Positions 1 to 44,800 of a stretch of DNA of 44,800 nt are shown piece by piece (the first letter of the stretch is position 1; each line of letters starts with the position of its first letter). The notes beneath the pieces were generated by a model. It did no database searches. It was given only the letters and a program-made list of their open reading frames with translations, and had not been told where the DNA came from. Source of the stretch: Rhodocyclales bacterium (GTDB lineage: Bacteria > Pseudomonadota > Gammaproteobacteria > Burkholderiales > Rhodocyclaceae); assembly GCA_016235165.1 (NCBI GenBank), contig JACRLX010000004.1, forward strand, positions 1-44,800, read 5' to 3'. Made by a program: the position numbers and the translations under genes.

Positions 1-1632
1 GATGCCCTCGGCGCCCATGGCGCGGGCGATGCCGGCGAAGGACTGGTTGTCGAGTTCGCCGGCGACGAAGCGGCGGTTGTAGAAGTCGACCTGGTTCTTC
101 TTCTCCGCGCCCCACTGGCGGTTGTGGAAGACGACGGCGGTCACCGGGATGTTGTGGCGCACGCAGGTCATGGTTTCCATCAGGCTCATGCCCCAGGCGC
201 CGTCGCCGGCATACGAGATCGCCGGCCGGTGCGGCGCGGCCACCTTGGCGCCGATCATGGTGGGGAAGGCGTAGCCGCAGTTGCCGAAGCTCATGGCGGC
301 GAAGAAGCTGCGCGGCTTTTCAAAGCGCAGGTAGCTGTTGGCCACCGAGTTGATGTTGCCGATGTCGGTGGACACCATTACGTCGGGCGGCATGGCCTTT
401 TCCAGCTCGCGCAGCACCTGGCGCGGATGCAGGTAACGGCCGCCGTTGAAGGTGGTTTCCTTGCCGTTCTCGTCGATCATGTCCAGGCTGTAGGGGTCGC
501 GCTCATGGGTCCAGTCGTCGAGCTCCTTTTCCCACGCGGCCTTCTCGTCCTTGATCTTGGCGGCGCGCTCGGCCTTTGTGGCGTCGCAGGCCAGGCTGCG
601 GCCGGCCAGGCGCTGCGTCAGGGCAATGGCGGCGGCCCTGGCGTCGCCGCAGATGCCGACCGAGATTTTCTTGACCAGGCCCAGCATGGTGTTGTCGGCG
701 TCGATCTGGATGATCTTGGCATCCTTGGGCCAGTAGTCCATGCCGTGCTGCGGCAGGGTGCCGAAGGGGCCGAGCCGGCTGCCCAGCGCCACCACCACGT
801 CGGCCTGGGCGATGAGCTTCATCGCCGCCTTCGAGCCCTGGTAACCCAGAGGGCCGCACCATAGCGGGTGGCTGGCGGGGAAGGAGTCGTTGTGCAGGTA
901 GCTGTTCACCACCGGCGCGCCCAGGCGCTCGGCCAGGGCCTTGCATTCCTCGACGCCGTTGGCCATCACCACGCCGCCGCCGGAGATGATGACTGGGAAC
1001 CTGGCCTTGGCCAGCAGCTCGGCGGCTTCGTTCAGCGTCTGCTCGCCGCCGGGGCCGCGATCGAGGCGGAAGGGTTTGGGGATCTCGCAGGTGATGTCGC
1101 CGTAGAAATAGTCGCGCGGGATGTTGAGCTGGGTCGGGCCCATTTCGCTCATGGCGCGGTCGAAGCAGCGGCCGGTGAATTCGGCCATGCGCTTGGGATT
1201 GTTCACGTGGCCCTGGTACTTGGTGAATTCCTGGAACATCGGCAACTGGTTGGCTTCCTGGAAACCGCCTAGGCCCATGCCCATGGTGCCGGTTTCGGGG
1301 GTGACGATCACCACCGGGCTGTGCGCCCAGTAGGCGGCGGCGATGGCGGTGACGCAGTTGCTGATGCCGGGGCCGTTCTGGCCGATCACCACGCCGTGGC
1401 GGCCCGAGACGCGGGCATAGCCGTCGGCCATGTGGCCGGCGCCCTGCTCGTGCACCACCGGGATCAGGCGGATCCCGGCCGGGGCGAAGATGTCCATCGC
1501 ATCCATGAAGGCCGAGCCCATGATGCCGAACATGTCGGTCACGCCATTGGCGACCATGGTTTCGACGAAGGCTTCGGAAGGGGTCATGCGGGTCGGGCCG
1601 CTGGGGACGGTGCGGGTGTCTTTGGCGCTCAT
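1..1632 (-). CDS. xsc: Sulfoacetaldehyde acetyltransferase (3' end beyond window)
   Basis: This is a thiamine-diphosphate enzyme that converts sulfoacetaldehyde plus phosphate to acetyl phosphate and sulfite, the desulfonation step of taurine, isethionate and sulfoacetate breakdown in the cytoplasm. The first 544 residues are in the window; family members run to about 600. Visible landmarks are the cofactor-activating Glu62 in VVHEQGAGHMADGYARV, the stretch TPETGTMGMGLGGFQE (111-126) typical of Xsc rather than of acetolactate synthase, and the diphosphate-binding GDGAWG (476-481) with NRQWG (504-508). The ATG at 1632 follows a GAGGAG ribosome site; it adds about 15 residues before the usual MTPSEAFVETMVANG start, and Met16 is an alternative. 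It is divergent from an iclR gene, with a strong promoter between them. Confidence 0.95.
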   Translation of the reverse strand, partial: MSAKDTRTVPSGPTRMTPSEAFVETMVANGVTDMFGIMGSAFMDAMDIFAPAGIRLIPVVHEQGAGHMADGYARVSGRHGVVIGQNGPGISNCVTAIAAAYWAHSPVVIVTPETGTMGMGLGGFQEANQLPMFQEFTKYQGHVNNPKRMAEFTGRCFDRAMSEMGPTQLNIPRDYFYGDITCEIPKPFRLDRGPGGEQTLNEAAELLAKARFPVIISGGGVVMANGVEECKALAERLGAPVVNSYLHNDSFPASHPLWCGPLGYQGSKAAMKLIAQADVVVALGSRLGPFGTLPQHGMDYWPKDAKIIQIDADNTMLGLVKKISVGICGDARAAAIALTQRLAGRSLACDATKAERAAKIKDEKAAWEKELDDWTHERDPYSLDMIDENGKETTFNGGRYLHPRQVLRELEKAMPPDVMVSTDIGNINSVANSYLRFEKPRSFFAAMSFGNCGYAFPTMIGAKVAAPHRPAISYAGDGAWGMSLMETMTCVRHNIPVTAVVFHNRQWGAEKKNQVDFYNRRFVAGELDNQSFAGIARAMGAEGI

Positions 1633-1696
1633 GGGGCTCCTCGTGGTGTCGTGATGCCGGTGGCGGGGCGCCCCGGCGGTTCTGTCGTGGCCTGCC

Positions 1697-1725
1697 ACTG
1701 TAGGCGAGGGCGTTTCGGCTGTCAA
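1697..1725 (-). promoter_or_regulatory. Sigma-70 promoter of xsc
   Basis: Read on the minus strand, TTGACA (1725-1720) and TACAGT (1702-1697) are separated by exactly 17 bases, giving a perfect -35 and a good -10. The start codon of xsc lies 64 bases further on. The direct and inverted repeats just upstream of the -35 suggest activation by the adjacent IclR-type protein. Confidence 0.8.
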
Positions 1726-1727
1726 GA

Positions 1728-1760
1728 AAAAACGAGACAAGTTGTATCGAAAAACGAAAC
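1728..1760. promoter_or_regulatory. Putative IclR operator between xsc and iclR
   Basis: A 17-base near-palindrome, CGAGACAAGTTGTATCG (1733-1749), has one mismatched pair around a central G. It is overlapped by two direct repeats, AAAAACGAGAC (1728-1738) and AAAAACGAAAC (1750-1760), spaced 22 bases, about two helical turns. The block sits immediately upstream of the xsc -35 and just ahead of the iclR start, the expected place for a regulator that controls both. Binding is inferred, not shown. Confidence 0.5.
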
Positions 1761-1777
1761 GGTATAGGATGCGGGGC

Positions 1778-2593
1778 ATGAATGCCGCCACCGCCCGAAA
1801 AGCTTTGCCCGAGCCCGTCGCCATCGACGGCGACACGCCCACGCTGCGCCTGTTCTCGCTGCTGGAAGTGATCGCGCGCAAGAACCACTTCTTCACCCTG
1901 CCGGCGCTGGTGGAAGAGACCGGCCTGCCCAAGCCGACGCTGCATCGCATGCTGCAGCAGCTGGAAAGCGCCGGCATGATCCAGCGCGAAGCCGACGGCC
2001 GCCACTACGGCATGGCCCTGCGCCTGCGCCGCCTGGGCGAGGACCTGCTGTTCAACAGCACGGTGCATGGCGCGCGCCACGCCGTGTTGCGCACCCTGGT
2101 CGACGAGGTCGGCGAAAGCTGCAACATCACTGCGCTGGCCGGTGGCGAGGTGCTCTACCTCGACCGAGTCGAGACGCCGGCGCCGCTGCGCTTCTATTTG
2201 CATCCCGGCTCGCGCGTGCCGGTGCATTGCTCGGCCAGCGGCAAGCTCTTCCTGGCGCAGATGTATGCGGCGCAGCGCGCCCGCCTGCTGGAGCCGGTGA
2301 AGCTGGAGCGCTACACGCAGAACACGCTGACCGACCGCGCCGCGCTGGAACGCGAGGTGCAGCAGGTGGCGGCCGACGGCTACGCGCTCGACCGAGAGGA
2401 ATTCCTGCCCGGGCTGTTCTGCATCGCCGTGCTGGTGCCGGGCCCGGAGGGGCGCGCCTCGAACACCGGCATCGCCATCCAGGCGCCCTCGCTGCGCCTG
2501 TCGCCGGAGCATGTGCCCAAAGTGCTGCCGGCCCTGCGCCGTGCCGCCAAGGCGCTGGCGCGCATCGATACGCAGGCGGTAGCGGCGGCATGA
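1778..2593 (+). CDS. IclR-family transcriptional regulator
   Basis: Predicted 271-residue DNA-binding regulator. An N-terminal winged helix-turn-helix (about 22-80, with [28 protein letters not shown] carrying the recognition helix) is followed by an IclR effector domain (about 95-265) with the family signature [15 protein letters not shown]. The start at 1778 puts the HTH at the usual distance; an in-frame ATG at 1769 and a TTG at 1742 are alternatives, but the latter would run through the operator. It is divergent from xsc and is the first gene of the run leading into the CobS-like gene, whose ATG overlaps its stop (ATGA). It probably controls xsc, its own operon, or both. The ligand is unknown; sulfoacetate or sulfoacetaldehyde is a guess from context. 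Confidence 0.9.
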
Positions 2594-3612
2594 GCGAGCT
2601 TTCGCAGATCCGCCCGACGCAGCGCGTCAAGGTGCGCGAGGTCTTCGGCATCGATTCCAACCTCGTGGTGCCGGCCTTCGCCGAGCGCGACGACCACGTG
2701 CCCGAGATCGACGCCGCCTACCGCTTCAACCCCGACGTGACGCTGGCCATCCTCGCCGGCTTTTCGCGCAACCGCCGCGTGCTGGTGCAGGGCCTGCACG
2801 GCACCGGCAAATCCACCCACGTCGAACAGGTCGCGGCGCGGCTCAACTGGCCCTGCGTGCGCGTGAACCTCGACGGCCACATCAGCCGACTTGAGCTGGT
2901 GGGCAAGGATGCCATCGTGTTGCGCGAGGGACTGCAGGTCACCGAGTTCCAGGAAGGCATCGTGCCCTGGGCGCTGCAGCGGCCGGTGGCGCTGCTGTTC
3001 GACGAGTACGACGCCGGGCGGCCCGACGTGATGTTCGTGATCCAGCGCATCCTCGAACGCGACGGCAAGTTCACCCTGCTCGACCAGAACCGCGTGATCC
3101 AGCCGCATCCCGATTTCCGCCTGTTCGCCACGGCCAACACCCTGGGCCTGGGCAACCTGACCGGCATGTACCACGGCACCCAGGTGCTCAACCACGGCCA
3201 GATCGACCGCTGGAACATCGTCGCCACGCTGAACTACCTGTCGCGCGCCGAAGAGGTGGCGATCGTGCTGGCGCGCGTGCCCTCGATGGATACCGGGGCG
3301 GGACGCAAACTGGTGAACTCGATGGTGGCGATGGCCGAGCTGACGCGCAAAGGCCACGCCGCGGGCGACCTGACGCTGCTGATGTCGCCGCGCACGGTGA
3401 TCACCTGGGCCGAGAACTGCGAGATCTTCGGCGACACTGCGCAGGCCTTCCGCCTGTCCTTCCTCAACAAGTGCGACGAGGTCGAGCGCGCGCTGGTGGC
3501 CGAGTACTACCAGCGCTGCTTCGATGTCGAGTTGCCGGAGGCGGCTGGGGCAGAAGTCGGCGTCCCACAGGGACTTCCTTCGGTCGCCGGCGGGACGGCG
3601 CCGGCGGCGTGA
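2590..3612 (+). CDS. CobS-like AAA+ ATPase
   Basis: 340-residue AAA+ protein closely resembling the CobS subunit of aerobic cobaltochelatase. Walker A is GLHGTGKST (68-76), Walker B is [10 protein letters not shown] (134-143), and sensor 1 is FATAN (179-183). The segments [18 protein letters not shown] and [12 protein letters not shown] are also characteristic of CobS. In CobNST, CobS and CobT form the ATP-driven chelatase module while CobN binds the porphyrin; no CobN or other cobalamin gene is in the window. The C-terminal tail (about 320-338) is encoded by repeat DNA shared with other loci, so the terminus looks recently remodelled. ATGA overlap upstream and GTGA overlap downstream imply coupled translation. 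It could be true CobS or a paralog serving as an ATP-dependent remodeller for another protein; context favours the second. Confidence 0.85.
3556..3601. repeat. Composite repeat in the tail of the cobS-like gene
   Basis: AGTCGGCG starts the element, a hairpin unit GTCCCACAGGGACTTCC plus TTCGG (3562-3583) follows, and CGCCGGCGGGACGGCG ends it. The outer parts match the dispersed repeat family; the inner unit matches the hairpin repeat in gatB. This may be the full-length form from which the shorter copies derive. Confidence 0.55.
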
Positions 3613-5339
3613 CGCCCGTTCCGCAAAACGCTCGGCAGCGCCAGCAGCGCGCCGAGGAGCTGGCCGCCGCCACGTTGCGCGCACTGGCCGGAGATGCCCG
3701 GTTGGAATTTCGTGGCGGCCGCCTGTGCCGCGATGCGCGGCCGCTGCCCATTCTGGCGCCGCACCTGCGGCTGGATACCGGGGTCGCCGAATTCGGCGAT
3801 TGCCGCGGCCTCGCCGACAGCGTCGCGCTGCGCCTGCAGCACAGCGATGCGGCGGTCTTCGCCGCGGCCTGCCCGGCCGAGGGCATCGAGCGACTTGTCT
3901 TCGACTGGCTGGAGCAGATGCGCGTCGAGGCCCTGGCCGATGCGGCGCTGCCGGGCCAGGCGCGCAACCTGCGGCGGCGCTTCGAGCACTGGGCGCGCGA
4001 CTACCACCGCGCCGGGTTGACGCGCGGCGACTTCGGCATGCTGATGTACGCGCTGGCGCAGGCCTGCTGGTCGCACCTGAGCGGCTACCCGGTGCTGGAA
4101 GAAACCGAGGAATCCACCGAGGGCATGCGCGCCAGCTTTTCCGAACCGCTGGGCGCGGCCTTCGCCGGCCTGCGCCGCCATCGTGCCGACCAGGCGGCTT
4201 TCGCGCCTTACGCGCTCGCCGTGGCGCGCCACGTCGCCGGTCGCGTGCCGCCGCTACAGCACGCGGCGAAGCAGGACGACGAGAACGCCGACGAGGAAGA
4301 CGAAGCGAAACGGCGCTTCCGCCTGCTGCTGAATTTCGAGGACGGGGCCGAGCAGGCCTTTTCGCTGCCCGAGAGCGGCGAAAGCCGGCTCTACGTAGAT
4401 TCAGAAGATGGCTACCGCGTTTTCAGCCGCGCCTGGGATGTCGAGCACGACGCGGCGACCCTGCTGCGCCGCGCCCTGTTGCAGGAATACCGCGAGCATC
4501 TCGACCGCCGCGTCGCCGCCGCCGGCATCAACCTGCGGCGGCTGGCGCGCGAGCTGCGCCAACTGCTGGCCGTGCCGAGGCCCGACGGCTGGCTGTTCGA
4601 CGAGGAGGACGGCCGCATCGACGGCCGCCGCCTGGCGCGGCTGCTGACCTCGCCCGAGGAGCGCCGCCTGTTCCGCCGCGACCGCGCGCAACCCAGCGCC
4701 GAGGATTGCGTCGTCAGCCTGCTGGTCGATTGCTCGGGCTCGATGAAGGCGCAGGCCGAGGCCGTGGCGGTGCTGGGCGACATCCTGCTGCGTGCGCTGG
4801 AGATGGCGGGCATCGCCAGCGAGCTGCTCGGCTTCACCACCGGCACCTGGAACGGCGGCCGGCCGCAGCGCGAATGGCTGGCGGCGGGCAGCCCGGCGGC
4901 GCCGGGGCGGCTCAATGAGGTTTGCCACCTGGTGTTCAAGCCGGCCTCGCGGCCCTGGCGGCGCGCGCGCCCCGGCATCGCCGCGCTGTTGAAGCCCGAC
5001 CTGTTCCGCGAAGGCGTGGATGGCGAGGCAGTGGACTGGGCCTGCGAGCGGCTGCTGGCGCGCGAGGCGCGGCGCCGTATCCTGATCGTGATTTCCGACG
5101 GTTGCCCCAACGACGCCGCGACGCGGCGCGCCAACGATGCCTTCTACCTCGACCACCACCTGCGCGAGGTGGTGGCGCGGCGCGAACGCCAGGGCGCGGT
5201 CGAGATCCTCGGCCTCGGCGTCGGACTCGACCTCAGCCCCTTCTACCGGCGCTGCCTGGCGATCGATCTCGCCGCGCCGCCCGACAACGCCCTGTTCGGC
5301 GAAATCCTGCAACTCATCGGCGGCCGGCATCGCCGCTAG
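3609..5339 (+). CDS. CobT-like protein with C-terminal VWA domain
   Basis: 576 residues from the GTG at 3609, which overlaps the previous stop as GTGA. The N-terminal half (1-215) is helical and poorly conserved. A short acidic linker (222-234, [10 protein letters not shown]) precedes a CobT-like C-terminal half. The VWA domain (about 366-570) has an intact metal-ion-dependent adhesion site: DCSGS (374-378), a Thr in GFTTGTW (408-414), and SDG (496-498). The stretches from LLRALEMAG to FTTGTWNGG and [18 protein letters not shown] are typical of cobaltochelatase CobT. It is somewhat shorter than CobT, with a reduced acidic linker. AAA+/VWA pairs such as CobS/CobT, NorQ/NorD and CbbQ/CbbO load metals or activate enzymes. 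Its partner here is presumably the preceding ATPase; the target is unknown. Confidence 0.82.
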
Positions 5340-5350
5340 AAAGGACAGCA

Positions 5351-5704
5351 ATGGCCAAGAAACGCCTGGTGGTGCAGTTCGGCATGGGTCAGTCGATCCG
5401 CCGCGTCGATTACACCGAGGCCGCCGCGCGCGCGATCCGCGATGCGCTGTGGCACAACTCGCTCAACGTGGCCGAGGCCTTCGGCTACCCCAAGGAGAAG
5501 ATGCTGATCGACGTCGAGATCGGCGTGCAGAAGCCGGAGGAGGTCGACACCTCGAAGCTGATGGACATCTTCCCCTACGGCCGGCCCTCGATCCGCGTCG
5601 TCTTCGGCGGGCTCGACATCCCCAAGCCGCACCGCGAGGGCGTGAATGTCATCGCCAATGCCGCGGTCATGGTGTCCTTCGACATGGAGGCGGCCCATGG
5701 CTGA
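5351..5704 (+). CDS. Lin0512-family protein, copy A
   Basis: 117 residues, starting at an ATG six bases after AAGGA. It matches the small, broadly distributed Lin0512 family, which has no established function. Seen here: VQFGMGQSIRRVDYTEAAARA near the N-terminus, VQKPEEVDT in the middle, and GGLDIPKP followed by VIANAAV near the end. Compared with copy B it lacks the acidic and Gly residues of the GNDLYGED motif (it has GQSIRRVD), so any chemistry relying on those residues may reside only in B. It lies 11 bases after the CobT-like gene and overlaps copy B by 8 bases, so all four genes are probably one transcript. A heterodimer of A and B is a reasonable guess. Confidence 0.8.
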   Translation: MAKKRLVVQFGMGQSIRRVDYTEAAARAIRDALWHNSLNVAEAFGYPKEKMLIDVEIGVQKPEEVDTSKLMDIFPYGRPSIRVVFGGLDIPKPHREGVNVIANAAVMVSFDMEAAHG

Positions 5705-6074
5705 GATCGAACAGCGCATCATCCTCGAAACTGGCAGCGGCAACGACCTCTACGGCGAGGACTACACCAAGGCGGCCTGCCGCGCCGTGCAGGACGCCCT
5801 GCACCATTCCTCGATCACGATGTTTCGCAGCCTCGGCATGGACCACACGCGCATGCGCGTGCAGGTAACCATCGCCGTGCAGCAGCCGGAGAAGGTCGAC
5901 ACGGCGGTGGTCGCCGCCGAGCTGCCGCGCGGCCGCGCCGAAGTGCGCGCCGTGCGCGGTGGGCTGAACGTGCATGACGCCGACGCCGGCACCACGCACG
6001 TCATCGCCACCGCGGCCATCGAGGCCTGGGTGCCGGTGGATGCGGAAGCGTGGCGCTTGAGCGTTGGCGCCTGA
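5697..6074 (+). CDS. Lin0512-family protein, copy B
   Basis: 125 residues; the ATG at 5697 overlaps the stop of copy A by 8 bases. It carries what I take to be the canonical family motif, ETGSGNDLYGEDYTKAA (11-27). The rest aligns with copy A without large gaps: DYT-x-AA-x-RA-xx-DAL-x-H, VQxPExVDT, GGLxV and VIATAA. A and B are therefore tandem duplicates that have diverged. The function of the family is not known to me; the constant link here to a CobS/CobT-like pair suggests the Lin0512 proteins are substrates, scaffolds or metal-binding partners of that pair. It is the last gene of the iclR-cobS-like-cobT-like operon; a dispersed repeat copy follows its stop directly. Confidence 0.8.
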   Translation: MAEIEQRIILETGSGNDLYGEDYTKAACRAVQDALHHSSITMFRSLGMDHTRMRVQVTIAVQQPEKVDTAVVAAELPRGRAEVRAVRGGLNVHDADAGTTHVIATAAIEAWVPVDAEAWRLSVGA

Positions 6075-6075
6075 G

Positions 6076-6099
6076 AGTCGGCGCTCGCCGGACGGCGAT
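6076..6099. repeat. Dispersed GC-rich repeat, copy 1
   Basis: AGTCGGCGCTCGCCGGACGG followed by CGAT lies between the stops of the convergent Lin0512-B and ORF6N genes. It is a variant of the family best seen at 13876 and 39564. Confidence 0.55.
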
Positions 6100-6106
6100 T
6101 GCCGTC

Positions 6107-6694
6107 TCAGGACTTGCGCTTCGCTGCCCTGGGTTTGCCCGGGGCTTCCTCGGGAGTGATGAAGCCTATCGGCCGCTTTTTTGCCGCTGGCGGCGGCGCC
6201 ATCAACTGGCGGATGGCGTTCAGGATGCCGGCGATGGCCTGGTCGTGGGTCGACAGCTTGCGCTCGATGCGTGCTTCCAGTTCGTCGAGCCGTTTCGCCA
6301 GTTCGCGATGGCCGGCAAGCAGCTCGCGCAACTGTACAAAGGCGCGCACCACGAAGATCGACACTTCCACGGCGCGCGGGCTGTTCAGCACTGTCGCGGC
6401 CATGATCGCTCCGTGCTCGGTGAAGGCGAGGGGCAGGTACTTTCGGTGTTGACCCCGGCCTGGCTTTAAGGTCGCAATTTGCGACCTTAAAGCCTCCCAC
6501 TCGTGCTCATCGAGCGGGAACATGAAATCCGCCGGAAAGCGTTCCGCGTTGCGTTTGACCTGCTCATTGAGCCGCTTGGTCGGCACGCCATAAAGCGCTG
6601 CCAGGTCGCTGTCGAGCATGACCCGCTGGCCGCGCAGCGTGAGGATGCGGCCGGCGATGCCATCGACGGCAACGGAGATGTTCGCCTCACTCAT
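6107..6694 (-). CDS. ORF6N-domain protein
   Basis: 195 residues with an N-terminal ORF6N domain (about 14-105): LTLRGQRVMLDSDLAALYGV, the KRNAERFPADFMF segment and a LAFTEHGAIMAATVLNS block. These DNA-binding-associated domains are usually found in phage or phage-derived antirepressor-type proteins. A coiled-coil region (about 125-165) and a basic, Pro-rich tail follow. The ATG overlaps the stop of the upstream iclR gene (ATGA), so the two are co-translated, which is unusual for this family and suggests a shared regulatory task or a hitchhiking insertion. It could instead be an unrelated cargo gene; no other phage genes are nearby. Confidence 0.88.
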   Translation of the reverse strand: MSEANISVAVDGIAGRILTLRGQRVMLDSDLAALYGVPTKRLNEQVKRNAERFPADFMFPLDEHEWEALRSQIATLKPGRGQHRKYLPLAFTEHGAIMAATVLNSPRAVEVSIFVVRAFVQLRELLAGHRELAKRLDELEARIERKLSTHDQAIAGILNAIRQLMAPPPAAKKRPIGFITPEEAPGKPRAAKRKS

Positions 6695-7488
6695 TCCGAC
6701 CCTTCCTCGAAAGTCGGCGCCACGGCGCGCGCGGCGGCCAGCAGGCTGGGCACGAACTCCATCGCCTGCGCCAGCGTCAGGCGCGCCACCGGGGCCTGCA
6801 GCGCGACGGTGGCGATGACGCGGTTCCTGGCGTCGGTCACCGGCACCGCGATGCCGATCACGCCGGCCTGCAATTCCTCGTTGTTGATGCCGATGCGGGT
6901 CCTGGCGATTTCCGCCAGCTGCGCTTCCAGTTCGGCGACATCGGTGATGGTGTTCGCCGTGTAGCGCCTGAGGCTCATGGCCTCCAGCAGCTTGCGCCGC
7001 CGCGCCTTCGGCATCTGGCTGAGGAAGAGCTTGCCGCTCGAAGTGCAATGCAGGGGTACGCGCGAGCCGGGCTTGAGTTCGGCCTTGAGCGCCCAGTCGG
7101 TTTCGACGCGGTCGATGTAGATGATCTCGTCGCCGTGCAGCATGGCCAGGTTGCAGGTCTCGCCGATCTCGTCCACCACACGGCGCAGGATGGCGCGGCG
7201 TTCCAGGCGCGGCCCGTTGTTGCTCAACACCTCGACGCCGAGGCGCACCAGGCGGTGGCCGACGCCGTAGGTCTTGCCGCTCGGTTCGCGCTGCAGCAGG
7301 CCGGCGCTTTCCAGCAGGCTCAGGATGCGGTAGGCGGTGGGGGCCGGCAGGCCGGCGGCCTCGGCAATCTCGGTCAGTGGCAGCGGGCGTTCGCTGCGGG
7401 CAACGATTTCCATGATGCCCACCGCGCGCAGGGCGGCGGCGGAACTCGGTTCGGCAGCAGGTTCGGCAGGGAAGGGCGCGGGACTCAT
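6691..7488 (-). CDS. IclR-family transcriptional regulator (second)
   Basis: 265 residues. A winged HTH (about 18-78, LTEIAEAAGLPAPTAYRILSLLESAGLL) is followed by an IclR effector domain with SRVPLHCTSSGKLFLSQ. I chose the ATG at 7488 because translation from the far upstream ATG (7575) would prepend an implausible Phe/Cys-rich 29 residues encoded by the operator region. It is divergent from the sauS-sauT-tctCBA operon and most likely regulates it. It differs clearly from the first IclR protein, so the island has two dedicated regulators, one per divergent promoter region. The ligand is unknown. Confidence 0.9.
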   Translation of the reverse strand: MSPAPFPAEPAAEPSSAAALRAVGIMEIVARSERPLPLTEIAEAAGLPAPTAYRILSLLESAGLLQREPSGKTYGVGHRLVRLGVEVLSNNGPRLERRAILRRVVDEIGETCNLAMLHGDEIIYIDRVETDWALKAELKPGSRVPLHCTSSGKLFLSQMPKARRRKLLEAMSLRRYTANTITDVAELEAQLAEIARTRIGINNEELQAGVIGIAVPVTDARNRVIATVALQAPVARLTLAQAMEFVPSLLAAARAVAPTFEEGSE

Positions 7489-7530
7489 GGCATGGGCAGG
7501 GTGGGCGATTTGCGGGCAGCTTATCCGAAA

Positions 7531-7564
7531 TTTCAAAAAATGAAAACAACTATTTCGATAGTTG
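7531..7564. promoter_or_regulatory. Tandem inverted repeats, putative IclR operator
   Basis: A perfect 7-base inverted repeat, CAACTAT (7547-7553) and ATAGTTG (7558-7564) around TTCG, is preceded by TTTCA-aaaaa-TGAAA (7531-7545). The A/T-rich block stands out from its GC-rich surroundings and lies between the divergent second iclR gene and the sauS-like gene. A TTGACA (7575-7580) follows just downstream on the plus strand, but I see no good -10 at the right distance, as is common for activated promoters. Confidence 0.55.
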
Positions 7565-7638
7565 AAAAAATACATTGACAGCCGCAGAGTGCAGGTTCAA
7601 GATTGCTAAATTCGAAAACAATTCTTTCATAAATAAGC

Positions 7639-9075
7639 ATGGATTCATCGGCGGATCAGACGCTGCGGGGGCCGCAACCGGAAGCAAAGTTGATCGTCGG
7701 CGAGCTCATTGCCCGTGCGCGGGCCGCCCAGCGCGTGTACCAGCAATGCAGTCAGGCCGAGGTCGACATGGCGGTGCTTGGCGCCGGCTGGGCCATCATG
7801 GAGCCGGGCCGCAACCGCGCGCTGGCCGAGATGGCGGTGCGCGACACCGGGCTGGGCGACGTCGAGGACAAGGTCACCAAGAATCACCGCAAGACCCTGG
7901 GCCTGCTGCGCGACCTCAAGGGTGTGAAAACCGTTGGCGTGATCGCCGAATATCTCGACCTGGGCCTGGTCGAAATCGCGCGCCCGGTTGGCGTGGTGGT
8001 GGCGATCACGCCCTCGACCAATCCGGCGGCGACGCCGGCCAACAAGGTGATCAACGCGCTCAAGTGCCGCAATGCCGTGATCGTCGCGCCCTCGCCCAAG
8101 GGCCTGTCGACCTGCCAGGCGCTGGTCGGCCACATCCATGCCGAGCTGAAGAAGCTGGGCCTGCCGCTGGACCTGGTGCAGTGCCTGCCGGCGCCGGTGA
8201 CCAAGGACAGCACGCAGGAGCTGATGCGCCAGGCCGACCTGGTGGTCGCCACGGGTTCGCAATCCAACATCCGCGCCGCCTATACCTGCGGCACGCCGGC
8301 CTTCGGCGTCGGCGCCGGCAACGTGGCCTCGATCATCGATGTCTCGGCCGACCTGGAGGAAGCGGCGGCGGCGATCATGGCCTCCAAGACCTTCGACAAT
8401 GCCACCAGCTGTTCCTCCGAGAACAGCGTGGTGATCCTCGATGCCGTCTATGCCGATGCCATCGCAGCGCTGGAGGCCGCCGGCGGCGTGATGCTGGACA
8501 CCGCCGGGAAGGCGCAATTGCAGGCCGCGATGTGGCCTCAGGGCAAGCTCTCCAGCGCTGTCACCGCGCAAAAGGCCAGCCGCATCGCACAGATCGCCGG
8601 CTTGCAGGGTGGACGCTTCGAGTCCGCGCGCTTCCTGATGGTGGAGGAGGTCGGCGCCGGGCCGGACTACCCGTATTCCGGCGAAAAGCTCTCGCCGGTG
8701 CTGGCCGTGTATCGGGTGCGCGACTTCGATGCCGCCTGCGCCACGGTCGCTGCGATCTACAGCTACCAGGGCGCCGGCCATTCGGTCAGCATCCATTCCG
8801 CGAACGACGAGCACATCCTGCGCTTGGGCCTTGAGCTGCCGGTAAGCCGCGTGATCGTGAACCAGGCGCACTGCTTCGCCACCGGCGGCGCCTTCGACAA
8901 CGGCCTGCCCTTCTCGCTGTCGATGGGCTGCGGCACCTGGGGCCGCAACAATTTCTCGGACAACATGAGCTACCGCCAGTACATGAACACCACGCGTATC
9001 GCGCGCAAGATTCCGCCGCGCATGCCCACCGAAGCCGAGATCTTCGGCGACTACCTGGCAAAGCACGGTGGCTGA
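7639..9075 (+). CDS. sauS: Acylating aldehyde dehydrogenase, SauS-like
   Basis: 478-residue CoA-acylating aldehyde dehydrogenase, predicted here to reduce sulfoacetyl-CoA to sulfoacetaldehyde with NAD(P)H, or the reverse. NAD-fold residues include ITPSTNPAATPANK (123-136) and the glycine-rich FGVGAGNVASIID (222-234); the nucleophile is Cys258 in FDNATSCSSENSVV. This arrangement is shared with acetaldehyde and succinate-semialdehyde acylating dehydrogenases, so the substrate is assigned from context: a CoA ligase follows directly and xsc is in the same island. No clear Shine-Dalgarno precedes the ATG. Its stop overlaps the GTG of the ligase gene. The specific name sauS is an inference of moderate strength; the enzyme class is secure. 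Confidence 0.8.
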   Translation: MDSSADQTLRGPQPEAKLIVGELIARARAAQRVYQQCSQAEVDMAVLGAGWAIMEPGRNRALAEMAVRDTGLGDVEDKVTKNHRKTLGLLRDLKGVKTVGVIAEYLDLGLVEIARPVGVVVAITPSTNPAATPANKVINALKCRNAVIVAPSPKGLSTCQALVGHIHAELKKLGLPLDLVQCLPAPVTKDSTQELMRQADLVVATGSQSNIRAAYTCGTPAFGVGAGNVASIIDVSADLEEAAAAIMASKTFDNATSCSSENSVVILDAVYADAIAALEAAGGVMLDTAGKAQLQAAMWPQGKLSSAVTAQKASRIAQIAGLQGGRFESARFLMVEEVGAGPDYPYSGEKLSPVLAVYRVRDFDAACATVAAIYSYQGAGHSVSIHSANDEHILRLGLELPVSRVIVNQAHCFATGGAFDNGLPFSLSMGCGTWGRNNFSDNMSYRQYMNTTRIARKIPPRMPTEAEIFGDYLAKHGG

Positions 9076-10588
9076 GCCGATGCCGCGCACGGTCCGCGCC
9101 TGGGTCGAACGCCGCGCGGCGGAGACTCCCGACGCCACCTACCTGATCGCGCCCGAGACCGGGCGCAGGCTGAGCTTCGGCGGACTGCAAGCCGCCTCGC
9201 GCCGCCTTGCCACTTTCCTTGCGCAACGCGGTGCACAGCCGGGCGAACGCGTGGCGCTCTTGATGCCCAACGGCTTCCAGACCTGCCGCCTGTTCATCGG
9301 CGTGATGTACGGCGGCTACTGCGTGACGCCGGTGAACCTGCTGGCCCAGCCTTCGCAACTGGCTTACGTGCTCGACCACTGCGACGCGAAAATCGCCTTC
9401 GTCGCGCCCGATCAGGTCGAGCGGCTGCACGAGGCGATGAGGGAAGTTTCGCGCCCGCTCGACGTGGTGGTTTGCGACCCGGATGCCGAGGAGTTCATCG
9501 CCGTCGCCGCAGCGCCGACTTTGCCGCCGGTGGCCGAGGAAAGCGACGCGCTGATGATGTACACCTCGGGCACCACGGGCAAGCCCAAGGGCGTGGTGCT
9601 GGCCAATCGCGCGGTGATTGCCGGCGGCGAATACGTCTCGCAGGTGCATGAACTGACGCCGGCGGACTGCGTCATGGCGGTGCTGCCGCTGTACCACATC
9701 AATGCCCAGATCGTCACCGCCACCGCGCCGTTGGTGCATGGCGGCAGCCTGGTACTGCCGCGCAGGTTCAGTGCCTCGAATTTCTGGGAGACGGTGGCCG
9801 CACAGCATTGCACCTGGATCAACGTGGTGCCGACCATCATCGCCTATCTGCTCAACGGCGAGACGCCGCAGGCCAAGGGGCTGGACATCTCGCGCGTGCG
9901 TTTCTGCCGTTCCGCCTCGGCGCCGCTGGCGCCGGCCCACCACCGCGCCTTCGAGGCCAGGTTCGGCATCGGCATCATCGAGACCATGGGCCTCACCGAG
10001 ACCGCCGCGCCCTGCTTTTCGAACCCGCTCGTTCCGGCCCGGCGCAAGATTGGCAGCCCCGGGCCGGCCTTCGGCAACGAGGCGAAGATCATCGACGCCG
10101 AAGGACGCACCCAGCCACACGGACAAACCGGCGAGATCATGGTGCGTGGCGACAACGTGATGACCCGCTATTACAAGAACCCCGAGGAGACGGCCAAGGC
10201 GCTGACGGCCGACGGCTGGCTGCATACCGGCGACCTCGGCCACATGGACGCCGACGGCTTCGTCTTCGTCACCGGCCGGCTCAAGGAACTGATCATCAAG
10301 GGCGGCGAGAACATCGCCCCGCGCGAGATCGACGAGGCCCTGCTCAAGCACCCGGCATTGCTGGAAGCCGCCGCGGTGGGCGTGCCCGATGAGGCCTATG
10401 GCCAGGAGATCGTCGCCTGCGTGGTGACCAGGCCGGGCCAACAGTGCAGCGTCGACGAACTGCGCGAATACTGTCGCGGTGCGCTGGGCAGCTACAAGAC
10501 GCCGAAGGAATTCCGCTTCGTCGACGACCTGCCCAAGGGGCCGTCGGGCAAGGTGCAACGACTGAAGCTGCTGGAGGTTTTCAAGTAG
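9068..10588 (+). CDS. sauT: AMP-forming acyl-CoA ligase, SauT-like
   Basis: 506-residue member of the ANL superfamily, predicted to activate sulfoacetate to sulfoacetyl-CoA with ATP. The adenylation P-loop is YTSGTTGKPKGVV (165-177). Also present are an ETMGLTET motif, WLHTGDLGHMDADGF, the hinge GRLKELIIKGGENI and the catalytic Lys495 in PSGKVQR. The GTG start overlaps the previous stop by 8 bases; an ATG at 9080 is the alternative and would remove four residues. Many carboxylates are used by this family, so sulfoacetate is inferred from the dehydrogenase, the transporter and the nearby xsc. An 82-base gap separates it from the transporter genes. Confidence 0.78.
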   Translation: MAEPMPRTVRAWVERRAAETPDATYLIAPETGRRLSFGGLQAASRRLATFLAQRGAQPGERVALLMPNGFQTCRLFIGVMYGGYCVTPVNLLAQPSQLAYVLDHCDAKIAFVAPDQVERLHEAMREVSRPLDVVVCDPDAEEFIAVAAAPTLPPVAEESDALMMYTSGTTGKPKGVVLANRAVIAGGEYVSQVHELTPADCVMAVLPLYHINAQIVTATAPLVHGGSLVLPRRFSASNFWETVAAQHCTWINVVPTIIAYLLNGETPQAKGLDISRVRFCRSASAPLAPAHHRAFEARFGIGIIETMGLTETAAPCFSNPLVPARRKIGSPGPAFGNEAKIIDAEGRTQPHGQTGEIMVRGDNVMTRYYKNPEETAKALTADGWLHTGDLGHMDADGFVFVTGRLKELIIKGGENIAPREIDEALLKHPALLEAAAVGVPDEAYGQEIVACVVTRPGQQCSVDELREYCRGALGSYKTPKEFRFVDDLPKGPSGKVQRLKLLEVFK

Positions 10589-10670
10589 GCGAAGGCATCA
10601 GCAAGGTGCGCCCCGGGGCGCGAACATCAATCGCCGCCGGCAGAGCGGCGCACGAAGGAGGAAGACAGAC

Positions 10671-11639
10671 ATGAAATCCCTGACACGCCTGATCACCCTG
10701 ACCGGAGCGAGCGTGCTCGCCGCCGGCAGCCTGTTCGCCGGTGCCGCGCTGGCCCAGGAAAAGTACCCCTCGCGGCCGATCGAGTTCATCGTGCCCTGGG
10801 GGCCGGGCGGCGGCGCCGACCAGCTGGCGCGCAAGGTCGGCAAGATGCTCGAGGACAACCTCAAGGTCTCCTTCCCGGTGGTCAATGCGCCGGGCGCCAC
10901 CGGTGCCACCGGCATGACCAAGCTGCTGGTGGGCCAGCCCGACGGCCATGCCATGTCCGTGTACATCGCCGACACCCACGCGCTGCAGGTCACCGGCGCC
11001 ACCAAGTGGAAGCCGGGCGACTTCAAGGCGCTGGCGATCATGGTGCAGCAGCCGTCGGCGATCCTGGTGCCGATGGATAGCCGCTTCAAGACCTGGGCCG
11101 ATTTCGAGAAGGAAGCCAAGGCCAATCCGGGCAAGCTCAAGGTGGCCGTGCTGGGCCTCGGCAGCATCGACGACGTGACCCTGCGCTACCTCGGCAGCAA
11201 GGGCGTCAAGACCAATGCCGTGCCCTTCTCCAATCCGGGCGAGCGCTATGTTTCCATCCTCGGCGGCCATGCCGACGCGCTCTACGAACAGGCCGGCGAC
11301 CTGCGCCAGATGCTGGACAACAAGCAGATGCGCCCGTTGCTGATCTTCGCCAACGAACGCGTGGCGGAGTTCAAGGACATCCCGGTGTCGAAGGAGCTGG
11401 GCTACAACGTCACGCTGCCGCAGTTCCGCTCCATCGTCGTCAAGGCCGGCACGCCGCCCGAGCGCGTCAAGTTCCTCGCCGACGCCATCGCCAGGGCCGC
11501 CGCTTCGCCCGAGTACAAGGCCTTCCTCAAGGACAGCTACGCCGACCCCGGCAGCTATCTGGGGCCGGACGAGGCCGACAAGTTCCTCAAGCACGAGATG
11601 GACGCGCTGTCGGCCCTGGTCGCCAGCGTCGGCAAGTAA
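10671..11639 (+). CDS. tctC: TctC-like periplasmic solute-binding protein
   Basis: 322 residues with a Sec signal peptide (1-28, cleavage after ALA) followed by the tripartite tricarboxylate receptor fold (Bug family): EKYPSRPIEFIVPWGPGGGADQLAR at the mature N-terminus is diagnostic. It captures an organic anion in the periplasm and passes it to TctBA. A strong AAGGAGG (10655-10661) precedes the ATG. The receptor comes first in the transporter trio, as is usual. In this island the ligand is probably sulfoacetate or another C2 sulfonate, taking the place of the permease SauU used in other bacteria; this is inference from the neighbours. Confidence 0.9.
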   Translation: MKSLTRLITLTGASVLAAGSLFAGAALAQEKYPSRPIEFIVPWGPGGGADQLARKVGKMLEDNLKVSFPVVNAPGATGATGMTKLLVGQPDGHAMSVYIADTHALQVTGATKWKPGDFKALAIMVQQPSAILVPMDSRFKTWADFEKEAKANPGKLKVAVLGLGSIDDVTLRYLGSKGVKTNAVPFSNPGERYVSILGGHADALYEQAGDLRQMLDNKQMRPLLIFANERVAEFKDIPVSKELGYNVTLPQFRSIVVKAGTPPERVKFLADAIARAAASPEYKAFLKDSYADPGSYLGPDEADKFLKHEMDALSALVASVGK

Positions 11640-11672
11640 GCCGCAGCCACCCATCTCCCGGAGCCTCGGCGC

Positions 11673-12233
11673 ATGGACAAGACTAGCCGCAAAGACACGA
11701 TTCCCTACTTCATCGTTCTTGCCATCGCCGCGGGGCTCTTCGTCCATGCCGGCAGCATCGGCTCGATGGGCAGCGCCGATCGCGCCATCGGGCCGTCGTT
11801 CTGGCCGCGGCTGGTCCTCGGCCTGGGCATGTGCGTCTGCGTTTTCGAACTGGTGTTCCGCTGGTTCTTCGACATGGAGGGCACCGGCGGCCTGCTTTCG
11901 CAGGTGGAGCAGCAGATGGACGGCGAGGGCGCGGCGGCCGAGGCGCCGGAGGAGCGCAATCTGCCGCAGCTGCTGCTTGGCGTCGGCCTCACCCTGGCCT
12001 ACGTCTGGGCGCTGCCGGTGCTCGGTTTTGCCGTCGCCTCGCTGATCTTCATCGCGCTTTTCATCTGGCTCGGCACTTACCGCAAGACTAAGGTGGTGGC
12101 CGCGGTCAGTGTGCTCGGCACCCTGCTGCTGATGTTCATCTTCATGAAGGTGGTCTACGTTTCGCTGCCGCTGGGCAGTGGCCCCTTCGAGGGCATTTCG
12201 GTGTTCCTGATGGGCCTGCTGGGCGTACGCTGA
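11673..12233 (+). CDS. tctB: TctB-like small membrane subunit
   Basis: 186 residues with about four hydrophobic helices (roughly 12-28, 43-65, 98-130 as two short helices, and 139-165) and an acidic, Ala-rich cytoplasmic loop (75-95). Length and layout match the small integral-membrane subunit of tripartite tricarboxylate transporters, which pairs with TctA. Sequence conservation in this subunit is low, so its position between tctC and tctA is the main evidence. It starts 33 bases after tctC; tctA starts 9 bases after its stop. Confidence 0.85.
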   Translation: MDKTSRKDTIPYFIVLAIAAGLFVHAGSIGSMGSADRAIGPSFWPRLVLGLGMCVCVFELVFRWFFDMEGTGGLLSQVEQQMDGEGAAAEAPEERNLPQLLLGVGLTLAYVWALPVLGFAVASLIFIALFIWLGTYRKTKVVAAVSVLGTLLLMFIFMKVVYVSLPLGSGPFEGISVFLMGLLGVR

Positions 12234-12242
12234 GGACGATTC

Positions 12243-13757
12243 ATGGACGTCATCTCCCAACTCGGTTCCGGCTTTGCCAACGTCTTCGTTCCCGCCAACC
12301 TGCTGGCGCTGGTGATCGGCACCATCGCCGGCATGCTGGTCGCCGTGCTGCCCGGCCTGACACTGGTGATGGGCGTGGTGCTGGCCCTGCCCTTCACCTA
12401 TCAGCTGGGCATCACGCCGGCGGTGATCCTGCTCACCGCGATGTACATCACCGGCACCTACGGCGGCGCCTTCACCGCGATCCTGTTCAAGGTGCCGGGC
12501 GAGCCGCTCGATGTGCCGCTGCTGTGGGACGGCTGGCGCATGGCGCAGTCGGGCCGCCCGGCCGAGGCGCTGGGCTGGACGCTGTTTGCCGCCTTCTTCG
12601 CCGGCATCCTGACAGTGATCTGCATGGTGGCGATGGCGGTGCCTTTCGCCAGGTTCGCCCTCAAGTTCGACGCGCCGGATTATTTCGCCATCATCGTCTT
12701 CGGCCTCACCAGCGTGGTGGCGCTGGGCGGGGCTTCGCTGACCAATGCCTTCATCAGCCTCTTCGTCGGCCTCTTCATCGCCACCATCGGCGTCGAGGAG
12801 ACCTTCGGCGCCGAGCGCTTCAGCTTCGGTGTGCCGCTGCTGGCGGACGGCGTCGAGTACCTGACCGTGATGGTCGGCGCCTACGGCGTGGGCGAGGTGC
12901 TGGTGCGCTTCGAGCAGGGCTTCAAGACCACACCGATGGCGATGGGCGCCAAGGTACAGACCAAGCTGCCGAGCCTGATCGACGCCATCCGCCTGCGCGC
13001 CACCTTCCTGCGCAGCTCGCTGATCGGCCTGCTGGCCGGTATCGTGCCGGGCGCCGGGGCAACCATTGCCTCCTTCGTGTCCTACGGCATCGAGCGCCAG
13101 TACGGCGCCAATGGGGCAAAGATGGGGTCCGGTTGCGCGGAAGGTATCGTCGCACCGCAGATCGCCTCGACCGCCTCGGTCGGCGGCCACATGGTGCCGC
13201 TGCTGGTGCTGGGCATCCCGGGCAGCGGCGCCACGGCGGTGATCCTCGGCGCCTTCCTGCTGCACGGCGTGCAGCCGGGACCGCAGATCTTCCAGACCCA
13301 GCCGCAGATGGTCTACACCCTGTTCGCCTCGATGTTCGTCGCCGTCTTCGCCATGTGCCTGCTCGGCTATTTCGCGATCGAGCCGCTGGTGCGCGTGCTC
13401 TACTTCCCCGAGGCGATCACCTCGGCCTATGTCGTGATGCTGTGCTTCATCGGCGCCTTCGCCGCGCGCAACAACCTGACCGACCTGTGGATGGTGGCCA
13501 TCTTCGGCGTCATCGGCTACCTCTTCGAGCGCCTCAAGTTCCCCGTCGCGCCGATGATCCTCGGTTGCATCCTCGGGCCGACCGCGGAGCGCACTTTCCA
13601 GACCACCATGATCAGCTTCCAGAACGACTGGACCGTCTTTCTCCAGCGTCCGGTCAGTGGCACGGTGATGCTGCTCGCCGCCGTCGCGCTGGGAGTGCCC
13701 ATCGTCAAGGCCTGGAAGGACACCTACATCCCGGCCATCCGCCGCGGCAGGAAGTGA
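12243..13757 (+). CDS. tctA: TctA-like large membrane subunit
   Basis: 504-residue polytopic membrane protein with about 11-12 helices. It has the family signatures GTIAGMLVAVLPGLTLVMGV near the N-terminus, YITGTYGGAFTAILFKVPGEP in the first half, and IVPGAGATIASFVSYGIE with GIPGSGATAVILGAF in the second half; the two halves are internally related, as in other TctA proteins. It forms the ion-coupled channel that imports the ligand captured by TctC. It is the last gene of the operon. No convincing terminator follows; the 152 bases before dapF contain one dispersed repeat copy. Confidence 0.92.
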   Translation: MDVISQLGSGFANVFVPANLLALVIGTIAGMLVAVLPGLTLVMGVVLALPFTYQLGITPAVILLTAMYITGTYGGAFTAILFKVPGEPLDVPLLWDGWRMAQSGRPAEALGWTLFAAFFAGILTVICMVAMAVPFARFALKFDAPDYFAIIVFGLTSVVALGGASLTNAFISLFVGLFIATIGVEETFGAERFSFGVPLLADGVEYLTVMVGAYGVGEVLVRFEQGFKTTPMAMGAKVQTKLPSLIDAIRLRATFLRSSLIGLLAGIVPGAGATIASFVSYGIERQYGANGAKMGSGCAEGIVAPQIASTASVGGHMVPLLVLGIPGSGATAVILGAFLLHGVQPGPQIFQTQPQMVYTLFASMFVAVFAMCLLGYFAIEPLVRVLYFPEAITSAYVVMLCFIGAFAARNNLTDLWMVAIFGVIGYLFERLKFPVAPMILGCILGPTAERTFQTTMISFQNDWTVFLQRPVSGTVMLLAAVALGVPIVKAWKDTYIPAIRRGRK

Positions 13758-13875
13758 GCCGCTGCTGCCCCGGCCGCCTTCCTTAAGGGCGTTTGCGGGC
13801 CCTGCATCCCCCCGATTGCCGGCGGGTCTTGGGGTGGGCGCCGAAAAAGGCTTCATTGACCCCTCAATTGCCGAA

Positions 13876-13900
13876 AGTCGGCGCTGGCGGTACGGCGTAT
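13876..13900. repeat. Dispersed GC-rich repeat, copy 2
   Basis: AGTCGGCGCTGGCGGTACGG plus CGTAT, a near-consensus copy, lies 9 bases upstream of the dapF start codon. It occupies the place where a ribosome site would be expected, and no Shine-Dalgarno is visible there. Confidence 0.7.
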
Positions 13901-13909
13901 CCTGCGCCG

Positions 13910-14764
13910 ATGCGCATCCGCTTCACCAAAATGCATGGTCTGGGCAACGATTTCGTCGTGCTCGACGCCATCAACCAGGATTTCGTGCCGACGCCGGCCC
14001 AGGCGCGCTGGCTGGCCGACCGCCATTTCGGCGTCGGCTGCGACCAGATCCTGATCGTCGAACGCAGCAGCACGCCAGGCGTCGATTTCCGCTATCGCAT
14101 CTTCAACGCCGACGGCGGCGAGGTCGAGCAGTGCGGCAACGGCGCGCGCTGCTTCGTGCGCTTCGTCCATGAGCAGGGCCTCACCCAGGCGCGCGAGATC
14201 CGCGTCGAAACCAAAGGCGGCATCATCGCGCCGCGCCTCGAAGCCGACGGCCAGGTGACGGTGGATATGGGCGCGCCGATTTTCGCGCCGGCCGAAATTC
14301 CCTTCACCAGTGACACAGATGCCGCCGTGCAGCCGCTCGATGTAGATGGCAAAACCATCGAGATCAGCGCCGTCTCCATGGGCAACCCGCACGCGGTGCA
14401 GGTGGTCGCCGATGTCGACACCGCGCCGGTAGCGGCACAGGGCCCGCGCATCGAAGCCCACCCGCGCTTTCCGCGCCGGGTCAATGCCGGCTTCATGCAG
14501 GTGCTCGACCGCCATGCGATCCGCCTGCGCGTGTATGAACGTGGCGCCGGCGAGACCCTGGCCTGCGGCACCGGCGCCTGCGCCGCCGTGGTCGCCGGCA
14601 TCCGCCGCGGCCTGCTCGATTCGCCGGTGCGCGTCACCACGCGCGGCGGCGATCTGTCCATCGCCTGGGCCGGCACCCGTGATGGTCAATGCGCGCCGGT
14701 GCTGATGACCGGCCCTGCCACCACCGTATTCAGTGCCGAAATCGAACTGCCGAACAACCTCTGA
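13910..14764 (+). CDS. dapF: Diaminopimelate epimerase
   Basis: 284 residues. The enzyme interconverts LL- and meso-diaminopimelate for lysine and peptidoglycan synthesis. The two catalytic cysteines are Cys75 (EQCGNGARC) and Cys219 (LACGTGAC), and the N-terminal [19 protein letters not shown] is diagnostic. I chose the ATG at 13910 because it gives exactly this conserved start; the longer open frame from 13793 includes the repeat and has no family match. It is followed at 10 bases by a DUF484 gene and then xerC, the standard order in proteobacteria. Confidence 0.97.
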
Positions 14765-14774
14765 AAGCCCCGCC

Positions 14775-15425
14775 ATGAAATCCGAAGACGTCGCCCGCTA
14801 CCTCCACGACCATCCCGAATTTTTCGACCAGTATGCCGAGATGCTGACCCTGGTCACGCTGCCCGATCCGCACAGCGGCCGCGCCATTTCGATCACCGAG
14901 AAGCAGTTGTTCAACCTGCGCGACAAGGTGCGCACGCTGGAGGCCAAGCTGGTCGAGCTGATCGGCTTCGGCGAGGAGAACGATTCGATTTCCGACAAGG
15001 TGCATGGCCTGGCCGTGGCCCTGATCGCGGCCACCGATCGCGCCGGCGTGGTGCGCGCCCTGTATTCGCATCTGGGCGGCGCGTTTGCCGTGCCGCATGT
15101 CGGCCTGCGCATCTGGGGCCTGGGTGAAGGCGGCGGCGCCGAGAGCGACCCGGTGAGCGGCGAGCTGATGGCCTTCGCCGCCGGCCTGACCAAGCCCTAT
15201 TGCGGCGCGGTGGCCGGCCAGGAAGCACTGGCCTGGTTCGGCGAGGCCGGCAGCCAGTTGCGCTCGATGGCCCAGGTGCCGCTGCGTGAAACCGGCGGCC
15301 TCAGCTTCGGCCTGCTGGTGATGGCCAGCGAGGAGCCGACCCGCTTCTACCCGGAACTCGGCACGCTCTACCTCGAACGCATCGGCGAGATGGCGGCAGC
15401 GGCGCTGCTGCGCGTCGCCGGCTAG
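14775..15425 (+). CDS. DUF484 family protein
   Basis: 216 residues of the DUF484 family, which has a GAF-like fold and usually lies between dapF and xerC. The N-terminus (SEDVARYLHDHPEFFDQYAEML) is the conserved part. A short coiled coil (about 45-65) and a GAF-like region (70-210) follow. The function is not established. The stop codon is followed immediately by a structured intergenic repeat that separates the gene from xerC. Confidence 0.9.
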   Translation: MKSEDVARYLHDHPEFFDQYAEMLTLVTLPDPHSGRAISITEKQLFNLRDKVRTLEAKLVELIGFGEENDSISDKVHGLAVALIAATDRAGVVRALYSHLGGAFAVPHVGLRIWGLGEGGGAESDPVSGELMAFAAGLTKPYCGAVAGQEALAWFGEAGSQLRSMAQVPLRETGGLSFGLLVMASEEPTRFYPELGTLYLERIGEMAAAALLRVAG

Positions 15426-15592
15426 CGCCCATGGCTTCGACGACCACACGCAAGTCATGAAACGCGTGCAACCTTGTCACGCCTTGGGCGAGCAAACTCG
15501 GCCCGCCCCCCTTCGCCCCCCTCGCGGGGGGTTCCTGAACGGCTCGCTGCGCTCGATATCACCAGCGACCATGCCAGCTGTTTCACGTTAAG
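15426..15592. repeat. Structured intergenic repeat element, short form
   Basis: Begins directly after the DUF484 stop with CGCCCATGGCTTCGA and ends with GGCTCGCTGCGCTCGATATC and GCTGTTTCACGTTAAG, 17 bases before the xerC ATG. A second copy with the same ends, longer in the middle, lies at 31383-31627. A G/C hairpin (CCCCCC-tcgc-GGGGGG, 15516-15531) is inside. It fills the whole gap between two genes that are normally adjacent. Confidence 0.75.
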
Positions 15593-15609
15593 CAGGCCCA
15601 ACGATCACC

Positions 15610-16503
15610 ATGGATGCCTCGGTCGAGCAGTTCCTGACCGAGCTGGCGGTACAGCGCCGCGCCAGCCCGCATACCCTGGGCGCGTATCGCCGCGACCTCG
15701 AACGTCTGACGATCCTCGCCGCGGGCACCGAGTTGGCGCAACTCAAGGCGCCGCAGTTGCGCCGTGGCCTGATGCAGTTGCATGCGCAGGAGCTGGCGCC
15801 ACGTTCGATCGCCCGCACGCTGTCGGCATGGCGCAGCTATTACGTCTGGCTGGCGCGGCGCGGCACGATAGCCGTGAACCCGGCCGACAGCCTGCGCGCC
15901 CCGAAACGCCCGCGCGGCCTGCCCAAGGCGCTGGGCACCGACCAGGCCGCCGCTCTCTTCGATGGCAATGCCGCAGCGAAGACCGAGGGGCCGCTGCTGC
16001 AACGCGACGCGGCGATGTTCGAGCTGTTCTATTCCTCGGGGCTGCGCCTGTCGGAACTGGTGAGCCTCGACTGGCCCGGCGGGCTCGACCCGGCGAGCGG
16101 CGAAGTCACGGTGACCGGCAAGCGGCGCAAGACGCGCACCGTGCCGGTGGGGAGCAAGGCGCTGGCGGCATTGCAGCTGTGGCTGGCGGAGCGTCCGCAG
16201 TTCGCCCGCGAAGGCCAGCCGGCGCTGTTCCTGAGCCGCAACGGCACCCGCCTGTCGCCGCGCCAGGTGGAGAACCGGCTGGCGCTCTGGGCGCAGCGCC
16301 AGGGCGTCGGCGTGCACGTCCATCCGCACATGCTGCGCCATTCCTTTGCCAGCCACGTCCTGCAATCCTCCGGCGACCTGCGCGCAGTGCAGGAGATGCT
16401 GGGCCACGCCAGCATCGCCGCAACGCAGATCTATACTCACCTCGACTTTCAACACCTTGCCAAGATTTACGACTCGGCGCACCCGCGGGCGAAAAGCAAA
16501 TGA
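15610..16503 (+). CDS. xerC: Tyrosine recombinase XerC
   Basis: 297-residue site-specific recombinase that, with XerD, resolves chromosome dimers at dif. A SAM-like N-terminal DNA-binding domain (1-90) is followed by the catalytic domain: Arg146 (SSGLRLSEL), Lys171 (TGKRRK), His240 and Arg243 (HPHMLRHSFASH), His266 (LGHAS) and the nucleophile Tyr275 (IYTHLDFQHL). All catalytic residues are present. The dapF-DUF484-xerC order supports XerC rather than XerD. The start follows the structured repeat closely, so that element may supply the ribosome-binding region. Confidence 0.95.
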   Translation: MDASVEQFLTELAVQRRASPHTLGAYRRDLERLTILAAGTELAQLKAPQLRRGLMQLHAQELAPRSIARTLSAWRSYYVWLARRGTIAVNPADSLRAPKRPRGLPKALGTDQAAALFDGNAAAKTEGPLLQRDAAMFELFYSSGLRLSELVSLDWPGGLDPASGEVTVTGKRRKTRTVPVGSKALAALQLWLAERPQFAREGQPALFLSRNGTRLSPRQVENRLALWAQRQGVGVHVHPHMLRHSFASHVLQSSGDLRAVQEMLGHASIAATQIYTHLDFQHLAKIYDSAHPRAKSK

Positions 16504-16724
16504 AATCCCACCACTGGCCGTGGACCTTCCTTGCATTCAGCCTGATCGGGTTGCTACTGCTGGTGGCCGGCATCGCCGCGCTGGCCGGTGTGCTGAAAGG
16601 CGAGCATCCCCTGTTCGGCGACGACATGGCCGGCTGGGCGCTGATCGTTTCCGCCGCGGCCGCCTTCCTCACCGGAGCTTTTCCGCTGGCGCTGCGCCGA
16701 CTGGCGGAGCGCGAAGGAGCCTGA
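16500..16724 (+). CDS. Small two-helix membrane protein
   Basis: 74 residues; the ATG overlaps the xerC stop (ATGA), which implies coupled translation. Two hydrophobic segments (about 9-31 and 43-63) are joined by a short loop, KGEHPLFGDD, and followed by a basic tail, LRRLAEREGA. I do not recognise a family. The coding reading is supported by the tight overlap and the regular membrane topology. Its stop abuts the stop of the convergent exonuclease gene with no spacing. Confidence 0.65.
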   Translation: MKSHHWPWTFLAFSLIGLLLLVAGIAALAGVLKGEHPLFGDDMAGWALIVSAAAAFLTGAFPLALRRLAEREGA

Positions 16725-17345
16725 TCAAGTACGCGCGGGCAGGTCTCCGGCGGCCAGCGCCAGCCGGTAAATGCGCAAGGCCACCTGGGCATCGTTGGCG
16801 GCGTACAGCATCTGGCGTTCGTTGAGGCGGGCATGGGCCCAGTTCGAGGTGGTGACGCGGCGCGATTTGCGCAGCTGTTGCCCGAGGTAGCGCGCCACGG
16901 CGGTTTTGGCGCCCAGGGTTTTGTTCGGCGCTTCGCGCGGCAGCGCCTGCGACAGGTCGAGAATGCCCTGCGGTTCGATGCCCAGCCTTCCGCGCATCTG
17001 GGCCAGGTCGCTGCCGAGGCCGAAACCGACCTTGAGGATCGCGGGCGACTCGATGATCGCGCGCAGGCCGCTGTGTTGGGCATGACGGGGAATCTGGAAC
17101 AGCCAGGCCTTCTGTTCGGTGGCGAGCTGGATCAGGTGCGGCCCGGTCGATACCTCGCCCTTGGCGAAGGTGGGCTTGGCCTCGGTGTCGAAGCCGAGCA
17201 CGGCCTCTGCGCCAAGGGCCAGGCAGGCCGCATCGGCCGCCTCGGCGCTATCGACCAGGACCACGTCGGCCAGGCGAATGCCGGGGTAGGGCGGCAGATC
17301 GGCGATGAAAACGGGATCAGGAAGGGGCTCGGAAACGGTGGTCAC
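16725..17345 (-). CDS. RNase D-like 3'-5' exonuclease domain protein
   Basis: 206 residues with a single DEDD-type exonuclease domain. Motif I is GFDTEAKP, motif II is KVGFGLGSDLAQM, and motif III is YAANDAQVALRIY, which has the Tyr-x3-Asp spacing of the DEDDy subclass. It lacks the HRDC domains of full-length RNase D, so it belongs to the short stand-alone group that trims RNA or DNA 3' ends; the substrate is not known. I prefer the GTG at 17345; an ATG at 17420 would add 25 residues with no family match. Confidence 0.85.
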   Translation of the reverse strand: MTTVSEPLPDPVFIADLPPYPGIRLADVVLVDSAEAADAACLALGAEAVLGFDTEAKPTFAKGEVSTGPHLIQLATEQKAWLFQIPRHAQHSGLRAIIESPAILKVGFGLGSDLAQMRGRLGIEPQGILDLSQALPREAPNKTLGAKTAVARYLGQQLRKSRRVTTSNWAHARLNERQMLYAANDAQVALRIYRLALAAGDLPART

Positions 17346-17464
17346 AGGTGTGGCGCGGGCCGGAAAAGGGTCCCGAAATGGACGAAGGAGGCGCCAAAGT
17401 CTATAGGAGCATTGGCCCAAGTCGGTCTACAATTGCAGGTCCGTCTTATTGTGAGTCCCCCGGC

Positions 17465-17686
17465 ATGTCTGAAACCGCTTTCTGCTACCACTGCCGCCAG
17501 CATCATCCGAAGACCGAGATGCGCCAGATCGAAACCAAGGCCGGCAAGCGCTGGCGCTGCATCCGCAGCATCGAGGCCACCCGCCAGGGCCAGGCCGCGC
17601 GCGAGGCCTACGGCCGCATGGTTTCCGAGATGAACAAGTCCGAGGCGCAAAGCCGCGCCCGCATGTCCAAGCCGATCGTCGTCTGA
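17465..17686 (+). CDS. Small Cys-containing hypothetical protein
   Basis: 73 residues, highly basic in the middle, with a CxxC pair (Cys7, Cys10) and a later Cys32 in RWRCIRS, resembling half of a zinc ribbon. The C-terminus is a charged helix ending in MSKPIVV. I do not recognise a characterised family. A TACAAT (17428-17433) upstream could be a -10 box, though no good -35 is visible. The amidase gene begins 21 bases after the stop, so they may be co-transcribed. Confidence 0.7.
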   Translation: MSETAFCYHCRQHHPKTEMRQIETKAGKRWRCIRSIEATRQGQAAREAYGRMVSEMNKSEAQSRARMSKPIVV

Positions 17687-17707
17687 CGACGGCGCCCGCA
17701 CCAGCCG

Positions 17708-18466
17708 ATGCTGCTGCGCGGGCCGGCCTTACTCCTGCCGCTGCTGTTTGCCGCCTGCGCGCCGCTGCCGACCGGGCAGGGGCGCGATGCCAGCTGGTGG
17801 CCTTCGCCCAACTTCGACCAGCGGCGGCCCAACTTCGTCATCCTGCACCAGACCACCAATGCCACCGTGGATAAGGCGCTGGCGACCCTCACCGACCCGG
17901 CGCGCAAAGTCAGTGCCCACTACCTGATAAGTCGCGACGGCAGCTTGCTGCAACTGGTCGATGAGTCGAACCGGGCCTGGCATGCCGGCGAGTCGCGCTG
18001 GGGTGGCATGAGCGATCTCAACTCGGCCTCGATCGGCATCGAACTCGACAATACCGGCGAGGAGCCCTTCGCCGAACCGCAAATGCAGACCTTGCTCGCC
18101 CTGCTGGCCGAGCTGCGTGATCGCCATCGCATTCCCGTCGCCAACGTGCTGGCCCACGGTGATGTGGCGCCGGGGCGCAAGGTCGATCCCAGCCGCTACT
18201 TCCCCTGGCGTCGCCTGGCGCAGGCCGGCTTCGGCCTCTGGTGCAGCAACCTGCCGGCCGCGCCGCCGGCCGGCTTCGATGCCGCGCTGGGACTGCGTGC
18301 CCTGGGTTACGACATGACCCAGCCGGCGGCGGTGCGCGCCGCCTTCCGCCGCCATTTCCTCGGCCGCGAGGGCGAGGCCGAACTCGACGCCGGCGAACAG
18401 GCGCTGCTGCACTGCCTGCTGGCGCTGCCGCGAGAGCAGGCACCCAATGCAGAGGCCACGCAATGA
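17708..18466 (+). CDS. N-acetylmuramoyl-L-alanine amidase, AmiD-like lipoprotein
   Basis: 252 residues. A lipoprotein signal ends at Cys17 (LLFAAC), placing the enzyme in the outer membrane. The amidase_2 domain (about 40-180) contains the first zinc His in VILHQT, SAHYLISRDG, and the later LAHGDVAPGRKVDPSRYFPW with the second His and the Lys/Asp of the site. The C-terminal part (190-240) looks like a peptidoglycan-binding helical repeat (ALGYDMTQPAAVRAAFRRHF). It cleaves the bond between muramic acid and the peptide during wall turnover and recycling. The stop overlaps the start of the following cupin gene (ATGA). Confidence 0.9.
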   Translation: MLLRGPALLLPLLFAACAPLPTGQGRDASWWPSPNFDQRRPNFVILHQTTNATVDKALATLTDPARKVSAHYLISRDGSLLQLVDESNRAWHAGESRWGGMSDLNSASIGIELDNTGEEPFAEPQMQTLLALLAELRDRHRIPVANVLAHGDVAPGRKVDPSRYFPWRRLAQAGFGLWCSNLPAAPPAGFDAALGLRALGYDMTQPAAVRAAFRRHFLGREGEAELDAGEQALLHCLLALPREQAPNAEATQ

Positions 18467-18840
18467 AGCTAACGCAATACGCCGACATTCCGGTCTACGT
18501 GACCAAGGACGGCTCGCAGATCCGCGAACTGATGCATCCGGCGCAGCACGGCAACCGAGCGCAGAGCCTGGCCGAGGCCACGGTATTGCCGGGCCAGCGC
18601 ACCCGGTTGCATCGCCACGCGCTGACGGAAGAGCTCTACCACGTCAGCACCGGACGCGGCCGGATGACCTTGGGCGACGAAGTTTTCGAAGTCGGCGCTG
18701 GCGACACGGTGCACATCGCTCCCGGCACGCCGCATTGCATCGAGGCCCTGGGCGCCGCGCCGCTGCGCTTCCTGTGCTGTTGCGCGCCGGCCTATTCGCA
18801 CGAGGATACCGAGCTGCTGGAAGGCGATACGCCGGGCTGA
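18463..18840 (+). CDS. Cupin-domain protein
   Basis: 125 residues forming one cupin barrel: motif 1 RLHRHALTEELYHVSTGRGRM with metal-binding His, His and Glu, and motif 2 VGAGDTVHIAPGTPHCIEA with the second His. Metal ligation looks intact. The substrate is unknown; such stand-alone cupins act as isomerases, dioxygenases or sugar-binding proteins. A CCC run (FLCCCAP) near the C-terminus is unusual. It is coupled to the amidase gene and followed by a hairpin. Confidence 0.85.
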   Translation: MKLTQYADIPVYVTKDGSQIRELMHPAQHGNRAQSLAEATVLPGQRTRLHRHALTEELYHVSTGRGRMTLGDEVFEVGAGDTVHIAPGTPHCIEALGAAPLRFLCCCAPAYSHEDTELLEGDTPG

Positions 18841-18847
18841 AAGTTAT

Positions 18848-18868
18848 GTCTCCGGCAATGCCGGAGAC
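18848..18868. terminator. Hairpin between convergent genes
   Basis: GTCTCCGGC-aat-GCCGGAGAC forms a 9-base-pair stem with a 3-base loop. There is no long T-run on either side, so termination efficiency is uncertain, but its position after the cupin stop and beyond the end of the convergent DUF748 gene fits a two-way terminator. Confidence 0.5.
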
Positions 18869-18904
18869 GGTATCCCCTGCGGACGGCGCCGAGCGCGCGG
18901 CGAT

Positions 18905-21900
18905 TCAGCGCGCGGCCTTGCCCAGCCCGAGCTTGAGCGCGACCTCGTGTTCGCGGTCGGCGAGTTTTTCCGGCGTGCCGAGCTCGATGCGCTCGACCGG
19001 CGCCTTGGCCTCCTTGAGCACGGCCAGCGCCGCCTCGCCGCGCGCCGAGGCCAGCTGTTGCAGGCGCTGGTCGGCGATGACTTCCTTTTCGCGCAGCCGC
19101 AGGTAGAGCGCGGCGTGGAAGTCGGCACCCTTGAGCGCGCCGACTTCCGATTCCGACAACTGGCGCGGCGGGCGCACCAGGCCGGTGAGGCGGGACATCA
19201 TCCTGCCGCCGAGGTTTTCTTCCATCTGGCCGGGGTTGGCGTTGCGGAAACCCTGCTTCAGGCCGTCGAGTTCCGCCTTGCCGAAACGCTCGCCGAACAG
19301 GCTTTCCAGCGCAGCCTGGATCGTCGGCGTGTGCGTCGAGATCGGTCCGGGGTCACCTTGCGGGTCGATCTTCTGGCCGCTTTTTTCCAGCAGCGTGCGC
19401 CGCAGTTGCAGGTCTTGCAGCGCCACGCGGTCGGCCTCGTTCCAAGTGCCGCTGACCGCGAGCGCCAGGGCAGGCCGCTTGTTCAGCGCCGCCGCCAGCT
19501 TGACCAGTTTTTCGCGCTCGGGTGGGGTCAGGCGCCGCGCGCCGGCCTCGAAGGCGATGTTTTCCAGTTTTTCGTCGCCGCCGCCGAACAGCGCGCCCAA
19601 GGCGCGGAAGGGCGCGCTGACGATCTTGCCCAGCACGTTGGTGATCACCTTCCAGACGATGGCGCCATAGCTGAACTGGGGATCGTCGAGGCTGCCGGTG
19701 ATCGGCAGGCCGAGGTCGATGCGGCCGTCGGAATCCTCCAGCAGCGCGATCGCCAGGTCGAGCGGCAGGTCCTTCGCGCTCGGGCTCTGCACTCGCTCGC
19801 CGAGCACCAACCTGTCGATCACCACCTGGTTCTGGCTTTGCAGCTGGCGCTTGCGGATGTTGTAGTCGAGGTCGAGCGAGAGCTTGCCGGAATCGATGCG
19901 GCGTCCGGCGAAGGTGGCCGAGTAGGGCGTCAGTCGCGTCATTTCGAGGTTGCGGAAGACCAGCTTGATCTCGGTGAAGCCGGTCGGGTCGAAGGGGTCG
20001 ACCTGGCCCACCGCCCGCGCCATGCCGTAGTCATCGACCTGGCCGTCGAGTTCCAGCTGGCCGGCGGCGCCGGGGCGCGAGGACAGGCCGGCGATGGAGC
20101 CGCGCAGCTGGTGGATGCGGGTGCCGAAGGGAAAGATCAGCGATTCGTCGGCGAAATCCAGCTCGCCCTCGCGGAAGCGGAGTCGGTCGATGTCGACCTG
20201 GAAGGATGGCTTGCCGGCTTTGTCGATCTCCGCCGCAGGAGTCGGCGCCGGCGACACGGCGGCTGGCACGCCCTCCGCCTTGTGCGGCGCGTCCGCCTGA
20301 CGCAGGATGCGCTTGAAATTGGTGCTGCCGTCCCTGGCGATCAGCAATTGGGTGTCGAGGCCGTCGAGCAGCAACTCGCCGATCCGGAGCTTCTGCGGCG
20401 TGAGCTCGAGTTGCCCGGTGCCCAGCGATTTCCAGCCAAGGAAGACCTTGTCGCTGCCAGCCTCGTTGAGCCGCAGCGCATCGATGGCGAAGCTGCCACG
20501 GTAGGCGCTGGACTTGGCATCGTGCCGCACGCGGCCGGTGGCACTGATGCGACCGTCGCCGAGATCCAGCGCGGCATGGCGGCCGATCAGCGCTTGCGCC
20601 GGTTTGAGCGACAGCGCGTCGAGTTTGATCTGCATGTCGATCGCCGCCGTGGCCGGCACCAGCTTGCCGTCCAGCGCCAGTCTGCCGCCACCGGCGACGC
20701 GCAGCGTCGCCTTGAGCGGCAAGGGCTGGCCAAGTTTTTCGCTGACGCCGGCGGTCTCGATGGAGACGTCGTCGAGACCCAGTTGCAGCGCCGGGGTCAT
20801 GGATTCGTCATTGACGGTGAGGCCGAAGCCGGCGAGGCCGATGCGCTCGATGGCATAGCGCCAGGGTGTTGACGCCGTTGTTGCATCGGCGGTGTTTGCA
20901 GGCTTTGCCGCCGGAGCCGGCGCCAGGGCTTGCAGCGTGGCCAGCAGGTCGACATCGCCAGTGGCGCCGCGACGCAAGGCGATGCGCCCGTTCTTGAGTG
21001 AAATGGCACCGACTTCCGCAACTTGCGCGGCGAGGTCGATGCGTGCCGGCGCCACCCCGATTTCCGGCAACAAGACCTGTCGCGCACGCTGCTTGCCGCC
21101 GCCGGACTCCAGGCTGGCATCGCTCACCGTCAGCGACTGGAAGGCCAGCTGCCGGGAGGCGAGGTCAAAGCGCGCACCTTGCAGGGCGACGGCCTTGGCC
21201 GCCAGCGCCGGCGCGCCGGCCGCTTTGGGTTTGCGCAGCACAACATCCTTGAGTTCGAGGGCAAGCGGATCGAGCGTCAGCGCCAGATTGCCATTGGCAT
21301 GGCCGAGCCGATAGTCGAGGGCAAGGCCGGCGATGCCCTCGGGCGGGGCAAAGCCGAGTTGCGGCGGCAGCCGGGGCGCCAGCAGCGGCGCCAGTTTGCC
21401 GAGATCGACGCCGCGCAGGCTGAGCTGTCCGGCGGAAGCCAGCGGCACGAGGGTGACTGTTCCCTTCCATTCCAGTTCCGCGCCGAAGGCCGTCTTTGCC
21501 GCGAGGCGGAATTGGCCGTTGTCGTCGGGCTGGGTGGATATGTCGTGCAGTTCCAGATCGAAGGCCTCGACCCGGCTGACGAAGGCTGGCGTCGTGCGCT
21601 GGTCGGCGATGTCGAATTGCGCGCCACGCAGCTGCAAGTGGCGGATCTCGACGCGTGGCGGCGGGCCGGAGGCCTTCTCCTCCTTGCCGGCGAAGGCGGC
21701 CAGCAGCCGGCTCCAGTTGTGCGGCCGTTGGGCGTCGTCGCGCAGGATCGCGCGGGCGGCAAGGCCGTCAAGCCGCAACTGCTCGACGACCAGGCCGCGC
21801 GTGGCGAGGCTGGCGGCCGACAGGTCCACGAATAGCTCGCGGAAAGCCAGCAGCGGAGCGCCTTCAGGATCTTCCAGCGTGAGATCTTGCAGGCGCAGGC

Positions 21901-22087
21901 TCAGGGCCAGCGGATTGATCTCGGGTTTGCCCAGCGTCAGCCGGTGGCCGCTTTTTTCGGCGACGATTTTTTGCGCCTGGGTTTGCAGGATTCCGGGCAG
22001 GACGAGCCAGGCAAAGCCGAGCAGGAATACCAGCAGGCCGCCGACTGCCAGGGCCGCCTTGCGCAGGGTTGGCAGGGACGGACGCAT
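18905..22087 (-). CDS. DUF748 AsmA-like envelope protein
   Basis: 1060 residues. One N-terminal transmembrane anchor (about 12-32) is followed by a very long periplasmic region rich in beta repeats of the AsmA/TamB type, for example INPLALSLRLQDLTLEDPEG near the start and LVFRNLEMTRLTPYSATFAGRRIDSGKLSLDLDYNI around 760. The last 240 residues form the DUF748 C-terminal domain with a QLRRTLLEKSGQKID stretch. AsmA-like proteins bridge the periplasm and move or organise lipids; this role is family knowledge, not shown here. One linker (around 609-616) is encoded by the dispersed repeat at 20240. It starts 9 bases after the YqjK-like gene and closes that operon. Confidence 0.88.
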   Translation of the reverse strand: MRPSLPTLRKAALAVGGLLVFLLGFAWLVLPGILQTQAQKIVAEKSGHRLTLGKPEINPLALSLRLQDLTLEDPEGAPLLAFRELFVDLSAASLATRGLVVEQLRLDGLAARAILRDDAQRPHNWSRLLAAFAGKEEKASGPPPRVEIRHLQLRGAQFDIADQRTTPAFVSRVEAFDLELHDISTQPDDNGQFRLAAKTAFGAELEWKGTVTLVPLASAGQLSLRGVDLGKLAPLLAPRLPPQLGFAPPEGIAGLALDYRLGHANGNLALTLDPLALELKDVVLRKPKAAGAPALAAKAVALQGARFDLASRQLAFQSLTVSDASLESGGGKQRARQVLLPEIGVAPARIDLAAQVAEVGAISLKNGRIALRRGATGDVDLLATLQALAPAPAAKPANTADATTASTPWRYAIERIGLAGFGLTVNDESMTPALQLGLDDVSIETAGVSEKLGQPLPLKATLRVAGGGRLALDGKLVPATAAIDMQIKLDALSLKPAQALIGRHAALDLGDGRISATGRVRHDAKSSAYRGSFAIDALRLNEAGSDKVFLGWKSLGTGQLELTPQKLRIGELLLDGLDTQLLIARDGSTNFKRILRQADAPHKAEGVPAAVSPAPTPAAEIDKAGKPSFQVDIDRLRFREGELDFADESLIFPFGTRIHQLRGSIAGLSSRPGAAGQLELDGQVDDYGMARAVGQVDPFDPTGFTEIKLVFRNLEMTRLTPYSATFAGRRIDSGKLSLDLDYNIRKRQLQSQNQVVIDRLVLGERVQSPSAKDLPLDLAIALLEDSDGRIDLGLPITGSLDDPQFSYGAIVWKVITNVLGKIVSAPFRALGALFGGGDEKLENIAFEAGARRLTPPEREKLVKLAAALNKRPALALAVSGTWNEADRVALQDLQLRRTLLEKSGQKIDPQGDPGPISTHTPTIQAALESLFGERFGKAELDGLKQGFRNANPGQMEENLGGRMMSRLTGLVRPPRQLSESEVGALKGADFHAALYLRLREKEVIADQRLQQLASARGEAALAVLKEAKAPVERIELGTPEKLADREHEVALKLGLGKAAR
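20240..20263. repeat. Dispersed GC-rich repeat, copy 3 (in DUF748 linker)
   Basis: AGTCGGCGCCGGCGACACGG followed by CGGC is in frame in a Pro/Ala-rich linker of the DUF748 gene (encoding about VSPAPTP on the minus strand). Similarity to the consensus is partial. Confidence 0.4.
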
Positions 22088-22096
22088 GGCGAGGCT

Positions 22097-22399
22097 TCAG
22101 CGCATCTGCGGCGCTTGTTTGAGCAGGCCTTGCAGCCTGCGCCAGGTCTGCCAGCCGAAAAACGCCCGCCGCGCCCAGCGCCAGGCACGGCTTGGTTTGG
22201 CTACCAGCAGGGCGACGCCGACGCCGGCGACGATTTGCGGATGGCGCCACAACCAGTGCGCACCGGCGACGGCCAGGTCGGCGCCGGCGAGGGTCGGCTG
22301 CAAGCCATTGGCATGGCGCGAGAAATCGGCGCGCAGGGCGTCGCCGGCAAGCTGCAGGCGTTGCTTTTCCAGCGCCAGTTCGATGACGGCGGGATTCAT
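22097..22399 (-). CDS. YqjK-like small protein
   Basis: 100 residues. An N-terminal helix (ELALEKQRLQLAGDALRADFSR) matches the YqjK family; a central hydrophobic stretch (about 50-66) and a basic, Trp-rich C-terminus suggest peripheral or single-pass membrane attachment. The start overlaps the stop of the yqjE-like gene (ATGA). Function unknown; in enterobacteria yqjD, yqjE and yqjK also lie together. Confidence 0.75.
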   Translation of the reverse strand: MNPAVIELALEKQRLQLAGDALRADFSRHANGLQPTLAGADLAVAGAHWLWRHPQIVAGVGVALLVAKPSRAWRWARRAFFGWQTWRRLQGLLKQAPQMR

Positions 22400-22812
22400 G
22401 TCCGGGTCGGCGCCTGGCCTGGCGCCAGGGCCTCGCGGTCCTTGGCCAGCTCGGCGAGGCTGGCCTTGAACAGGGTCGAGCCGGCCTTGGCGAAACTCAT
22501 CGTCGTCACCAAGGCGACGATGCCGCCACTGAGAAACAGCGCGCTGAAAATTCCCAGCGCCAGCAGCCGGTGGCTATCCCACAGCAGCACGGTGAGGAAC
22601 ACCGCAAGGAAGATCAGCCCGGCGCCGAGGCAGAGAACGGCAATGGCGCCCCAGGCGAGCAGCGACAGCAGACGCAGACGCTCCTCGGCCAGCTCGACGC
22701 CGAGCAATTGCAGGCGGTTCTGCGCCAGCGCCAGCGAGGTGCCGAACAGCCCTTTCAGCGATGCGAACAGACCCGCCCGGGAGGCTGCGCCGCCGGGGGT
22801 GTCGTCAACCAT
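22396..22812 (-). CDS. YqjE-like inner-membrane protein
   Basis: 138 residues with two central transmembrane helices (about 50-75 and 82-105) between amphipathic ends, the layout of the YqjE / holin-X-like superfamily. The segment ALAQNRLQLLGVELAEERLRLL is typical. It lies 4 bases after the DUF883 gene and overlaps the YqjK-like gene. The family is associated with membrane stress and stationary phase; the precise role is unknown. Confidence 0.8.
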   Translation of the reverse strand: MVDDTPGGAASRAGLFASLKGLFGTSLALAQNRLQLLGVELAEERLRLLSLLAWGAIAVLCLGAGLIFLAVFLTVLLWDSHRLLALGIFSALFLSGGIVALVTTMSFAKAGSTLFKASLAELAKDREALAPGQAPTRT

Positions 22813-22816
22813 CGGT

Positions 22817-23128
22817 TCAGCGGCGACCGATCAGCAGGCCGGCGATAAGGCCGATGCCGGCGGCGACGCCGACCGAGCGCCAGGGGTTGTCATGCACGTA
22901 GTCGTCGGCGGCACGCCCGACCTGTTTGGCCTTGTCCACCACGACGGTTTCAGCCTCGGCCAGCTTGATCTTGGCGGCGGCGATGCGGTCGGCGGTACGG
23001 GCGCGGATTTCGGCAATCTTGTCGCCGGCCTGGCCGGCCGTGGCACGCAGCAACTCCTCGCTGTCGGCGATCACCAGCCTGACGTCGGCGATCAGTTTTT
23101 CCCTGCTGACTTCGCTCATTTCACTCAT
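22817..23128 (-). CDS. DUF883 / YqjD-ElaB family membrane anchor protein
   Basis: 103 residues. A long amphipathic helix (1-75, with Glu/Lys/Ala repeats) ends in the family motif YVHDNPWRSVGVAAGIGLIAGLLIGRR, a C-terminal glycine-zipper membrane anchor. In E. coli, YqjD and ElaB tether ribosomes to the inner membrane in stationary phase; the same role here is inferred. GAGAG precedes the start. First gene of the DUF883-yqjE-yqjK-DUF748 run. Confidence 0.88.
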   Translation of the reverse strand: MSEMSEVSREKLIADVRLVIADSEELLRATAGQAGDKIAEIRARTADRIAAAKIKLAEAETVVVDKAKQVGRAADDYVHDNPWRSVGVAAGIGLIAGLLIGRR

Positions 23129-23198
23129 GTTGCTCTCCTGAAAGATAGGCTAGAAATCGAAGGCTACCCATTTTGGCGCGGTGCCGCAATGATGAATG

Positions 23199-23996
23199 TC
23201 ATGCCACCGTGAAATCGTAATCGACGGTCAGCGGCGCATGGTCGGAAAAACGCTGTTCCTTGTAGACCGAGACGGCGCGCGCCGTCGCCGCCAGTCCCGG
23301 CGTGGCGATCTGGTAGTCGATGCGCCAGCCGACGTTCCTGGCCCAGGCCTGGCCACGGTTCGACCACCATGTGTAGGCCTCGCCGGTGGCCTCGGGTTGC
23401 AGCCCGCGATGTACGTCAACCCAGCCCAGGTCGTCGAACACCGAGCTCAGCCAGGCCCGTTCCTCGGGCAGGAAACCGGAGTTCTTCTGGTTCGACTTCC
23501 AGTTCTTCAGGTCCTTCTCCGTATGGGCAATGTTCCAGTCGCCGCACAGCAGGACCTCGCGCCCGTTTCGCTTCGCCTCCTGCGCCAGGCTTTCCAGTTG
23601 CGGCCGGAACTGGTCGAGAAAGCGGAATTTGGCTTGCTGGCGCTCGTCGGAACTGGAGCCCGAGGGCAGGTAGAGCGAAACCACCGAGAGCTTGCCGAAA
23701 TCGGCCTGCAGGTAGCGGCCCTCGGCGTCGAACTCGGCGTTGCCGAAGCCTTCGACGATGCGGTCAGGTTCCCGCCTTGTGTAGATGCCGACGCCGCTGT
23801 AGCCTTTTTTCCCGGCACAGTGAAAGAAGCCGGTATAGCCATCGGGCCGGCTCAGCGCCGGGGTCAGGTCGGCCAGTTGGGCCTTCAATTCCTGGACGCA
23901 GACGATGTCGGCACGATGCCCGGCCAGCCAGTCGAAAACGCCCTTGCCGGCGGCGGAACGGATACCGTTGAGATTCAGGCTGAGTACTCGGAGCAT
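23199..23996 (-). CDS. xthA: Exodeoxyribonuclease III (AP endonuclease)
   Basis: 265 residues. The enzyme cuts DNA at abasic sites and degrades 3' ends in base-excision repair. Characteristic residues are SLNLNGIRSA at the start, Glu36 in VQELK, GDWNIAHTEKDLKNWKSN, RIDYQIAT and the catalytic His in FSDHAPLTVDYDF. I chose the second ATG (23996), since MLRVLSLNLNG is the usual start; an ATG at 24008 would add four residues. It is divergent from pyrE with under 20 bases between the coding regions. Confidence 0.93.
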   Translation of the reverse strand: MLRVLSLNLNGIRSAAGKGVFDWLAGHRADIVCVQELKAQLADLTPALSRPDGYTGFFHCAGKKGYSGVGIYTRREPDRIVEGFGNAEFDAEGRYLQADFGKLSVVSLYLPSGSSSDERQQAKFRFLDQFRPQLESLAQEAKRNGREVLLCGDWNIAHTEKDLKNWKSNQKNSGFLPEERAWLSSVFDDLGWVDVHRGLQPEATGEAYTWWSNRGQAWARNVGWRIDYQIATPGLAATARAVSVYKEQRFSDHAPLTVDYDFTVA

Positions 23997-24013
23997 GGGG
24001 CTGAGCATGTAGA

Positions 24014-24691
24014 ATGAACGCGATGAACGCGAACGCCGATCTTGCCGCGACCAGCGCCTTGAGCCGCGAGTTTATCGCCTTCGCCTGCCAGCTGGGCGTG
24101 TTGCGCTTTGGCGAATTCAAGACCAAGGCCGGGCGCCTCAGCCCTTATTTCTTCAATGCCGGATTGTTCAACGACGGGGCTTCGCTGGCGCGGCTGAGCG
24201 ATTTCTATGCGAAACGGATTTCCGCCGCCGGGGTCGCGTTCGATGTCCTGTTCGGGCCGGCCTACAAGGGCATACCCTTGGCCGCGGGCGCCGCGATGGC
24301 GCTCGCCGGGCTCGGCCGCAACCTGCCTTATGCCTACAACCGCAAGGAAGCCAAGAACCACGGCGAGGGCGGCAGCCTGGTCGGCGCGCCGCTCAAGGGC
24401 CGCGTGCTGATCATTGACGACGTCATTTCGGCCGGCACCTCGGTGCGCGAATCGGTGGAGTTGATCCGCGCCGCAGGTGCCACGCCGGCCGGCGTGCTGA
24501 TCGCGCTGGACCGCCAGGAGCGCGGCCAGGGCGAGCTTTCGGCGGTGCAGGAGGTGGAGCGGAATTACGGCATCCCCGTGTTCAGCGTTGCCAGCCTGAC
24601 CGATTTGATCGATTATCTGTCCGGCCATCCGGATCTGGAAGGCAATCTGGCCGCCGTGCGCGACTATCGCGCACGCTATGGTGTCGATTGA
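24014..24691 (+). CDS. pyrE: Orotate phosphoribosyltransferase
   Basis: 225 residues. It converts orotate and PRPP to orotidine monophosphate in pyrimidine synthesis. Diagnostic segments are [33 protein letters not shown], the mobile [13 protein letters not shown] loop and the PRPP-binding [17 protein letters not shown] second in-frame ATG at 24023 is possible. No good Shine-Dalgarno is visible; TAGAAT (24010-24015) overlaps the start. Exonuclease III is next to pyrE in related bacteria as well. Confidence 0.96.
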
Positions 24692-24722
24692 TGTTCGAGT
24701 GATTTTTTCAGGGAGACCCTCC

Positions 24723-25439
24723 ATGCGCCTGATTCCCGTGCTGCTGTTCGCCTCGTCCGCCCTGCTTGCCCAGGGTGTTGCCGCGCAGGCGCGGATTTTC
24801 TGTTGCACCGACGACAAGGGCACGCGGGTCTGCGGCGATTTCCTGCCGCTCGCCTGCCAGGGTCGCGCCTATGAGGAGCGCGACGACAAGGGCTTCATTG
24901 CCAAGCAGGTCGAGGCGCCGCTGACGCCCGAGCAGCAGGCACAGCGCGAAGCGGAAAAAGCCAGGAAGGAAGAGGAGGCGAAGAAGGCTGCCGAAGAGCG
25001 CCGTCGCAACCAGGCGCTGCTGGCGACTTACTCCAGCGAAAAGGACATCCTGGCCGCGCGCGATCGCGCCCTTGCCGAGGTCGAAAAGAACCAGAAGCAG
25101 GCGCAGGTCCGGCTTGACGAGGCTAACAAGAAGAAGAAGAAAATCGACCAGGACAGGGAGTTCTACAAGGGCAAGATCCTGCCGGAGGAGGTCAAGGCCG
25201 CGATCCGCGAAAACGAAAAGGAAATTGCCGCGCAATCGACCGCGGTGGCTGCCAAGATCAAGGAAGCCGCCGACGTTCGCGCCCGCTTCGAGGACGAACG
25301 CAAGCGGTATCTGGAGTTGACCGGCAAGAAGCCGGGCCAGGATGCGGGCATGGGTGGCATGGGCGCTGCGGCAACCAAGCCGGCTACCACCCCGGCTCCT
25401 GCACCGGCCGCAGCCGCCAAGCCCGCCGAAAAGAAATAA
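24723..25439 (+). CDS. Secreted coiled-coil hypothetical protein
   Basis: 238 residues. A Sec signal peptide (1-20, cleavage near VAAQA) is followed by a Cys-rich head (FCCTDDKGTRVCGDFLPLACQGRAYEERD), reminiscent of DUF4124-type domains, and by a long charged coiled coil (about 75-205). The tail is Ala/Pro-rich (TPAPAPAAAAKP). AGGGAGA precedes the ATG at 24723; the in-frame ATG at 24678 would hide the signal peptide. Probably periplasmic; function unknown. A terminator follows. Confidence 0.8.
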   Translation: MRLIPVLLFASSALLAQGVAAQARIFCCTDDKGTRVCGDFLPLACQGRAYEERDDKGFIAKQVEAPLTPEQQAQREAEKARKEEEAKKAAEERRRNQALLATYSSEKDILAARDRALAEVEKNQKQAQVRLDEANKKKKKIDQDREFYKGKILPEEVKAAIRENEKEIAAQSTAVAAKIKEAADVRARFEDERKRYLELTGKKPGQDAGMGGMGAAATKPATTPAPAPAAAAKPAEKK

Positions 25440-25444
25440 GCCGA

Positions 25445-25472
25445 CGGGCGGCGCAGCCGCCCGGCCTTTTCC
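25445..25472 (+). terminator. Intrinsic terminator after the coiled-coil gene
   Basis: CGGGCGGC-gca-GCCGCCCG (8-base-pair stem) followed by GCCTTTTCC, 5 bases after the stop at 25439. It also lies just past the convergent gatB stop. Confidence 0.7.
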
Positions 25473-26938
<1,466 letters not shown>

Positions 26939-26942
<4 letters not shown>

Positions 26943-28395
26943 TTCAGATTCTCCGGCATGCGCGTGTGCCAGTCGGTGACTTTCTGGTACTGGTGCGCGG
27001 CCTGCAACATTTTCGCTTCGCCGAACCAGCTGCCGATGATCTGCAACCCCACCGGCATGTCGTGCGCGCCAAAGCCGCAGGGCAGCGACATGCCCGGCAG
27101 GCCGGCGAGGTTGGTCGAGATCGTGTAGATGTCCGAAAGGTACATCTGCACCGGGTCGGCGCTCTTGGCGCCGAAGGCGAAGGCCACCGAGGGCGAGGTC
27201 GGGCCCATGATCACGTCGCAGTTCTCGAAGGCGCGTTGAAAGTCGGCGGCGATCAGACGGCGAATTTTCTGCGCCTTGAGGTAATACGCGTCGTAGTAGC
27301 CGTGGGACAGCACATAGGTTCCGATCAGTATCCGCCGCTTGACCTCGGCGCCGAAACCCTGGGCGCGCGACTTCGAATACATGTCGTTGAGGTCGCCGTA
27401 CTCGGGGGCGCGGTAGCCGTAGCGCACGCCGTCGAAGCGCGACAGGTTGCTCGAGGCCTCGGCCGGCGCGATTACGTAATAGGCCGGCACCGAGAGGCCC
27501 GAATTCGGCAGGCTCACCTCGACCGTGGTGGCGCCGAGCCTGCGGTACTCGGCCAGCGCGGCGTCCACCACCGCGCGCACGTCGGCGTCCATGCCTGCGC
27601 CGAAGAATTCCTTGGGCAGGCCGATGCGCAGCCCGGCCAGCGGCTGTTCGAGATCACGCGCGTAGTCTTCGGCGGGGCGTTCGAGCGAAGTGGAATCGCG
27701 CGGGTCGAAGCCGGCCATGGCATTCAGCAGCAGGGCGCAATCCTCGGCCGACTTGGCCATCGGCCCGGCCTGGTCGAGGCTGGAGGCGAAGGCGATCATG
27801 CCGTAGCGGCTGACCACGCCGTAGGTCGGTTTCAGGCCGGTGAGGCCGCACAGGGCCGCGGGCTGGCGGATCGAGCCGCCGGTATCGGTGCCGGTGGCGA
27901 CCGGCGCCAGGCGCGCGGCGATGGCGGCCGCCGAGCCGCCGGAGGAGCCGCCGGGTACGCGGGCGGTATCCCAGGGGTTCTTCACCGGGCCGAAATACGA
28001 GGATTCGTTGGACGAGCCCATGGCGAACTCGTCCATGTTGAGCTTGCCCAGGGTGACCATGCCGGCGGCGGCGAGCTTCTCGACGACATGGGCGTCGTAG
28101 GGCGCGACGAAATTCTCCAGCATGCGCGAACCGCAACTCGTGCGCCAGCCCTTGGTACAGAAAATGTCCTTGTGCGCCAAAGGGATGCCGGCCAGCGGCG
28201 TGTCCTGGGCGCCGACTTTTCCGGAAGCGTCGGCCGCCTGAGCCTGGGCCAGTGTCTTTGCGCGATCCAGCGTGATGTAGGCGTTGAGGCCCGGATTGAG
28301 CTTTTCGATGCGGTCGAGAAACAGCGTTGCCAGCTCGGTGGCGGAGATTTTCCTGGCCGCCAGCGCGGCGGAAAGTTTGCGCAGGGATGAGTTGA

Positions 28396-28399
<4 letters not shown>
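26939..28399 (-). CDS. gatA: Asp/Glu-tRNA amidotransferase subunit A
   Basis: 486-residue amidase-signature enzyme that releases ammonia from glutamine for GatB. The catalytic triad is intact: Lys77 (PLAHKDIF), cis-Ser152 (PGGSSGGS) and the nucleophile Ser176 ([11 protein letters not shown]). Length is normal. The start overlaps the gatC stop and its own stop overlaps the gatB start, giving the operon gatC-gatA-gatB. Confidence 0.97.
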
Positions 28400-29864
<1,465 letters not shown>

Positions 29865-29891
29865 GCCCCGCGGCGTGTAGTTTCCACCCTG

Positions 29892-29911
29892 GCCCCGTGT
29901 CTGCGCGGGGC
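29892..29911. promoter_or_regulatory. Hairpin in the mreB-mreC leader
   Basis: GCCCCG-tgtctgcg-CGGGGC, a 6-base-pair stem with an 8-base loop in the 76-base gap between mreB and mreC. It could attenuate or stabilise the message so that MreB is made in excess over MreCD; no T-run follows. Role inferred. Confidence 0.3.
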
Positions 29912-29940
29912 GCACTTACTGCGAGGGCGCGCCTGCCTTG

Positions 29941-30861
29941 ATGTCCGTCGTTGGTCATGCACCGCCACCCTTCTTCAAGCGGGGTCCGGCGCCGCTGGTG
30001 CGGCTGGTGTTTTTCGTCTCGCTGTCGCTGGTGCTGCTGGTGGCCGATCTGCGCTTCCACACCCTGGAATGGGCGCGCCTTGCCGTCGCCACAGCAGCCT
30101 GGCCGCTGCAACGTGTCACCGGCATGCCGATCGACGCCGCCGGGGATTTCGGGGCCTACCTGTCGCGCCAATCGACCCTGCTCAAGGACAATGAAGATCT
30201 GCGCCGGCGCCAGCTGGGTACCGCCAACCTGCTGCTGCGCCAGGACCATCTGGAGCAGGAGAACAAGCGCCTGCGTACCCTGCTCGACATGCGCGAACGC
30301 CAGCCGGTCGAGGGCCGCATCGCCGAGATCCTCTATGCCGCGCGCGATCCCTTCTCGCGTCGCGTGATCATCGACAAGGGCAGCCAGCACGGCATCGCGC
30401 CGGGCAATGCCGTGGTTGACGACATTGGCGTCATCGGCCAGGTGGTGCGCGTGTTTCCGCTCACCTCGGAAGTCCTGCTGTTGACCGACAAGGAACAGGC
30501 GATCCCCGTCGCGGTGCAAAGGAACGGCCTGCGCGCGGTGCTGGCCGGGGCCGGCTCGGGCATGATGGAGTTGCGCTTTCTCGCCGCCAACGCCGAGGTG
30601 CAGGTCGGCGATGTGCTGGTCACCTCGGGCCTCGACGGCGTATACCTGCCGGGCCTGCCGGTGGCGAAAGTGACCAAGATCGATCGCGACAGCTCGTATT
30701 CCTTTGCCCGCATCATCTGCGCGCCGCTGGCCGGTGTCGAGCGGCACGGCCTGGCGCTGGTCCTCGGCGGGCGCAGCGCCCTGCCGCCGCAGCCCGAGGA
30801 TGCGCCGCAGACGCCCGACCAGCCGACCCGCGGCAAGCGCGTGAAGAAAAAGGTCCGCTGA
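29941..30861 (+). CDS. mreC: Rod-shape protein MreC
   Basis: 306 residues. A short cytoplasmic N-terminus and one transmembrane helix (about 23-40) lead to a periplasmic coiled coil (about 75-110, LLKDNEDLRRRQLGTANLLLRQDHLEQENKRLR) and two beta-barrel domains (RVIIDKGSQHGIAPGNAVVDDIGVIGQV and VGDVLVTSGLDGVYLPGLPV). It links MreB and MreD to PBP2 and activates it. The C-terminal 35 residues are Pro/charged and variable. The ATG at 29941 lies right behind an in-frame TTG. Confidence 0.95.
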   Translation: MSVVGHAPPPFFKRGPAPLVRLVFFVSLSLVLLVADLRFHTLEWARLAVATAAWPLQRVTGMPIDAAGDFGAYLSRQSTLLKDNEDLRRRQLGTANLLLRQDHLEQENKRLRTLLDMRERQPVEGRIAEILYAARDPFSRRVIIDKGSQHGIAPGNAVVDDIGVIGQVVRVFPLTSEVLLLTDKEQAIPVAVQRNGLRAVLAGAGSGMMELRFLAANAEVQVGDVLVTSGLDGVYLPGLPVAKVTKIDRDSSYSFARIICAPLAGVERHGLALVLGGRSALPPQPEDAPQTPDQPTRGKRVKKKVR

Positions 30862-31382
30862 TGCAGCCGACACACTCATCCCGCCGCATCCTGCTCCCGG
30901 TCCGGAACTGGTTCATCGTCCTGACCCTGGTCCTGGCACTGGTGCTGAACCTCGTTCCCTTCGGCCGGTTTCCAGGCATCCCGGACTGGGTCGCGCTGGT
31001 GCTGGCTTTCTGGTGCATTCACCAGCCGCTCAAGGTCGGCATGGCGGCCGGCTTCATGCTCGGCCTGGCGATGGACGTTGCCGACGCCAGCGTCATGGGG
31101 CAGCACGCGCTGGCCTACGTGCTGCTGGCCTACTTCGCCGCCGGCTGGTCGCGCCGCGTGCTCTGGTTTCCGCTGGCGCAGCAGGCGCTGCACGTGCTGC
31201 CGATGCTGCTCGGCATGCAGTTGGTGATGCTGGTGACGCGCATGATCGCCGGCGCCGAATTTCCCGGCGTGCTCTGGTTCCTTTCCAGCATCACGGCAAC
31301 CCTGTTGTGGCATCCGATCACCTACCTGCTGCTGACGCCGCAGTTCCAGCCGGAGGACAAGGATGTGCACCGGCCGATTTAA
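30861..31382 (+). CDS. mreD: Rod-shape protein MreD
   Basis: 173 residues with five or six hydrophobic helices; an inner-membrane partner of MreC in the elongasome. The segment PDWVALVLAFWCIHQPLKVGMAAGFMLGLAMDVADASVMGQHALAYVLLAY is characteristic. The ATG shares one base with the mreC stop. The stop is followed at once by the long form of the structured intergenic repeat. Confidence 0.93.
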   Translation: MQPTHSSRRILLPVRNWFIVLTLVLALVLNLVPFGRFPGIPDWVALVLAFWCIHQPLKVGMAAGFMLGLAMDVADASVMGQHALAYVLLAYFAAGWSRRVLWFPLAQQALHVLPMLLGMQLVMLVTRMIAGAEFPGVLWFLSSITATLLWHPITYLLLTPQFQPEDKDVHRPI

Positions 31383-31627
31383 CGCCCATGGCTTCGATGA
31401 GTACCCCATAGCAATGAGATCACCGACCCTCGTTCGCTGGCGGGCTGGCAAGTGGGCCCACCCCTCCCGTCCGCTTCGCGGCCCACGGCTGGCTATGCAC
31501 AGCCAGCCGGCTGCGGCGGCGCACCGCGTGCGGTGCGAAACCCCGCCTTGCCCCCTCAAGGGGAGTCGACTATCTGGCTCGCTGCGCTCGACATCATTGG
31601 GCGCCCATCCTGCTGTTTCACCTTAAG
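31383..31627. repeat. Structured intergenic repeat element, long form
   Basis: Begins right after the mreD stop with CGCCCATGGCTTCGA and ends with GGCTCGCTGCGCTCGACATC and GCTGTTTCACCTTAAG, 18 bases before the mrdA ATG. Three hairpins are visible inside: GGCTGGCT-atgcac-AGCCAGCC (31487-31508), GCACCGC-gt-GCGGTGC (31521-31536) and CCCCT-ca-AGGGG (31552-31563). It shares ends and part of its core with 15426-15592, from which about 80 bases are missing. No open reading frame of interest lies within it; it looks like a non-coding mobile or regulatory element. Confidence 0.8.
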
Positions 31628-31645
31628 GTGGGCGGCAGCTAGGCC

Positions 31646-33538
31646 ATGGAATTCAAGAACCCCCAGGAGGAACTCGAACGCTTTCGTTCGCGCCTGGCCT
31701 TTGCCGGCGGCTTCGTGCTGTTCTGTTTCGCGCTGCTGTTCGTCCGCTTCGTCTGGCTGCAAATCGTGCAGCATGACTACTACCAGACCCGTGCCGAGGA
31801 CAATCGCATATCGTTGGTGCCGATCGTGCCCAACCGCGGCCTGATCGTCGATCGCAATGGCGCCGTGCTGGCGCGCAATTACTCGGCCTACACGCTGGAA
31901 ATCACGCCCTCGCGCGCCGGCAACCTGGAGCAGACCATCGACGGCCTGGCGGCAATCATCGAAATCGAAGCCAAGGACCGGCGCCGCTTCAAGAAGCTGA
32001 TGGACGAGAGCAAGAGCTTCGAGACCCTGCCGATCCGGACGCGGCTTTCCGACGAGGAGGTGGCGAAGTTCATTGCCCATCGCTACCGCTTTCCTGGCGT
32101 CGAAATCAAGGCGCGCCTGTTCCGCCAGTACCCCGGCGGGGCCTTCGCCTCGCACATCCTCGGCTATATCGGGCGCGTCACCGATGCCGACCTGGAGAAG
32201 ATCGAGGAGAAGGAACAGGACGCCAATTACCGGGGCACCGAGCACTTCGGCAAGACCGGCCTGGAGCAGCGTTACGAATTCGACCTGCACGGCGTCAGCG
32301 GCCACGAGCAGGTCGAGGTCGACGCCGGCGGCCGCGCCGTGCGTACCCTGTCGCGTTCGGCGCCGGTGGCCGGCAACCAGCTGACACTGACCGTCGATGT
32401 CGAATTGCAACGCATCGCCGAACAGGCCTTCGGCGATCGCCGGGGCGCGATGGTGGCGATCGAGCCTTCGACCGGCGGCATTCTGGCCATGGTATCGGTG
32501 CCCAACTACGACCCCAACCTCTTCGTCGACGGCATCGATACGCAAAGCTGGCGCGAGCTCAACGAGTCGGCGCAAAAACCGATGGTCAACCGTGCCCTCA
32601 ACGGCGCCTACCCGCCGGGCTCGACCTTCAAGCCCTTCATGGCGCTCGCCGCGCTGACGCTGGGCAAGCGCCGGCCGGAACAGGCGATTGCCGACCCTGG
32701 CGGCTTCAATTTCGGTGGCCACTTCTTCCGCGACGACAAGAAAGGCGGCCACGGCATGGTCGACATGTACAAGTCGATCGTCGTTTCCTGCGACACCTAC
32801 TACTACATGCTGGCTAACGACATGGGCATCGACAACATCGCCACCTTCATGGGCAGCCTCGGTTTCGGCCAGCGTACCGGCATCGACATCGAGGGCGAAT
32901 CGAAGGGCGTGCTGCCTTCCCAGCAGTGGAAGAGGGAACGCTTCAAGAAGCCGGAACAGCAGAAATGGTATGCCGGCGAAACTATTTCCATCGGCATTGG
33001 CCAGGGCTACAACGCCTACACGCCGATCCAACTGGCGCAGGCCACGGCGACCATTGCCAACCAGGGCGTGATGTTCCGTCCGCACCTGGTGAAGTACGTT
33101 ACCGATACGCGCAGCGGCGAAAAGCGCATGATCGAACCTGAACCGTTGCGTCGCCTCGATTTGAAGCCCGAGCATCTGGAGGTGATAAAGAACGCCATGG
33201 TCGGGGTAAACAGGGAAGGTACCGGCGCGCGTGCCTTTGCCGGTGCCGGCTACGTTGCGGCGGGCAAGACCGGCACCGCCCAGGTCTTCTCCTACAAAGG
33301 CGCCGAGCACAAGACCGAGACCATGCAGGCCCACCTGCGCGACCATGCCTTGTTCATTGCTTTCGCCCCGGCCGACGAGCCGAAGATCGCGCTGGCGGTG
33401 CTGGTCGAGAACGGCGGCTTTGGCGCCCAGGCGGCGGCACCGATCGCGCGCCAGGTGCTGGATTACTACCTGCTCGGCAAGAAGCCCAAGGAGCCGGCCC
33501 CGGCCGACGAGGATGCGGTGGAGGGAGACGCGGAATGA
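31646..33538 (+). CDS. mrdA: Penicillin-binding protein 2 (elongation transpeptidase)
   Basis: 630-residue bitopic PBP that cross-links side-wall peptidoglycan. One N-terminal transmembrane helix (about 18-40), a pedestal region (RGLIVDRNGAVLARNYSAYTLEI) and a transpeptidase domain with Ser326 in PPGSTFKPF, a SCD triad in VVSCDTYYY and KTGTAQ in AAGKTGTAQVFSYK. Length matches E. coli PBP2. It lies after mreD in the usual order; the intervening repeat places AAGGTGGG near the start. Its stop overlaps the rodA start (ATGA). Confidence 0.97.
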   Translation: MEFKNPQEELERFRSRLAFAGGFVLFCFALLFVRFVWLQIVQHDYYQTRAEDNRISLVPIVPNRGLIVDRNGAVLARNYSAYTLEITPSRAGNLEQTIDGLAAIIEIEAKDRRRFKKLMDESKSFETLPIRTRLSDEEVAKFIAHRYRFPGVEIKARLFRQYPGGAFASHILGYIGRVTDADLEKIEEKEQDANYRGTEHFGKTGLEQRYEFDLHGVSGHEQVEVDAGGRAVRTLSRSAPVAGNQLTLTVDVELQRIAEQAFGDRRGAMVAIEPSTGGILAMVSVPNYDPNLFVDGIDTQSWRELNESAQKPMVNRALNGAYPPGSTFKPFMALAALTLGKRRPEQAIADPGGFNFGGHFFRDDKKGGHGMVDMYKSIVVSCDTYYYMLANDMGIDNIATFMGSLGFGQRTGIDIEGESKGVLPSQQWKRERFKKPEQQKWYAGETISIGIGQGYNAYTPIQLAQATATIANQGVMFRPHLVKYVTDTRSGEKRMIEPEPLRRLDLKPEHLEVIKNAMVGVNREGTGARAFAGAGYVAAGKTGTAQVFSYKGAEHKTETMQAHLRDHALFIAFAPADEPKIALAVLVENGGFGAQAAAPIARQVLDYYLLGKKPKEPAPADEDAVEGDAE

Positions 33539-34644
33539 ATTCCGGCTTCGGCTTGCCCACCCTGCGTGGCTGGTGGCAGAAACTGGTGGCGCCGCTCGAC
33601 TGGCCGCTGATGATGATCACCGGGCTACTGGTGCTGCTGGCCTTCGGCGTCATGGCCAGTGCCTCACCGGAGCGGATCAACGCCCAGTTGGCCAACATGG
33701 CCGTGGCACTGGTGGTGATGCGCGTTTTGGCGCAGATTCCGCCCCAGCGCCTGATGCATCTTGCGGTGCCGGTTTACCTGCTCGGCGTGTTGCTGCTGAT
33801 CGGCGTGGCCCTGTTCGGCGACATCTCGAAGGGGGCGCGGCGCTGGCTCAACCTGGGCTTCATGCGCATCCAGCCTTCCGAGTTGATGAAGATCGCCATG
33901 CCGCTGCTGCTGGCCTGGTTCTTCCAGAAGCGCGAGGCCATGCCGCGCATGGCGGACTATGCCATCGCTGCCGTGATGCTGCTGGTCCCGGTTGCCCTGA
34001 TCGCGCGCCAGCCCGACCTGGGCACGGCGATCCTGGTGCTGGCCGCGGGCTTCTATGTAATTTTTTTCGCCGGCCTGTCGTGGAAAATCATGATCGGCAT
34101 GGTGGTTGCAGGTATCGCCGCCGCGCCGCTGGCCTGGAATCTGCTGCACGATTACCAGCGCCACCGCATCCTGACCCTGATCGATCCGGAAAAGGACCCG
34201 CTGGGCAAGGGCTTCCACATCATCCAGTCCACCATCGCCATCGGCTCCGGCGGCATCCTGGGCAAGGGCTGGCGCTCCGGCACCCAGGCACAATTGGAGT
34301 TCATTCCCGAGCGCCATACCGATTTCATCTTCGCCGTGTTCTCCGAGGAATTCGGTTTGTTCGGCAACCTGATCCTGCTGATCCTGTATGCGCTGCTGAT
34401 CGGCCGCGGGCTGATGATCGCGGCCAATGCGGCAACCCTGTTTTCGCGCCTGCTGGCGGGCGCCGTGACCATGATCTTCTTCACCTATGCCTTCGTGAAC
34501 ATGGGCATGGTCTCCGGCATCCTGCCCGTGGTCGGCGTGCCCCTGCCCCTGGTCAGCTACGGTGGCACGGCGCTGGTGACCTTGTTCGTCGGCATTGGCA
34601 TCTTGATGTCGATCCATGGCAATCGCATGCTGGTGCAGAAGTGA
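33535..34644 (+). CDS. mrdB: Rod-shape SEDS glycosyltransferase RodA
   Basis: 369 residues with about ten transmembrane helices. RodA polymerises lipid II into glycan strands with PBP2. Conserved SEDS features include FGDISKGARRWLNLGFMRIQPSELMKIAMPLLLAW, the RQPDLGTAIL segment, GKGWRSGTQAQLEFIPERHTDFIFAVFSEEFG and the terminal GVPLPLVSYGGTAL. The stop codon lies in the first bases of a heptamer tandem repeat that continues into rlpA. Confidence 0.97.
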   Translation: MNSGFGLPTLRGWWQKLVAPLDWPLMMITGLLVLLAFGVMASASPERINAQLANMAVALVVMRVLAQIPPQRLMHLAVPVYLLGVLLLIGVALFGDISKGARRWLNLGFMRIQPSELMKIAMPLLLAWFFQKREAMPRMADYAIAAVMLLVPVALIARQPDLGTAILVLAAGFYVIFFAGLSWKIMIGMVVAGIAAAPLAWNLLHDYQRHRILTLIDPEKDPLGKGFHIIQSTIAIGSGGILGKGWRSGTQAQLEFIPERHTDFIFAVFSEEFGLFGNLILLILYALLIGRGLMIAANAATLFSRLLAGAVTMIFFTYAFVNMGMVSGILPVVGVPLPLVSYGGTALVTLFVGIGILMSIHGNRMLVQK

Positions 34645-35681
34645 TCAGGGATCAGGGATCAGGAATCGGGGATCAGTGGGCGGGTGCTACGGCCGTGGCC
34701 CTTGCCTTGACGCTCGCCGCTTGCGGTGGCCAGCCGGCGCGTCCGGTGATCGATCGCGCCGAGGGGCCGGCAGCCGCCGTGCCACCAGCGCCGTCCGCAA
34801 GGGATACCGCCCCCGGCTCCGCCGGAGGCATAACTTCCCTTGCGGCGAAAAAGCCCGCGCCGGCGACGAAATTCGGCGGCGGCTACAAGGATGACGGTCC
34901 GGGTGACGGCCCCGTCGTCGATCCCGACAGCATTCCCGATGCCGTGCCCCGGGTCGAGCCGCTGCACCGCTTCGCCAACAATCCCTACACCGCGCTGGGC
35001 CGGGCCTACGTTCCCATGCGCGAGCCAGGTCCTTACCAGGGGCGCGGCATCGGTTCCTGGTACGGGCGCCGCTACCACGGGCAGAAGACTTCCAGCGGCG
35101 AGATCTACGACATGTACGCCATGACGGCGGCACACCCGACGCTGCCGATTCCCTCCTATGCCCGCGTCAGCAACCCGGCGAACGGCAAGGCTGTGGTGGT
35201 GCGCATCAATGACCGCGGTCCGTTCCACGCCGGGCGCGAAATCGACCTGTCCTGGACCGCGGCGTACAAGTTGGGTTACGTAGCCAACGGCAGTGCGCTG
35301 GTCGAAGTTGAAAGCGTGCTGCCGGGACAAGCGCCATCAAGCCAGGCGTCCGCTACGCCACCCCCACGCCAGGCCGCCGCCGATGAAGACCCGATTGCCC
35401 GGCTGGCGGCCGGCGAGTCCGATCCGCCCTTGCCACAGGTCCAGGACGCACGCGGCCATTACCTGCAGCTGGGCGCCTTCGGCAACCGCGACAATGCCGA
35501 AAGCCTGCGCACGCGACTGGCGCGCGAACTGGGCGATCTGGCGCCCAGGCTGACGGTGCAGGCGGCGGGCAAGCTGTTCCGCGTGCAACTTGGCCCCTGG
35601 CCCGATGCCGCCGCCGCCCAGCTGGCCAGCGCCCGGCTGCGCGAAAGCCTGGGCATGGCGCCGGTGGTGGTGCAGCGCTGA
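34641..35681 (+). CDS. rlpA: RlpA-family septal/rare lipoprotein A
   Basis: 346 residues from the GTG at 34641, which overlaps the rodA stop (GTGA). A lipobox ends at Cys28 (LTLAAC). A double-psi beta-barrel domain (about 138-222; SWYGRRYHGQKTSSGEIYD and RINDRGPFHAGREIDLS with catalytic Asp and His candidates) and a C-terminal SPOR domain (about 271-344; HYLQLGAFGNRDNAESLRTRL) make it a lytic transglycosylase-type protein acting on denuded glycan. The first 12 residues (MIRDQGSGIGDQ) are encoded by five tandem heptamers and give an odd, weakly charged signal sequence. The only later in-frame start (GTG 34695) would leave too short a signal, so the true start is uncertain. Confidence 0.88.
   Translation: MIRDQGSGIGDQWAGATAVALALTLAACGGQPARPVIDRAEGPAAAVPPAPSARDTAPGSAGGITSLAAKKPAPATKFGGGYKDDGPGDGPVVDPDSIPDAVPRVEPLHRFANNPYTALGRAYVPMREPGPYQGRGIGSWYGRRYHGQKTSSGEIYDMYAMTAAHPTLPIPSYARVSNPANGKAVVVRINDRGPFHAGREIDLSWTAAYKLGYVANGSALVEVESVLPGQAPSSQASATPPPRQAAADEDPIARLAAGESDPPLPQVQDARGHYLQLGAFGNRDNAESLRTRLARELGDLAPRLTVQAAGKLFRVQLGPWPDAAAAQLASARLRESLGMAPVVVQR
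34643..34677. repeat. Tandem heptamer repeat at rodA/rlpA junction
   Basis: Five head-to-tail 7-base units: GATCAGG (34643), GATCAGG (34650), GATCAGG (34657), AATCGGG (34664) and GATCAGT (34671). They overlap the rodA stop and encode the first residues of rlpA. Because 7 is not a multiple of 3, gain or loss of a unit would shift the rlpA frame relative to the GTG start. Confidence 0.85.
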
Positions 35682-35705
35682 ACGGGGCTGCCTTGCCCTG
35701 CGACT

Positions 35706-35711
35706 TATAAT
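35706..35711 (+). promoter_or_regulatory. Possible -10 element of dacA
   Basis: A perfect TATAAT in the 57-base gap after rlpA, 28 bases before the dacA ATG. No matching -35 lies at 16-18 bases, so it may be weak or used by another factor. Confidence 0.35.
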
Positions 35712-35738
35712 TCATCACTCCCTGTTTTTCTTTCGACC

Positions 35739-36869
35739 ATGCGTCTTTTCGGCTTTTTTTGCGCACTGCTGGCGGCCTGCGCGGCGCACGCCCAGGCCAT
35801 TCCCGCCCCCACCCTGTCGGCCCGCGCCTGGATCCTGATGGATTACGCCAGCGGTCAGGTCCTCGCGGCCCAGGAGCCCGACCTCAAGCTGGAGCCCGCC
35901 TCGCTGACCAAGGTGATGACCACCTACCTGGTCGCCGAGGCCTTGCAGCAGAAGCGCCTGTCGCTGCAACAGCAGGTCGGCGTTTCCGAGCATGCCTGGC
36001 GCACCCAGGGTTCGCGCAGCTTCATCCCGGTGAACAAGACGGTCGAGGTCGATGCCCTGTTCAAGGGCATGGTGATCCAGTCCGGCAACGATGCCTCGGT
36101 GGCCCTGGCCGAGGCCGTCGCCGGCAGCGAGGATCAGTTTGCGGCGATGATGAACCGCACGGCCCAGCGCCTTGGCCTCAAAGACAGCAACTTTCTCAAT
36201 TCCAGCGGCTACTTCGAGAACACGGCACCGACGCATTACTCGACTGCGCGCGACCTCGCCAAACTCGCCGCCGCCCTGATCCGTGACCATCCGGAAACCC
36301 ATGCCCTGCATGCGATGAAGGAATACACCTATGCCGGCATCCGCCAGCACAATCGCAACCGCCTGCTGTGGGCCGATCCGACCGTGGATGGCCTCAAGAC
36401 CGGCCATTCCAGCGCCGCGGGCTACTGCCTGATCGCCACGGCCAAGCGCGGTCCGCGCCGCCTGATCTCGGTGGTGCTCGGCACGGTCTCGGAAGATGCG
36501 CGCGCCAGGGATTCGCTCAACCTGCTCAACTGGGGCTTCAATGCCTTCGACCCGGTCAAGCTCTACGAGAAGGGCCAGGCCATTTCGCAGCTCAGGGTCT
36601 TCAAGGGCGTGCAGAACACGGTTGGTGCCGGCTTCAACGAAGATTTCGTGGTCTCGGTGCCGCGCGGCATGGCCGACAAGCTCGCCGCCCAACTGGTCAG
36701 CCGCCAGCCGCTGGTGGCGCCCATCGCCGCCGGCAGCGCGGTGGGTACGCTGAAGCTGACGGTCGGCGGCCAGCCCTGGGGCGAATATCCCGTGGTGGCG
36801 CAGGCCGAAGTCCCCGTCGCCGGCATTCTCGGCCGCCTGTGGGATGACATCCGGCTGTTCTTCCAATGA
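35739..36869 (+). CDS. dacA: D-alanyl-D-alanine carboxypeptidase (PBP5/6 type)
   Basis: 376 residues. A cleavable signal peptide (1-20, ending AHAQA) precedes a class-C low-molecular-weight PBP domain: Ser55-x-x-Lys58 (SLTK), Ser115-Gly-Asn117 (SGN) and Lys220-Thr-Gly (KTG). The C-terminal PBP5 beta domain (about 280-360) and a terminal amphipathic helix ([15 protein letters not shown]) anchor it to the inner membrane. It trims the terminal D-Ala of pentapeptides and so limits cross-linking. Its stop overlaps the start of the aminotransferase gene (ATGA). Confidence 0.96.
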   Translation: MRLFGFFCALLAACAAHAQAIPAPTLSARAWILMDYASGQVLAAQEPDLKLEPASLTKVMTTYLVAEALQQKRLSLQQQVGVSEHAWRTQGSRSFIPVNKTVEVDALFKGMVIQSGNDASVALAEAVAGSEDQFAAMMNRTAQRLGLKDSNFLNSSGYFENTAPTHYSTARDLAKLAAALIRDHPETHALHAMKEYTYAGIRQHNRNRLLWADPTVDGLKTGHSSAAGYCLIATAKRGPRRLISVVLGTVSEDARARDSLNLLNWGFNAFDPVKLYEKGQAISQLRVFKGVQNTVGAGFNEDFVVSVPRGMADKLAAQLVSRQPLVAPIAAGSAVGTLKLTVGGQPWGEYPVVAQAEVPVAGILGRLWDDIRLFFQ

Positions 36870-37726
36870 CGGCACGTGTCTTCCTCAATGGCCAATGGCT
36901 GCCGCCCGCGGAGGCGCGGGTTTCCGTCATGGATCGCGGTTTCCTCTTCGGCGACGGCGTCTATGAAGTGATCCCGGTCTATTCGCGACGGCCCTTCCGC
37001 CTTGAACAGCATTTGCAACGCCTGCAAAAGAGCCTCGACGGCATCCAGCTCGCCAATCCGCATGGCATGGCCGAGTGGGCGGGCTTCGTTGCGCAACTCG
37101 CCGGCGAAGCCGAGTGGGAAGACCAGTCGATCTACATCCAGGTCACGCGCGGGCCGATGGCGCTGCGCAACCACGCCTTCCCGAAGGAGGTGAGGCCGAC
37201 CTCGGTGATCCTCGCCGAGCCGATGACCACGCCACCGGCCAGCCAGCGCGAGCAGGGCATTGCCGCGGTGTCGGCCGCCGACATCCGCTGGCTTCGCTGC
37301 GACCTGAAGGCCACGTCGCTCCTGGCCAACTGCCTGCTGCGGCAGATGGCGGTGGCGGCGGGCTGCGTCGAGACCGTGCTGTTCCGCGACGGCTTCCTCA
37401 CCGAAGGTTCCGCGTCATCGATTTTCGTGGTCAAGGATGGCGTGCTGCTGGCGCCGATCCAGAACCACCTGATGCTGCCCGGCATCACCTATGACGTCAT
37501 CCTCGAACTCGCGGCCAGCCATGGCCTCCGGCACGAAGTGCGCGACGTCACCGAGGCCGAAACGCGATCCGCCGACGAACTCTGGATGTGTTCCTCGACC
37601 AAGGAAGTGCTGCCCATCGTTTCCCTCGACGGCAGGAGAGTCGGCGCTGGTGGTACGCCGGGCCCGGTGTTCGCGGCGATGTACGCCTGGTACCAGGAGT
37701 TCAAGTCGACGGTGATGCGGGGCTGA
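36866..37726 (+). CDS. dat: D-amino-acid aminotransferase
   Basis: 286-residue class IV PLP aminotransferase. The Schiff-base Lys148 is in [28 protein letters not shown] and [17 protein letters not shown] are typical of D-amino-acid transaminases rather than branched-chain ones. It makes D-Glu or D-Ala for the wall, which fits its coupling to dacA; the same dacA-dat-ybeD-lipB order occurs widely in betaproteobacteria. Residues 258-265 (RVGAGGTP) are encoded by a copy of the dispersed repeat; the site is normally a loop in this family. Confidence 0.92.
37639..37660. repeat. Dispersed GC-rich repeat, copy 4 (in dat)
   Basis: AGTCGGCGCTGGTGGTACGC followed by CG, in frame in a C-terminal loop of the aminotransferase. 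The family often has a similar Gly-rich loop here, so convergence cannot be excluded. Confidence 0.45.
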
Positions 37727-37992
37727 TGGCCGTGGTGGACAGCCTGATCGAGTTCCCCTGCGATTTTCCGCTCAAGATCATGGGCGCGAATGCGCCCGAC
37801 TTCGCCCAGGCCATCGCCGCCGTGGTGGTGGTCCATGCGCCCGACTTCGACGTCGCCAGCATCGAGATGCGCCCTTCCAGGGCCGGCAACTACCTGTCGC
37901 TGACCTGCACCGTGCGCGCCACCTCGCAGGCCCAGCTCGATGCGCTCTACCGCGCCCTGACCGCGCACCCCATGGTCAAGGTAGTGCTGTGA
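37726..37992 (+). CDS. ybeD: DUF493 / YbeD-like protein
   Basis: 88 residues forming an ACT-like alpha/beta fold: [25 protein letters not shown] at the start and [28 protein letters not shown] later. The family is small and conserved beside lipB; its function is not established, though a regulatory role in lipoate or wall metabolism has been suggested by context. The ATG shares a base with the dat stop, and its own stop overlaps the lipB GTG. Confidence 0.9.
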
Positions 37993-38621
37993 GCGCCCCT
38001 CTCCTGCGCGAACTCGGCCGCGTCGACTACGCGCCGACCTTCGCCGCGATGCAGGAATTCACCGCCGCGCGTGGTGCCGACACGCCCGACGAGCTCTGGC
38101 TTTGCGAGCATCCGCCGGTATTCACCCAGGGCCTCTCGGGCAGGCCCGAGCATCTGTTGGCCGACATCGGCATTCCCGTCGTGCAGATCGACCGCGGCGG
38201 CCAGATCACCTACCACGGTCCCGGCCAGGTGGTGATCTACCTGCTGCTCGACCTGCGCCGGCGCGAGTTCTCGGTGCGCGGCCTGGTGCATCGCATCGAA
38301 CAGGCGGTGATCGACCTGCTGGCGGAATACGGAGTCACCGCGCAGCGCCGCGACGGCGCGCCGGGCGTCTATGTCGGTGCCGCCAAGATCGCCGCCCTGG
38401 GCCTGCGCATCAAGCACGGCTGCAGCTACCACGGCGTCTCGCTCAACATCGACATGGACCTCGCGCCCTACGCCGCAATCAACCCCTGCGGCTACGCGGG
38501 CATGGCCGTCACGCAACTGAGTGCGTGTTCTCCACAATGGCGCGCCGGGCTGGAAGCTGCGATAGTAGGCAGGCAACTGGCAGCGCATCTCGCCAGGCAA
38601 CTCGAGACCAGCGACAAATGA
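37989..38621 (+). CDS. lipB: Octanoyl-ACP:protein octanoyltransferase
   Basis: 210 residues from a GTG that overlaps the previous stop (GTGA). It moves octanoate from acyl carrier protein to the lipoyl domains of 2-oxoacid dehydrogenases and GcvH. The catalytic pair is Cys167 (INPCGYAG) and Lys133 (GAAKIAALG); [21 protein letters not shown] is the family signature. The stop overlaps the lipA start (ATGA), so lipB and lipA are made together. Confidence 0.97.
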
Positions 38622-39553
38622 CGACCAAGCAAAAAGGCGAAGCCAAGACCGCGCGCATCCCGATCAAGGTGGTGCCGGCCGAAACCACGCTGAAGAAGCC
38701 CTCCTGGATCCGCGTCAAGGCCGGCAACAGTGCCGCGCGCTTCGGCGAGATCAAGCAGATCCTGCGCGAGCATCAACTGCACACGGTCTGCGAGGAAGCC
38801 ACCTGCCCCAACATCGGCGAGTGCTTCGGCAAGGGCACGGCCACCTTCATGATCCTCGGCGACTTGTGCACCCGCCGCTGCCCCTTCTGCGACGTCGGCC
38901 ACGGCAAGCCGCTGCCGCCCGATGCCGAAGAGCCGGAAAAGCTCGCGCGCACCATCGCGGCGATGCAGCTCAAGTACGTCGTCATCACCAGCGTGGACCG
39001 TGACGACCTGCGCGACGGCGGCGCCCGGCATTTCGCCGACTGCATCGCGAAAGTTCGCGAGTACTCGCCGGGAACGAAAATCGAGGTGCTGGTGCCCGAC
39101 TTCCGCGGCCGGCTCGACATCGCCATCGACATCCTTTCCGCCACCCCGCCCGACGTCATGAACCACAACATGGAGACCGTGCCGCGCCTGTACAAGCAGG
39201 CGCGTCCCGGCGCCGACTACGCGCACTCGCTGCAACTGCTCAAGGCCTTCAAGGCGCGGGTGCCGAACGTGCCGACCAAGTCAGGCCTGATGGTCGGCCT
39301 GGGCGAGACCGACGAGGAAATCCTGGAGACGCTGCGCGACCTGCGCGCCCACGACGTCGAAATGCTGACCATCGGCCAGTACCTCGCGCCCTCCGGCCAC
39401 CACCTGCCGGTGCTGCGTTACGTGCATCCCGATGTCTTCGCCATGTATGCGCGCGAGGCGGAGGCGATGGGCTTCACCAACGCCGCCAGTGCGCCGCTGG
39501 TGCGCTCGAGCTACCACGCCGACATGCAGGCGCACGGGGCCGGGGTGGGCTGA
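38618..39553 (+). CDS. lipA: Lipoyl synthase
   Basis: 311-residue radical SAM enzyme that inserts two sulfurs into protein-bound octanoate. The auxiliary cluster cysteines are Cys58, Cys63 and Cys69 ([12 protein letters not shown]), and the radical SAM cluster is Cys84, Cys88 and Cys91 (CTRRCPFC). The C-terminal RSSYHAD supplies the Ser ligand to the auxiliary cluster. Length is normal. The ATG lies in the lipB stop. A dispersed repeat copy follows 10 bases after the stop. Confidence 0.98.
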
Positions 39554-39563
39554 TCCAGGCCAA

Positions 39564-39587
39564 AGTCGGCGCTGGCGATACGGCGAT
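39564..39587. repeat. Dispersed GC-rich repeat, copy 5
   Basis: AGTCGGCGCTGGCGATACGG followed by CGAT, near consensus, between the convergent stops of lipA and brnA; its last base touches the brnA stop. Confidence 0.7.
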
Positions 39588-39871
39588 CAGGCCGCGGAAA
39601 GATCCTTGCTGGCTTGGTCGAGCACCGATTCCGGCACGCCGCGTTTCTTGAGGGCTTCGATCAATCGTGTCGTCTGGTCGGGAGCAAACTTCGCTTCGTC
39701 CTGGCGCAGCCCTTCGCCGATGTAGGACTTGAGCAGCGTCTGGTAGCCGGAAAATCCCTTGAGCGGGGCAATATGCTTCAGCGATTCGACAACGTCGACC
39801 GGGATGCGCAGGGTGATCGATGTCATCGGCCTGTCCTTGGCCAGTCGTTTCCTTATCTTCTCACTCAGCAT
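39587..39871 (-). CDS. brnA: BrnA-like ribbon-helix-helix antitoxin
   Basis: 94 residues. After a basic N-terminus, MTSITLRIPVDVVESLKHIAPLKGFSGYQTLLKSYIGEGLR reads as a ribbon-helix-helix DNA-binding domain, and the C-terminal stretch is charged. It directly follows, and overlaps by 11 bases, the brnT gene; the pair is a standard type II toxin-antitoxin module in which the antitoxin represses its own promoter. I chose the ATG at 39871; an inner ATG at 39826 (MTSITLRIP) would give a shorter antitoxin. Confidence 0.85.
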   Translation of the reverse strand: MLSEKIRKRLAKDRPMTSITLRIPVDVVESLKHIAPLKGFSGYQTLLKSYIGEGLRQDEAKFAPDQTTRLIEALKKRGVPESVLDQASKDLSAA

Positions 39872-40154
39872 AGCGGGCCTCCTCCTCGGGTTCCGCGCGT
39901 CGCGCGGAGACAATACGGATGCAGACGTCTTCGATCTCGACATGGACCACGTACAGCAATCGGCCGACGGCATCGAAACCGATGGCCGCGTATCGCGCCT
40001 CTTCGTTGCGCGACGCTTCCGCCAGGACGAACAAGGGATCGAAGAACACCGCTGCCGCTTCCTCGAACCGGACGCCATGATTGCGCCGATTCTTTTCGGC
40101 TTTCGCGGCGTCCCAGACAAAGCTTTCGCCGTTCAGCTCGAACTGGAAATCCAT
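39861..40154 (-). CDS. brnT: BrnT-family ribonuclease toxin
   Basis: 97 residues. MDFQFELNGESFVWDAAKAEKNRRNHGVRFEEAAAVFFDP is the diagnostic BrnT start (FxWDxxKxxxNxxxHGVxFEEA), and RIVSARRAEPEEEARY is the conserved end with the Arg pair. BrnT is a RelE-like ribonuclease that blocks translation. The toxin is first in the operon, which is characteristic of brnTA. A strong promoter with an overlapping palindrome lies just upstream. Confidence 0.93.
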   Translation of the reverse strand: MDFQFELNGESFVWDAAKAEKNRRNHGVRFEEAAAVFFDPLFVLAEASRNEEARYAAIGFDAVGRLLYVVHVEIEDVCIRIVSARRAEPEEEARYAE

Positions 40155-40160
40155 GCGGCA

Positions 40161-40197
40161 AGTTTAGCCAACGTATTGTCTTTGTCAATACGTTGGC
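40161..40197 (-). promoter_or_regulatory. brnTA promoter with palindromic operator
   Basis: On the minus strand, TTGACA (40188-40183) and TAAACT (40166-40161) are 16 bases apart. A perfect 12-base inverted repeat, GCCAACGTATTG (40167-40178) and CAATACGTTGGC (40186-40197), with a 7-base spacer, covers the region between and over the -35. Occupancy by BrnA or the BrnTA complex would block polymerase, fitting the autoregulation known for this family. Confidence 0.85.
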
Positions 40198-40225
40198 GCT
40201 GTCGTCGGTCCTGAAGGCTCGCCAC

Positions 40226-42103
40226 TCACGACCAGTCGCCGCGCAGGGCCGCGACATCCGCCTGAAGCCGTTCGGGTAATGCCGCCGCTGCTGGCACCGC
40301 GGCACCCACCACCAGCTCGATCTTCGACAGCACGCCACGGCGGAATGGCCGGGTCATCGCCGGGCCATCCTTGCGCGAGAAGAAGCTGCCCCACAGGCCG
40401 CGCAGGGCCATCGGCACCACGGGCACCGGGTTGCGCGCCAGTATCCGCGTGATGCCCGGACGGAAGGGGTTGATGCTGCCGTCCGCGGTGATCTTGCCCT
40501 CGGGGAAGATGCCGACCAGGTCACCGGCGTCGAGTGCCTTGCCGACTTCGTCGAAGGCTTTCTCCATCATCGCCGGGTCTTCTTTCGCCGATGCAATCGG
40601 GATGGCCTTGCTGGTGCGGAAGACGAAATTCAAGAGCGGCCAGCGGAAGATCTGGTGGTCCATGACGAAGCGGATCGGGCGCTTGCAGGCGGCCATGATC
40701 ACCAGCGCATCGACGAAGCTGACGTGGTTGCAGACGATCACCGCCGCACCTTCCTCCGGCACTTCTTCGAGTTCCCGTACGCGCAGCCGATACACGCTGT
40801 GGATCAGCATCCAGATGATGAAGCGCAGCAGGAACTCGGGCACCAGGCCGTAGATGAACAGCGCCACCGCGGCATTGCACACGGCCGCGACGGCGAACAG
40901 CATGGGGATGGTGAGGCCCGCGGCGAGCATGCCGGCGGCGGCCAGCGCGCCGACCACCATGAACAGTGCGTTCATGATGTTGTTGGCGGCGATGATGCGC
41001 GCGCCGTGTTCGGGGTTGGAACGCTGCTGCACCAGGGCGTAGAGCGGCACGATGAAGAAGCCGCCGAAGATGCCGATCAGCGCCAGGTCGAGCAGCACGC
41101 GCCAGGTCTGCTCGTAGGCCAGCAGGCCGATTGCACCGAGCGGCGCAGGCGAGGGCGAGGCCGGCGAGGCGATGGCGAGGTCGAGCGCGAATACCGTCAG
41201 GCCGATCGAACCCAGCGGCACCAGGCCCAGCTCGATGCGCTTGGCGGAAAGCTTTTCGCAAAGCAGGGAGCCGACGCCGATACCGAAGGTGAAGGTGGCC
41301 AGCAGCAGCGTCACGGCGGTTTCGCTGCCGCCGAGCACGTTCTTGGTGTAGGCCGGGAACTGGGCGAGGAACAGCGCGCCGAACAGCCAGAACCAGGAGA
41401 TGCCCATGATGGAAAGGAACACCGTCTGGTTCTCGCGCGCGAAATTGATGTTGCGCCAGGTCTCGGTCAGCGGATTGGCGCTGATCGCAAGAGTCGGCGC
41501 TGGCGGTATGGCGACCGGGATGGCGCGCGAGGCGACATAGCCGCCGACGGCGATGGCGAGGCCCACCACGGTGATCCAGGTGGTGCCATCGCCGCTGCCG
41601 GCGAGCAGTCCACCCAGCAGCGTGCCGAGCAGGATGGCGACGAAGGTACCGGCCTCGATCAGGGCGTTGCCGCCGACCAGTTCCTCGCTCTTCAGGTGCT
41701 GCGGCAGGATCGCGTATTTGACCGGGCCGAACAGCGTCGAGTGCAGGCCGAGCAGGAACAGCCCGAGGAACAGCACGGCCAGGCTGTGCAGCCAGAAGCC
41801 GGCGCCGCAGATCAGCACGATGGCGATTTCCAACTGCTTGACCAGCCGCGCCAGCGCCGCCTTGTCGTACTTGTCGGCGAGTTGTCCGGCGGTGGCCGAG
41901 AACAGGAAGAAGGGCAGGATGAACACGCCCGCCGCGAGGTTGGCCAGCAGCTCGGGCTTGAGCGTGGTCCAGCTCGCCGCCTGGAAGGTCAGCAGCACCA
42001 CCATGGCGTTCTTCAGCACGTTGTCGTTGAGGGCGCCGAGGAACTGGGTGACGAACAGCGGGGCGAAGCGGCGTGCGCGCAGCAGGCCGGACTGGTTGCT
42101 CAT
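40226..42103 (-). CDS. LplT-like transporter fused to PlsC-type acyltransferase
   Basis: 625 residues in two parts. Residues 1-425 form an MFS transporter of the lysophospholipid-translocase group (FVTQFLGALNDNVLKNAMVVLLTF is typical). Residues 435-625 are a 1-acylglycerophosphate-type acyltransferase with NHVSFVD (His460-x4-Asp465) and FPEGKI (533-538). The expected acyl-ACP synthetase domain of Aas is absent, so the acyl donor must come ready-made. It likely flips and re-acylates lysophospholipids at the inner membrane. Residues about 197-205 (VAIPPAPTL) in a cytoplasmic loop are encoded by a dispersed repeat copy. Confidence 0.9.
   Translation of the reverse strand: MSNQSGLLRARRFAPLFVTQFLGALNDNVLKNAMVVLLTFQAASWTTLKPELLANLAAGVFILPFFLFSATAGQLADKYDKAALARLVKQLEIAIVLICGAGFWLHSLAVLFLGLFLLGLHSTLFGPVKYAILPQHLKSEELVGGNALIEAGTFVAILLGTLLGGLLAGSGDGTTWITVVGLAIAVGGYVASRAIPVAIPPAPTLAISANPLTETWRNINFARENQTVFLSIMGISWFWLFGALFLAQFPAYTKNVLGGSETAVTLLLATFTFGIGVGSLLCEKLSAKRIELGLVPLGSIGLTVFALDLAIASPASPSPAPLGAIGLLAYEQTWRVLLDLALIGIFGGFFIVPLYALVQQRSNPEHGARIIAANNIMNALFMVVGALAAAGMLAAGLTIPMLFAVAAVCNAAVALFIYGLVPEFLLRFIIWMLIHSVYRLRVRELEEVPEEGAAVIVCNHVSFVDALVIMAACKRPIRFVMDHQIFRWPLLNFVFRTSKAIPIASAKEDPAMMEKAFDEVGKALDAGDLVGIFPEGKITADGSINPFRPGITRILARNPVPVVPMALRGLWGSFFSRKDGPAMTRPFRRGVLSKIELVVGAAVPAAAALPERLQADVAALRGDWS
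41492..41516. repeat. Dispersed GC-rich repeat, copy 6 (in LplT-PlsC fusion)
   Basis: AGTCGGCGCTGGCGGTATGG followed by CGACC, in frame in a loop between helices of the transporter half; close to the consensus (one change in the first 20 bases). Confidence 0.65.
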
Positions 42104-42141
42104 GGTGAGTCCTTTGCGGATTCCGGGCGAAGTGGCCGATT

Positions 42142-43011
42142 CTAAGCGGATTGCATGGTGGGCCGTGGCGGCCTGCCGGAGGGCGGCGGCAGGGTGCGCA
42201 GGCGCAGCGGCACATTGCCGAGACCGGCCCGTTCCATCCAGGCGAACACCGAATCCACGGTCACGGTATCGATCTGCCCGGCCATGCGGCGGTTGAAGGG
42301 ATGGTCGTCGAAGGCGATGTGGGCGGTGCCGACGCGCGCGCCGAGGCGGGTCATGGCGTCGATGCGCAGTGTGGTCGGGCGGTAATCGTGGCGCCGCAGC
42401 CAGTCGCGCGCGGTGGAACGGCTGACCACGCCGGCGTCGGCGAGCAGGGCCAGGGTTTCGATCGCCCACTGGTTGCTCTGCTGGTAGTACCCGGACCACG
42501 GGTAGGCCAGCATGTTGTAGCGCGGTTCGTGCAGCGTCGCCAGCAGGGAGTCGTCCTTCAGGCCGCCAATGACGCGGGCCGCGAGCTCCGGCTTCAGCAC
42601 GACGACGCCGGCTTCGTGAAGGTGGAGGCCGTCGCTGAAGAACTCGGCCAGACCCTGGCGGTAGAGCGTGCTGCGGCTGGAGCCGCATTCGTTGAGCTTG
42701 TGCACCACGCGCCAGGCGCCGCGGCCGGCGAGCGCGGCATCGTCGAGGTAGGCGATGCCGAGGTGGGAATAGCGCAGGCCGTACTTCGACAAGTCCTGCC
42801 CGGCGCGGGCGATCAGCAGCACGCGGCTGCCGTCGCGCTGCGCCAGTTCGTCGAGTTGCAGGGCGACGCTGGCGGCCAGCGCCAGGTCGCGGCGCATCGA
42901 ATCCAGGGTCGGCCGGCGCGGCTCGCAGTTCTGTCCGGCCAGGGCGGCGCAGGCAAGCAATGCCGCGGCGGCGAAGGCCAGTACGCGGCGCAACAGGGAG
43001 ACTGTGTTCAT
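42142..43011 (-). CDS. DUF2145 family secreted protein
   Basis: 289 residues. A signal peptide (1-26, LLACAALAGQ) is followed by a DUF2145 domain with conserved-looking GLRYSHLGIAYLDD, WRVVHKLNECG, YNMLAYPWSGYYQQSNQW and ARVGTAHIAFDDHPFNRR. Alternation of His, Tyr and Asn suggests a papain-like or NlpC-like hydrolase, but that is only an impression. Function unknown. Its ATG touches the stop of the upstream gene, so the two are coupled. Confidence 0.85.
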   Translation of the reverse strand: MNTVSLLRRVLAFAAAALLACAALAGQNCEPRRPTLDSMRRDLALAASVALQLDELAQRDGSRVLLIARAGQDLSKYGLRYSHLGIAYLDDAALAGRGAWRVVHKLNECGSSRSTLYRQGLAEFFSDGLHLHEAGVVVLKPELAARVIGGLKDDSLLATLHEPRYNMLAYPWSGYYQQSNQWAIETLALLADAGVVSRSTARDWLRRHDYRPTTLRIDAMTRLGARVGTAHIAFDDHPFNRRMAGQIDTVTVDSVFAWMERAGLGNVPLRLRTLPPPSGRPPRPTMQSA

Positions 43012-43457
43012 CAGCGCAGCCTTTCGTTGTAGAGCAGGGATTCACCCAGCGCATTGGGAATCAGGCAGATCACCTCGCCGGCGGCGGAAAGCAGCCAGCC
43101 GGCGGCCACCACCGTGACCGAAAGCACGGTGCCGGCGGCGATGGCCGTCGATGCGGCCGCCTGGCCGGAAAAGCGCAGGCTGGCGGTGGCACCGTCCGAG
43201 GTGCGGCGCAGCAGCCAGACCGTGCCGCCGGTCGTGGCTTCGATGGCGACGATGGTCAGCGCAACGCCGGAGCCGAGGATGGCCACCGGCGCCACGCTGA
43301 GCACGGCGACCGGGAAGGCCAGCGAGAGGCTGGAGGCGGCGCTCGCATCGGCGCCGCCATGGGCATGACTGCGGGCGGAAAGCAGCGCGGCGCAGGGGAC
43401 GAAGGCAAGACCGAGCAGCGAGCGCAGGGCCTTGCGGCGGGATGAATCGATTGTCAT
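43011..43457 (-). CDS. Small membrane protein with Tat-like signal
   Basis: 148 residues. The N-terminus SSRRKALRSLLGLAFVPCAALLSARSHAHG looks like a twin-arginine signal. Two or three hydrophobic segments follow (about 48-75 and 105-130), and the protein ends in LIPNALGESLLYNERLR. It resembles small proteins that accompany DUF2145 genes elsewhere (recollection, unverified; some are annotated STM0539-like). ATG at 43457, preceded by GGAGTC. Function unknown. Confidence 0.7.
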   Translation of the reverse strand: MTIDSSRRKALRSLLGLAFVPCAALLSARSHAHGGADASAASSLSLAFPVAVLSVAPVAILGSGVALTIVAIEATTGGTVWLLRRTSDGATASLRFSGQAAASTAIAAGTVLSVTVVAAGWLLSAAGEVICLIPNALGESLLYNERLR

Positions 43458-43482
43458 GACAGACTCCTTTGCGATGTGGGGA

Positions 43483-43956
43483 TCAGTGGCTTGCGCTGCC
43501 GGCGTCGGCAACAGGGGGGGCGCCGGCGCCCTCGACATTGCGTTCGAGCCGATCGGCCTCGTAGGCGTCGCGCAGGGTCTTGGCCAGGGTGAAGGCGGAG
43601 GAGATCAGGTAGAGCCAGCTCACCAGCAGGTAGGCCTTCCAGGTCGGGTTGATCTCCATGCGCCACAGGCCCCAGCCGGTCAGCGCCATCGACAAGGCGA
43701 ATCCGCCCCAGACCACCAGCGACCACATCGGCGTGTCTGCGGGCGCGGCAGCATTGTCGCGCACGTACTTGGCCAGCACGAAGGCCGACGAGAGGCAGAA
43801 GAAATAGCCCATGACCATGAAGGCGCGATCGAGGTCGCCGCCGGGCAGCCAGGCCAGGCCCGTGCCGCAGATCAGCAGGGCGAGGCCGAAGGAGATCCAT
43901 ACCTGCAGGCGCCAGGCGCCGGTGTCGCGTTGGACGATGCGTACCGTGTGTTCCAT
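43483..43956 (-). CDS. YiaA/YiaB-family inner-membrane protein
   Basis: 157 residues with four transmembrane helices in two pairs (about 16-32, 40-60, 76-97 and 105-128), each pair containing a LSSAFxLAK motif (FCLSSAFVLAKYVRDN and YLISSAFTLAKTLRDA), the duplicated YiaA/B domain. The ATG at 43956 follows AAGGAG. The C-terminal 25 residues are hydrophilic. Function unknown; probably in an operon with the next two genes, 25 bases apart. Confidence 0.85.
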   Translation of the reverse strand: MEHTVRIVQRDTGAWRLQVWISFGLALLICGTGLAWLPGGDLDRAFMVMGYFFCLSSAFVLAKYVRDNAAAPADTPMWSLVVWGGFALSMALTGWGLWRMEINPTWKAYLLVSWLYLISSAFTLAKTLRDAYEADRLERNVEGAGAPPVADAGSASH

Positions 43957-44050
43957 GATGTGCTCCTTGTGTGAAGTGACGGAGGCATCATGGGCCGGGT
44001 GTCTCGCCGGTACAAGCAAGGGAGACGATGTGTCGCGAGTGCGGACTTGT

Positions 44051-44069
44051 AGTATCGTGGCGAGATACT
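44051..44069. promoter_or_regulatory. Putative operator of the HTH gene
   Basis: AGTATC-gtggcga-GATACT, a perfect 6-base inverted repeat in the 135-base gap between the divergent YiaA/B and HTH genes, 22 bases ahead of the HTH start. Position suggests autoregulation; not tested. Confidence 0.45.
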
Positions 44070-44091
44070 TTCCCCCGGTATTGTCGATGTC

Positions 44092-44433
44092 ATGAGCACC
44101 ACTGCCGATCTGCTCTCGCTGCTCAAGAACGAACTCAAGGCCGCCGGCGTCACCTATGCCGTGGTCGCCCAACGCCTGGGCATGGCCGAATCCAGCGTCA
44201 AGCGCATGTTCTCGAAAGGCGGCGACATGCCGGTGTCGCGCATCGACGACATTTGCCGCATCATCAACCTGGATTTCGCCGACCTTGCGCGCCGCGTCGC
44301 CGACACCCAGCCGCTGATGCTGGAACTGACGCTGGCGCAGGAAAAGGCGGTGGTCGCCGACCGCACGTTGCTGGTGGTGGCGATCTGCGTCATCAGCCAG
44401 GTGCCGGCCGAGGAAATCCTCGCCACCCGCTGA
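44092..44433 (+). CDS. XRE-family HTH regulator, N-terminal part
   Basis: 113 residues. A Cro/CI-type HTH (about 5-65) has TYAVVAQRLGMAESSVKRMFSKG as helices 2-3 and MPVSRIDDICRIINLDFADLARRVAD after it. Related proteins continue for a further 120 or so residues. Here a TGA at 44431 ends the frame just after VPAEEILATR, while the expected continuation is found in another frame. As it stands the protein could still bind DNA but would lack its C-terminal domain. Confidence 0.75.
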   Translation: MSTTADLLSLLKNELKAAGVTYAVVAQRLGMAESSVKRMFSKGGDMPVSRIDDICRIINLDFADLARRVADTQPLMLELTLAQEKAVVADRTLLVVAICVISQVPAEEILATR

Positions 44434-44800
44434 CCCAGCTCGACCGCATCGGCATCATCGACCTGCGCCCCGGCAACCGCTACCGGCTCAAGGTGGCCAA
44501 GGGTTTCCGCTGGCTGCCGCAGGGGCCGGTGATGGAGTTCTTCCGCAAGGAGGTGCTGGACGACTACTTCGCCGGCGGTTTCGACGGCGAGTCGGAAATG
44601 CTCATGGTGGTGCATGGCGAAATCGGCCGCGGCCTGGCCAATTCCTTCCGCGAGCGGCTGATGCGCGTCGGCCAGGATTTTTCCAACCAGCACCTGGCCG
44701 ACCAGAAGCTGCCGGCCGACCAGCGCCGGCCCTACACCATCGTCATCGGCATGCGTTCATGGCTGATGGCGGCGCTGGCGGACATGCAGCGGCGCAAGCC
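44430..44800 (+). pseudogene. Displaced C-terminal part of the HTH regulator (runs off window)
   Basis: From 44430 the frame reads LTQLDRIGIIDLRPGNRYRLKVAKGF and stays open to the window end, with VMEFFRKEVLDDYF, GESEMLMVVHGEIG and YTIVIGMRSWLMAAL. It looks like the missing C-terminal domain of the gene starting at 44092, shifted by one frame. About ten residues expected between ATR and LTQLD seem lost as well, consistent with a small deletion at a CTGACC-like repeat plus one base. No ribosome site precedes it; the first ATG is at 44532. Alternatives are programmed frameshifting or an assembly error. Confidence 0.6.

Follow-up and report, generated by a model that had tools for sequence, protein, structure and literature searches.

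A CobST-derived AAA+/VWA gene pair co-inherited with clade I Xsc and its possible role in activating this sulfonate-pathway enzyme

The cobS-like and cobT-like genes examined in this study appear to encode a CobST-derived AAA+/VWA pair that is no longer part of a cobaltochelatase and whose role is to activate, mature or repair clade I Xsc, a reading to which we assign a probability of roughly 0.55. Its basis was computed here, namely the genes and their motifs, the linkage of the pair with xsc, its co-inheritance with one Xsc clade, and its separation from canonical CobS; the client, the remodelling, and the chemistry are what we infer. Xsc, or sulfoacetaldehyde acetyltransferase, is a thiamine-diphosphate (ThDP) enzyme that converts sulfoacetaldehyde to acetyl phosphate and sulfite, and the taurine and sulfoacetate routes encountered in these loci converge on it. 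If the reading is correct, a recurrent helper for one Xsc clade alters how the sulfonate pathway is reconstituted and annotated, a ThDP enzyme joins the list of AAA+/VWA clients, and the motor of cobaltochelatase has been recruited for another enzyme. In addition, cobS and cobT labels in xsc-linked genomes may not be evidence of B12 synthesis.

The window (the whole stretch of DNA analysed, 44,800 bases) is the entire contig C4, with xsc running off its end (Table 1). An IclR-family regulator gene is followed by the cobS-like and cobT-like genes and a pair of Lin0512 genes in one tight, partly overlapping operon opposed to xsc, with overlaps of 4 nt between the IclR and cobS-like genes, 4 nt between the cobS-like and cobT-like genes, and 8 nt between the two Lin0512 genes, and a gap of 11 nt between the cobT-like gene and the first Lin0512 gene. 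The preliminary description had placed four overlapping or closely spaced genes at 2590..6074, and the open reading frames agree with it at both the start and the end; the shared operon with IclR, opposed to xsc, was likewise borne out by coordinates and strands. Relatives of the operon genes are found in numerous named genomes of beta- and gammaproteobacteria, and dN was lower than dS for all genes compared (against loci L060, L062, L136 and L075, the last from a strain of Halomonas elongata, excluding the xsc-L062 pair, which contains N bases); therefore, the operon genes are not chance open frames. The true start of the IclR gene in the operon probably lies slightly 3' of position 1742.

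Table 1. Features of the window in and around the operon, with the evidence for each assignment.
Feature	Position	Strand	Evidence and remarks
xsc, clade I	1..1632 (approximate)	-	TIGR03457, 980.9 bits on the partial gene (cut-off 676.4); start chosen by eye; 3' end cut by the contig end
IclR-family regulator, operon gene 1	~1742..2593	+	PF01614 and PF09339 above cut-off
cobS-like, AAA+ ATPase, 340 aa	2590..3612	+	PF12556 (CobS_N) 51.6 bits; AAA_5 42.2 bits
cobT-like, GTG start, 576 aa	3609..5339	+	PF06213 (CobT) and PF11775 (CobT_C) above cut-off
Lin0512-1 ("WHNS" type), 117 aa	5351..5704	+	PF09585 110.8 bits (gathering score 23.4)
Lin0512-2 ("HHSS" type), 125 aa	5697..6074	+	PF09585 117.1 bits (gathering score 23.4)
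Second IclR regulator, adjoins sauS	6691..7575	-	PF01614 and PF09339 above cut-off
sauS, acylating sulfoacetaldehyde dehydrogenase (acts earlier in the pathway)	7639..9075	+	NF047625 759.4 bits (cut-off 600)
Acyl-CoA ligase, putatively sauT-like	9068..10588	+	PF00501, PF13193; sauT suggested by position after sauS
Tripartite tricarboxylate-type transporter, three genes	10671..13757	+	Open reading frames read by eye

Linkage was scored in the best 80 of 296 relatives matched by the CobT profile, a non-random draw that comprises the nearest kin of the window CobT. xsc was present in 65 of these 80 loci (64 with a stricter E-value) and in 45 of the 48 fully flanked loci, defined as those with at least 9 kb on each side of cobT (32 of the 80 were left out), making it the most constant pathway gene scored; the three fully flanked loci lacking xsc carry taurine- or sulfoacetate-type genes. 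As a control, xsc was found in none of 21 canonical-clade CobS loci, a count that leaves out L189 and L190 (xsc-side CobS, no xsc in either locus); L195 and L196, the latter with a partial CobS, were excluded from the counts. Several gene orders occur among the 64 xsc-containing loci from the best 80 of 296: xsc lies upstream and divergent with IclR between in 22, upstream and divergent without IclR in 13, upstream on the cobST strand in 2, and downstream in 27. The upstream modules of the 48 fully flanked loci also vary (taurine-type in 35, sauS in 9, with one locus containing both, and neither in 5). The robust association is that of cobST with xsc, rather than that of cobST with Lin0512.

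It is unlikely that the pair instead activates another protein of the sulfonate pathway, such as the phosphate acetyltransferase Pta, taurine dehydrogenase (TauXY), a regulator or an enzyme that handles sulfite. Pta-like genes do accompany the loci nearly as often as xsc (47 of the best 80 of 296, and 38 of the 48 fully flanked), TauY-like genes are also common (34 of the 48 fully flanked, drawn from the same 80), and one genome, G246, has the order dddP-pta-cobS-cobT beside a TauA-like gene, so that pta, not xsc, adjoins cobST there. However, only xsc is near-constant among the fully flanked loci, the pair tracks the Xsc clade, and eight of the nine fully flanked sauS loci lack taurine-type genes. 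Neither pta nor tauXY was seen in the first 14 kb of the window, although the contig ends inside xsc and pta may lie beyond. The dddP gene of G246 had been read by eye as a taurine aminotransferase, an assignment that was dropped after the HMM identified it as DddP.

The window Xsc falls in clade I of the Xsc tree, which was built from 76 of 103 rows and in which all rows subsampled from the CobT scan necessarily carry the pair. In the genome samples, an xsc-side CobST was present in 10 of 13 genomes with clade I Xsc compared to none of 30 genomes with other Xsc; in the order set alone, the proportions were 7 of 8 versus 0 of 16 (Fisher p 2.3e-5, relatedness ignored). One genome, G259, was excluded from the 30 as its partial xsc fell under the cut-off, and no CobS match was found there. 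Canonical-clade CobS occurs elsewhere in 8 of the 30. Co-occurrence does not depend on adjacency: xsc and cobST are both present but approximately 28 kb apart in G158, and lie on different contigs in G462 and G246. Since three sampled genomes (G142, G241 and G381) have clade I Xsc without CobST, and the 30 genomes with other Xsc lack an xsc-side pair, the pair is dispensable for Xsc chemistry as such. In addition, there are just two changes of the CobST label across the Xsc tree, so a single ancestral cluster could account for much of the association. These two observations would also fit a general chaperone or sulfite-stress system that was co-transferred in the cluster and has no single enzyme as its client, an explanation that we consider distinctly doubtful in view of the linkage retained through several gene orders, the co-occurrence without close linkage in the three genomes named above, and the evident purifying selection on the genes (dN < dS). 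Within Xsc itself, clade I carries a loop containing acidic residues at a position that is gapped in clade II. Clade I Xsc from genomes that have no CobST shares this loop, and the same site is also acidic in clade III Xsc, which is not accompanied by an xsc-side pair. No clade I signature was found in the Xsc metal site among the aligned rows examined, and the GDG...N motif does not distinguish clade I from clade II.

The CobS-like translation contains intact Walker A (GLHGTGKST) and Walker B (LLFDEYD) motifs, and the CobT-like translation contains the MIDAS residues D374, S376, S378, T411 and D497; these MIDAS residues are invariant across 38 aligned CobT-like proteins. The motifs are intact in both proteins, as had been claimed for the pair. 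The CobT-like protein consists of a helical N-terminal part, a short acidic linker, and a C-terminal VWA domain (AlphaFold model, mean pLDDT 77.5). CobS and CobT of the cobaltochelatase CobNST belong to the same families, have the same gene order, and likewise combine an AAA+ protein with a VWA protein bearing intact motifs; the window CobS matches PDB 9ujv (E 1.6e-143) and the CobT-like profile matches PDB CobT 9uka (E 4e-117). The two genes are also closely coupled among the best 80 of 296 relatives, overlapping or separated by at most 20 nt in 71 of 77 loci.

The window pair nevertheless differs from CobNST in its linkage with xsc, its scores against the equivalog models, and its position in the CobS tree. 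The CobS-like protein scored 521.2 bits against TIGR01650 (cut-off 558.55) and the CobT-like protein 296.6 bits against TIGR01651, far under the cut-off of 759.05, while both cut-offs were passed by CobS and CobT of S. meliloti (651 and 1166.4) and Sphingomonas (599.4 and 838.8). In a quick CobS tree with several long branches (77 of 113 rows, those from the CobT scan subsampled), the window CobS falls outside the canonical clade (21 rows, SH-aLRT 99), which contains no xsc-linked rows. These differences weigh against the pair being the CobST of a B12 cobaltochelatase, or serving the CobN-like product of a gene on contig C9, which we regard as highly improbable even though the window CobS shares 59-69% identity with CobS of the canonical clade.

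The B12 genes of this genome bear on the same alternative from both sides. The late genes cobQ, cbiB, cobD, cobB and cobA are present on contig C38, and the C9 gene, the sole match to the CobN superfamily in the genome, encodes a protein that exceeds the cut-off of the NCBIfam CobN model PRK05989.2-2 (1452 versus 1248). However, the C9 protein remains under the TIGR02257 cut-off (515 bits versus 822) and looks exported: by eye, its N-terminus is signal-like and its C-terminal part includes a hydrophobic segment. Its gene adjoins TonB-receptor and ExbB-type genes; CbiC/CobH had no match in the genome (PF02570). The de-chelatase HmuS likewise has transmembrane regions at both ends and a TonB-dependent receptor as partner (PMC12583661). 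Given its termini, its TonB/ExbB neighbours, and this likeness to HmuS, the C9 protein is expected to function outside the cytoplasm. The search for CobB gave a match on C38 within a cluster of late B12 and Btu-type genes, and another on contig C2, a CobB/CfbB-type amidase amid genes read by eye as dsr-type. In tests of 18 whole genomes with the xsc-side pair, CobN above the TIGR02257 cut-off was found in 4 and CbiC in 4. The preliminary description had noted the absence of cobN and other cobalamin genes, which is accurate for the region but does not extend to the genome, given the C38 genes and the C9 gene; the idea of a genome devoid of B12 genes was accordingly not upheld, and the search shows no more than that one corrin-ring marker, CbiC/CobH, has no match. 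A complete cobNST pathway that uses these genes, which the same description had named as the contrary case, was unsupported by the genome search, with no CbiC and a C9 CobN relative that looks exported, although late B12 genes are present.

Known systems suggest how such a pair could act. NorQ/NorD, CbbQ/CbbO and RavA/ViaA, of the MoxR group, resemble the window pair in that an AAA+ ATPase and a VWA partner are encoded together. Such pairs act on a specific enzyme (PMC9976466, PMC13036017), and NorQD function depends on ATP hydrolysis, on its VWA domain and on carboxylates at the surface of the client (PMC9976466, PMC13036017). By sequence, the window CobS has only weak matches to CbbQ/NorQ chains (5c3c, E 9.5e-8; 6l1q, E 2.2e-7). 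The window pair is instead CobST-derived and its proposed client is a ThDP enzyme rather than Rubisco or a respiratory enzyme. In the proposed cycle, the CobT-like VWA protein would engage a ring of the CobS-like protein and dock on Xsc, and ATP hydrolysis would pull or twist the active-site region of Xsc; the opened site could then be loaded with ThDP and metal, or an inhibited active site could be cleared, with the Lin0512 pair as an optional accessory. A dedicated maturation or activation pair outside B12 synthesis, with Lin0512 proteins or Xsc as clients, had been suggested from the window; of these clients, Xsc is the best supported, its gene being present in 45 of 48 loci (from the best 80 of 296) and the pair tracking a single Xsc clade, and the Lin0512 proteins were not upheld. 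Searches of the open-licence literature with exact terms gave no report joining Xsc with cobT or MoxR with sulfoacetaldehyde, which does not imply absence from print; no description of CobST with Xsc was among the matches listed for looser terms, and co-mentions of cobaltochelatase or cobalt chelatase with taurine were judged unrelated, partly from titles.

A more specific version of this activation role, in which the pair is an Xsc repairase and the sulfonate counterpart of Rubisco activase, is speculative and rather unlikely. Sulfite cleaves thiamine, and Xsc releases sulfite beside its own ThDP, such that a broken cofactor might block catalysis at that site. Perhaps docked on the clade I loop that is absent in clade II, the CobS/CobT-like machine would use ATP to force the active site open, allowing the damaged cofactor to leave and fresh ThDP-Mg to enter. 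Where present, the Lin0512 pair, with its distantly RidA/chorismate mutase-like fold, might dispose of a reactive by-product.

It is very unlikely that the four genes constitute one system in which the Lin0512 proteins are either the clients or indispensable components. Linkage of Lin0512 with cobST in other genomes, surveyed as had been proposed, does exist: the lin1-lin2 pair lies directly 3' of cobT in 14 of the best 80 of 296 loci, its two genes overlapping by 8 nt in every case. These 14 loci come from Oceanisphaera, Azoarcus/Aromatoleum-type and Halomonas-type genomes and from a single betaproteobacterial MAG. However, of the 75 loci (from the same 80) in which the sequence extends 900 bases or more past cobT, 61 lack the lin pair, and six other genomes of the order sample carry a Lin0512 pair without adjacent cobST. 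Lin0512 as a constant partner of cobST was rejected on these counts, as was the suggestion that its proteins are clients or an obligate part; since the pair follows cobT in only 14 of the 80 loci, it is best regarded as an accessory. The word Lin0512 did not occur in the open-licence literature searched. The window proteins belong to the Lin0512 family (PF09585; PDB 3c8l, from Nostoc punctiforme), in which they are two diverged paralogues in fixed order that are sometimes coupled to cobST. Against TIGR02058 (cut-off 56.85), Lin0512-1 scored 59.7 and Lin0512-2 just under the cut-off at 56.0. The AlphaFold model of Lin0512-1 (pLDDT 86.8) matched 3c8l in Foldseek (E 3e-11, TM 0.79), and its weaker fold matches were FtsZ, chorismate mutase and RidA (E 3e-3 and up).

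The five plus-strand genes at the start of the window are genuine and closely coupled (see table), with 4-nt overlaps at the IclR/cobS and cobS/cobT junctions, an 11-nt gap between cobT and the first Lin0512 gene, and an 8-nt overlap between the two Lin0512 genes. The preliminary description, which had coupled CobS-like, CobT-like and two Lin0512 genes to an IclR regulator opposite xsc (the sulfoacetaldehyde acetyltransferase gene), is thus borne out by open reading frames, overlaps and Pfam matches. The xsc gene lies on the minus strand and is interrupted by the contig end, and the sauS gene of the window scores above its NCBIfam cut-off. Compared with four relatives (three for xsc, L062 being left out), dN was lower than dS for every gene. 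No second CobS/CobT pair was found in the source genome, where the CobS search otherwise gave just two far weaker AAA matches. Between the Lin0512 pair and a second IclR gene lies a phage-type ORF6N-domain gene (6107-6700, minus strand; PF10543, 113.5 bits).

Coordinates of the features discussed (window positions unless another contig or locus is named)
Feature	Location	Strand	Remarks
IclR-family regulator gene	ends 2593	+	first of five coupled genes
cobS-like	2590-3612	+	Pfam CobS_N/AAA_5
cobT-like	3609-5339	+	Pfam CobT/CobT_C
Lin0512-1	5351-5704	+	Pfam Lin0512_fam
Lin0512-2	5697-6074	+	Pfam Lin0512_fam
CobN-superfamily protein, read as HmuS-like	source genome contig C9:69120-72386 (L002 8791-13434)	-	search scores, neighbours
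dddP-pta-cobS-cobT, single run facing a TauA-like gene	L190 (genome G246) 8571-14866		DMSP lyase family gene; pta in place of xsc

A CobS tree (77 of 113 rows, built by a quick method and with several long branches) contained a canonical clade of 21 rows (SH-aLRT 99), none of them xsc-linked, made up of alpha-proteobacterial loci, two CobN-bearing genomes and others. In four of the alpha-proteobacterial loci the annotation names cobS and cobT together with BolA and a J-domain protein; one was unannotated. Pairs outside this clade, the window pair among them, typically lie near xsc and are hereafter called xsc-side pairs. Whereas the canonical S. meliloti and Sphingomonas proteins cleared the NCBIfam thresholds (651 for CobS and 1166 for CobT of S. 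meliloti), xsc-side CobS fell below the cut-off in all four cases tested (407-536 versus 558.55), as did CobT in all six (203-317 versus 759.05). Both minima belong to G246, whose CobS is the most divergent row of the tree and unsure in placement. CobST pairs also occur beside other enzymes. On a Pandoraea oxalativorans plasmid (L058, 3383-10841), cobS and a gene annotated as cobalt chelatase come straight after ureG and adjoin a urease cluster (ureC, beta and gamma subunits, UreD), an enzyme different from Xsc. Canonical-clade pairs in genomes G462 (L188) and G083 (L048) lie by apparent molybdo-hydroxylase subunits (reading frames interpreted by eye), an arrangement that recalls CoxD/CoxE; no CobN above the TIGR02257 cut-off was found in either genome.

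Linkage to xsc was widespread. An order-level sample of 200 genomes contained CobS_N in 10, Lin0512 in 10 and xsc above the cut-off in 24, and most CobST-like pairs were adjoined by xsc, not by Lin0512. Genome contigs were also scanned with an 11-sequence CobT-like alignment, and the best 80 of at least 296 confirmed relatives were retained; these are therefore the nearest relatives of the window CobT. Among these best 80 of at least 296, xsc was present at more than 60% identity in 65, and in 45 of the 48 with at least 9 kb on each side of cobT. The three exceptions carried TauXY/TauR-type genes (L093, L111) or sauS and sauT (L114). The control set of 21 canonical-clade loci (6.9 to 20 kb) contained no xsc, which was found elsewhere in the genome for nine of them, G462 included. 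Within the same best 80 of at least 296, xsc lay upstream behind IclR in 22, upstream otherwise in 15 and downstream in 27 of 64 loci, while upstream chemistry, labelled by reading cluster representatives rather than by HMM, was taurine-type in 35 of 48 loci, sauS-type in nine (one of these being both) and neither in five. A contig labelled Saccharopolyspora oryzae (Actinomycetota; L138) bears a typical proteobacterial xsc-IclR-cobS-cobT block with xsc 85% identical, and is probably assembly contamination.

The Lin0512 pair is not the core of the proposed CobST-Xsc system. The anticipated Lin0512-cobST linkage does exist in other genomes, directly 3' of cobT in 14 of the best 80 of at least 296 loci (75 of the 80 having at least 900 bases downstream); the Lin0512 proteins find no support as clients or as an indispensable part. 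In those 14 loci the order was lin1-lin2 throughout with an 8-nt overlap each time, and the hosts were Azoarcus/Aromatoleum-type, Halomonas-type, Oceanisphaera and one betaproteobacterial MAG. Six further order-sample genomes (L036-L041) have the pair without adjacent cobST, four of them beside an MDR-type oxidoreductase (by eye), which suggests a separate catabolic use. The AlphaFold model of Lin0512-1 (pLDDT 86.8) matches PDB 3c8l (E 3e-11) and, weakly, the FtsZ, chorismate mutase and RidA folds.

An Xsc tree built by a quick method from 76 of 103 rows placed every one of the 42 rows from pair-carrying genomes in a single clade, clade I (SH-aLRT 100), together with three rows lacking the pair. 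Rows from the CobT scan carry the pair by construction, and therefore the genome samples (order, 200; class, 369; with 44 xsc genomes checked for full-length CobS) weigh more. Across both samples, xsc-side CobST was found in 10 of 13 clade I genomes versus 0 of 30 with other Xsc, eight of which had canonical-clade CobS instead. The order set alone gave 7 of 8 versus 0 of 16 (Fisher p 2.3e-5), a value that overstates independence because presence of the pair switches only twice on the Xsc tree. Of the 176 genomes of the order sample that lack xsc, two had a CobS_N match: G169, which belongs to the canonical clade, and G129, which is partial and unplaced. Among the ten clade I carriers, cobST lay within 10 kb of xsc in seven, at about 28 kb in G158, and on another contig in G462 and G246; in the last, the pair comes after pta and dddP, beside the TauA-like gene.

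Both AAA+/VWA activator pairs and CobST are already known, and exact-term searches of open-licence literature found no publication linking CobST or MoxR proteins with Xsc. We file the window pair as resembling an AAA+/VWA activator pair in its proposed mode of action, with CobST as its origin, and as failing tests for a cobaltochelatase. Alongside the observed motifs, operon, linkage, co-inheritance and split from canonical CobST, we infer that a CobS-like ring joined to a CobT-like VWA adaptor may act on Xsc as its client. Clade I Xsc has an acidic-residue loop (approximately residues 384-392 of the L055 protein) where clade II is gapped, a candidate docking site for the pair; the loop is retained in clade I genomes without the pair, and clade III is also acidic at that place. 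Sulfite is a product of Xsc. Thiamine is cleaved by sulfite, as PMC8839250 states, and such damage could be a chemical reason why Xsc would need an activator. In the analogous NorQD system, the VWA domain, the hydrolysis of ATP and surface carboxylates of the client are all required (PMC9976466), and PMC13036017 proposes that the NorQD ring twists a linker in its partner.

The window pair is very unlikely to be a B12 chelatase here. In the suggested check of the genome for cobN and a B12 pathway, the search found no match to CbiC/CobH, while the late genes cobQ, cbiB, cobD, cobB and cobA are located on contig C38 and one CobN-superfamily protein is encoded on contig C9. The latter, the only one in the genome, reaches 515 bits against the TIGR02257 cut-off of 822 but exceeds the cut-off of the NCBIfam CobN model PRK05989.2-2 (1452 versus 1248), which would instead name it CobN. 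It has a signal-like N-terminal and a hydrophobic C-terminal segment (read by eye), and the genes next to it encode a TonB receptor and a protein of the MotA/ExbB type; for the heme de-chelatase HmuS, PMC12583661 reports transmembrane regions at both ends and a TonB-dependent receptor as partner. Because of these ends, neighbours and likeness, we read the C9 protein as HmuS-like and probably extracytoplasmic. CobN and CbiC searches covered 38 genomes or records (L071 left out), five of them records of single plasmids and others genomes that lack an xsc-side pair. Of the 18 whole genomes among them that carry the pair, four had CobN above the TIGR02257 cut-off, a fifth (G064) fell below it at 599 bits, and four had CbiC. 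Apparent nos-type denitrification genes lie near the late B12 cluster on C38 (L205/L206), and apparent dsr-type sulfur-oxidation genes lie beside a CobB/CfbB-type amidase on contig C2 (L203/L204), both identified mostly by eye.
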